Source of the DNA: Odontesthes bonariensis | Taxonomy: Eukaryota; Chordata; Actinopteri; Atheriniformes; Atherinopsidae | Direction: 5' to 3' | NCBI RefSeq assembly: GCF_027942865.1 | Contig: NC_134528.1 | Span: forward strand, 6,257,586 to 6,321,585 | Length of the DNA stretch: 64,000 bases | In this document: positions 1 through 64,000 of the stretch, piece after piece | How the letters are laid out: every line of letters starts with the position of its first letter | Position numbering within the stretch: position 1 is the first letter of the stretch | Position numbers and translations under genes: made by a program | The notes under the pieces: model-generated | What the model was told of the DNA's origin: nothing | The model's database searches: none | What the model saw: only the letters and a program-made list of their open reading frames with translations

Positions 1-1196
1 TTAATTAAATGCGCTGACTGTTCATTGCTCCTATCAACCCGGTTATAGAGCTTGAAAGTCCCGCCCCCTTTTTTGCTTTTTTTTCCTACTTCCGTCGTCC
101 CCATGGGACCTCATGCCTGGATCTATTGACATGGGCAGGATGATGTCTTCTGTTCCCAGTCATTATATGCCTTTTTACAGTACACGCATGATGTTCTGGG
201 GTTAAATATGGATGAGTTCATGCAAAAACATTGGCGATTTGTCGTAGGAGTGCCTGGTTAAACGTTGTAAAAAAAAGTTAGGGTAAAAAGACTACATTGT
301 GTCGCATATGCTACGTCACTGATCATATTTCCCACCATGGACGAAGCCAGACATATCACCACCAGCATAGCAGAAGCTCTCCACGTGCCCCGACTGGTAG
401 TGGTTCTCTCCTCGGCTCACAAGTTTTCGTTCGCCCTCGAAAAACTGAGTGAAACTGGCCAACGACAGCGCCATGATTGCTCTTCTTCTTCCACTCCTCC
501 GCGCGCCCAAACGTGATGACGTTTATTTTCCGTGCCAAACGCTACATGCTGTAGTTTGAGAAATGCTCAGAAAAATAACTTAACAATGAAACACTTATGC
601 CCGCTAAACTGTTACGCTACTGGTATGAAAAAATATTAAAAAATGTCCTACACAACATATGTGAAATGCAAGACTCAATTCCATCAAGCGCAAAAATAGT
701 TTTATTCCGTCATGGCTCCGTCATTGACTTGAATGTCAAATTATTACACTTCCGTGGTCCCGAGGGGAGGAAGTTGAATGACGTCAAGGAGGCGGGACTT
801 TCAAGCTCTATACTGAATGGAGCGAATCACCACTCCAATATGGCGGCCCTGCGTTACGTTCGGCCCAAGAGCGGTTACGTGCGTTGCTCAGTCTAGTGTT
901 CTATATGATGTCTATGGAAGCGAAAGCACAACAAGAAAGATGGCGGCGGCAATGGAACAGCGCTCGTTTGATTCAGCCTTGGCATCAGTTTTGGAAGAGT
1001 CCCCTCCCACCAAAGCTTTCTGTCGCGCTTACTACGTCACAGTCAGTTGCGCTGATTGGTCAGAGCGTTGGCCTATAGGCACAGACACGGTTTGAAAGAC
1101 AACGGGTTGTGCTCATCAACAATGTTCCGTTGTATCCATTGATCGGAGCCAGACTAAATTAGACATCCAATCCATTTAGGCTGGTTTATCAGGCTA
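1..1196. mobile_element. Nested DNA transposon block left of the U5 array
   Basis: No gene is seen here. About 919-1196 is an inverted, near-identical copy of parts of the element at 2999-4159. It ends at 1196 with the same terminal sequence, TAGCCTGATAAACCAGC read on the minus strand, and abuts the first U5 repeat unit. The left part is occupied by a second element with its own inverted ends (46-810). The left end of the outer element is not visible, so it either lies outside the window or was lost. The short open frames here have no coding support. Confidence 0.7.
46..810. mobile_element. Non-autonomous DNA transposon with inverted ends (mariner-like?)
   Basis: The left end (46-65) reads TAGAGCTTGAAAGTCCCGCC. 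The right end (about 790-810) is its reverse complement, with small differences further in. TA dinucleotides flank both sides (44-45 and 811-812), which fits a TA target duplication as in Tc1/mariner-type elements. The 0.77 kb interior has no recognisable transposase. The family call rests only on the flanking TA and is weak. Confidence 0.55.
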
Positions 1197-2998
1197 AACT
1201 ACACCATAATAAGCCAAATAAATCAAACGCGACAGAACAAGGGAATTAATTAGCTATTGCTTTGCAATAGCTCCAATGAAACTAACTCTGCAACTGTATA
1301 TAATTCTGTTTTTTTCTCTTTAGCAGTAAAATCCAATCTGATGTTTATTCTTGTCCTGCTCATACACTTTATCTCTATGGCCTGGCTTCCTCCTGTTGTG
1401 TTGTCTTTGGTATCTTTTAGCTGAATCTGTCGCGGAGTCCTCTTAATTTATCTTGAGAACCTTTAATCGTGATGTGCACAATTGTTGCTGCTTCTGTGAA
1501 TCCACAACATGGAGTCCTAGTAGCTCTCAATGCAAGTGATCGAGGCCTTCTGCAGGCTGCAAACACACAATGAAAACAATCAGAGGGATTCTGGGAACAT
1601 TAAGGTGGGGGAATTCAGCCACACAAGATGGCATTGGTTGATGACTACAAGATATTTTCACGCTAAAGAAAAACTCCTTTAGTTGGACAAGTTAGCTAAA
1701 TATGCAGTTACAGACAGATACAGACTAAATAGGGGTGAATAAAAGACAAAGTAAGACTACAATTTTGAGCAAGAAATGACAATTAATCCATTTTTCATAG
1801 GCGCACAGCCTTTAAAATAAGGTTTTAACCAATGTACACACAAAGTTATATACTGTATACATTTCTTTTTCTATATTTTCTGGAGCCGTCTAGGGGCCAC
1901 ACTCTGCATCTGCCACCTATGATTTTATATTTCGAGTTTCCTGCTCCTGTAACCAGCTCCATTTTATCATCTCATCAACACTGTTTTTGTTGCCTTTTTT
2001 TCTGTATTTTTAATGAGCAAAATTGTTTTAATCGCTGGCTGTAATTTTTTTCCCAAGTTTACTTCATATTTAAACATCTTACTCCATAAAGCTAGCAGAC
2101 AGATCCTTGAGAAAAGCCTTTGATTAACCGAACCTCACATCACGATTAAAATAAGATCATGCAAAAAAGGTTTACATGTTCTTAACATCGAATATAATAT
2201 CAATAAAGTTATTGTACTAACTGTTTACTTGTTCAATCCGTGTGCAATTTCAAAATAAGGTTGACTCAACCGTTTTTTCTGGCGTTATATCACAGCCCTT
2301 TTACAGACAGCCGTTCCACTTCCTATTCGCCCCATTATAAAAAATTTGGCTGCAGTTCAGTTGATTTCCTCTGGGGGCGCTGGCGAGCGAGTGCAGAATG
2401 ACTATTTTCCATAGGGCTGGCGCTAATAACTCAAAAAATGTCCCCGCTAGCGGCTGAAACCTGAAAATAATACTGTGATTTCTGACAAAGGGATGTGGAT
2501 TTATATCGAAAGTACAATAACCTGGGAGTTATAGCTTTCTGTTTTCTTACAAGTCTGGCATTTGCGAGTCAGTATCCGCTAGCATCTAGCTAACGGAATC
2601 TGAAGAACGCACGGCTGATTACGACCGGCTGCTTTACGGCACTCGTCCACTGTGCCAGTGTGCTAACCTGGTGCCGCTAACAACAACCAAAGCTAAACCA
2701 GAGGCTAGTCAGAGAGTATGCGAAAGGGCTGTGCTGAAATCTGTAACTATTTGAGCTAACACCTCTCTGCTAGCTCAGCGCTAGGACTGACCATGCCGTA
2801 AAGTGATGCCACATGCGTGACGTCACTCGGGATGCAATACTGACAATAAATGTGTATTTTAAACAAATCTAGTGAGTCTAAAAAAAGCAAACTAAGTGCC
2901 GTTTGAAAGGATAATTCATCCTGCCTTTAGGAAAATTAAAATGAAAAATGATAAAAAATTCTATCAAAAGCAATGGCTGCATCTAAGGTGGATTTCAT

Positions 2999-4159
2999 TA
3001 GCCTGATAAACCAGCCTAAATGGATTGGATGTCTAATTTAGTCTGGCACCGATCAATGGATACAACGGAACATTGTTGATGAGCACAACCCGTTGTCTTT
3101 CAAACCGCGTCTGTGCCTATAGGCCAACGCTCTGACCAATCAGCGCAACTGACTGTGACGTAGTAAGCGCGACAGAAAGCTTTGGTGGGAGGGGACTCTT
3201 CCAAAACTGATGCCAAGCAAAGATTCTATAATAGGACAGATACGCCACTCACGGTGCATTTCCGGTTTCCAACGAGGCGATTTTGGTTGCAGTTCCACCC
3301 TCTTTCCACGTGGGGCGCCCAATTTTGGAGACCAGAATGAATGGAGTCCTATGGAGCTATACACCCTTTCGTGCCCTTATCTCAAGATATAATTTTTTCT
3401 CTAGTAATTCGAATGTTGTTTTCGAAAGAGGGTGTTTAGAAAATACCCATGGCTGAGTTTTAGATTTTTAGAGCCACTCATTTGCTTAAAAAAAGGATTT
3501 GAAGTGTATATGACGTCATACATAGCTGGTCGACCAGCTGTCATTAGCACAATGCTAGCGCGTTGTGGACAACAAGAAGCCAACCAGTAAGAAATCAAAG
3601 GGATATATGTACTCGTTCAGTAGATTTTTTACTTGAAACCCATGTTGAGCTCTCAGAAACTACATTCAAATCTGAGCGCTCTTGAGGAGACTTAGGTGAC
3701 ACTGACCATTTGTAGCATCTAGCTCCATTGGGCCCCATTCATTCTGGTCTCCACCGACGCTCCCAGTGGAATTCTGGTGGAACTGCAGCCAAAAAGCCGG
3801 TACAATGGGGCTTAATACAGAGTGGCAAGGCTGTTCGTTATAATGGCTGTGCGCCAAGGCTGAATCAAACGAGCACTGTTCCATTGCCGCCGCCATCTTT
3901 CTTGTTGTGCTTTCGCTTGTCTATGTTCGCTTCCACTGCCCAACGTCGCACTGCTCTGTCGTCACTCCCTCAAAACCCCGCACCAGAACCCTCTGGCCCG
4001 CCCGCGTTGATTCAAAACACATCTCTGCGTTGTGATTGGTTTAGTTGCCATCTGCCAGATTCAGGGCAGTATTTTCAAAATGACAAGTGGATCGAGGCCA
4101 GACCCAACCGCAGGCAAAACATTTTGCCGTCCAGCAGTTGGCGCTGGTTTTCCAGGCTA
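2999..4159. mobile_element. DNA transposon in U5 unit A (9-bp target duplication)
   Basis: The ends are inverted repeats: TAGCCTGATAAACCAGC on the left, and TAGCCTGGAAAACCAGC read from the right end on the other strand. The 9-bp target duplication GGATTTCAT sits at 2990-2998 and 4160-4168. Units B, C and D show the empty site with one copy of GGATTTCAT, so the borders are firm. The 1161 bp include a second inserted element (3218-3852). No transposase is recognisable. A 9-bp duplication suggests a MULE-like group, but the family is not proven. Confidence 0.85.
3218..3852. mobile_element. Nested inverted-repeat transposon (6-bp target duplication)
   Basis: Inserted in the element at 2999-4159 with target duplication GCCAAG (3212-3217 and 3853-3858). 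The inverted relative near 985 has the empty site with one GCCAAG, confirming both borders. The two ends are imperfect inverted repeats, and further in both arms carry GGAGACCAGAATGAATGG followed by ATGGAGCTA. It is a short non-autonomous element without coding capacity. Family unknown. Confidence 0.78.
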
Positions 4160-4313
4160 GGATTTCATAGTACCACCATAGAGTTCGGTGTGCTCCTCTA
4201 CACTGCTTCCATGTCGGCCCTAAAGTGCAGCACCACCCAAAAATGGCCGCCTGATCTCCCTCTACTCATAATAGAGGTTCTCTGATTACATTTTCCTTTA
4301 AACAAAGAAAGAA

Positions 4314-4428
4314 AGCCCAGCTTGCGCCGGGCATCAAAAAATTAGTTATAACTCATATTGTTCCACTCCACGGAAATCTTTAGTAAAAGGCGAAAGATTT
4401 ATACGATCTGAAGAGAAACATGAGTGAT
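4314..4428 (-). ncRNA. rnu5: U5 spliceosomal snRNA, copy A
   Basis: U5 snRNA, core of the U5 and U4/U6.U5 snRNPs. Its loop I holds the exon ends during splicing. Read on the minus strand, the 115-nt RNA starts AUCACUCAUGUUUCUCUUC. It has the U5 stem-loop I with the invariant loop GCCUUUUAC between paired AAAUCUUU and AAAGAUUU, the Sm-site AAUUUUUUGA, and a closing hairpin GCCCGGC-GCAA-GCUGGGC. The 5' ACUCAU pairs with AUGAGU. A PSE lies 47 nt upstream. A 3' box-like GTTTAAAGGAAAAT (4290-4303) lies 10-11 nt downstream. In the lower stem, GUUUCUCU faces AGUGGAAC, a single U-U mismatch shared by copies A-C. Whether it is expressed is not shown by sequence. Confidence 0.93.
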
Positions 4429-4474
4429 CTGCCTCCTCTACGGAAGGTAGGCCTACTATAAGTGCGGCAGTACC

Positions 4475-4489
4475 GTTTTAAGTGACGGT
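4475..4489 (-). promoter_or_regulatory. PSE of U5 copy A
   Basis: ACCGTCACTTAAAAC on the minus strand, 47-61 nt upstream of the U5 start. This is the place and base pattern of the vertebrate snRNA proximal sequence element bound by SNAPc. There is no TATA box between the PSE and the start, as expected for an RNA polymerase II snRNA gene. At 4637-4646 only the ATGCATTGCG half of a distal element remains. Confidence 0.85.
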
Positions 4490-4646
4490 TTGTCAGCAGG
4501 AACATTGACAAACAAACACGGGAAATGAACTGAAAATTATATAATCCAGTTTAAAAGCACGAGGAAATCAACATCTGAGTGTTTCCGTTTGAGGAAAGTT
4601 CTTTAATTTGGTTTTGTTTACCGATTTAATCTGAGTCGCAATGCAT

Positions 4647-4815
4647 AGGGTAGGGGCGGGGCTGTGTATCCCGGCTGTCATTGGGCGAGAGGCGGGGGAC
4701 ACAGAGACAAACCAGATACACAACCATGCACGCTCACACTCACTCCTGTGAACGATTTAGTGTCACTAACTAACCTGACATGCATGTTTTTTGGACGGTG
4801 GAAGGAAAGTGGCTG
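4647..4815 (-). mobile_element. RTE-LINE-like 3' fragment inside U5 units A-C
   Basis: Contains TTGGGCGAGAGGCGGG, CATGCACGCTCACACTCACTC and ACATGCATGTTTTTTGGAC, the landmarks of the fish LINE fragment also present at 44801-45007. Equivalent blocks lie at about 7350-7515 and 10055-10215. Unit D lacks it. The left junction is at the U5 distal promoter element. The family name is tentative. Confidence 0.55.
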
Positions 4816-7012
4816 ACTGAGGTGGAGATAATAATGTTCTAAGTTATGTTAAACCTCTTATAGAATAATACAGATGAAAAGGCTGCTGTTGTGAGGATTT
4901 GTATTTGCCGGTAGTCATGATACAGAGGGTAAATGTCTGGAGTTTTAAGTACATAAACCTGTTTCATCATTTTTATTGCAGGTTTAATAACCACAGCTTC
5001 AGTCTTCACTGATTCACAGCCTCCACAGAACAGAGTCTTCTCACAAACTCAAACTTGCATATTAGCAACTACACCATAATAAGCCAAATAAATCAAATGC
5101 GACAGAACAAGGGAATTAATTAGCTATTGCTTTGCGATAGCTACAATGAAACTAACTCTGCAACAGTATATAATTCTGTTTTTTTCTCTTTAGCAGTAAA
5201 ATCCAATCTGATGTTTATTCTTGTCCTGCTCATACACTTTATCTCTATCGCCTGGCTTCCTCCTGTTGTGTTGTCTTTGGTATCTTTTAGCTGAATCTGT
5301 CGCGGAGTCCTCTTGATTTATCTTGAGAACCTTTAATCGTGATGTGCACAATTGCTGCTGCTTCTGTGAATCCACAACATGGAGTCCTAGTAGCTCTCAA
5401 TGCAAGTGATCGAGGCCTTCTGCAGGCTGCAAACACACAATGAAAACAATCAGAGGGATTCTGGGAACATTAAGGTGGGGGAATTCAGCCACACAAGATG
5501 GCATTGGTTGATGACTACAAGATATTTTCACGCTAAAGAAAAACTCCTTTAGTTGGACAAGTTAGCTAAATATGCAGTTACAGACAGATACAGACTAAAT
5601 AGGGGTGAATAAAAGACAAAGTAAGACTACAATTTTGAGCAAGAAATGACAATTAATCCATTTTTCATAGGCGCACAGCCTTTAAAATAAGGTTTTAACC
5701 AATGTACACACAAAGTTATATACTGTATACATTTCTTTTTCTATATTTTCTGGAGCCGTCTAGGGGCCACACTCTGCATCTGCCACCTATGATTTTATAT
5801 TTCGAGTTTCCTGCTCCTGTAACCAGCTCCATTTTATTATCTCATCAACACTGTTTTTGTTGCCTTTTTTTCTGTATTTTTAATGAGCAAAATTGTTTTA
5901 ATCGCTGGCTGTAATTTTTTTCCCAAGTTTACTTCATATTTAAACATCTTACTCCATAAAGCTAGCAGACAGATCCTTGAGAAAAGCCTTTGATTAACCG
6001 AACCTCACATCACGATTAAAATAAGATCATGCAAAAAAGGTTTACATGTTCTTAACATCGAATATAATATCAATAAAGTTATTGTACTAACTGTTTACTT
6101 GTTCAATCCGTGTGCAATTTCAAAATAAGGTTGACTCAACCGTTTTTTCTGGCGTTATATCACAGCCCTTTTACAGACAGCCGTTCCACTTCCTATTCGC
6201 CCCATTATAAAAAATTTGGCTGCAGTTCAGTTGATTTTCTCTGGGGGCGCTGGCGAGCGAGTGCAGAATGACCATTTTCCATAGGGCTGGCGCTAATAAC
6301 TCAAAAAATGTCCCCGCTAGCGGCTGAAACCTGAAAATAATACTGTGATTTCTGACAAAGGGATGTGGATTTATATCGAAAGTACAATAACCTGGGAGTT
6401 ATAGCTTTCTGTTTTCTTACAAGTCTGGCATTTGCGAGTCAGTATCCGCTAGCATCTAGCTAACGGAATCTGAAGAACGCACGGCTGATTACGACCGGCT
6501 GCTTTACGGCACTCGTCCACTGTGCCAGTGTGCTAACCTGGTGCCGCTAACAACAACCAAAGCTAAACCAGAGGCTAGTCAGAGAGTATGCGAAAGGGCT
6601 GTGCTGAAATCTGTAACTATTTGAGCTAACACCTCTCTGCTAGCTCAGCGCTAGGACTGACCATGCCGTAAAGTGATGCCACATGCGTGACGTCACTCGG
6701 GATGCAATACTGACAATAAATGTGTATTTTAAACAAATCTAGTGAGTCTAAAAAAGTAAACCAAGTGCCGTTTGAAAGGATAATTTATCCTGCCTTTAAG
6801 AAAATTAAAATGAAAAAATATAAAAAATTCTATCAAAAGCAATGGCTGCATCTAAGGTGGATTTCATAGTACCACCATATAGTTCGGTGTGCTCCTCTAC
6901 ACTGCTTCCTTGTCACCCCTAGAGTGCAGCACCCCCCAAAAATGAGCGCCAGGTCTCCCTCTCCTCATAATAGAGGTTCTCTGGTTACATTTTCTTTTAA
7001 ACAAAGAAAGGA

Positions 7013-7127
7013 AGCCCAGCTTGCGCCGGGCATCAAAAAATTAGTTATAACTCATATTGTTCCACTCCACGGAAATCTTTAGTAAAAGGCGAAAGATTTA
7101 TACAATCTGAAGAGAAACATGAGTGAT
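7013..7127 (-). ncRNA. rnu5: U5 spliceosomal snRNA, copy B
   Basis: Same structure as copy A: invariant loop GCCUUUUAC, Sm site AAUUUUUUGA and a terminal GNRA hairpin. It carries a private change in the stem I region (CAGAUUGUAU where the other three copies have CAGAUCGUAU) in addition to the shared U-U mismatch. The 3' box GTTTAAAAGAAAAT (6989-7002) is a good match to the vertebrate pol II snRNA 3'-end signal. The PSE is at 7174-7188. Confidence 0.92.
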
Positions 7128-7173
7128 CTGCCTCCTCTACGGAAGGCAGGCCTACTGTAAGTGCGGCAGTACC

Positions 7174-7188
7174 GTTTTAAGTGACGGT
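7174..7188 (-). promoter_or_regulatory. PSE of U5 copy B
   Basis: Same 15-mer and same 47-nt spacing to the U5 start as in copy A. Confidence 0.85.
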
Positions 7189-9717
7189 TTGTCAGCAGGA
7201 ACATTGACAAACAAACACGGGAAATGAACTGAAAATGATATAATTCAGTTTAAAAGCACGAGGAAATTAACATCTGAGTGTTTCCGTTTGAGGAAAGTTC
7301 TTTAATTTGGTTTTGTTTACCGATTTAATCTGAGTCGCAATGCATAGGGTAGGGGCGGGGCTGTGTATCCCGGCTGTCATTGGGCGAGAGGCGGGGGACA
7401 CAGAGACAAACCAGATACACAACTATGCACGCGCTCACACTCACTCCTGTGAACGATTTAGTGTCACTAACTAACCTGACATGCATGTTTTTTGGACGGT
7501 GGAAGGAAAGTGGCTGACTGAGGTGGAGATAATAATGTTCTAAGTTATGTTAAAACCTCTTATAGAATAATACAGATGAAAAGGCTGCTGTTGTGAGGAT
7601 TTGTATTTGCCGGTAGTCATGATACAGAGGGTAAATGTCTGGAGTTTTAAGTATATAAACCTGTTTCATCATTTTTATTGCAGGTTTAATACGTCCACCA
7701 CAGCTTCAGTCTTCACTGATTCACAGCCTCCACAGAACAGAGTCTTCTCACAAACTCAAACTTGCATATTAGCAACTACACCATAATAAGCCAAATAAAT
7801 CAAATACGACAGAACAAGGGAATTAATTAGCTATTGCTTTGCGATAGCTACAATGAAACTAACTCTGCAACTGTATATAATTCTGTTTTTTTCTCTTTAG
7901 CAGTAAAATCCAATCTGATGTTTATTCTTGTCCTGCTCATACACTTTATCTCTATCGCCTGGCTTCCTCCTGTTGTGTTGTCTTTGGTATCTTTTAGCTG
8001 AATCTGTCGCAGAGTCCTCTTAATTTATCTTGAAAACCTTTAATCTTGATGTGCACAATTGCTGCTGCTTCTGTGAATCCACAACATGGAGTCCTAGTAG
8101 CTCTTAATGCAGGTGATCGAGGCCTTCTGCAGGCTGCAAACACACAATGAAAACAATCAGAGGGATTCTGGGACATTAAGGTGGGGGAATTCAGCCACAC
8201 AAGATGGCATTGGTTGATGACTACAAGATATTTTCACGCTAAAGAAAAACTCCTTTAGTTGGACAAGTTAGCTAAATATGCAGTTACAGACAGATACAGA
8301 CTAAATAGGGGTGAATAAAAGACAAAGTAAGACTACAATTTTGAGCAAGAAATGACAATTAATCCATTTTTCATAGGCGCACAGCCTTTAAAATAAGGTT
8401 TTAACCAATTTACACACAAAGTTATATACTGTATACATTTCTTTTTCTATATTTTCTGGAGCCGTCTAGGGGCCACACTCTGCATCTGCCACCTATGATT
8501 TTATATTTCGAGTTTCCTGCTCCTGTAACCAGCTCCATTTTATCATCTCATCAACACTGTTTTTGTTGCCTTTTTTTCTGTATTTTTAATGAGCAAAATT
8601 GTTTTAATCGCTGGCTGTAATTTTTTTCCCAAGTTTACTTCATATTTAAACATCTTACTCCATAAAGCTAGCAGACAGATCCTTGAGAAAAGCCTTTGAT
8701 TAACCGAACCTCACATCACGATTAAAATAAGATCATGCAAAAAAGGTTTACATGTTCTTAACATCGAATATAATATCAATAAAGTTATTGTACTAACTGT
8801 TTACTTGTTCAATCCGTGTGCAATTTCAAAATAAGGTTGACTCAACCGTTTTTTCTGGCGTTATATCACAGCCCTTTACAGACAGCCGTTCCACTTCCTA
8901 TTCGCCCCATTATAAAAAATTTGGCTGCAGTTCAGTTGATTTTCTCTGGGGGCGCTGGCGAGCGAGTGCAGAATGACCATTTTCCATAGGGCTGGCGCTA
9001 ATAACTCAAAAAATGTCCCCGCTAGCGGCTGAAACCTGAAAATAATACTGTGATTTCTGACAAAGGGATGTGGATTTATATCGAAAGTACAATAACCTGG
9101 GAGTTATAGCTTTCTGTTTTCTTACAAGTCTGGCATTTGCGAGTCAGTATCCGCTAGCATCTAGCTAACGGAATCTGAAGAACGCACGGCTGATTACGAC
9201 CGGCTGCTTTACGGCACTCGTCCACTGTGCCAGAGTGCTAACCTGGTGCCGCTAACAACAACCAAAGCTAAACCAGAGGCTAGTCAGAGAGTATGCGAAA
9301 GGGCTGTGCTGAAATCTGTAACTATTTGAGCTAACACCTCTCTGCTAGCTCAGCGCTAGGACTGACCATGCCGTAAAGTGATGCCACATGCGTGACGTCA
9401 CTCGGGATGCAATACTGACAATAAATGTGTATTTTAAACAAATCTAGTGAGTCTAAAAAAGTAAACCAAGTGCCGTTTGAAAGGATAATTTATCCTGCCT
9501 TTAAGAAAATTAAAATGAAAAAATATAAAAAATTCTATCAAAAGCAATGGCTGCATCTAAGGTGGATTTCATAGTACCACCATAGAGTTCGGTGTGCTCC
9601 TCTGCACTGCTTCCTTGTCACCCCTAGAGTGCAGCACCCCCCAAAAATGAGCGCCAGGTCTCCCTCTCCTCATAATAGAGGTTCTCTGGTTACATTTTCT
9701 TTTAAACAAAGAAAAGA

Positions 9718-9832
9718 AGCCCAGCTTGCGCCGGGCATCAAAAAATTAGTTAAAACTCATATTGTTCCACTCCACGGAAATCTTTAGTAAAAGGCGAAAG
9801 ATTTATACGATCTGAAGAGAAACATGAGTGAT
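9718..9832 (-). ncRNA. rnu5: U5 spliceosomal snRNA, copy C
   Basis: As copy A, with loop GCCUUUUAC, Sm site AAUUUUUUGA and the GCAA-capped 3' hairpin all intact. It has the shared U-U mismatch in the lower stem and one base unlike A and B between the stem and the Sm site (GUUUUAACUAA). A PSE at 9879-9893 and a 3' box just downstream are conserved. Confidence 0.92.
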
Positions 9833-9878
9833 CTGCCTCCTCTACGGAAGGCAGGCCTACTGTAAGTGCGGCAGTACC

Positions 9879-9893
9879 GTTTTAAGTGACGGT
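9879..9893 (-). promoter_or_regulatory. PSE of U5 copy C
   Basis: Same 15-mer and same 47-nt spacing to the U5 start as in copy A. Confidence 0.85.
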
Positions 9894-12410
9894 TTGTCAG
9901 CAGGAACATTGACAAACAAACACGGGAAATGAACTGAAAATGATATAATTCAGTTTAAAAGCACGAGGAAATTAACATCTGAGTGTTTCCGTTTGAGGAA
10001 AGTTCTTTAATTTGGTTTTGTTTACCGATTTAATCTGAGTCGCAATGCATAGGGTAGGGGCGGGGCTGTGTATCCCGGCTGTCATTGGGCGAGAGGCGGG
10101 GGACACAGAGACAAACCAGATACACAACTATGCACGCGCTCACACTCACTCCTGTGAACGATTTAGTGTCACTAACTAACCTGACATGCATGTTTTTTGG
10201 ACGGTGGAAGGAAAGTGGCTGACTGAGGTGGAGATAATAATGTTCTAAGTTATGTTAAAACCTCTTATAGAATAATACAGATGAAAAGGCTGCTGTTGTG
10301 AGGATTTGTATTTGCCGGTAGTCATGATACAGAGGGTAAATGTCTGGAGTTTTAAGTATATAAACCTGTTTCATCATTTTTATTGCAGGTTTAATACGTC
10401 CACCACAGCTTCAGTCTTCACTGATTCACAGCCTCCACAGAACAGAGTCTTCTCACAAACTCAAACTTGCATATTAGCAACTACACCATAATAAGCCAAA
10501 TAAATCAAATGCGACAGAACAAGGGAATTAATTAGCTATTGCTTTGCGATAGCTACAATGAAACTAACTCTGCAACTGTATATAATTCTGTTTTTTTTCT
10601 CTTTAGCAGTAAAATCCAATCTGATGTTTATTCTTGTCCTGCTCATACACTTTATCTCTATCGCCTGGCTTCCTCCTGTTGTGTTGTCTTTGGTATCTTT
10701 TAGCTAAATCTGTTGCAGAGTCCTCTTAATTTATCTTGAGAACCTTTAATCGTGATGTGCACAATTGCTGCTGCTTCTGTGAATCCACAACATGGAGTCC
10801 TAGTAGCTCTCAATGCAGGTGATCGAGGCCTTCTGGAGGCTGCAAACACACAATGAAAACAATCAGAGGGATTCTGGGAACATTAAGGTGGGGGAATTCA
10901 GCCACACAAGATGGCATTGGTTGATGACTACAAGATATTTTCACGCTAAAGAAAAACTCCTTTAGTTGGACAAGTTAGCTAAATATGCAGTAACAGACAG
11001 ATACAGACTAAATAGGGGTGAATAAAAGACAAAGTAAGACTACAATTTTGAGCAAGAAATGACAATTAATCCATTTTTCATAGGCGCACAGCCTTTAAAA
11101 TAAGGTTTTAACCAATGTACACACAAAGTTATATACTGTATACATTTCTTTTTCTATATTTTCTGGAGCCGTCTAGGGGCCACACTCTGCATCTGCCACC
11201 TATGATTTTATATTTCGAGTTTCCTGCTCCTGTAACCAGCTCCATTTTATTATCTCATCAACACTGTTTTTGTTGCCTTTTTTTCTGTATTTTTAATGAG
11301 CAAAATTGTTTTAATCGCTGGCTGTAATTTTTTTCCCAAGTTTACTTCATATTTAAACATCTTACTCCATAAAGCTAGCAGACAGATCCTTGAGAAAAGC
11401 CTTTGATTAACCGAACCTCACATCACGATTAAAATAAGATCATGCAAAAAAGGTTTACATGTTCTTAACATCGAATATAATATCAATAAAGTTATTGTAC
11501 TAACTGTTTACTTGTTCAATCCGTGTGCAATTTCAAAATAAGGTTGACTCAACCGTTTTTTCTGGCGTTATATCACAGCCCCTTTACAGACAGCCGTTCC
11601 ACTTCCTATTCGCCCCATTATAAAAAATTTGGCTGCAGTTCAGTTGATTTTCTCTGGGGGCGCTGGCGAGCGAGTGCAGAATGACTATTTTCCATAGGGC
11701 TGGCGCTAATAACTCAAAAAATGTCCCCGCTAGCGGCTGAAACCTGAAAATAATACTGTGATTTCTGACAAAGGGATGTGGATTTATATCGAAAGTACAA
11801 TAACCTGGGAGTTATAGCTTTCTGTTTTCTTACAAGTCTGGCATTTGCGAGTCAGTATCCGCTAGCATCTAGCTAACGGAATCTGAAGAACGCACGGCTG
11901 ATTACGACCGGCTGCTTTACGGCACTCGTCCACTGTGCCAGAGTGCTAACCTGGTGCCGCTAACAACAACCAAAGCTAAACCAGAGGCTAGTCAGAGAGT
12001 ATGCAAAAGGGCTGTAACTATTTGAGCTAACACCTCTCTGCTAGCTCAGCGCTAGGACTGACCATGCCGTAAAGTGATGCCACATGCGTGACGTCACTCG
12101 GGATGCAATACTGACAATAAATGTGTATTTTAAACAAATCTAGTGAGTCTAAAAAATCAAACCAAGCGCCGTTTGAAAGGATAATTTATCCTGCCTTTAG
12201 GAAAATTAAAATGAAAAAATATAAAAAATTCTCTCAAAAGCAATGGCTGCATCTAAGGTGGATTTCATAGTACCACCATAGAGTTCGGCGTGCTCTGCAC
12301 TGTTTTGTTGGCGCCCCTAGAGTGCAGTACCACCCGGAAATAGCCGCCAGTTTGACCTCTCCTTATAATAGAGACTCTCTGGTTATATTTTCATTTTCAC
12401 AAAGAAAGAA

Positions 12411-12525
12411 AGCCCAGCTTGCGCCGGGCATCAAAAAATTAGTTGAAACTCATATTGTTCCTCTCCACGGAAATCTTTAGTAAAAGGCGAAAGATTTATA
12501 CGATCTGAAGAGAAACATGAGTGAT
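12411..12525 (-). ncRNA. rnu5: U5 spliceosomal snRNA, copy D (consensus-like)
   Basis: The copy nearest to the vertebrate consensus. GUUUCUCU pairs fully with AGAGGAAC in the lower stem, as in human U5, and the 5' ACUCAU/AUGAGU helix is complete. Loop GCCUUUUAC, Sm site AAUUUUUUGA and the 3' GNRA hairpin are present. It is the only copy with a full set of upstream elements: PSE (12572-12586, 47 nt from the start) and a Staf/ZNF143-type distal element (12733-12750). The 3' box is weaker than in A-C (GTGAAAATGAAAAT). Confidence 0.94.
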
Positions 12526-12571
12526 CTGACTTTCACATTGAAAACGGGCATACTATAGGTGCGGCAGTACT

Positions 12572-12586
12572 ATTTTAAGTGACGGT
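12572..12586 (-). promoter_or_regulatory. PSE of U5 copy D
   Basis: ACCGTCACTTAAAAT, one base different from copies A-C, with the same 47-nt spacing. The DNA between PSE and U5 start differs at many places from the other copies, so the conservation of this block stands out. Confidence 0.85.
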
Positions 12587-12732
12587 TTGTTAGCAGGAAC
12601 ATTGACAAACAAACACGGGAAATGAACAGAAAATGATTTAATTCAATTTAGAAGCACGACGAAATCAACATCTGAGTGTTTCAGTTTGAGGAAAGTTCTT
12701 TAATTTGGTTTTGATTACCATTTTGATCAAGT

Positions 12733-12750
12733 TGCAATGCATCATGGGAA
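12733..12750 (-). promoter_or_regulatory. Distal sequence element of U5 copy D (Staf/ZNF143-type)
   Basis: TTCCCATGATGCATTGCA on the minus strand, 208-225 nt upstream of the U5 start. Both sequence and distance fit the Staf/ZNF143 site that forms the distal enhancer of vertebrate snRNA genes. In A-C only ATGCATTGCG is kept; the CCC half lies beyond the break in homology. Consensus recalled from memory, not scanned with a matrix. Confidence 0.72.
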
Positions 12751-15507
12751 GCCATTGGTTTATGTTTCCGGATGAACCAAAATTGTTCAAAGCAGTCTTA
12801 TTATTCACATTAAATTATGCTTAGGTTGTTAATTAATCTAATGTTCAATAGCTCACAGTACATTCTAGCTTTTTTCCCCCCGGTATTGTTAATATACCCG
12901 CATTTTTAATGTATTTCCAAGACGGTCCGCCTCCTCTACAAAGCTCGAGGGGGAGCACTCTTTGAATAACCCTACAATGTAATAACTTGTGTTATTGCAC
13001 GATTGTTCAATTAGAATGCCTAAACTGCGTAATTCAACGAAATTTCACTCGTAAATACGTTGTCTCAGTTCATAAACCTGAGTTACGGTTTTACAATCCA
13101 CATTCGTGGATTCAGGAGCATTACGTTAATTTAATAACTTGGAATATTGTTTCAAATAGTACGTTTTTTTGTGTATGATTATATTTTCTCTTACTTACGT
13201 AGTAGTTTTCCTTTATCGAGGTTTTACACACACATACACGAAAGTCTTTGTAGTCGTAACTCCGATGAGGCAGTAGGTGGAGCCATTTATCAGGTAACAA
13301 TCAGGAGAATCTTTCAAATCTCTACAACTATTTTTACACTTGCATGTGTACTTTGTTTGCAACGCGTTTGCATGTGTCGTCCACCGTAAAATACAATGAT
13401 TTGGTCGTAACAAATAAACTCAAATATGTGGATGGACAGTGAAAGAGTCTCAGAGTTTATTGACCAGTTAAAGCCTTTTACTTTTAGTGTCTCCATGAGG
13501 GCTATCTCTGCAGAATGACATGGTTCTGCAACAGAGACTAACTACTCTATGGTTTGGCTTGTTCTTGTTGACTGTATTTACTAATCTGATTAGAAACCAG
13601 GTAAAAAAAAAAAAAAAACACAGACACAACCTAGATTACAAAATAAGGTAATATCATTTATGTCCCCTGTCTTGCTAGTACACTTTATCTCGTCTTCCTC
13701 ACTTCCTCTCCGAGCAAGTTTTTTTTTGGAATTTTTGGAAACTTTTTTTGTAACGATGACAGTGTCCTTTTCCCTTTTTATTACTTTAATAGTTATCGCA
13801 AAAGTGTGTTGTTATCTAGATTATGTGCCAGTTTCTCTTCTTCACAGCCATTTCCTGACTACTTTCCACCTTAATTTAAATTTTTTAGCAGCAAAAAGAG
13901 GAATTAAAGACACCAACCGAAACATTAAAAGTTGATAAAAAAGATAATTTATTTTGGTTTATAGATATAAAAGTACAAAAGTACATTCTTCAACAAATTA
14001 TTTCAGAAAATAAACAAAGTAAATTTAAAACACAGCTTGAATTTTGGTTACGCCGTGGGATCACTTTAATCTTCTTACATTCATGGAATTTACGTATTTT
14101 GGTTCATTAAATGTCAACATGTTGAGTGTAGCTCTACATGTTGACATTCACATTCACATTTTTACTGGGAACTTTATGATCTTTTTTTTTTTTTTGCCAA
14201 ATTAGCAGTTTAAACACATTGCCTGACTTGATACTGTGAAACTGTAGAAACCCCAACCGTTTGGCTTCCAAAGCGGTTTTCCCTACAAACCATTGTGCCC
14301 AGGACAGAGAAAGCAAACGTTCTGATGTCAAAACTCAGACGACAAAAGAAATTGTAAGAGTAAGTTAAGTGATACATACATTCATTCAACTAACTCAGTG
14401 TGTTACATGACCCTAGAAAACTGCATTATTGTGTTAATGTGACCAAAAACAGACATAAAATACGCACAAATATGTTTGTCTAACTGAAATCGTACCAAGT
14501 TGAACTTCTCAAAGCTGGACTAACACGCCCAGATAATGCAGGTGGGAGTTAAGTTACTTCTTCATGTGCATTCAACTCCTTCAGACTAGTGGGACAAGTT
14601 TCAGCTCGCTGCTGATTAAAACATTTGTAGATTGTCCTTCTGCTCTACTAAAATCTTGATTGGATGACCAAAGCGTTATCTGACAGAATAACAGAGTAAC
14701 TCACATGGTTCACAGCACCGTGTCATTCAAACACACTTTGGCCAATAAAGCAACCCCCGTACTGTGCATGTATACTGGGACACAGCAGAGTGGTCCAGTT
14801 CCCAGGTCAAGTTGAGTTATAACCTATAAGAAAAAGTATTTAATGGCTCACAGAGAATCCCAATAAACTAATATTTGAGTAGCTGCGATGGGTAAATGAA
14901 CCGGTGAACCAGATGAAAAAAGGTAACACTAAAACCTACACAGTTTTGCTACGTTGTCTCACGCTGAGTATACAAAATGGGCAACCCAGAAAAAATACGA
15001 CTTCAAGTTAATTTAAATACACAATGTTAAGAAAAGTTGCTCATACCCATCTGTCCCCATGATTATTTGCATGAATCCCAATTAATATAACAGGAAGAAA
15101 ATAAATGACTGTTGCTTTCAAAGTGCATATTTAACTGTTTTATATTTCATGAATTTGCGCTATGGTTGTTATATAATTCAAGTGATTTTTATAGCAGGTG
15201 AGGATGTTGTACACTAATAACTCTAATTGAATTGAAAAAAAATTTTTTAAAAAACATTTCAGGGTAATACATTCATAAAAAGGTATATATTCTTCATTTC
15301 TGCAGCTTACACTTCTTTTGGTTTGCATGACTTGTATATGATGACATTTCAGTACATGGCATAAAGGAGATATATTCAGCAAATTTCATAGTGCATATAT
15401 CCTGCAGTCTTGTATTTATGCAGTTTTTAGTAGTGGAAGAGGTATTCACATCTTATATATCTATATAATGACCTTGATGCCATAACAGAAATCATCAGCC
15501 TTGCATC
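12743..15507. other. AT-rich intergenic stretch, probable 3' UTR of st6galnac1 in part
   Basis: No supported gene. The right part should hold the st6galnac1 3' UTR. AATAAA on the minus strand near 13949 is one possible poly(A) signal, which would give a 1.5 kb UTR, but other sites are possible. A short inverted repeat (14110-14122 and 14136-14148, AATGTCAACATGT) and simple T-runs are present. The open frames of 60-91 codons here have no recognisable domains. Confidence 0.5.
14110..14148. repeat. 13-bp inverted repeat in the region downstream of st6galnac1
   Basis: AATGTCAACATGT, a 13-nt loop, then its exact reverse complement. A local hairpin of unknown meaning; it does not look like a terminator with function in a eukaryote. 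Confidence 0.6.
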
Positions 15508-24437
<8,930 letters not shown>

Positions 24438-24994
24438 CCCTGAGAAGAGGAGGCTTTGCTGTTGAAATAATCACGGGCAGGTCGGAGATTAGTGGCAAGT
24501 GTTGCTTAAAGGAAGCGTTATACAGAAACGTTTCTAACCAGTGCTTACTTTACCACACCCCATTTATATTACCTCAGAAGGGTTTAACCTGAAAACATTT
24601 TCAGGTATTTCATACCTTCAAACAGATCCGATTGGGCAACAAAGAGGTACAACCAAGACAAATAGTAATACACACGCACAGCCTCACAATAATTTCTTTT
24701 ATTACATAGGAAACATGGGTGGAGAATATGCTGACAAAACTAATAGAAATACAATCCTTTATCCCTTATTTGCATATTCACCTAATCTGTGCAGGTGAGT
24801 CTTCATATGACACGTGGACAAAAACCGTACGATTTGAAACCCAAATGAGCAGTTGTTGTCACAGTAGAGTATACACATTAATTGAACACTGAGAATATGT
24901 TTATTAATGCATTTGGTACGCTTGATTAGTCCGTCAGCAGCGCTCGGGTTTATAAGAGCACAGGCGATGAGTTTGATCCCATTTTGGAGCTTTC
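24438..24994. other. Short gap between mxra7 and st6galnac1
   Basis: This 557 bp holds the mxra7 3' UTR and the st6galnac1 promoter and 5' UTR. AATAAA on the minus strand at 24900-24905 is the first poly(A) signal after the mxra7 stop (about 90 nt); another lies near 24700. No clear core promoter motif was seen. Confidence 0.6.
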
Positions 24995-27900
24995 TCAGAT
25001 GGAATAAAGTCGGAGCTGGTCCTCTAAGTCTCCCTCGGACATCTCTCCAAACGTTTCCTTGTTGTCTTTTAACAGCTGGAAAATGGCAGTCAGCTGTTCT
25101 CGCTGCACCCTGGGGAGAAAAGCATCAAAGAAATACTGAGAGGTTAAAAAGAACCTATATGCTCCTGCACACATCAAGTGCAAATTTTATGAATACATTT
25201 TTACTGGTAAACAGCAGAAACACATTAAGTAGAGGTCACAAGTTTTATTTTTCCTGGCAGACAAACAAACTGATACAAACTGGTACAAAGAAACACAACT
25301 CCCTTGTGTTTTTATCTAACAGTCTCAGAAACTGATAGATTTAAGGAACTGCAATGCAGCATTTTGCACAATATCTATGTTTAAACATAGTAGGTGTAAA
25401 AGTCACTCTGGCTTTGGGTTTAATTGCTGGAATATCAGTATAAAAATAGGCCAACAAGTGTCAGCAATGAAACAAGGACTCGTGTTTTCTATAATTGTAT
25501 TAGCTTACATATTCCCAGCTGTTCTTTGGGCCACACTTGTTAGACTGTAGGCAGGTTATTAGAATTGATTAATAAAAACACATATTTCTTTCATCACGGC
25601 ATACATTTCCCATTTTCCCTTCATCTTTTCTGTTCCGAAGCGACTGACAGGCTTTAGACAATGGATGTTTTGTCAGCTCGGGTCTCAGTGTTGTCTTACA
25701 CTGGCTCCCCCTTGTGGCAAAACACAAAGACGCCCTCAAAGAATTAACTACTGCTCAAAGGTGGCGATTAAAGATACAATCAACACCTGCTGTGTGTCAC
25801 ACCTGAGGCGCACAGGTCTAATGAGGAATAATATGGCAGTAAGGGAAGGAAAAGTGGGATCGGATAAGCAACACTCCACAGCCACATCAGTCGCTTCATG
25901 GCCACATGAGGATAAAGAACTGCTGATGCTAAAATATTTGTTTAGGTCAAGACAGTGAATAAAAATTGGCCCAGGTTATTATTTTGTTCTTTGTTCTTCT
26001 CATGCAATGGCCAGAAAGTGACTCTTCTGGGACAAACAGCTTACAGTAACTTATACTTTACCACATGTTTGCTTCTTTTTCATGCTCACAGATAGTTAAA
26101 GTCTGTGTGGGAATGGATCCTGCAACGATAAGATGTGCAGATGCATAACACAAAGCAGCGAGCAAACACTGAGTGTTTTATTTAAGCCTCCTCTCAGACA
26201 GTTAATGCCTGGCAGAGATCCAATCTCACTGGACTCAGTCAAGACTAAAGCTGAGCGGGTGAGACAGCAGATGAACATACAGCACACGTGAAGCAGCGAA
26301 AGGAAGGGAGGACGAAGTGGCAGTGACACTGACATTTTCAATAGAGATGTAGCCAAAAGACCCATTTTGAGGCATGTCTGCATGGTTCTGAAATAACATG
26401 GGAGGATAAAGAGGGACTTCACACTAGTCTATAAGCTTTAATAAACACTTTACAGATCAGTTGTAGGCAGAGTTGTTGGGCTTGTTTAAAATCCTCCTCC
26501 ATCACGTGACTTGGAGGTGTGATCCTCAACATTTCCAAAAAGCTGGCAGCCCAAAAGCTGTTCCTGGTAATGACTGATAACTGATGTACGATCAACCTTG
26601 CAGCTTAAGGCCTCTCAGTAGATGTGTTTTCAACTGAAAAACGGCACCCGTTTTTGTCGTTTTTAAACCCACCTTTGCTCCTCCTCTAGCTCCTCTTTGG
26701 ACATCATCCTTTCTAAGTGGTGGGATCTTGCCCTTCCAGGAACATACTTCAAGGAGTTTTGATCCGAGTCGGTCTTCTCTGCTTTAAGAGACAAACAGAA
26801 CACAGAAAAATCCACAATCAAATCTTGACATATTAAATAATGAAGAATGAATTAAAATATTACACTGATAAGTCTTTCAAAGTGGGTAAAAGTGCTCACC
26901 ATTGATCCCTGGGCTCTCTGTGGCTCCTTCAGTCTGGGGGTAAGAGAAAGCACACTTTAGGAGCTCCATATCAGAGAGCCCAATGAGCGACCTACGGTTT
27001 CTCTCTGACGAGGCCTCGGATGACGAATCTACATCTAAGCTTGTGTGCCTAGATCCAGAACTGGGTACAGACAGGCTGGATGTGGAGTGCTCAGCTGTTG
27101 CTGCTTCTTTTGTGTGAAGGTGGGAGTGTTCCTCCTCCTGTCAGACAATTATGGGGTCAGATGGCCTCAAACCATTATTTTCTACAGGTATTTTTTTTAC
27201 CATTCAAATATCTGATTGTGACACCTAAACCTTAACTGCTCATTCCAGGTTTCACCACTGATTTCACCATCGTGCTCATATGAAATCCTTCTCTCTGTAG
27301 TCTTTTGTTCAACTTGTCCAACTCTGAGTCGGAGACTTTTTACCGTCTCTAATGGGCATTTATGAATGTTAAAAACAGATCAGGGAGGTCGAGACATGAG
27401 TGGTGGGTGGGGACATTATTAAAAACAGATGTAAAGATGTGTTACTTCTATTCACTGATGTCATCTAAAACAGTGAACACCTGATGTTCCCAAGATGATC
27501 CATTCTAGCTTGATTTCCGTATGTATCGTGTAGCCTTCTGACAGCTTGTATGTTAAATGTAAAAAAAATCGTCCTCAAAAAAGGTCAAAGTAACATCCAC
27601 GTGAATGCCAGGATGCAGAATTTCCCAGCAGAACATCGCAGTGTATCAAAGGTTTAAATGCTGTGGCTGATCGGTGTAAACGTAAGCTGACAGACGGCTT
27701 CAGTTTGGCTGGTTACTGCTGTTGATGTTACAGATTATCCAAAGTAACACCATAAGTCATTTTAAAACCGCTTCACCTGGACTGGAGCGGCCACAACATG
27801 AAAACACTGCTTGCTTGTTAACTGTATCAATTATAATAATCCAGTTAAAGAACATGCACCAAACGAGTAATGGAGAATGAGTTCTTTTTTATGTCTGTGC

Positions 27901-28541
27901 AGATTACTTGAGAGGGATTTTAACGCTTATTTCCTGAAGGGGGCTGTCTGTAAATAAGGGAGAATGTGTATTTCTTCTTCATGTAGCCCTCTCCTGCTCT
28001 TCCCTGTTGCATAAACTCACATACCATCCAATCACCTTACTTTCCATCCTGCGATGCTCTGTTTTAATGCTGATACCCACCTATACTGCTGTTAAATGTA
28101 TTCCAGCATTCCCAGTTGTGTTGACATGTGGAGATCTGATTGGTATCTCAACTCCAGCAGATTAGGGGAGAATTACATAAAGAAACACTTCAACAAGGCA
28201 CATTTAACAACCACACCTCTTCCCCGTGTGTGCACAGTATGGCAGGCAGATTACAGGCTACTTACTGAGAGCACAGATTTGACAACATCCCAGTGATCGT
28301 GAGCGCTCCCGCTGATCTGACTCCAGTCGTCCACTTCCTTCTTCTTCTTCTCGGCTAAATGGCCGTTTTGCTTCGGCCCGGGCGGCTCTAATCCTCCGGC
28401 CGCCCCGTCCCCTCGGAGTCGGAAATAACTCCGTGCGTTTGCGAGCTCTGCTGCAGGCGAGGAGCCTTTGAACAGCGACGTTGCCACCACTACGGCGAGA
28501 AGCGTGAAAATGATAGCCGATAGTATAAAAGTTACATCCAT
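24995..28541 (-). CDS. mxra7: Matrix-remodelling-associated protein 7 (4 exons, 245 aa)
   Basis: Exons (minus): 28266-28541, 26900-27137, 26673-26781, 24995-25109; phases 0, 1 and 2 all fit. It starts MDVTFILSAIIFTLLAVVVA, a single N-terminal membrane segment (about aa 4-22). A low-complexity, Glu/Lys/Ser-rich middle follows. The conserved C-terminal part reads MMSKEELEEEQR, then VQREQLTAIFQLLKDNKETF and GEMSEGDLEDQLRLYSI. That end is diagnostic of MXRA7 (human ends GEMSDGDVQEQLRLYDM). The family's biochemical role is poorly known; it has been linked to matrix remodelling and wound responses. An upstream in-frame ATG at 28613 would add 24 residues, but the membrane segment directly after the 28541 ATG favours the shorter start. 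Upstream neighbour of st6galnac1 on the same strand. Confidence 0.92.
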
Positions 28542-28963
28542 TGTCAGTCGATTGGAGTCGTGTCGCTGTTCCGCGTTTGCCTTCACCTGAGCGCACAGCT
28601 TGCACCCTGTCACTCAGCCATCCCGCAGCTCGGGATAATCCCCACCAAACATCAACGTTAACGAGCAGTTTACGGGATACAGGACAATCTCCTCTCCGAC
28701 CAGGACGTCACATCCCCTGGTTACGCCCCCCCCATGACGCCAGACTGGCCCTTGGACTGGACAGGTGGGCTGGCACGGTGCGCTGCAACGTGCTCGGATT
28801 TGTTTGCGCGCGCCGTTAATCCACTCAGAGGGACAAACTCGCCTCATTTAAATGGTTTCTGACAGAACCCGTGTACCGGAGGTCAAGTCAAGCCGGGTTT
28901 ACAGACAGCCGAGGGCAAAGTATTCTCACCTGAAGACGAACCATTAAAACAGGGAGTAACAGT
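28542..28963 (-). promoter_or_regulatory. mxra7: mxra7 5' UTR and promoter region
   Basis: GC- and CpG-richer DNA upstream of the mxra7 start codon, in contrast to the AT-rich surroundings. This is the usual CpG-type promoter context. No TATA box was picked out. Several overlapping open frames on both strands here are GC-driven shadows. Confidence 0.5.
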
Positions 28964-30375
28964 TCAAATCAAACTTTATTTATATAGCACCTTTCATACA
29001 AAAAAAAAAAACAGCACAAAGTGCTTTACATAATAAAATCAATAATCAAATCAATTCATGCATAAACTCACACACAACATCACACTGACAACCACACTGC
29101 ACACATACCACCCCCCCACCACCCCCAACCTGAGCAACATCATTAAAATCTGGCCTGACGCTGAAGTGAGGAAACGGTATCTTGGGAATCTGTCCACACC
29201 GGGAGCCGGCCCACCAATGACCACAGAGGCCGCCACCACGGGGAACCGCCCAGATCAGGGCAGGCCGGCATCCACACCACAGCCAGGGCTGCAGTGCAGG
29301 ATCCCCCAGCCACCCCGAACCAGGGCGATCCCCACAGTAATGACCCCACAGACCGAGTGGGCATAGTCCCCGGTGTGGAAGATCCCCATGAGGAAAAACA
29401 CTGGATAAATAAGTGTAGGCCTATAATAAGTATATAATAAAATAATTAAAAAAATAAAAATAATAATAATAAATAAATAAATAGATATTTTAAATAATGG
29501 ATGAATAGATAAAAGTAAACTAAAACAAAACAAACAAACAAAAAATAAACAAATGAAATAATAATATTTATATATATAAAATAATAAATAAATAAATGAA
29601 ATAAAATTCAGCTGTAAGCTAAACTAAAAAGGTAGGTCTTGAGCCTCTTTTTAAAAGCATCAACATTCTCTGCAGCCCTGAGGTTCTCTGGCAGGCTGTT
29701 CCACAGATGAGGTCCATAATAGTGGAACGACGTCTCACAATAAGTTTTTGTTCGAACTTTAGGAACAACTAAAAGGCCGGTACCAGAGGACCTCAGGGTC
29801 CGCGAGGGCTCATAATTTAAAAGCAGATCAGATAGATAAGAAGGCCCAAGACCATTAAGACATTTATAAACAACTAAAAGAACCTTAAAATCAACCCTGA
29901 AATGCACGGGGAGCCAATGCAGCGATTTTAAAACTGGTGTAATGTGTTCCCGCCCTCTGGTCTTTGTCAGCACATGTGCAGCTGAATTCTGTATTAATTG
30001 TAGGCAATAAATACTTTTTTTTGGGAAGACCAGAAAGCAGGGCATTACAATAATCTATTCTACTAGAAATAAAAGCATGCATCAGCACCTCCGTGCTGGC
30101 AAGAGAGAGAAATGGGCGGACTCTGGCAATATTTTTAAGATGATAAAATCCTGTCTTTGTTACTTTTCTAATATGTTGGATAAAATCCAGCTCAGAGTCA
30201 AAAAGAACACCCAGATTTTTTACATGTTGAGAAGATTTAAAATTTTGTAGTTTGGGTAAAATGATCTCTCTCTTGTCTTCAGGACCAATAATTAAAACTT
30301 CAGTCTTGCCCTGGTTGAGCCTGGTTGAGCTGTAAGAAATTCTCTGCCATCCATGATTTTATATCTAAAACAACT
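28964..30375 (-). mobile_element. L2-type LINE, 5'-truncated
   Basis: The minus strand encodes the end of an L2/Rex1-type reverse transcriptase ORF: DIKSWMAENFLQLNQ, SSRIDYCNALLSGLPKK, then HITPVLKSLHWLPVHFRVDF, VVYKCLNGLGPSYLSDLL and SLPENLRAAENVDAFKKRLK. There is at least one frame change at an A-run near 30010, and a few more are likely. The 3' UTR follows to the left and ends with the usual fish L2 tail (a TGTAAAGCACTTTGTGCT block, then AAATAAAGTTTGATTTGAAC) at 28964. It is a dead copy. Confidence 0.88.
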
Positions 30376-30655
30376 CCAAGACCCCAAGAATCACGACCCA
30401 GAGTTGGCCCCGGTACCGAATCCGATCTGCCCCATAATAATTTAGATCGCCACAAATGCTTTACTGATATGAATGCAGATAACATAAGTGAATTTTTGCG
30501 CAATCTGATGGTTTCCTTAGCTAAGTTACTTTTTTAATTGGACTGATTTGGGATGTAATGAATTGGATTGGATTGTATCTTTGAGGTGCCTTGAGATGAC
30601 ATTTGTTGTAATTTGGCACTATATAGATAAAATTGAATCGAATTGAATCTGAGTT
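30376..30655 (+). mobile_element. L2-type LINE 3' end, opposite orientation
   Basis: Plus-strand DNA ending in TTGAGGTGCCTTGAGATGAC, a TATATAGATAAAATTG block and GAAT repeats at about 30580-30655, a familiar fish LINE tail. It abuts the minus-oriented L2 copy at 28964-30375. The left border is approximate. Confidence 0.6.
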
Positions 30656-31686
30656 AAAATAAAACTGGTCCAAATCTGGCTGCCATGAATGGGCCGAAGA
30701 AAGTAATCAGAGTAAAAGAGAGAAAACAACCACTGCTTATCTGGAGCCCTTTCACCAGTGGACTAATGTGACTTTAGTCATCTCAGTTACCCAGTAATAG
30801 GATGGACAACATTGAAGAATTGTTGGTGTTGTGCTCCGTTTTTAATCACTTCAGCCTTATTTCCCTACAACAAGCATGTGAACATTTAACTTTTAGGATT
30901 CTAATTAGAACATTTCTGTGAAAGATAGATGAATCCTGATGTTTGTGGCCCTTGAGGTCCATGGCACCGACACAGCGGTTCTGCTGGCAACGCAGATGGT
31001 CGCAAATACACGAAGACACCACAAACATGCAATCAATATTATGATTTGATTTTAACTGTGCACCGTTTCTTTTGTCAAACCCGTTTCTGATATAGCTTCA
31101 AAGGTTTCTGCACAAGACACAAAGCTTCATTTCAACTGAATCAAGCACCAAAGAAACTGTTCTCTTTTTGCACATTTCTACACTTAATGGAAGAGAAAAC
31201 TCAATTTTTATGCAAGTTTAGAAATAAGCAAGTATTCCAACCCGTCTCGTTAAAAAGTGTCTGTGGATTCACATATTGATAATTCAGTTTTTGAATTAGT
31301 ACACAAATATAAATATATTAGTTTACACAATAATCTGTAACTGCATTGGGTTTAGGGTAAACAAAGTGCACTAAAACAATACCTTTTTTTATTATTATAA
31401 TTAAAAAATACACTATTGGAGTAATAATTCAATGTGTAACGGATAAGCCGTTTTACCTCCTGAATTACATCAGTACACTTTCTCCAGCTGACCCAAACCA
31501 GACTATTTCACCCTTCAACACTCAATTATCCTGTATACATAACTCTGAAAGTATAATAAATTATTTCTATTCTAACGACTTGCAAACTAGCTCCTTTACG
31601 TGTACAAAACACATTTATGAGGACAAACTGCTCAGTAAGTTTATAAAAAGAGACATTAAATCAATAACTTATTTACAACAAAGATG
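30656..31686. other. Intergenic, nothing recognised
   Basis: AT-rich sequence between the LINE pair and the likely 3' end of srsf2. No exon-like or repeat signal was identified. Confidence 0.5.
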
Positions 31687-33715
31687 TTTATTGGCATTGA
31701 CCTGAAGCAATTACAAGACATCTGAGAGATTCACAGAATGCAATACAAAAAAAAAAATGTTTTAAATGAAACCCAAAAGCAGCCTCAACTGCTTGAAACC
31801 CTCCACTAGTTGTCACAGTGTAGCCATTTTCAAAGCGAGCAAGACCAGTTGAACAGTGGATAAACCACAGGGGGAGGAGAGAAGGGAGGAAAGAAAAACA
31901 GTAAAGAGGAGAGGATATGTACAGCACATGGAGGGAGGGAGAAGTCACAAGACAGGAGAGGATGGATGATCTGCCACACTTGTGAGCTTACAAACCGGCA
32001 AACGGCAGCGAAGGGTCGAGCCCCGGAACAGCGCCGGGCACTCAGCACCGCAACACGCCACACCATGTCACCACCGCACTGCACCGCATCTTAACAGCTA
32101 ACCAGCATTACTCAACTGCTACACAACTGCGCCTAGTGCACAAAAGATACACAAGAAAGAGGGTTAGAGTCATAGGAAAGCAACTTTAACCAGACAGAAA
32201 AAAATTAAAATAAAAGATTTGACAGAAAAGAAAATGCTATGCTGCTGGATTAGCAAGTCACTAATTAAGTGGCTTTTATAGTCACTGTAGAGTAGGCCAT
32301 TTATTTCTCTTTAAATCGTGGGATGGCATAACATAGCTGTAAATACTGTGAACATTGAACAAGTCACCCTTTTCTACATCAACTTTGCAAATAAAACTTT
32401 CATATCAAACTGGAAAGAGTGTTAAACAAGGGACCTCAGTGAAAGAAATCTACTTTAATTCAGAGGAATTTATTAAAGTACAAGTTGAATCAAAAAGGAA
32501 AAAAAAATTCAACTGAAAAAAATACCTTACAAATCCCTTTCAATGTACTCAGCTTTACAAATGATTATGTCATAGTTACAGAATTTGTTTAGGCAGATTA
32601 AGTCAAATCAGACATTTAAAACATTTTAGACCAAGCTCCAATAACCTTTCAGTCTGCATTCAGTGGTAATAGTTGAGTCCACTTGCTCAATGTGAGACTG
32701 TTCCTGGTGTCCTCAGCAAAGGCTCAAATCATCTGAGATCTGGAAGGAAAGACATAGCAGAGTTGACAAGAGCAAAACAGAACAAGTCCAAGTCCTACAG
32801 CTGAACTGTTTGTTTAAATACAGTACAGGTATGATTCTCTCCTCTCACACTATCATGTATCAAACTGGGTTTTTGGACATTATATTTTTTTTAATAGACA
32901 TAACATTCCTACAAACCTTCACATGTGTTTACAGACCTTTTCCTGGTCCAATTCTCCCCCAAAACTAGCTCTAACAAGTCTTGCACTCGGGCATATTTGA
33001 AAAACAAACCTCGGGGTTGGTTCCCTTTGTGAGAGGCGGAGGAAACCACAGGCACAGGTGGGAACACTCAGTGCATCTGCCCGTGGTCCCCGTGAACGTA
33101 CCTCACCACACCACCTCATACACCAACTGACAGCTCGAAACACCGCCATGACGACCTGCTCCATAGCAACCACCGTTGCCTTGGTGACCTGCTCCTTAGC
33201 AACTGCCATCGCTCTCAGCAACAGGCAGGTCACATGGGCGGGTCACACACTAACTGCTCTCACACTGCCACACCCCCATCCTCCTCCTCTCTTTGCAAAC
33301 AGGACTCAGCAGCTTGGAGGAAAAAATTCCACATTTAGGTGAACGATTTGAGTGAGAATCCCACGTCCCAACCACCCCCTCCCACCAACACACAATTACA
33401 AATGTGATTTAGGTACACCAATTTGAAATCTACCACACTATCAACCCACATTTCCTGTGTGTGCTTTAAATTGAGTAAAGATACTTGCAAAGTAAAGCAC
33501 ACACGGCTAAAACTCCACTTATCAGTCCCGATCATATTTTATTTTGTGGTAGGATTCTACAGACTTTACATGAGTGCACATGAATGCAAAGTAGCATAAA
33601 GACTGCAGAACACAAACCCAATTGACTCAATCGTTTCAAATATAAATACTTTCAGAACAAACTGTATAATCCCCCCTTTTCCCTTGTATACCGTCATATT
33701 GCGTCCAAATTCAGG
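31687..33715 (-). other. srsf2: srsf2 3' UTR region
   Basis: Downstream of the srsf2 stop on the minus strand. Poly(A) signals (AATAAA) occur at 33538-33543, 32469-32474 and 31687-31692, so several UTR lengths up to 2 kb are possible. In mammals SRSF2 controls its own level through spliced 3' UTR forms. A degenerate repeat rich in CCTGCTC/AGCAAC (33150-33220) lies inside, but the splice pattern cannot be told from sequence alone. Confidence 0.55.
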
Positions 33716-34803
33716 TTAAGACTCTGTTCCGTTGCCCTCTGGAGATTTAGATTTACTCTTGGATTTGGACCTGGATCTGGACTTCGACCCTCTGTTGGAA
33801 GGTGGGGTTCGGCTCCTCGACTTGGACCTGGAGCGGGACCGAGACCTGGAAGGAGACTTTGTCTTGCTCCTCCTGGGGGTTCTTGATTTTGATTTGGACT
33901 TGGATTTAGACTTGGACCTGGACCTTGACCTGGACCTGGAGTAGGAGCGGGACCTGGAGCGGCTGTAATGGTGACGGCTCCTGGATCGGGAACGGCTTCT
34001 GCTCCTGGAGCGGCTGCGGCTTCTTCTGCGACGGCGGGGACTGTCTGAGCGACTATGATGCAAAAGAAAAAAGATGGAAAATATCAAAACTTGGTACTTT
34101 TCACAATATAGATCAATAGTTCTACTTTATATAATAAATATGTCAATCCAGGTCTTTGAGGCCAAGACATTTAAAATACTTTATTTTGAGCTCTTGGTAC
34201 TTAAACTTTGAAGGGCATAACAGATATATTCACTTAACACCTTTTTTTAGAAAGCAAAACTATAGCCTTGCATTTGTACTGCTGATATCTCCAATATTTT
34301 TGTGATGATAGTCTTAAGGGAAAAAAACGAGCAGGGATTCAAATCGACATAGTTTCGTATACAATGCCATGTGCTCGTCTGTGCCTTTGTTAAAAAGGCG
34401 CAATATGAAATAAAATGCTACATGGAGATTCGCCTAATCAGCAGTACCTCCTGCTTCGGCGTCCATACCCTCCATATCGGCGTGGTGGAGGCCCTCTCCG
34501 GCTGTACATGGAGTCCGGTGGTCGTCCGTAGCGGGCCATCTGAACCCGCAGTTCCCTCCCATCTAGCAGCGCGCCGTCCATGGCGTCCATGGCGTCCTCG
34601 GCGTCACGCTTGTCCAGGAACCGTACGAAGGCGAAGCCACGGCTCTCCTTGGTGTACCGGTCCCGAGGGATGTAAACATCTCCCACCCGGCCATATTTCT
34701 CAAAAACTCGGCGCAGAGTCTCAGGAGATGTTCGGTAGGTGAGGTTATCCACTTTCAGGGAGGTCATCCCCTCGACGTCTGGCGGCGGCCTTCCGTAGCT
34801 CAT
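33716..34803 (-). CDS. srsf2: Serine/arginine-rich splicing factor 2 (2 exons, 230 aa)
   Basis: Nuclear SR protein (SC35) that binds exonic enhancers through an RRM and recruits spliceosome parts through its RS domain. Exons (minus): 34448-34803 and 33716-34052, phase 2. It starts [23 protein letters not shown] about aa 14-92, with RNP2 LKVDNL and RNP1 RGFAFVRF. The hinge [16 protein letters not shown] contains the Pro that corresponds to human P95. The RS domain runs from about aa 117 to near the C-terminus ([14 protein letters not shown], later a [10 protein letters not shown] run). One intron at the start of the RS domain matches the vertebrate gene. An ATG five codons upstream is in frame (METKK), but the family starts at MSYGRPP. 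Which teleost paralogue (srsf2a or srsf2b) cannot be told. Confidence 0.97.
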
Positions 34804-35956
34804 TTTCTTCGTCTCCAAGCAACAGAGGAGATCGATTAAGATTGAAAACGTTAGGCCCTAACGTTTAAAGAAACGGTTACTGTGCCCACAAAGACACCAG
34901 ATGCTCTATGTTGATCAAATTCTGTCGTTGTTCTAAATATTCTTCTCCTGGACGTAGCTTCTACCGCGCTGGTTTTCACGTGAAATGGCGGCAAGAAGCT
35001 TCCTTTTCCCCTTTTTTTGCGCCCGCGTTGGCCTCCTCTGATTGGTTATTCCTCTGTCAGCCTCCTTCTCTGTAACCGTTAGACTGCCCCCTGGCGGCGT
35101 GGAGTTACCTGTAATAGCAAGAGTGGAGCGCTATTCAGCCTTTGTTTCGTTTAGTTTGATTATTCTGATTAAGCTTGCTATTTGTCTTGAACTTACGTTT
35201 GCATTTTCTTTGCTAATAATCTCCAAATCTAATTGCGTTGATTATTACTTCGTCACGCAACTTTGGTGTCTGAATTATGTGATTTCTACTTGTTGCAAGA
35301 ATAGCCTTATTTAGCCTAAATTTTTGAGCTTCATCCCCATGTTGTTTTTGGTTCGGTGTGAGGCTGTCCCACAGAGCTGTCCTCTGCACTGCAGTCAGCC
35401 CGCACAGTTGGCGTAGGGAGGTCACGTTATAAGGCGGCTCGTCACTAGCGGCTGCTGGAGAGAAAGGGGACTGCGCAAAAAACACTGTCCGGATTTGTGC
35501 CTGGCTGACGTCACAGGGAGCCACAGACCTCTCTGACAGGATCCAGCAACGACAAGCACCGGGGATACTTGAGCAACATCCAGCAGGGCAGGGAGATGTC
35601 GACGAGCTGTTTTGTGCCACACACTTGCCTGTAAAGTAAAAACCAGCCACGGAGATTTGGCTTTGGTGAATTGTGCGGCTGCGGCGCACCATGAGACCGC
35701 TTCCCCGCTGTTAAAGCGACTACCACGGCTGTTTTCTGCCTCAAACCCAGCTGCACTGTTGACCACGAAAGGATAAGCAACCAGAGAACAACTACTAATC
35801 CCCGGGACGGTTACATTCACGGCGGGGCTTGGACCCGACAGAAATGGACAGGGCAGCACGAACTGGATTAAATGATAGGGTATAGAGAGACGCAGCGCAC
35901 GAAGCGACCCTGAAGTGTTATGCCCCTTAAGCCCTGTGGTCTTTATTTGACTGGAA
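34804..35956. promoter_or_regulatory. Divergent promoter region of srsf2 and rnf157
   Basis: The two start codons are 1153 bp apart, pointing outward. On the srsf2 side, AAATGGCGGC (34983-34992) is a YY1-type site and GATTGG near 35040 is an inverted CCAAT box. On the rnf157 side, TGACGTCA (35506-35513) is a full palindromic CRE. Transcript starts are not determined. Long open frames crossing this DNA on the minus strand (35213-35692, 35422-36015) overlap the promoter and rnf157 exon 1 and are not credible genes. Confidence 0.6.
35506..35513. promoter_or_regulatory. Full CRE (TGACGTCA) upstream of rnf157
   Basis: Perfect palindromic CREB/ATF site 444 bp before the rnf157 start codon, in GC-rich DNA. 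It suggests cAMP/CREB responsiveness, but this is inference from the motif alone. Confidence 0.55.
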
Positions 35957-38900
35957 ATGGGAGCTTTAACAAGCAGACAAAACATAGGCGTGGAAGAAGT
36001 GGACATTCCGTCCAATTCGGTGTATCGTTATCCCCCGAAATCTGGTAAGTCATCACACAGCAGGTCGGACTGGGGTGGGTAGGCTAACTGCTCCAAAGCT
36101 CATTGCAGATGATTTATTCTGGGTTTCAAACGCACGACGGGGAATCTTCACCATCATACCTTGTTTGCTGACAGGCCTGCAGGGCATCTCAGCCCTCAAC
36201 CTGGAGTAGTGGAGACCTGTGCTTTCATGAGCCATCTTTTATTTGAATGGACGTTGCAGTTTTCCTAAAACGCGCATTTATACTTTTGATTGGTTATCCT
36301 AATTTTTTTTCCCGACTGGGTAGCATTGTTGCAGGGTCCAAGCAGGGCCAGCAAACACACAGGAACACCCCTACTTTTACTCATTTTTCGCACTTTCTGG
36401 ACTGGGTTACATCATGACTTAATCAGGCTGAATGTGGAAATGAATTAGTCGCGATGGATGACAATAAACAGATCAGCATCACAATCATCGGTAGATATGT
36501 TACAATCATGCACAGGGTAACACTTGTGCTAGTCTATTTCATCCTTCTGTTTGTCAGAATAGATAGGAAAAAAAATAGAAAACATAAGAATTTCCACAAC
36601 TTAATGGTTAAATGCAAAATATTAAAATTTATCTCAGGAAACAGGGAAACAGGATTCATGGTTGAAGGTTGAATTACAGTAGGTGATGCTTTACAAGAGT
36701 GAAAAAATCCTCAAGGAGTTTTAAAAATTCAATATTGCTTTTGATCTGTGAATCAACTAACAAATGAATGAATTGATTGTTTTATGACCTATAGAGATTT
36801 TCATTTTTCAGAGTACAACATGATCTTTTTGTGACTGTGCAAATGATGTCTTATTCTATCCTCTGATCCTGTAGTCAAAAATGCCTGAAACTTTAAGCTA
36901 AACAGTTTATGACTGTAGAAGTTTATGAGAGATAAGTTGTTTTGATTTATAAAGTGATAAAAGCCTGGCTTAATTTTCTGTTGATGGACTTTTCAATTAT
37001 ATGATTAAAAGTAAAGATGCACAGTGATATTGACACAAAATCAGTATCAGCCAATAAAGGCTTTGGCATGAACTATTGTCATGGCTTAAAATTAGTCCTG
37101 CGTGTGGCTGTCGTCTGGCTTTCCTCAAGATGAGCACCGTTCAAGCTTGTTTAATCAGGAAAAAGTTTACAGTTTTGTTGGAAAATGTTCTGTACAAATT
37201 AGCACAGCGTGCTTTACTTGTCAGCCGGTGTAGTTTTTGTTATTGTTGAGCATATTTGAAAAGCATATTTTACGTTTGTATGTGCAGACGGGACTTCATG
37301 ATTCAACACTGGCTCTTGGAAGCTCCTGCAGCGGTCACAATATATTGAGTTGTGTCCTGGAACATTAAAGTCTTTTTTTTACACACATGTGGTTGCAAAT
37401 AACTGCAAATGGTTTCATGACATTTTGTGAAACTTGCAAAATCAGATTTAACAGATGAGGAAGTCTGCATTAGTCATTTGGTTGTTTCAGTTTCACTTTT
37501 GGCAAAGTTTTAGCTATTGAAAGTAATTGTTTGGAGATAAAGTTAAGCTAATGTTGGACTTTAAAACCAACGTGGCTCCAGATGGACATTTACCACTGAA
37601 ATACCCTTAAACTTAAACTGGATAACTTGGTAAAAACAACACAATTCTTGTACATTGGGATAAAAAAAGAGGAAAAACATGGACCTTTTGTTACTGTTTT
37701 GTTGTGATACCAGGTTGCATAATTAAGTTAGTTCCCCTAACCAGTTCCAACATCAGTAAAATGAAGTAATTTGGGCATATCGGATAGCTCCAAAGTAACT
37801 GTTTAAAAGCCACGCTGTATCTGATCGGATTGGGAAGCATTTACCAATCATTTGCCATCCTCTTGACTGCATTTGAACAGTTTAACATTAAGGCAAAGTC
37901 CTTGTTTCACTGTTGACCATGGAGGTGTTATAGAGGATAGAAAATATTAGCCAGCACAGCTTTCTTCCAGTCAGCCCACCTGACACACAAACTGGCCTTT
38001 GGACCTCCAGCAGACCTGTGTGTCTGCAGCCTGTCATGTAATGTGGCATTTTCTGATTGCTACACTGTGTTCAGCTCCCCACTCGGCTTTAGCAGTAATC
38101 CTATTTTAATGTCGAATATGACACTCTGTCAAAGGTATAATGTTATTACTTCTCACTTGTGAGGCCAGCAAAGAAATAAAATAGATTAAAATCTGCTCCA
38201 AAATCAGATCTAAGAAAATCATAACAGTTTTATTTTGCTCGGATATCTAATATCTAAGATTTGTTGTGAGATTGCACACCGAGGAAGCCATGAAATGGAG
38301 AGACTCGGGTTGACTTGTGACCGCTCTCGCCACAGCAGCAGAAGGAATTTGTAGGAACCGTCCTCGTTGCAGCCTGAAGCAGAAGTGGTGGCAGTGGCTG
38401 CCGCCAGTGAAACCGATCTGTCAGCCGCAGTTCCTGTCTGTGGGATCTGGTGACAAAGCCAGAGCCCGGCTCATCTCTCCCACCTGCTGTAAATAATAAG
38501 AAGGTGATGAGGAGAAAGACGGGGAGCTTCGTCACTGGGACTTTTTAAAACTACGCTAATGGCTATAAGAGCAACGCCTCCAAACATCCTGTCCTGATTC
38601 AGACCAGCAATGCCAGACTTCTCTCCATGAACATCAGTTGTTGGCCACTCAGCATGTATTTAAAGCCTGGGAGCCACCATTACAGTCTTATATTAGTCCA
38701 CCCTGTGATTAAAAAGCAGAGCATCCATTAAGTCTTGTTGTCGTCAACTGTGAGTCTCGGGAAACAGGTGGACAAGCTGCAGGCAGACAGGTCCGTTGCT
38801 TGCAATTTATAGTTCTTCCTGCCAGTTTGAAGATCAAATCAAATAATTTGAGTAAAAAATGACTGTTTTTTTGTGCAGGATGTTTTTGATTGTTTATCTT

Positions 38901-41900
38901 CAGCAATGACTCGATGCATATGTAGATGACAGAGCCACTTCGACAGCTCAAATATACCTGTCAGCACATATTGGATCCTCAAATTTGTTTTCTTCTAATG
39001 AGTGAAACAAGAGAAAACATTAATTAAAAATGCTATTTGAAGAGATTTTACAATTGCAATGTTAAAAATCAAACAATTTATGATGAGACTTAAGAAAGAA
39101 AATAAACTAAATATACATTTTAAATACTAGAAAGTCACTAACAGAAAGTTATTCACATCTGCTCCTGAACAGACACATATTTCTCCTAACTAAGCCTGTG
39201 TTGTGTTGTCCTGACCTGACCTGATCGGATTTCTGATGACCTCTATTCGTGCAGGGAGTTACTTCGCCAACCATTTCATCATGGGAGGAGAGAAGTTTGA
39301 CTCCACCCATCCAGAGGGGTACCTGTTCGGGGAAAACACAGACCTTAACTTCCTGGGGACCAGACCAGTGGCGGTAGGTATTCTCACAGATTTTATAACT
39401 GAAACAATTACGAGCAATATTTCCACAAAGAAAGACTTCATGACTTCCATCTGAGAAATGGTGAAACTTATGCTAGATGTTTAAATCTATCTGACGGATA
39501 AAGTTGTTTAGTTCCTGACTACAAGGAACTCTGCTGCTCGTGTCCTCACTAAGACCAAAAAAGTGGACCACATCAGTCCAGCTCTGAGGTCTTTACACCG
39601 GCTGCCTGTCCATCAGAGGATAGACTTTAAAGTTCTGATGCTGCTCTATAAAGCTCTGAATGGTCCAGGACCAGAATACATCAGTGACCTCCTGACCTAG
39701 TATGAAGCCTCCAGACCCCTCAGGTCATCTGGATCCGGTCTTCTATCAGTTCCCAGAGTCAGAACCAGACATGGAGAAGCTGCATTCAGCTTCTATGCTC
39801 CACATGTCTGGAACAAACTCCCAGAAAGCCTCAGATCAGCTGAAACACTCAGTGTGTTTAAGTCCAGGCTGAAGACACACCTATTTTCAGCTGAATAAAG
39901 CTCCAAATCTGAAGCTGGAGTTTCAAAACTTAATCACATTTTAACTACTGATTTTATCTGATTCTTATTTCTTTCTTGTTTGTTTAAAATTTAAATCATA
40001 CTTTTTATTTCTACTGTTTTAATGTATCTGTAAAGCACTTTGAATCGCCTTGTAGTTGAATTGAGCTGTACAAATAAACCTGCCTTACAACTGCAAATGA
40101 AATCAATGTGTTGGATCAAAGACTTCAGAATTATGTCATAACTTGGTCACTTTAATCTCAAAGCGTATTCAGTTTTCTTTTTTACTTTAATGTAGGAAAT
40201 TATTATCCTTTTTTCCAGTTTTGTAATCGTAATTTTTTTTTTACTAACAATGGCACAAGTATGCCAGTGTTGGACTGAATTACTGCGAATTCTTTTTGAA
40301 TATTTATTGTTTTTTTGTTTTGGGAGAACATAATGCGGTAACCCAATAACAGTGGATTTAGTAATGTTGTCATCCCAGTATGTTCAGCAGAGCATCTTTT
40401 GTATACAACACTCGTAGGACTGTCTGCAGCCGAGTTCGCTAACTACTTTGTGAAATACATTTCTGGTAGGTTATTGACTATGTCCACCCATTTCTGGTTT
40501 GAAGTTATCTTTAACTAACACTATGTTTTTATATTTACATAAACAACATCAGCTGATACATACATTGATATCTGAGCGATCTATTTCTAGTATTGGGCAG
40601 GCTTAGAAATTAGGCCATAAACTTCCTTCTTTTCAGAACAAAGCTTTTATCTCTTGAAGAGTTTGATGTCAACATGGATATTCTCCTGGAAAAATTCAAC
40701 AAAAAAGTTGAATACACACAGTGATAAAAGATCACAATGTGATCACATTTATGGTCCCTTCTTGTTGCTCCACAGTAATATCAGCAGACCAAAAATTGTG
40801 TCCTTTTTACCCTTTTTTGTCAGTTGTGTTGCCATGACATTTAAGGTCTTTGGTTGAGAAAACCAATTTTTTTTAAGGCTAAGAATTAGTCTTCTTTTTT
40901 AAATGTTTTACTTTGTCTAACAGAGTCTAACTGCATGTGGCAGTCTAAGAATTAGTCTAACACTACAGACTAGTCCAGATGTCTAGACAGATGCCAGCTG
41001 TCTGTGAGACTGCCACCTTCATTGTACAAAGATTATGAAAGGACTAATAAAAAGAGGGGAAATTAGAAAGGTTGTTGGCTTGGCAGCTGCAGCTGTTTTC
41101 ATTATGGATTAAACATCTGCTTATTTTTTGGTGTGTTGAAAAATGTCCCTAACGAATTTTAAGAATTTATAGTCATAGCTCTCATTTATTTGCTTGGAAA
41201 TCTTCACACTTAGGAAGCAGAAACAGCTTTTCTTGTGTCAGCATCAAAAGGTTCTGCTGACTTGTTGACTCCTGCAAAGGCAATTAAAAGTCTCTCAGAC
41301 AGTCTGACTGTTGCTAATTGAAATTTGTTTCATCATATTAAACCTGTTAAAAGCAAAGTGACCTTCTGCTGACTCCCAGTATAGAGAGACTGATGAGCGA
41401 CAGTTCTTCTGGAGGGTTTGATCGAATACAATCACGAACCTGAAGGTCAAACTAATGAGAGCTGCAGATCATTGGGAGCTCAGAGCAAAAAGGGAATTCG
41501 ACACAGACGGAGTTGAGTGAGACAAAGTGAAGCTGATATTGAGAGGCTCTGCTCCATCTCTCTGTGTGCTAATCTCAGTCACACTGATGTTTTTGGCTAG
41601 ACTGTGGATAAAATTAGGAGTGTGTTTTTCCCCCTTGATTACGTGGGTATTTATAATCCTGCTGTGGGCACAGAATTCAGGCTGGTGACAGTTTCTTTTT
41701 TTGTTGTTTTTTTCGTTCTTGTATGCTTTACCAGCATTATATAATGCATGGTGGTTTCCAAGCAGATGGTGCTGCAGAATCATAAACCTAACCGCAGTTG
41801 TTGTGTTCTCTGTCTCCTCCACCACTTGACAAATATGATAATAGATGGGTCTATATTTAGGGATTTCTCCGAAAGTCCTGCCTGAAGCACACAAATAACT

Positions 41901-44900
41901 ACATCATGCTGGTTGGTTGGCTACACACTTTGTTCCAGACTGAAATATCTCGGAAACAATTCAGTAGATTGTTATGAATTTCTTCACTGGTATTCGTGGT
42001 TCTCACAAGATGAATCCATCATGAGGTTGACAGTTTTGGCTTTTTGTCAAGCTAAAGGGTACATTTAAAAAGCTATGCACCAAAGTGAGCTTTACTCAGA
42101 GATACCTCAACTGAACTGAAAGCTATATATTGTATAAAGAAACAATGGTGAGAAATTTAAATGCTGGAGACAAACCTGAGATTGGGCTAAATACTCACAT
42201 GTCACAGCGTTTTGACACAAACGGAACCATGTAGATCTTCAAAGTTCTGGTTCTAATTTCAAGTCAAGTCACCTTTATTTCTATATCACATTCAGAAACA
42301 ACTGCAGCTTAAAAAAAAAAAAATAATAATAATGAAAGTCTGATGCGAAAATAAAATTTGAAACTTGAAAGGAAGACTGAGAAAAACGAGATGGGCCTTC
42401 AGCCGTGGTTTGAATTGCTGAACAGTGGGATTAGATTTGATATAAAGAGGTAAGCTCTTCCACAATTTAGGGGCAGCCACTGCAAAAGCTCGATTACCTT
42501 TTGTGTCTGTTTCTGGTGGTATTATGTTCCCTGTTGTCGATGTAATGCAGAGATTCCAATTTTCTTTGTGGCCAGATCTGACTTTTGTTTTTTAGTCCAG
42601 ACTGGGCGATTCTGATTTTCTTTCTACAACCTATAATTATCCGATATAAGATCATTTTTGTACTGTTTGTTCAAATTGAACGTTTTGAACATTGAACATT
42701 TTTTCCCAAACTGCACCAGACTATAGGGCGTTCTCTGTCACTTGAAACCCCAAAAATAGAAGTATCTGTTCAAACTCCACCAGAAAGGGAACTACAGTAT
42801 ATCCCCCCTTCATGCATCTGATTGTAGGCCCTAAATCTTTCACTCTTTTTCATCATCTCTAAATATAATGCTGTATTTATAGTTTTGGAAATGAAAGCTG
42901 ATGTAGCAGGTATTACAAACAAGGTACGTTTTAGGTTGTTTTTTAACAAATTCAAGTCCAGTGCAATTACTTTAACATCAACGGCAGGTTTTTCTAGACA
43001 AACAGAAGCTCTCTGCCTTGTCACCAGACAGTGTGTGTGATTGTGATTTCACCACATTCATAGCCAAGCTAAATGCTCAGTTTTATCCTCACAGGTATTA
43101 CAAATGACTAGCTTTGACTTTTCTTTACTCTCAGTGAAACTTCCAGACCCGAGACATGCTCTATAGCACGTGTTTATTATGGGACCACAAAAATAAATGA
43201 TAAATCATTAGAAATCAGATTTCTCTGTGGTATGAGTGCTATGCTCATGGCGTGTTTACGGAGTGGAAAGAAAAACAGAGAAATCTATTGATCGATCGAG
43301 CCGGTCACACTGAAAATGGTTAGATTCTGATTACAGCCGATTATTTGGTATTTACGGGAAGGAAAATCAAAAGGAGTCTGAAGTAAATGCTGCAGACGTC
43401 CGTGTTCCTGCATGCCACCACGCTGCATTATCTCGAGATCTTTTCAGCTCCCCAGTTTGTGTGTGAAAGTACCTTTAGCCTCAAACTTTAGCCTATTGAA
43501 ATTGAATTTTTTCAAGGGGGAAAAGTACTTCCATGAGTCTGTTTGGATTACCTTTACCAAAAATGAGATTTAAAAAAGAAAAAAAGAATTATTTGAACAA
43601 TGCTCACCTGTATTAGAAAATGAAAACGGTTAAAAGAAATTTTTTACATCGACTGATTCCTACTTTGAACTGATTCGGTTCCTTTTTTTTTTTTTTTTTT
43701 TTTGTTAATACGTTGTAAGATCTACAGTGTTGCCAGTGAGTTTCCAGTGAGTGACCCTTTTAGCTTCTGCTGCCCTGTGTGTGCTTGTTTGTGTGGTTTA
43801 CAGGCGTGACTCCTGCTGAGCCCAGATGTGTAATTGTGCTGAATATGGTGCCATTCACAGCCACACAAGCACACTTAAACACACGGGCGCACAGATGAGA
43901 GATTGTAGTGTCGAGGCATCCGACCACATCCTGCATGTTTCTGCTCCAGAGATCTTCAAACCACCTTGGCTCTCCCCTTACGCTCATTCAGCAACTTTTG
44001 GCTTCAAACACTGTTAAAGAGTTGCTGAGAAGTTAACCACAAACTGAGTTTTTGATGGTTTTTTTTTATTCTTGGGGGCAAGAGAGAGTATTTAAGCCAG
44101 CTTCTGGGGTTATTTTCCATTTTTATTAGAAGACTGTTTGGTCATGTTAGGAGCTTGAAATGATGCCAGACTCTGTTTGACTCTTGAGTTTTTTACTTCC
44201 CTGTTGTCCACTTGGGTGCATGTACTTTAAAAACATTGTCTAAAGTGTTAGTTTCGTCCCTGGAAAGACACAATCTGAGCAGGTTTGTTTTGCTCAGGCT
44301 CAGCATTTGTCAGCACCAGCGAGATCCCTGCTGACAACTCAACGCCCTGTTGTGTTGAGTTTAAACCTGGAGCAGCCACGGTCATCGTGCAGCCATGAAT
44401 TGCTGCGGTAAAGAGAGGAATGTTGGGCAGTTGAGAGAAAATGAATACTTGCGCTCATCACTCTCATAACATGTATCTTAGAGCTATAATTTCTTGTTTT
44501 CTTTTTGTCTTCAGTTCCCGTATGCAGCGCCTCCACCTCAGGAACCAGTGAAAACGTTACGAAGCCTTATAAACATTCGGAAGGACACGCTGCGGCTCGT
44601 AAGGTACACAGCCCCGTCATCCTCACGCAGCCTGCCATTAACCCAGTGTTGTTCAAGTTTATGGCCACTGATTTATTTTTAGAGCACAAACCACCGCAGC
44701 TAATTTTAGAGATAGTGTCAAGTTGTTAATGCTTGAATTTATAACACTGACTTATTTTTGTTGGGGTTACATAAACCAAAAAATAAAACCGCTCGAAATC
44801 CATCCATCCATCCATCCATTATCTATACCGCTGAATCCGTCGATCGGGTCGCGGGCGGGCTGGAGCCTATCCCAGCAGTCAATGGGCGAGAGGCGGGGTA

Positions 44901-47900
44901 CACCCTGGACAGGCCGCCAGTCCATCGCAGGGCCACATAGAGACAAACGAGACAAACAACCATGCACGCTCACACTCACTCCTAAGGACAATTTAGAGAT
45001 GCCAATCCCGCTCGAAATCGAAACAGAAAAAAAGAATAGTCATTTTAAGCATGAAAAATATAAAGAATTATACAGGATTTCTCTAAACTCCCTTGTTAAT
45101 TAGTATCGTTAGATAGATGTGATTATACATCGCAACCTAAACTAAATTAATTGTCTTTCTCTCCTGTTTGAAATCATAAATGCAGATTTCTTTGTACCCG
45201 TCTTCCTCCTTTTTCCAGGTGCAGCGAGGACCTGAAGTTGCCAGGTGACGAGGCGGCGGGGAAGAACAGGGCCTGCTACAACATAGAGTTCACCTTTGAT
45301 GCTGACACACAGGTGGCCATCACCATTTACTACCAGGCCATAGAGGAGTTTCACAATGGAGTTCCAGTGTAAGTGGAAGTGTTGTTGAAAATGTTTAATG
45401 TATTTTGGGGTGATATTTTCAAACTGAGAAAGCACAGTACAATGTGCCATAAATTCAGTGTTTGCATAAAAAGAAAGAAGACAGATGAAGTCATCAGTCC
45501 ACAGGATTTCTCATTTGTGGTCGAAGGTTTTGTTCTCTAAGTCATGCACATCATCATGAAACATATTTGCATAATATTTGTCTAGGGGCGAATTTGACAA
45601 AACCAAAACGAGCGAGCAGCTGTTGAGCACTCATCAGTCGTTTTGACTAATCATTTGACCAGATAGAGCAGCTACAACAGCTGAATAGCGTCTTTGGATC
45701 TGAAATTTGTTGCAAAAAATTAGGGCCACTGTAGGATTGAGAAAATTATGATAATTATGCAGCCAAAGGAAGAGGCTCATATACACAGACAAAAAAGATG
45801 AACATCATTTGAAGGAAAAAAATGATGCTTTCTGAGATTTAGATGATGAATCCTTCAGCAGCAAATATTACTCAGACATTCTCTGAGATCAAAGATTGAA
45901 ACAAGGTTGCATCATCAACTCGTCCTCTATGTTTTCCTCTGAATACGTCCAACTCTCTGAAAGTCCAGATGGGTGAAGACATTTTCTTGGACTCTGGACT
46001 AAAAGTCACAACGTTGTGGTTGATCCAACCTTGCAAAGGCAAACAATTTTCCCTTTTTAAAAGGAGTAAATATCAGGGTTCTTTTGTTGTAAATTTACAG
46101 TTTTAATCGATTTATTGTAATTTTTTTTTTGACCTTTTTCAGTTAAAAAGAATATTAATACACATAACCACAATGGCTTTATTTTGGCAAGGCAGGAACT
46201 AGTGTTGGCAGATATTCAAGGTTGAACAGAGTCAGAATTATTATTTAGAGATAAAATGTTCAGGAAAAAATGATCAAATAAAAAAAAAACAATGTGCAGA
46301 CTTCAGAGTTGTGTCAAAGAGAAATATTAATAGATTCTCATAAGTTATGCCAATAAGATCTTACATATCTTATATACAGTATGTATCTCGTGTTAAAAGT
46401 CAGTATTTGCATATCCTGCTTAAAGAGCTGTCTTTGTTTCTCTTTCTGTCCAGATGAAAGCAGGCGTAGATCTCTGCAGTACCCTTAACCTCAACATTTA
46501 GATTATTCTGTTTTGAGGACATGTCAGCTCCAGCGGACAGAAGCAGTCGGTCTTGATGTTGATAAGATCACTGACCTCTTGTTCCCGCTCTGTGTGCTCC
46601 CTGCAGTTACCTGCCACAGGACAGCTCGCTGCAGTCTGAGACGGTACACTTCAAAAGAGGAGTGTGCCAGCAGTTCTGTCTGCCCTCACACACCGTTAAC
46701 CTCAGCGAATGGGCCGATGAGGAGGTAGGGCGCCTGTGTGCGTGCGCTGATACTAAAACACAAGCACGTATGAGGCTGTGTTGGAGTGTGAGGCCGGTTT
46801 GCGCAGACTTATAACCACAGGGTTTCTCTCCTCAGCTGCTGTTTGATATGGACAAGGAGGTCTTCCCAATGGTCGTGCAGGCTGTCGTAGACGAGGGAGA
46901 AGGTGAGATGTTGTACTTTATCATACTGCTGGCCTGATGTGGTGGTACGGCAGCAGAATTTTAAGCAAATTTTGTTCACCTTTTTTCCCTTTCCTATCTT
47001 TACAGAACAGTTAGGCCACTCTCACATACTGCTGGCTACATTTGAGAAGGTAAGAATGCAGCACTTATTTTGACAGATTTTTCTTGCTTTAAACATTTTT
47101 CATTTTCATAATGGCCATTAAATGATGCCTTCGAGATATCTTGTAGAATTTAACTGAAGAGTTTGATTTAGTTAAACTAGGAAAATATAATCGTGACTCT
47201 CAAAAAGTTAGGTTAAAGGTGTGTTGCATCATCCTTTCTTTTAACAACACTATGTGTTTGTGACCTGCAGAGACCGGCTGGTCTTATTTTGGATGGTAAA
47301 ATCTATTCCTATTCTTTCTTGAACTGTTTGAGGCATTCTTGATGATTTTCTTTGAATGGGTGGCAGATCTGGACTAGGCATGGGCCAGTATGAGATTCTG
47401 ACGATATGATAACCTTAGGCAAAAATATCACGGTTTCATAGTATTATGATTACAGCTCTAAAATGTGTATTTTGTATTTAAAAACAAGAAAAATAAAAAA
47501 AACTTTTCCATTATTTATGAAATAGTGTGCTTCAGTGGACACACTTGGGAATTATCTTATTACTTTCAGGATGTAATAATAATAGACCGGTTTTATATAG
47601 CGCTTTTCATAATACTCATAGCCACTTCCAGTGAAGTGAGGCCACAATTGCATATCTAAGCCAAATAATATTTTTATAATCTAAATCTTCAAATCAACAT
47701 CATATTAGAATATTACACGAAGACTGTGACATGTCTGTTGCAGATTATTTTTAGGGTGACCAGAGGGGGATTAATAATAATTCATACAACTGTTGCTTTC
47801 TTTTGCAGCACATGGACGGAAGCTACTGTGTGAAGCCTCTGAAGCAGAAACAAGTGGTGAATACATCAGTTTTTCTTCTCTCCTCCCTTCCTTCCTTCTT

Positions 47901-50900
47901 TTGTGTTACATTTTTATGTCTTTGAAAAACAAAAGCCTCTTTTTATCCTTGGAACATTGCTTCTGGCCTTTGAGTCTTTATTCTTCACTGTGTTCCTTTC
48001 CCCAGGTGGATGGAGTGAGTTACTTGCTGCAAGAGATCTATGGGATAGAAAACAAATACAACAGTCAGGAATCAAAGGTAGATATTAAGAAATAAAAAAA
48101 AGGTTTTCCAGCCCTCTTCCATCAGAAGTTGTGTTGCAGAGTAGTGTAGGTGTAACTGTCAGCCTTGTGAAATATCTTTCATTGATTTATTTATTTATTT
48201 TTTTTTTCGTGCAGGTTGCTGACGATGAGATCAGCGACAACAGTGCGGAGTGTGTCGTGTGTTTGTCGGACGTGCGAGACACACTCATCCTACCATGCAG
48301 ACACCTGTGTCTCTGCAACGCCTGTGCAGACACGCTGCGTTACCAGGCCAACTGCTGCCCCATCTGCAGACTGCGTGAGTCTTTTTTTAAATGTGACACC
48401 CGCAATTTGAAAAGCAGTTTGCACTGCTGGAATTAATCCTCAGGACTTAACCCAGTAACACAGAAAATGCTCCACTTAAAGGACAAGACCGGTTTTTTGA
48501 CATTGGGCCCTTGATTTCACATTATAACATGATGTTCTACTCACCCCTGCTTGTTGTTGAACATTTGGAGCTGTTCCGAAGATATTCGAGAGGCGTCTGG
48601 CTGCTCTCTTGAGATATTCGGCCATGAAACGGTTTCCTATGGGCAAGCTTATACAGGCACAAACTATGCTGTTTATAATTTATTAATTACTGTACACTAG
48701 CACTGATAACGTGGAGGTGCGTCGCTTACTTAAAAAAATCCGGGTTACTGTAATTTTGAATTTTAGTCGTAAAGTGGGTGTTACTGACGTCATCATCGTG
48801 CTACTACCACAGAAAGCCCACAGACAAACACACACAGACCTTACGACAAAAATTCTAAATTACAGTAACCCGGATTTTTTTAAGTAAGCGACGCACCTCC
48901 ACGTTATCAGTGCTAGTGTAGAGTAATTAATAAATTATAAACAGCATAGTTTGTGCCTGTATAACGTTGCCCATAGGAAACCGTTTCATGGCCGAATATC
49001 TCAAGAGAGCAGCCAGACGCCTCTCGAATATCCTCGGAACAGCTCCAAATTACCAACAACAAGCAGGGGTGAGTAGAACATCATGTTATAATGTGAAATC
49101 AAGGGCCCAATGTCAAAAAACGGTCTTGTCCTTTAAGGTTTAAATTATGTTAAAACCAAAGGCATTGTTTAAAGTGTGGATAATGGTTTCTGTCCTGTTT
49201 AAACAGAGGCCAATCATTTTAAACCACTTTCTGTGATGGTCATAGATATAATAATGAGTATATATATAAAATCTTTTTTTTAAATATATATTATGATTAA
49301 TAACATATATCTATAATATAAAGACATTCACAAATCATGATGCTTCATGTGATCTCTGAATGTTTTCCAAAATATCTTTAATTTTGTTTTATTTTGTTTC
49401 ATCTTAGAATTAATTATTTTTTTTACCTCTGCTGACAAAGCAGCAGCAGGATTTTGCATTGTTTTGCTAAAGATCCTATAAGATTTTAACACTTTCCTTT
49501 TGTAAACTCTTCCGGGTTGGATGAGCCTTTTTTACGAGTCTCCCAGAGATGCTCTGCAAGGTTTGGACCCAGGCTCTGTTTTTGGTCACTTCAGGACTTT
49601 GAGTTTCCAGAAGCCACAGCTGTTTAAAAAAAAAAAAATGTTGTCATTGGTGGTGTCCTCTAGGTCTTTATTTTGTTGAAATGTAAACTTTGGCTCCAAC
49701 CTGAGATCTGGTCTTACATCTCTCTTGCTTGGAGGATTTTGCTCCTCATGGTCTGAGTTATTCAGGTGACCTTTGACAAAAACCCAGCATGATGTCACAT
49801 GCCTTTTAATGAGGAATGGCTGTCGTCTGGCCACTGTTGTCTGCACAGATGGTTGTATTTCTGTAACGTTTTCTCATCTCCACAAATCTCGATTGACTTA
49901 TTGGCGACATTCGTGACCAAAGATCTTTGTCTTGACTGGATGGTCAGATTGAGGTGGTCTGTTGGTTTGAAGCTTGTTAAATTTAGGACGATGAAGGCTG
50001 CTGTGCTTTTTTCTGCAACACTCGTATCCTTCCCCAGATCTGTGCTTTGACACAGTCCTGTCCCACAAGTCAACAGATAATTCTCTCAGCCACACGGCTT
50101 GTTTTTCATGTAAAAATCTGAAGCATTATTTCAGTTGAGCACAAGTGGATTCTAGTCAAGTTGTACAAGTATCACAATGACCGCGAATGGAAGTGGAATG
50201 GAGCAGAGCTTAGTTTTGAATTCGATAACAAAGGGTCTGAATACTTATGTAAATGTGATATTTCAGTTTTTTGTTTCTTACTTGATTAATAAAACACTCC
50301 AAAAAAGCTTGTTCAACATGTTTTTGCGTTGTGGTGAATAGTGTCACTGATCAGGGAAAAAAAAGGATATATTAGGATGAGTCTAAAATATAAAAAAATA
50401 TGGAAAACTCCACTAAGTAATAGGGTACATGAAATATCATAAGTGGTGGCTATAATGCCAGCTGATACACACAGTATGTCTCTGAAATTAGAGAAATTAT
50501 GGAGGAAAAAATCTTAACAGTTTAAAGCTTTAAAAAAAGCCCTAAAAAATGCATTACAATGTATTTTAAGTGTGATCTATACATTATAGACAAGGCCTTA
50601 TCTTTTTGTGTGGTCTTTGTAGGCCCCAAAGCAGTCAAATCGAATAAATTGTCATCTTTAAAGTCTTAAAAAAAATATAGCACAGATAACTGTCTTCAGT
50701 AAACTGAAATGTACCAGGGAGGAAAGGAAATTTGAACAACTTCTGCTGCGTCACCACTACAGAAGAGCCAACTGCATCAGCAGGTGTAAAATTAGCATCA
50801 CTGCTTTGAGGAGTACTTGGGATGGTGAGACACGACAGCAAATCAGACTGAGCAGAGAAGAACCTTTCTCAAGTTTAAACACTTTTGAATATTCTCGCCA

Positions 50901-52022
50901 TTTATAAACGTCCAAAAACATTTTATGTTTTCCAAATTAGTAGAAATTACACATGAAATTTTATGCAAATTATTGCCTTGAAAAGTATCTTCAATCCTTC
51001 TTTAATTAAGATGTAGATGTCAAAGTTATTCAGCATTTGCATAATTTGAAAAAGTTGTTTATATTCATCTTGTTTTCTTTTCTTTTAAGCATTCAGAGCT
51101 CTGCTGCAGATCCGAGCAATGAGGAAGAAGCTCAGTCCTCTGTCGCCTACAAACTTCAACCCTGTCATCACTTCCCAAACGTCCGACTCAGAGGAACACT
51201 CGGTGAGGCAAAACAGATACAAATAATCACCTAAATATGGAATAATGATCATTCCCAGTTATAGTTGACTAATGTTTCTCATTGCAGGCATCGGAGCACA
51301 TTCCTCCAGGTTATGAAGTGGTGTCTCTCCTGGAGGCGCTGAACGGGCCCTTAAACACCTCCTCAGTGGCTCCTCCCCCTCTTCACTCTGGTCCCAGCCA
51401 CGTCTCTGGAGCGCTGCCCCCATACAGCAGCGAGCCCCATCCGGCGCCAGCCCGCTCCCTCTCCCCTCTTGACCACTCGAATTCCAGTCAGGGCCTCAAA
51501 CTGAAAAAGAGTGGTTCGAAGTGAGCACTTATCTCTGTGATACAGGTCTACAGCATTCAAAGTCAAATATATCAGGGGAGATGCAGTTAGTGCATTGATT
51601 TGATTTATTTTCAGCCAAAAGATCAAAAGAGTGGAGCAGAACAGATGAAACGTAATGCTTTCATCGGATTCTGGTTCAGATTTCCACAGTGTAGTCGGAC
51701 TCAAACCAGCAACACAAACGCAGAAATATAGAGATATATCTTTGCAATAAATTAATATATATGCATTATTTACATTTTTTTAAAAAAAAGTATATAAATT
51801 ACTTAAAAAAAAAAAAAAATCCTAATCCTATATTTTTTCATTGTTCACTGCAAACTGATGCCTCCAACCCTCTTGTGTTATTTTTTTGTCTGATGCCAAG
51901 TTCATTTTATTATTTCAGGTCACTTTCCCAGAACTCCTCTGTGCTTCCCGAGGAGGAAGATGAGAAGTCTTGCAGTGAATCAGATGCCTCTCGCCACAAA
52001 CTGGTAGTAGACCAGCAGGAGG

Positions 52023-52102
<80 letters not shown>

Positions 52103-55100
52103 GGGATATAGGCCAAGAGAAAAGCAGTATCAGCGTGTCGGAGTGTGCACATTTGTTAGTGTGTTTAAGAGCGTGCAGCTCACTGCTGCTCTTTGTTTTT
52201 GCTTTTGTTTTAGAGCGGAGTCACTCCAGACAGCGAGAACCTGACTCTCTCCTCATCTGGAGCCATCGACCAGTCATCCTGCACCGGCACCCCGCTCTCC
52301 TCCACCATCACCTCCCCTGAAGGTACACGCATTCAAAACACTACCCAAACCCAGCGCTTTTTGTGCATTAAAGCATGTATCCACCATAAAGATGATGTAT
52401 AAACACAATATGATTTGCATTTTGAACTCGGTTTATGGCTCTGCTGTAAGAGAAGGGGAAATTGGGACCATATTTGACATTTGGTTGGACACTGAAGTGG
52501 TAACACTAATCTTAAAACTGTGGTGATGTTGATCCTATTTACTGTGGGTAGTGTGTGTTTGGGTGTTTAAAAACATGCATGTGTTTGCATTTGCAGCTTC
52601 TTCTCAGCTATGTCCATGTTTGATGAATCCTCTGCTGCCATTGCCTTAACTTTGTGCTCTTTGAGGATGTTTTTATTGATTCACTTTCGTTGATACGGTT
52701 TAAGGTTACATGGACAGCGCAGATCATTTGATTTCTGTAAATGTCTCACGAGGTGTGATGACCATTTATAAAAACTCACAAAATATGTCAAAAGAGCAGC
52801 ATTGATACTATAAGAGAGCACAACGTAAACAGACAGAGAAACAAAATGGCACCTGAAATTAATTATTTGAATACAAACATATATATAACGCATTGAGTAG
52901 GACCACATACTTGTTATCTAACACAGAAATATGACCCTGTGTTTTATTTCTCTTAAAGAAACTAATAATACACTTGACAAACAGAATAAAAATAATGATG
53001 AAACAACAATGGTTTTGATTTCTTTATCACACGGCAAATCTGCCTCAAGAGCCGTCACAACCTGTTCAGCAAACCACATCCTCTATAAATAAAGTCTTGA
53101 CTCTGATGAGGAGTAGCTCCTGTAAGTCAACAAGAGGGAAAGGAAATCTTAGGTTAGACAATTTTATGTAAAGCGACTTAAAAGTACGTTATACGTTTCG
53201 GGGCAGTGTTGGGTTCAAAGACGCTTTGATCCGGGGAAGTTTTGAACAGAACCAGCAACTTTCTAGTTCTTTTTCAAAGGCAAGACTGAAATTTTGTCCC
53301 CATAAGGAAGTGCAGTTTGTTAAAACCTTAATTAATACGCGTGAATTCAAATAATAAAGGGAATCACTTTGTGCATCATGTTTTTGCTTTTATGGCCTGA
53401 ATGGCTTTGATGTAACAGTGAATATGTAACCCTGAAATATTTTTCACAGTATTTCAGTTCAACATAAGTTTGAACTTAAAGTTGTTCGATTAGGATGAAA
53501 AATGCACAGTAATTACTGTAGTGTAATCCTCAGAGCTCTGTAATGAATTTAGCACAAAGTTCTTCATTTTTGTGCTGTGATGTTCAGTCAAGAAAAGTAT
53601 TTTTCCTTTTGCTTCTTGGAAATTGGTCTCGAAATCTTAATTGGAAGAGCTCCTGGCACTGCATGAAGTGTTTTAACATAAATAAATTAGCGTTCTGAGC
53701 AGTGGTGTCAAAAGTACACACATTTGTTACTTAAGTAGAAGTATAGATACTGCAGTTTAAAAATACTCTGGTAAAAGTTGAAGTATCAACTTGATCTCTT
53801 TACTCAAGTAAAAGTGAAAAAGTATGCGCTCCAAAACCTACTTAAAGTATAAAAGTATAAAGTAACCTTTAAATAAAAAAAATATTTTTATTTTTATTTA
53901 AAACCCACACAAAAAGGTAGATGCCACTATATGAATTGTAAGCTTAATTTGAAAACTGATTAGTTCTACACGTGGGTCTTGGGTGTGCAGAGTTTGCATT
54001 GCATTTTCCACGAGTCATTTTTGCACCCGACTATTTCGAAAAATTCTTTGAGATGGGGCCAAGGATGAGGAAGGTCTTGTTGGTGTCCGTCTCCATCTCC
54101 CGATACGCTGTGTCCTGTGTGTTCCTGTGTCCGACCTTTAAGACATTTCGCGATCTTTTTCTGAATCCCACATTGTGGCGTGGCACACACTTCTCGCAGC
54201 TTCACGTTCGCAGTTTGTAGAACACCTGCTTGCTTCTGACGAATGACGATTTCCTTGTGTGTCAGCACAAATTTGATGAATAGCCTAACCAATGAGTGGT
54301 TGCGTTATATGATTCATCCAATTACACTCGTTCTCACTAGGTGTGGATGACGCCACTGATCTGTATTGGATGGCGCACATGACGTGAAATACATAAACAT
54401 TAAACTGAAGCCTAACGAGGCTGTTTGTTTTGAAAATGTAAGGAATAGAAAGTACAGATACTTGTGTTAAACTGTAATAAGTAGAAGTCAGAAGTAGGCA
54501 GAAAAATAAGTAATGGAGTAAAGTACAGATACCTAAAAAGTGTACTTAAGTACAGTAACGAAGTATTTGTACTTCGTTACTTGACACCTCTGGTTCTGAG
54601 TCACCTCAGTGTTTTATGTTGGTGCCACAGGATCAGATTTATGGGAAATCGGCTGGAAGGCTTTTTAGTCCAGGAAAAAGAGATTGGCTGGAACTAAAGG
54701 CTTTATTCTCTTTTCTTTGGAGGATCTCACTATTTAGGTTTTCCTTTGTTCAAAAGAAGATTTTTTTTCCCCCAAACTGGTAAAAACCTCAACTGGCTAG
54801 CAAAACAAATGAACAAAGAAAAATAAATAAAGAATCCAAAGCCAGAGCTGGATCGTGATGTTTGTCTCCGTCTGTCTGCTAGACCCAGTGAGCAGCAGCC
54901 TGGCCCAGTCAGTGATGTCCATGGCCTCGTCCCACTCGCAGCACTCCCACATCAGCACTGACACCATGTCCTCCATGTCAGGGTCCTACCTAGCCGGGGC
55001 CGAAGGCGAGCCTCAGGGCGACGAAGGGGGCGACATGGAGGGCGAGGAGAACCAAGACGCCCTCATGGAGAGCCGAGGACCATCGCAGCAGGAGGGGGTG

Positions 55101-56239
55101 AGGATGGAGGAAAAGGAGGAAAAAATGACCACATGATGATGCAATCTCATCACTGAATTGCCTCCCTCTGGATCTTTTTTTCTGATTCAGGAGATTTCTA
55201 AGGAGCCAAAGGAACAAAACTACTCAGTGGCTGTAGAGGAGCAGGACTCAGAGGTGACTATAACCCACACACAAACAGTGCGATCAATGCTCATTTTCAG
55301 TATTACGTGTTACTAAACCTTTTTTCTGTTTTCTTCAGGGAAATGATGTCACCGAAGAGGACTGCCCCTCCCCATCTAATGGGAAAGGTAGCTATGGTGA
55401 CTATCCTTCACTATTCACCCCAGACCTCCCATCTCCCTTTGCATCTTTTGCTCTCAGATCACAAGGAAAGAGATTCAACCAGTCACAGAATATAGTATGG
55501 ACTGACTGGTTGATATTTCCATACATCTCTTTGACCCATGGCTGATAAAGTCCTCTAGATGGGGCAGTCTCTTTCACAATGCATGTACTGTAGTGTTTGC
55601 TGAAACCAACGCCAATATGCAGTATCTCAGCTGCAGAGAATGGCTTCTCACTGCTTCACAGTGAGGGCTGAAGCCAATTTCAGACCAAATTGTCTTCACA
55701 AGGGATGCTTTGATAAAGCTTTTGATGTGATTCAGTTACTGATCAAATCCTTTGGTCATTATGTTGTCTATATTCACATCTAACAGCACAAACATCAGTC
55801 CAGCGTCCTGCAGAGATCCCAGAACCTAAATTGTTCCACAGCTGAAGGATCACGCTTGAAAGAAGTTTGGGGGGCGAGTGTGTTACTTTGCCTCTTGTAA
55901 CTTAGAAGCAGTCTGTCATCATTCTGGCTTTCATAAACTAATTTGTCTGAAATATTCAGATCTATCAGTGCATCCTTTCACTCGCAGCAAGAAATGTGCA
56001 CCCACAAGCATCCTGTGTTTAGGCAAGGTTCTGCTCCCCACCAGGCTACTGACTTGCATTTGCATGATCTGCTCTTGCATACCAAAGCTTACGTGTACAA
56101 CATCTTTGTTTGTCTTTACTGCATGTGTATGAAGTGTGTCATTGAAGTGTTTTAAGCTCTTGATCTGCTGTTTTATCTGCAGCATTGTAAAGCTTCCACC
56201 TGCTCCATCTGCTCTGCTTCTGAATGCTGCTGGTATCCC

Positions 56240-56281
<42 letters not shown>

Positions 56282-56473
56282 CGCGTGCACGTGTGTGTGA
56301 GAGTGTGTGTGTTTGTGAAAATGTGAGTGATGTAGTGCTAAAGAAAGTGTGGTACGTAACGTGTGTGATTCTCCAGTAGCGCTTGACGCAAATAACAACA
56401 GGGTCACCTTTGATCATAAACACTTTAAAACATGTAAATGAGTTCCTGTGAGGGTCGTTTGTGTTTGTGTGTG

Positions 56474-56513
<40 letters not shown>

Positions 56514-59500
56514 GTGACATCGGGCTAAACTGAAACACTTGTGAGTTACTGAATGACCTTCCAGTTCTTTAGGAGAAGAGTGGACCCGTGCTGCCTGTTC
56601 ACACTGCAGGATGTATGCGTGCTCGCGCACGTGTGTGCGTCTGCAGCAGCCTCTGAATGTACGCCATCGGTTTGGCTGTGCTAAACTGCCAATCATTCAC
56701 TCATCTTTGTCACAAACACTCAAAAACTCACACATTCAGGCTCACTACAGACATGACGCATTTATTACACATATTAAACATGTCACTATTTATTACCTGA
56801 ATATAATTAAAAACACAGAAAATTACAATCCATAGAGTCATAGATATCCATAGAGCAGACAAATTCCATTTATTTCATTCTGTCCTGCTTATGCCGCAAG
56901 AAACACTGAGCCGGAAGAGAGAGATAAGAAACTGAGGATGCTTCCAAAAGGAGTAGCGGCCATTTTTTAGTCAGGTTGTTTTAAATAAATCACTACTTTT
57001 AATTAAAAAAATGTTTCTTTATGATTTATATAATGTCTTTAAATTGCCAGAATCACAGGCAAATTCAGTTAAATTGAGTTTTATTTATACGGCGCCAAAT
57101 AACAACAAATGTCACATCATGCCACTTCAAAGATACAGTTCAGTTCAAGCCAATTGCAATCCAATTCATTAGAAAATATTGGAACAATAATTTTGAAGAA
57201 TCTCGAACCTCAAAGTATCTGACTGTGTAGCTCACTGCAAGTCATGGTGCAATAATACAGTAAATATATTACTGATTTCAATAAATTAAATGTCTTCCAG
57301 TTAAAAGGAATTCATCACACTTCTAAGATCAAATAAAACCAAACATTTCTGCTTATTGATTTGTAGTTTATGACAGGAGATCAATTACATCACAACAAAA
57401 TGGCACCTTTTTTTTAAAATTGTTGCTTGTCTCAGTAAATACCATCATACAGCTCAGTCTTGATATATACTGAACTTTATTTTATTAACAAATGTGCTAC
57501 ATATACAAAATATGACAACAATTCTCACGCATTCTCACCCCCAGCTTGTGTGTTAGAATGTAAGAGTGCAAGAATTACTGACATCCAGTGGTCACATTGA
57601 ATGTAGCAACCATGTCCAATTCCCTCCAGCCACTGTCTAGCAGCACATTGCATCTGTATTGCTAAATGGTCAAAGGGTAAATTACTTATCGAGGAGAAAA
57701 CAAACAACTTCAGGGTCACTCAGAAGGATCTTCATCAGCGATTTCCATCTGGGAAAAGCTGCACCGTTGTTTATTCCTTTTTTCTGTCCTGACAGATCCC
57801 AAATTCACTTCCCCTCCTCCATGTTTTCACTTCTTCGATCAGGTTGAGTCCCGTGCTGCTGCCTGTTCTTGGCTTAAGTAATTAGGAATATCCTCCATTT
57901 CTCAAATTTTTACCCTGAAACTTCTCATGCGGTATCTACAGCCATGAATTCTTCCACTTTCTCTGAATAGTATGCTTCTTCTGGAGCTGTTTATACCGGT
58001 AAACATGGCCATTCTCCAGTGTCGTAGGATCCACTGCGCAGATGATACAAAAGGCTCATTCGAAAATCTATTAGGTATTAAAAGAAAGGTTTTTAATAAG
58101 TGTTTCACACTGCAGCTTTAACCAAAGACAGATACAGGCTCATTTGAGTTTTTAGACAAAGAGGAGTCATACCTCTCATGCTTTATTGATCCTGAGTGAT
58201 GTGTTTGCTCAGTAAGAACAATCAATTGTTCTTTTCTCTTTTATAAACTCTGTGCCAATATTGCACCGTATATACATTTTCTTGTCCTATCTAGTTAAAT
58301 ATTTCAGCCTTTAGTCATTGTTCCTTCCCAAATTAGCAAAATTATTTCAACTCTATGCCCTCATGTGTTCCTCAGAGGGAAAATTAATGGATTATAGTGT
58401 TTTATACTCAGTAGTTTATGAAGTTACAGGCCACGTTAAAACTTTTTTTTATGTCTAAATTCAGCCCACACACACTTGTCAGTTTGCGGAATGTTTTCTG
58501 GAAGGACTTTCAGAAACATCGCTGATCATCAAACTCCCTCTGCACCTGATGTTTGAGACTGATCAAGTGTCGAAATATTTTATCATTGCCACTCGAGCAT
58601 GGCTTTCCTTCCCACCCTCCTCACCCTGCCTGTGTCACCCCCTCTCCTCCCCTCCTGCTGTGCCTGGCTGCTCTTGTTTGACCTTTGCCCTCGCTTGCAG
58701 GTGGGCGGAGCAGGTGTCCAGAGTTGGCCAATAACAATCAGGGCGTCGCCCACTGCGACACGCCCTCTTTGGGGTTGGATAATGAGCAGGCTCCCGACAG
58801 CCGATTCGCCGGTGAGTGGCAACCTGTCGAACATGGACCACTGAGAGCAGAGGATAGAGGAGATGAAAAGTGAGGAGTGCATGAGCCAAAGGAGTGAGGG
58901 ATACTGACTCATTAGCTTTATGTTCTAACATGCTAATGACAATTTAAGCTCAACAGACAAAAAAACAAAGTTAGCAGTTAATGAGCGGAGGATATCATGT
59001 AGCATCTTGGCCCAGCATGAAGATCCGAAGCCTTTCTTCTTCTCTTCATTCCTACCCTCTGGTGTTGTGATACTTCACTGCTTTTTTTCTTTTTGACACT
59101 GATTAGCTGTGCACTCTTTCCTTCCTCTTCCCTTTAGCTGAAGCCCTGTTGTGTTTGTATGTGCGTATGAGTGCATCTCATCGTGTGTCTGACTGATTTT
59201 TTTGCATGCTGGTGAGTGTGTGTGAGAGAAACTATTTCGGTCTTTCCCAAATATTGAAGTTCATGATCAGTGTCTGCCAGCTCTGAGCCGCTTTGCCAAA
59301 CATCTGCACCTCATTTCCCCACCCTCCATCTCCTGTCCTCCCCTACTCCTCCTCTCTGCTTCCCAAAACTCAGTGGATCATTGTGATGAGAGCTAAAGGT
59401 TCTTGATTGGAGTCCTGGTCGATTTTCACTGTTTGCACCTTCTAAGTCTTGCATCTTATTTGGTCTCTTTAATTAAGTATAAAGCAGCAATGAGTCCAAG

Positions 59501-61939
59501 ATACATGAGGTGTAACACAGTTGCTTTTTCACTGTTTAAGCTTGCAAATATAGCAGAAATAAAACCACAACAAATCCATCTGATTGTCACTGTCTCCAGA
59601 GATATTCTATTCAGTTAATGTAATAAAACAAGTTCAGATGCCAGGTGTAATTTAGCTTGTAAAAGGAGTAATATTAGGTTTTAACTTCCTTCACAACCTT
59701 CAGCTCTTTATAAATTTTGTAGCTCTTCTCTTCCTCCACTCCTCCTTGATTCCACTCATTCCTTTGCAGCCACATTTGACCCGGTTGGTGTTTTATGGTG
59801 GATGTTGTGACATGTTTCGTAAAAGTTTTGTTATCTCTCTGTTTCTCTCCTTTCCCACCCCCTCCATTATTCTTCACATCCTCTTCTGTCTTTTCCCGGA
59901 CATTTCCTTTTCCACCTCTTTCTTCTTCCTCTGTCTCTTCTTCTCCACCTTCTTTTTTCCCTCTTTTGCTTTCTTTCGGATGGACAGATGAGGAGTCGTG
60001 CCCAGTGCACATTGAGGAATAGGTATGGAGCTCTGGTTAGATGAAAGAGCAGACATGAGGCTTCATATTTTATGTATTCACATACATTATGTTCTAGTTT
60101 AAGCTTCCTATCATGCAGGGAATCTTAAGATTACATTTTTCTCTTGAAAAAGTCAATACATTTCACTCATTAAATATCTTTAAAATGTGATTCATTTTTC
60201 ATCATCAGGGTTTTTTATTTTTTTTAGATAAAAGGAAATGCTGCAGTTTTATCTCTGTTTATTTACAGCTCAGAATCTGCCTTGTGTATATCTCCTCATC
60301 CTTTCCTAAGCAGATTAGGGAGTTTGTGATGTTGTTTATTGTTCACATTATGAAAACTACAGTACTGTAAAAGTATCAATCTTTTTTTTTTTTTATAGTA
60401 ATTTATTGGTGAAAGTTTTTCCGATTAAGGCTCAAATACAGTCAACAGCTATCCCAAAATTATTCAGTTGCATATATCACATTAAAAACTATTTGAGGAC
60501 ACGATATCAGTGTTGAAACTGGGGGATTTTATTGTTTTTTGAGAAATAAACCAGCCAGCAACACTTTTAAAAAAAATAAAAAATAAATAAAGAATAACAC
60601 ACAGGGGCAACAGAAAACTGGAAAAGTTGTGTAATGTTAAAAGAAAATCTCACAATACATTTGATTAGTTAGCAACAGGTAAGTGGCATGATTGGGTATT
60701 AAAAAGGGGCTTTTAAAAGGAGCTTAGTCTTTAAGAAGTAAACGTAAAAGAAGGGGTTCACCACTGTCAAAAACTGCATTATGTAATATTCAATACAAGC
60801 CTCTCCATCTCCTGTACCTAATGTCGTAAAACATGCATAGAATCTGAAAACGTCTCCACACAGCTGAAGGATCATGCAGGGAAAAAAAGAAAATACTGAC
60901 ATAGTTTGTCACAGATTTTGGAGCAACATATGCTGCCATCCAGATGTATTTAGGGAAAGCCTTGCTTTTTATGCACGTATTGCAGCAGCGAGGCCCTGAC
61001 AGTCGATCCTTGAAAATATTTAGTCCATTATCAAATGAGTAAATGTGATAAAGGCTGAGCAGCGGAAATCCGGTGTCAAGTAAAAATGGGAAATCATCTT
61101 TCACTTTAAAAACGAAGATTTTTTTTCCCCTTCATGAAAACTTAAAAGTGAGAAAAGCAAGAATGGTTGACGCTTTAGACTACAGACGACAGAAGTGTTT
61201 TTGGATCCTGTTCAAATATGGCTTCTTCTTTGCACGATAAAGCTTTAACCTGCAGTGAACTGTGTTCACAGACAGTAGCATCTGGAAGTGTTCCCGAGCC
61301 CATGCAGTGACTCCCATGATGGAAAAGTGTCTGTTTTTAATAGCCGGAAGATCACAGACATCTGAACCTGATTTTTGAGATGTCTCCAGATTTTCTGAAT
61401 ATTTTGTTACTATGTACTGTCGATGATGGAATATTCAATGTCCACACAATTTTACACTGAAGGATATAAATAAAAAATTGTTCCACGACGCCCGCCCCAG
61501 ATTACTGAACCACTGCTCATCTGTACTTAACCTAATAGTTGCATCGTGTCCCTTCAGCTGTTTCCTTTATGTACTGCTAATTTTTTAAAAGCCCATCCCA
61601 ACTTTTGGATGTTTTACTGCCATCAAATTCAAGATTAAGTCATATTTTTTCATGAAACAGTAAAATGCCTCACTTTGAGCATCTGAATAAAATATTGGTC
61701 TATGAGATTTGTAAATCTATGCTTTCTGTTTGTATTGACATTTTACACAAGGTTTTACACATACCCTCTTCTCTTTCTTTGGTGTCTTTTCTTTTTCAGA
61801 TCTGATGTACCTCGGGGGCTACAGGCCTATTCTGGAGCCCCTCTCCCACCGCTCCTCCACCAGCAATATCAACCTGGAGGAGCAGAACAGGGATGGTCAG
61901 AGTCCTAAACATCCCCGCCGCGGACCACTTAATGTGTAA
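35957..61939 (+). CDS. rnf157: RING E3 ubiquitin ligase RNF157 (19 coding exons, 696 aa)
   Basis: Cytosolic E3 ligase of the MGRN1/RNF157 family. Exons: 35957-36044, 39255-39373, 44515-44603, 45219-45368, 46607-46724, 46836-46902, 47006-47049, 47809-47856, 48006-48077, 48215-48374, 51090-51202, 51288-51520, 51919-52021, 52214-52322, 54883-55097, 55191-55253, 55339-55387, 58701-58811, 61800-61939; every junction is in phase. It starts MGALTSRQNIGVEEVDIPSN (Gly2 may be myristoylated). A substrate-binding domain about 30-260 includes IMGGEKFDSTHPEGYLFGEN and the YYQAIEEF stretch. C3HC4 RING: C278, C281, C293, H295, C299, C302, C313, C316. The rest is a Ser-rich tail with NLTLSSSGAIDQSSCTGTPL. 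The start MGALTSRQ, FPYAAPPPQEP and the tail say RNF157, not MGRN1. Human RNF157 is 679 aa. The ATG context and the family start agree. Confidence 0.97.
36045..39254 (+). other. rnf157: rnf157 intron 1
   Basis: A 3.2 kb AT-rich intron. No transposon or other gene was recognised. Several small open frames on both strands have no support. Confidence 0.5.
39505..40085 (+). mobile_element. L2-type LINE 3' fragment (rnf157 intron 2)
   Basis: Plus-strand remnant of the reverse transcriptase C-terminus: NSAARVLTKTKKVDHISPAL, then LHRLPVHQRIDFKVL, YKALNGPGPEYISDLL, a stop, SRPLRSSGSGLLSVPRVR and WNKLPESLRSAETLSVFKSR. It ends in an L2 tail (CTGTAAAGCACTTTGAATCG, AATAAACC). It is truncated and dead, and belongs to a different subfamily from the copy at 28964. 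Confidence 0.85.
42265..42500 (-). mobile_element. L2-like LINE 3' fragment (rnf157 intron 2)
   Basis: The minus strand reads AAPKLWKSLPLYIKSNPTVQ and QFKPRLKAHLV before a tail that ends at a T-rich stretch (CACCTTTATTTCTATATCAC on plus). This is the C-terminus of a fish LINE ORF2. Short and truncated. Confidence 0.65.
44801..45007 (-). mobile_element. RTE-type LINE, 207-bp 5'-truncated insertion (rnf157 intron 3)
   Basis: The left end is (CCAT)n, that is (GATG)n on the minus strand, the 3' tail type of fish RTE/Rex3-like LINEs. The body has GGCTGGAGCCTATCCCAGCA and TGGGCGAGAGGCGGGGTACA. It is flanked by a perfect 12-bp target duplication CCGCTCGAAATC (44789-44800 and 45008-45019). The truncation at the right end and the tail at the left fit target-primed reverse transcription on the minus strand. 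Confidence 0.8.
47365..47465. mobile_element. hAT-like repeat fragment (rnf157 intron 7)
   Basis: GGCATGGGCCAGTATGAGAT, then TATCACGGTTTCATAGTATT, is a common fish interspersed repeat associated with hAT transposons. The borders and family are from memory and uncertain. Confidence 0.35.
48215..48374 (+). CDS. rnf157: rnf157 exon 10, RING finger
   Basis: Encodes almost the whole C3HC4 RING: ECVVCLSDVRDTLILPCRHL followed by CLCNACADTLRYQANCCPIC. It is nearly identical to mammalian RNF157, which has NNCPIC where this gene has NCCPIC. The extra Cys is beside a zinc ligand. Exon 11 continues PFRALLQIRAMRKKLSPLSP, joined through a codon split after the first base. Confidence 0.97.
48480..49132. 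mobile_element. Foldback transposon with TTAA target duplication (rnf157 intron 10)
   Basis: Two nearly identical arms of about 315 bp in opposite orientation around a short centre near 48800-48830, starting AGGACAAGACCGGTTTTTTG and ending with the reverse complement. TTAA flanks both sides (48476-48479 and 49133-49136). The TTAA site together with AGG ends fits a Kolobok- or piggyBac-type non-autonomous element. It contains no gene. It sits between the RING exon and exon 11. Confidence 0.88.
52022..52105 (+). repeat. (GT)n and G20 tract at the exon 13 donor of rnf157
   Basis: The intron starts GTAGGTGTGTG, so a (GT)n array of about 30 units begins within 6 nt of the splice junction and runs to 52085. 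An unbroken run of 20 G (52086-52105) follows. Read as RNA it is (UG)n, a known target of TDP-43 and CELF proteins, followed by a possible G-quadruplex. Confidence 0.97.
53700..54592 (-). mobile_element. hAT transposon, internally deleted (rnf157 intron 14)
   Basis: Ends CAGTGGTGTCAAAAGTA and TTACTTGACACCTCTG, inverted to each other, with a perfect 8-bp target duplication GTTCTGAG (53692-53699 and 54593-54600). The minus strand keeps the first part of a transposase, with a BED-finger-like stretch (HLKEFFEIVG, then WKMQCKLCTPKTHV). The rest of the ORF is missing. It is 893 bp and non-autonomous. Confidence 0.9.
56243..56290 (+). repeat. (GT)n microsatellite, rnf157 intron 17
   Basis: GT repeats with interruptions (GTGCGTGCGCGTGCACGTG) at the right side. 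The minus-strand frames rich in TH dipeptides come from it and its neighbour. Confidence 0.92.
56464..56513 (+). repeat. Second (GT)n microsatellite, rnf157 intron 17
   Basis: About 25 GT units with one GC interruption, 170 bp right of the first array. Both lie in the 3.3 kb intron between exons 17 and 18. Confidence 0.92.
57065..57180 (-). mobile_element. L2-type LINE 3' tail (rnf157 intron 17)
   Basis: Reverse of the fish LINE tail seen at 30580-30655: plus strand TTGAGTTTTATTTATACGGC, then AACAACAAATGTCACATCAT. Only the extreme 3' end remains. Confidence 0.55.
59988..60022 (+). CDS. rnf157: rnf157 alternative terminal coding exon
   Basis: After a good acceptor (GGATGGACAG) this exon reads DEESCPVHIEE-stop in the phase left by exon 18. 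Its donor AG|GTATGG directly follows the stop. Including it would end the protein at about 661 aa instead of using exon 61800-61939. The ending is reminiscent of a MGRN1 isoform ending (PDSCSVGIDE, from memory), so it is probably a real alternative exon. Confidence 0.6.
61800..61939 (+). CDS. rnf157: rnf157 last coding exon (main C-terminus)
   Basis: Acceptor TTTTCTTTTTCAG, then DLMYLGGYRPILEPLSHRSS and so on to QNRDGQSPKHPRRGPLNV and stop. The final GPLNV parallels GPLAV at the end of human RNF157, which supports this as the conserved end. The phase fits exon 18 directly, so exon 59988-60022 is skippable. Confidence 0.85.
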
Positions 61940-63745
61940 CACCTCTACACAAACAAATGAAAAACACCCGTCCAGAGTCAGCTTTTCTTACCCTGCCATA
62001 GTGCTGCATCACTGGACACTGTCCTCGCTGAGCAGTGAAACACATCCCCATCCGTCTCCACATGTTTTGGATTTACTGTAGTTGCAGCCGCTGAATCCCT
62101 GTGAGAGTGAAAAGAGGAACAAGGAAGAATCACCTCTCAGTGATCGGTGCACTTTTACCTCTCATGAGATTCTTCATTTCTTGTCTGAGACCTTACTTGT
62201 TGTTGGAATGATTAGCTTACTGCTACATTATTATTTATTACCTGTAGGTTTATTGAGAGCTGCGTTTTGTGACATTATCTTTATAAAATACATGCTGCTC
62301 CTCTTTTCTCCTTCCCTTCCATCCTTCTCACTGTATAACCAGCCAAACAGTCAGGGGCTACTGTGATCGGCAATCGGATTTATTACTACTAACTTCCTCT
62401 CTGTTATAAACTCTTATAAAGAATGAGTGGTTGGACACTTTGACACTAAACGTCAGCTCTCACCGGACTACCTTACCTTTCTGAAGAGAAACATGCTGAA
62501 CCCCTCTCTTCGGATCAGGGAGCTCTCGTCTCGACTTCGCATGCAGCTTTCAAGCTTTCCTCTCATTTCCCACCACACTTTTGACAAATACAACCAATGC
62601 TGAATGTGAATTCAGAGGCAGTCGGACTTAAATGTGGGTGATTGAGCAGAGAAATGCTGTCCAAAATGACCTGAAATGAACTGACGTAAAAAAAAAAAAA
62701 AAATAGAAAAGGTCGCCTCACAGAATGTATGACGACTGTGGGTCATACAGAAGGGGAATGTACGTGACATCTATAATGTCACCTAAACTGAAGTCAAACA
62801 CAGACTTTGACACCCATCCTCCATTGCCATCCGCTCCATCTTAGCATGTCAGTATTATTGTAGTGCAACTTGAAATCGACAAGTACAACCAAGCAATAAC
62901 GAAGCCCGCATCTTATCTCCTGCACTAGGACGCTCATTTGCAGTTAAAACAATGAGAACAACTTAGTTTGCACTGGCCTGTTATATTCAATTCCAGACCG
63001 TTCAGTGTGTTTAATTGTCATTTTGTATTTTCATGTTGCCATTGTAAAGGGATTTATTGTGAGAAAAGCCTCGTGCGGTGAATCTGAAAAGACGTCCATC
63101 CTCATATTTCCCCTGTTCCAATCATCCCGATGCGCCCGTCTCCTCTCGTTTGTGAAGCTTTTAGTTGTTTTTTGATTTTGTATAACTTTGATGTATATCT
63201 CACCTGTTGTTGATGCTCTCTGTTTCTGTGTTTTAATTTGTTGCAGAACACTGTGTTGTTTCTTAGAATGTGGATGAAAATATGTTAACAATTTTGTAAA
63301 GGTAAACATGCGACTCACACAACAAATAACTGAAAAGGGACAAGATCTACATTTAATGCACTATCAGCTGATTCCTAGACGACACATTTTGTGGTGCATG
63401 AGGCGATAATAGAGTAAGCATGTTAGTCCAGGCCAGCCTGCACCCTCCTGTAGACTTGATGATGGATCACTGCACAAACATGAAGCGGTACCATATCCTT
63501 CTGTAGTGTTATATATTGGTTATTGGCGCCCTATTCCATTGGCCGAACTGTTAAGGTCAAGACTGCTGCACTACTACAACCAAGCTGCAATCAGTCATGT
63601 GATCACAGTCCGAACGTGCAGACTGAGCCTTCCTCTGGCACCAGTCACAGTATGATATCAGAAGAATCCGCAAGACCCCACTTTTTTTAGAGTGAAAATG
63701 TCAAATAAGACTTAAAACTGACAATAAAGTTTTTGCAACTAAACA
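61940..63745 (+). other. rnf157: rnf157 3' UTR
   Basis: After the stop, sequence without further splice or coding signal continues to AATAAA at 63723-63728, giving a 3' UTR of about 1.8 kb. The open frames of 60-95 codons in it are not conserved domains. Confidence 0.65.
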
Positions 63746-64000
63746 GCCAGTGAGTGGTTTCCTGTTGATGTAAATGAGAGAGAGGGAGAGATTCATTACT
63801 CAGGCCTGGATTGTGTTTTGGTTTATGTCCATGACCATGAAATGCTTCTCTGAAATCTTACCTAACATGGTCACTGTTGCTGAAACTCTCCTCACACATG
63901 TACACATCATTTTTCATGCTCTCTCTTCCCAGCAGTTAATGCTTCCCAGGGCTAAAAATCCATTTCCCACACAACAAAGTTGCAAAACTATTTGCGTGGC
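63746..64000. other. Sequence beyond the rnf157 poly(A) site
   Basis: 255 bp with no recognised feature up to the window end. Confidence 0.4.

Follow-up and report, generated by a model that had tools for sequence, protein, structure and literature searches.

In a 64,000-nucleotide stretch of the Odontesthes bonariensis genome (hereafter the window, meaning the whole stretch of DNA that was analysed), we found four minus-strand U5 snRNA genes arranged head-to-tail on a 2.7 kb tandem unit (positions 1197-12742), in which the spacers are homogenised, unlike the DNA flanking the genes in units 1 and 4. From the genes, units, motifs and divergence pattern observed in this window, we conclude, with a probability of nearly nine in ten, that these are genuine U5 snRNA genes in a tandem cluster whose gene blocks and spacers have had separate histories.

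Four U5 genes on a 2.7 kb unit

When the window was searched with cmscan against Rfam 15, four matches reached the gathering threshold, all on the minus strand and all to the U5 family (RF00020; 90.2-95.1 bits, gathering score 40 bits). Each spans model positions 1-117, with E-values of 1.8e-15 to 2.3e-14. A preliminary description, made from the sequence alone, had proposed four minus-strand U5 genes on direct repeats of ~2.7 kb and named a U5 covariance search as the way to check them. The cmscan scores bear this out for all four copies, as does a BLAST search of positions 1-20000 against the window, which recovered direct repeats of ~2.7 kb across 1197-12742. The earlier expectation that these genes would escape annotation applies to protein-based annotation only, since all four are recovered by a standard Rfam scan. 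With E-values up to 1 considered, the Rfam search of positions 1-14000 returned only U5 and no other RNA gene (U1, U2, 5S etc.), and ARAGORN, run with the bacterial code, found no tRNA genes in the window. The array is absent from the output of Tandem Repeats Finder, in which the longest reported period was 500. As side observations on the protein-coding content, two of ten ORFs chosen from a list of 77 had a Pfam match, NCBIfam gave no match for two of these ten Pfam-tested ORFs, and an SRSF2 match was present in the window. This match and the types of repeat present point to a teleost origin of the DNA, and the array's gene neighbourhood is of SRSF2 / RING-finger type.

Table 1. Coordinates in the window of the array units, U5 genes, associated elements and transposon copies.
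Feature	Position	Strand	Details
Unit 1	1197..4646	-	left end incomplete; interrupted by 1161 bp inserted element
Unit 2	4647..7345	-	2699 bp
Unit 3	7346..10050	-	2705 bp
Unit 4	10051..12742	-	2692 bp; edge unit; gene block divergent, spacer homogenised
U5 snRNA copy 1	4314..4428	-	115 nt with inferred first A; cmscan 4314-4427; RF00020, 92.7 bits
U5 snRNA copy 2	7013..7127	-	cmscan 7013-7126; RF00020, 90.2 bits
U5 snRNA copy 3	9718..9832	-	cmscan 9718-9831; RF00020, 93.4 bits
U5 snRNA copy 4, edge copy	12411..12525	-	cmscan 12411-12523; RF00020, 95.1 bits
PSE-like element copy 1	4476..4489	-	-61 to -48
PSE-like element copy 2	7175..7188	-	ACCGTNACTTNAAA pattern match
PSE-like element copy 3	9880..9893	-	ACCGTNACTTNAAA pattern match
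PSE-like element copy 4	12573..12586	-	ACCGTNACTTNAAA pattern match
Distal-element core ATGCATTGC copy 1	4638..4646	-	-218 to -210
Distal-element core copy 2	7337..7345	-	alignment
Distal-element core copy 3	10042..10050	-	alignment
Near-complete ZNF143/Staf-type site copy 4	12733..12750	-	17/18 positions of consensus
3'-box-like element copy 1	4289..4303	-	by eye, alignment
3'-box-like element copy 2	6988..7002	-	by eye, alignment
3'-box-like element copy 3	9693..9707	-	by eye
Weaker 3'-box-like element copy 4	12386..12400	-	by eye, alignment
Non-autonomous DNA transposon in unit 1	2999..4159		1161 bp
End of second, inverted copy of unit 1 transposon	978..1196		99% over 219 bp

All four copies contain the invariant loop 1 (GCCUUUUAC) and an Sm-type site (AAUUUUUUGA) followed by a 7-bp stem with a GCAA loop, in agreement with the loop, Sm site and GNRA 3' hairpin of the preliminary description. 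Stem I is fully paired in copy 4 only, as copies 1-3 have one U-U mismatch in common, and the fold energy of the RNA is -38.2 kcal/mol for copy 4 versus -31.9 to -33.4 kcal/mol for copies 1-3. In the alignment, copy 2 also shows a single C-to-U substitution within the internal loop adjoining stem I. The copy-specific bases are thus an A/U difference in stem I and a C/U difference in the internal loop, along with bases preceding the Sm site. Compared with a 62-nt core of human U5A, copy 4 has 0 mismatches and copies 1-3 have one or two. Each copy is predicted to give rise to a 115-nt U5 RNA that would join the U5 snRNP.

The transposon in unit 1, an insertion that had previously gone unmentioned, has near-inverted ends (TAGCCTG..AAACCAGC(C/G)) and is flanked on both sides by the direct repeat GATTTCAT (or GGATTTCAT), which is single at the corresponding uninterrupted positions in units 2-4. 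The left edge of the visible array is an inverted second copy of this element, the other end of which was not found in the window. Since the visible array stops at a transposon end, it may extend further to the left, and an earlier suggestion to this effect is right to that extent. We also considered the spacer itself as a transposon with its own inverted ends; this was unsupported, as a repeat search of unit 3 yielded one direct pair and, as inverted repeats, two pairs that were short and weak.

The high identity of units 2 and 3 (99.3%, 2679/2697) is a level of difference possible between two haplotypes of a fish, which raises the question of whether some units are false duplications produced by unmerged haplotypes. 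We consider such an assembly artefact very unlikely, given the many differences of units 1 and 4 from the other units, the presence of the transposon in unit 1 only, the continuation of unit 4 into sequence without repeats elsewhere in the array, and the lack of any N in the window.

Promoter and 3' elements

A PSE-like pattern (ACCGTNACTTNAAA), searched with one mismatch allowed, had five matches in the window compared with 0.33 expected by chance. Four of these are mismatch-free and fall one per U5 gene at -61 to -48, as an identical 14-mer; the fifth, with one mismatch, is at 34864. The PSE previously placed at -47 is thus present in all four copies, but the value of -47 measures how far the element's 3' end lies from the gene and not the position of the element itself. 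Within 400 bp upstream, a perfect TATAAA was absent and an octamer (≤1 mismatch) was not found in any of the four copies. Downstream of copies 1-3, we identified by eye, using a 3'-box consensus, the 3'-box-like element GTTTAAARGAAAATG; in the same way we identified a weaker one (GTGAAAATGAAAATA) downstream of copy 4. The earlier proposal of a tandem U5 array with snRNA-type promoter motifs was right.

The distal elements divide copy 4 from the others. On the ZNF143 consensus, the distal core of copies 1-3 matches at 13/18 positions, a score equalled elsewhere in the same promoters, and the homology of the units stops within the site of copy 4. A search for the ZNF143-type pattern with ≤3 mismatches was uninformative (35 matches, 22.25 expected), and with one mismatch the copy 4 site was the sole match (0.13 expected; 13/100 shuffles had one). 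The distal core of copies 1-3 is bordered upstream by a dispersed repeat, traceable to ~20 bp from it, and a perfect CCCCGCCC is found immediately upstream of the core. A further copy of the dispersed repeat is located at 44868-44996.

It is possible, though we favour it less, that the edge copy 4 alone is fully active and that copies 1-3 represent derivatives that were amplified, were weakened or are decaying, with a distal element that may have been cut at the dispersed-repeat junction and with the U-U mismatch in stem I. Consistent with this possibility, copy 4 alone has both the 17/18 ZNF143-type site and a fully paired stem I, and the dispersed repeat is near the distal core in copies 1-3. 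However, the four copies do not differ in their PSE-like 14-mer, the better 3'-box-like element (by eye) belongs to copies 1-3, and these same copies have the perfect CCCCGCCC just 5' of the distal core. We prefer a model in which every U5 gene would have its own snRNA-type Pol II promoter, consisting of the PSE-like core, a distal core ~210 bp upstream and a 3'-box-like element. Points that weigh against it are the stem I mismatch and the 13/18 distal score of copies 1-3, the internal-loop change of copy 2 and the octamer (≤1 mismatch) not being found within 400 bp upstream. The 14-base PSE-like core would be expected to bind SNAPc, and ZNF143 may bind the distal site.

Divergence of genes, flanks and spacers

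Across the four units, we observed variable sites at 4/115 positions in U5, 74/452 in the gene flanks and 24/1675 in the spacer. With sites treated as independent, U5 differs from the flanks (p=1e-4) and the flanks differ from the spacer (p=4e-32). The conservation of U5 suggests selection on this RNA. The spacers had been described as near-identical, which is correct for the spacers but not for the DNA around the genes. Of 452 gene-flank sites, 59 to 63 distinguish unit 4 from units 1-3, compared with 12 to 16 out of ~1680 sites in the spacers of these pairs, and spacer differences are below 1% of sites in 6/6 unit pairs (columns 591-2284).

Pairs that include unit 1 show a similar contrast between gene and flanks (unit 1 vs unit 2: U5 1/115, flanks 25/456, p=0.041; unit 1 vs unit 3: U5 1/115, flanks 26/456, p=0.026). 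The latter comparison suggests constraint in these copies too, which argues against copy 4 being the only fully active gene. Units 2 and 3 show neither an excess of differences in the flanks (flanks 3/456, spacer 11/1691, p=1.0) nor constraint on U5 (U5 2/115, flanks 3/456, p=0.27). A change-point search covering columns 0-2089, with 100 permutations per comparison, identified a boundary at columns 589-591 for all three pairs containing unit 1 and at columns 458-466 (support reaching 591-598) when units 2 and 3 were compared with unit 4; 0/100 permutations reached each of these values. For units 2 and 3, the search placed the change point elsewhere, at column 1941, where it was weak and 1/100 permutations reached it.

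Given the similarity of the spacers in all unit pairs, one might propose that a single U5 unit underwent a simple recent amplification. We regard this as extremely improbable for the array, as flanks are far more diverged than spacers in pairs with unit 1 or unit 4, and homogenised spacers beside divergent flanks argue against one recent amplification. Because duplicates of the same age would differ alike, simple amplification is contradicted for units 1 and 4 unless the spacer is unusually strongly constrained; it may nevertheless account for units 2 and 3. Of the two histories offered in the preliminary description, homogenisation is supported for the spacers, and recent amplification is unsupported as a single event.

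We propose instead that the gene blocks are older paralogues, with the flanks of edge copy 4 the most divergent, and that the ~2 kb spacers were copied among units more recently, probably by unequal crossing-over or gene conversion. As U5 changed little while its flanks drifted, selection would have kept the copies for at least part of that time. A more speculative reading, which we think unlikely, is that the locus keeps promoter and RNA variants of U5 apart against homogenisation, perhaps for different stages or tissues. Divergent blocks of gene and promoter would then persist next to one another while spacer DNA is homogenised among units. The edge would hold a U5 of canonical form whose ZNF143-type site is near-complete, beside stem-I-variant U5 genes whose distal element would have been rebuilt at the dispersed-repeat junction with a GC box.

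Comparison with other snRNA arrays

The array as such belongs to a known kind, since U5-containing tandem arrays are known in fishes. Concerted evolution also keeps head-to-tail snRNA repeats alike at human RNU2 and in Xenopus and sea urchin, with other snRNA species or unit sizes than the 2.7 kb U5 unit. In contrast to those arrays, the homogenised part here is the spacer and not the gene block, so that the concerted evolution of a tandem snRNA array is found in the spacer but not in the DNA that flanks the genes in units 1 and 4. Human U5 genes are not known to share a near-identical 2.7 kb repeat unit.

Linked U2-U5 tandem arrays are described in Plectorhinchus mediterraneus (PMC3464664) and Ancistrus (PMC10532334). 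These resemble the present locus as tandemly repeated snRNA genes that include U5, but they carry U2 in the unit, whereas by Rfam the 2.7 kb unit contains U5 only. For P. mediterraneus, the published description places U2 and U5 in a repeat (PCR product of 1005-1052 bp), identifies a PSE and 3' box by alignment and argues for concerted evolution (PMC3464664). The values of pi given there are 0.031 for spacer 1, 0.010 for spacer 2 and 0.009 for the U5 gene, making spacer 1 the most variable part, whereas the spacer is the least variable part here (PMC3464664). Peaks of both ZNF143 and POU2F1 are present at human RNU5 promoters (PMC3499247), whereas an octamer (≤1 mismatch) was not found in the 400 bp upstream regions described above. 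A U5-only fish array was not found described among the matches listed from the open-licence literature, which is weak evidence of absence.

Apart from its inverted divergence pattern, this is an ordinary gene array. As snRNA arrays are difficult assembly targets, one whose U5 copies are resolved and differ readably in promoter and RNA would be of use in that reads could be assigned to single copies, and such assignment would test the interchangeability of copies within a tandem snRNA array. The combination of a homogenised spacer and divergent gene flanks provides a small natural test of concerted evolution when adjacent blocks differ in divergence.

U5 genes and other features of the window

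We scanned the window against all Rfam families, and all four matches at the gathering threshold were to U5 (90.2-95.1 bits, cut-off 40). A permissive scan of positions 1-14000 (E up to 1) recovered the same four U5 genes and no other RNA genes. Self-comparison revealed direct repeats of ~2.7 kb from 1197 to 12742. The Rfam matches and the self-comparison bear out the preliminary description, which had placed minus-strand U5 genes on ~2.7 kb direct repeats.

In our reading, each copy (1 to 4, left to right, on units 1 to 4) specifies an RNA of 115 nt whose first A precedes the Rfam match by 1 base in copies 1-3 and by 2 bases in copy 4. The predicted fold of U5 contains the expected stem I, GCCUUUUAC in the loop region and a GCAA-closed 3' hairpin, with the Sm-type site AAUUUUUUGA between the loop region and this hairpin. 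Folding placed a U-U mismatch in stem I of copies 1-3 but none in copy 4, and gave energies of -31.9 to -33.4 kcal/mol for copies 1-3 versus -38.2 kcal/mol for copy 4. Against a 62-nt human U5A core, copy 4 was exact and copies 1-3 were off by 1 or 2 bases.

Features located in the window
Feature	Position	Strand	Basis or remark
U5 copy 1	4314-4427	minus	RF00020
U5 copy 2	7013-7126	minus	RF00020
U5 copy 3	9718-9831	minus	RF00020
U5 copy 4	12411-12523	minus	RF00020
SRSF2 coding exon	34438-34857	minus	match to SRSF2 chain 2lea_A, E=2.1e-61
Dispersed-repeat copy	44868-44996	minus	the same repeat also adjoins the distal element of U5 copies 1-3
C3HC4 RING-finger exon	48089-48436	plus	PF13920, E=2.5e-13

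Elsewhere in the window, the SRSF2 exon is near-identical to solved SRSF2 across 102 residues, and the RING exon is presumably RNF157-like; RNF157 and SRSF2 lie in one band of human chromosome 17. Together with the repeats in the window, these exons suggest that the DNA comes from a teleost chromosome. Two overlapping minus-strand ORFs at 29608-30358 resemble the terminal part of a LINE reverse transcriptase from fish; neither Pfam nor NCBIfam gave a match at 0.001. A perfect TATC microsatellite (35.8 copies) occupies 15751-15893.

Promoter and 3' elements

All four copies carry, at -61 to -48, the PSE-like 14-mer ACCGTCACTTAAAA, a putative proximal promoter element. The search pattern, for which one mismatch was allowed (0.33 chance matches expected per window), matched perfectly at the four U5 copies and once, with a mismatch, at 34864. 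A putative distal core, ATGCATTGC, occupies -218 to -210 in copies 1-3 and -217 to -209 in copy 4. Copy 4 has a near-complete ZNF143/Staf-type site here, agreeing with the consensus used at 17 of 18 positions; nowhere else in the 64 kb was there a match with one mismatch or fewer (0.13 expected). Copies 1-3 agree with this consensus at 13 of 18 positions, a score equalled elsewhere in the same promoters, and carry a perfect CCCCGCCC from -233 in place of the near-complete site. Within 400 bp upstream of all four copies there was no octamer with one mismatch or fewer and no perfect TATAAA. Because POU2F1 peaks accompany ZNF143 peaks at RNU5 and U5-like genes in human cells (PMC3499247), the absent octamer is a mild counterpoint. 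Each U5 gene is followed by a 3'-box-like element that, judged by eye in the alignment, is weaker in copy 4.

The 154 bp directly upstream of the distal core in copies 1-3 are similar to the dispersed-repeat copy in the table (83% over 64 bp, 89% over 36 bp), with the detectable match stopping ~20 bp short of the core; we assume this to be a common teleost interspersed repeat. Homology of the copy-4 unit to the other units stops at 12742, within the ZNF143/Staf-type site. On the simplest reading, copy 4, at the array's edge, would keep the original upstream flank, and the multiplied unit would have a repeat-derived junction there.

Divergence of gene blocks and spacers

We aligned the four units after removing the insert from unit 1 and joining its flanks. 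Flanks were defined as the distal core to the U5 start, minus a 19-column PSE region, plus the 3' flank to column 590, and spacer as columns 591-2284, beyond which unit 1 is missing. Variable sites numbered 4/115 in U5, 74/452 in the flanks and 24/1675 in the spacer (U5 versus flanks, p=1e-4; flanks versus spacer, p=4e-32). The tests treat sites as independent, and any sharing of conversion tracts would make these p values underestimates. In the PSE region two sites varied; neither falls within the 14-mer, and at both it is copy 4 alone that differs.

Tested singly in four of the six unit pairs, change in the flanks exceeded that in the spacer for units 1-2 (p=2e-10), 1-3 (p=5e-9) and 3-4 (p=4e-29), and the excess was absent in units 2-3 (p=1.0); counts without a test were similar in pattern for units 1-4 (63/452 versus 16/1677) and 2-4 (60/452 versus 12/1681). 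A search over columns 0-2089 placed a change point at 589-591 in all three unit-1 comparisons and at 458-466 (support to 591-598) when unit 2 or unit 3 was compared with unit 4, each of these five being equalled in 0/100 permutations. Units 2-3 gave a weak, different change point at column 1941, equalled in 1/100.

From the flank and spacer divergence and these change points, we therefore conclude that the gene blocks (U5 plus flanks) are older paralogues joined to near-identical spacers. Such a combination favours a spacer that was homogenised, or that spread, once the gene blocks were already divergent, and it counts against a single recent amplification of entire units. The earlier proposal of an array either homogenised or recently amplified is thus favoured in its first part, for the spacer, and disfavoured in its second, taken as a single event. 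Rejection of mismatched recombination in the divergent blocks would favour exchange in the long identical spacer.

Conservation relative to its own flanks suggests selection on U5 (units 3-4, 2/115 versus 59/452, p=1.4e-4; units 1-3, 1/115 versus 26/456, p=0.026; units 1-2, 1/115 versus 25/456, p=0.041); units 2-3 gave no sign of such constraint (2/115 versus 3/456).

Left edge and comparison with known fish arrays

The insert in unit 1 (2999-4159) has near-inverted ends and is flanked on both sides by the direct repeat GATTTCAT, present singly at the empty site in units 2-4. With 8-9 bp duplicated, the insert is a candidate hAT-like DNA transposon. An inverted second copy of one transposon end (978-1196; 99% over 219 bp) stops at 1196 together with the array homology, and its partner end was not found within the window. 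The two are oppositely oriented copies of a non-autonomous DNA transposon, and an extra segment at ~3218-3852 of the insert splits a stretch that runs uninterrupted in the second copy. The visible left edge is not a plain array end, and the array may continue leftwards; that homology stops at a transposon end is in line with the leftward extension raised in the preliminary description.

Linked U2-U5 tandem arrays have been described in Plectorhinchus mediterraneus (PMC3464664), in a study that also cites this linkage from other families of fish, and in Ancistrus one U5 copy has a U2 unit on either side (PMC10532334). The array described here belongs to this general kind but holds U5 alone, on a 2.7 kb unit. 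Among the matches listed in a search of mainly open-licence literature, none was a U5-only fish array by title or abstract start. Tandem snRNA arrays containing U5 are already known in fishes, and the present array adds a U5-only case.
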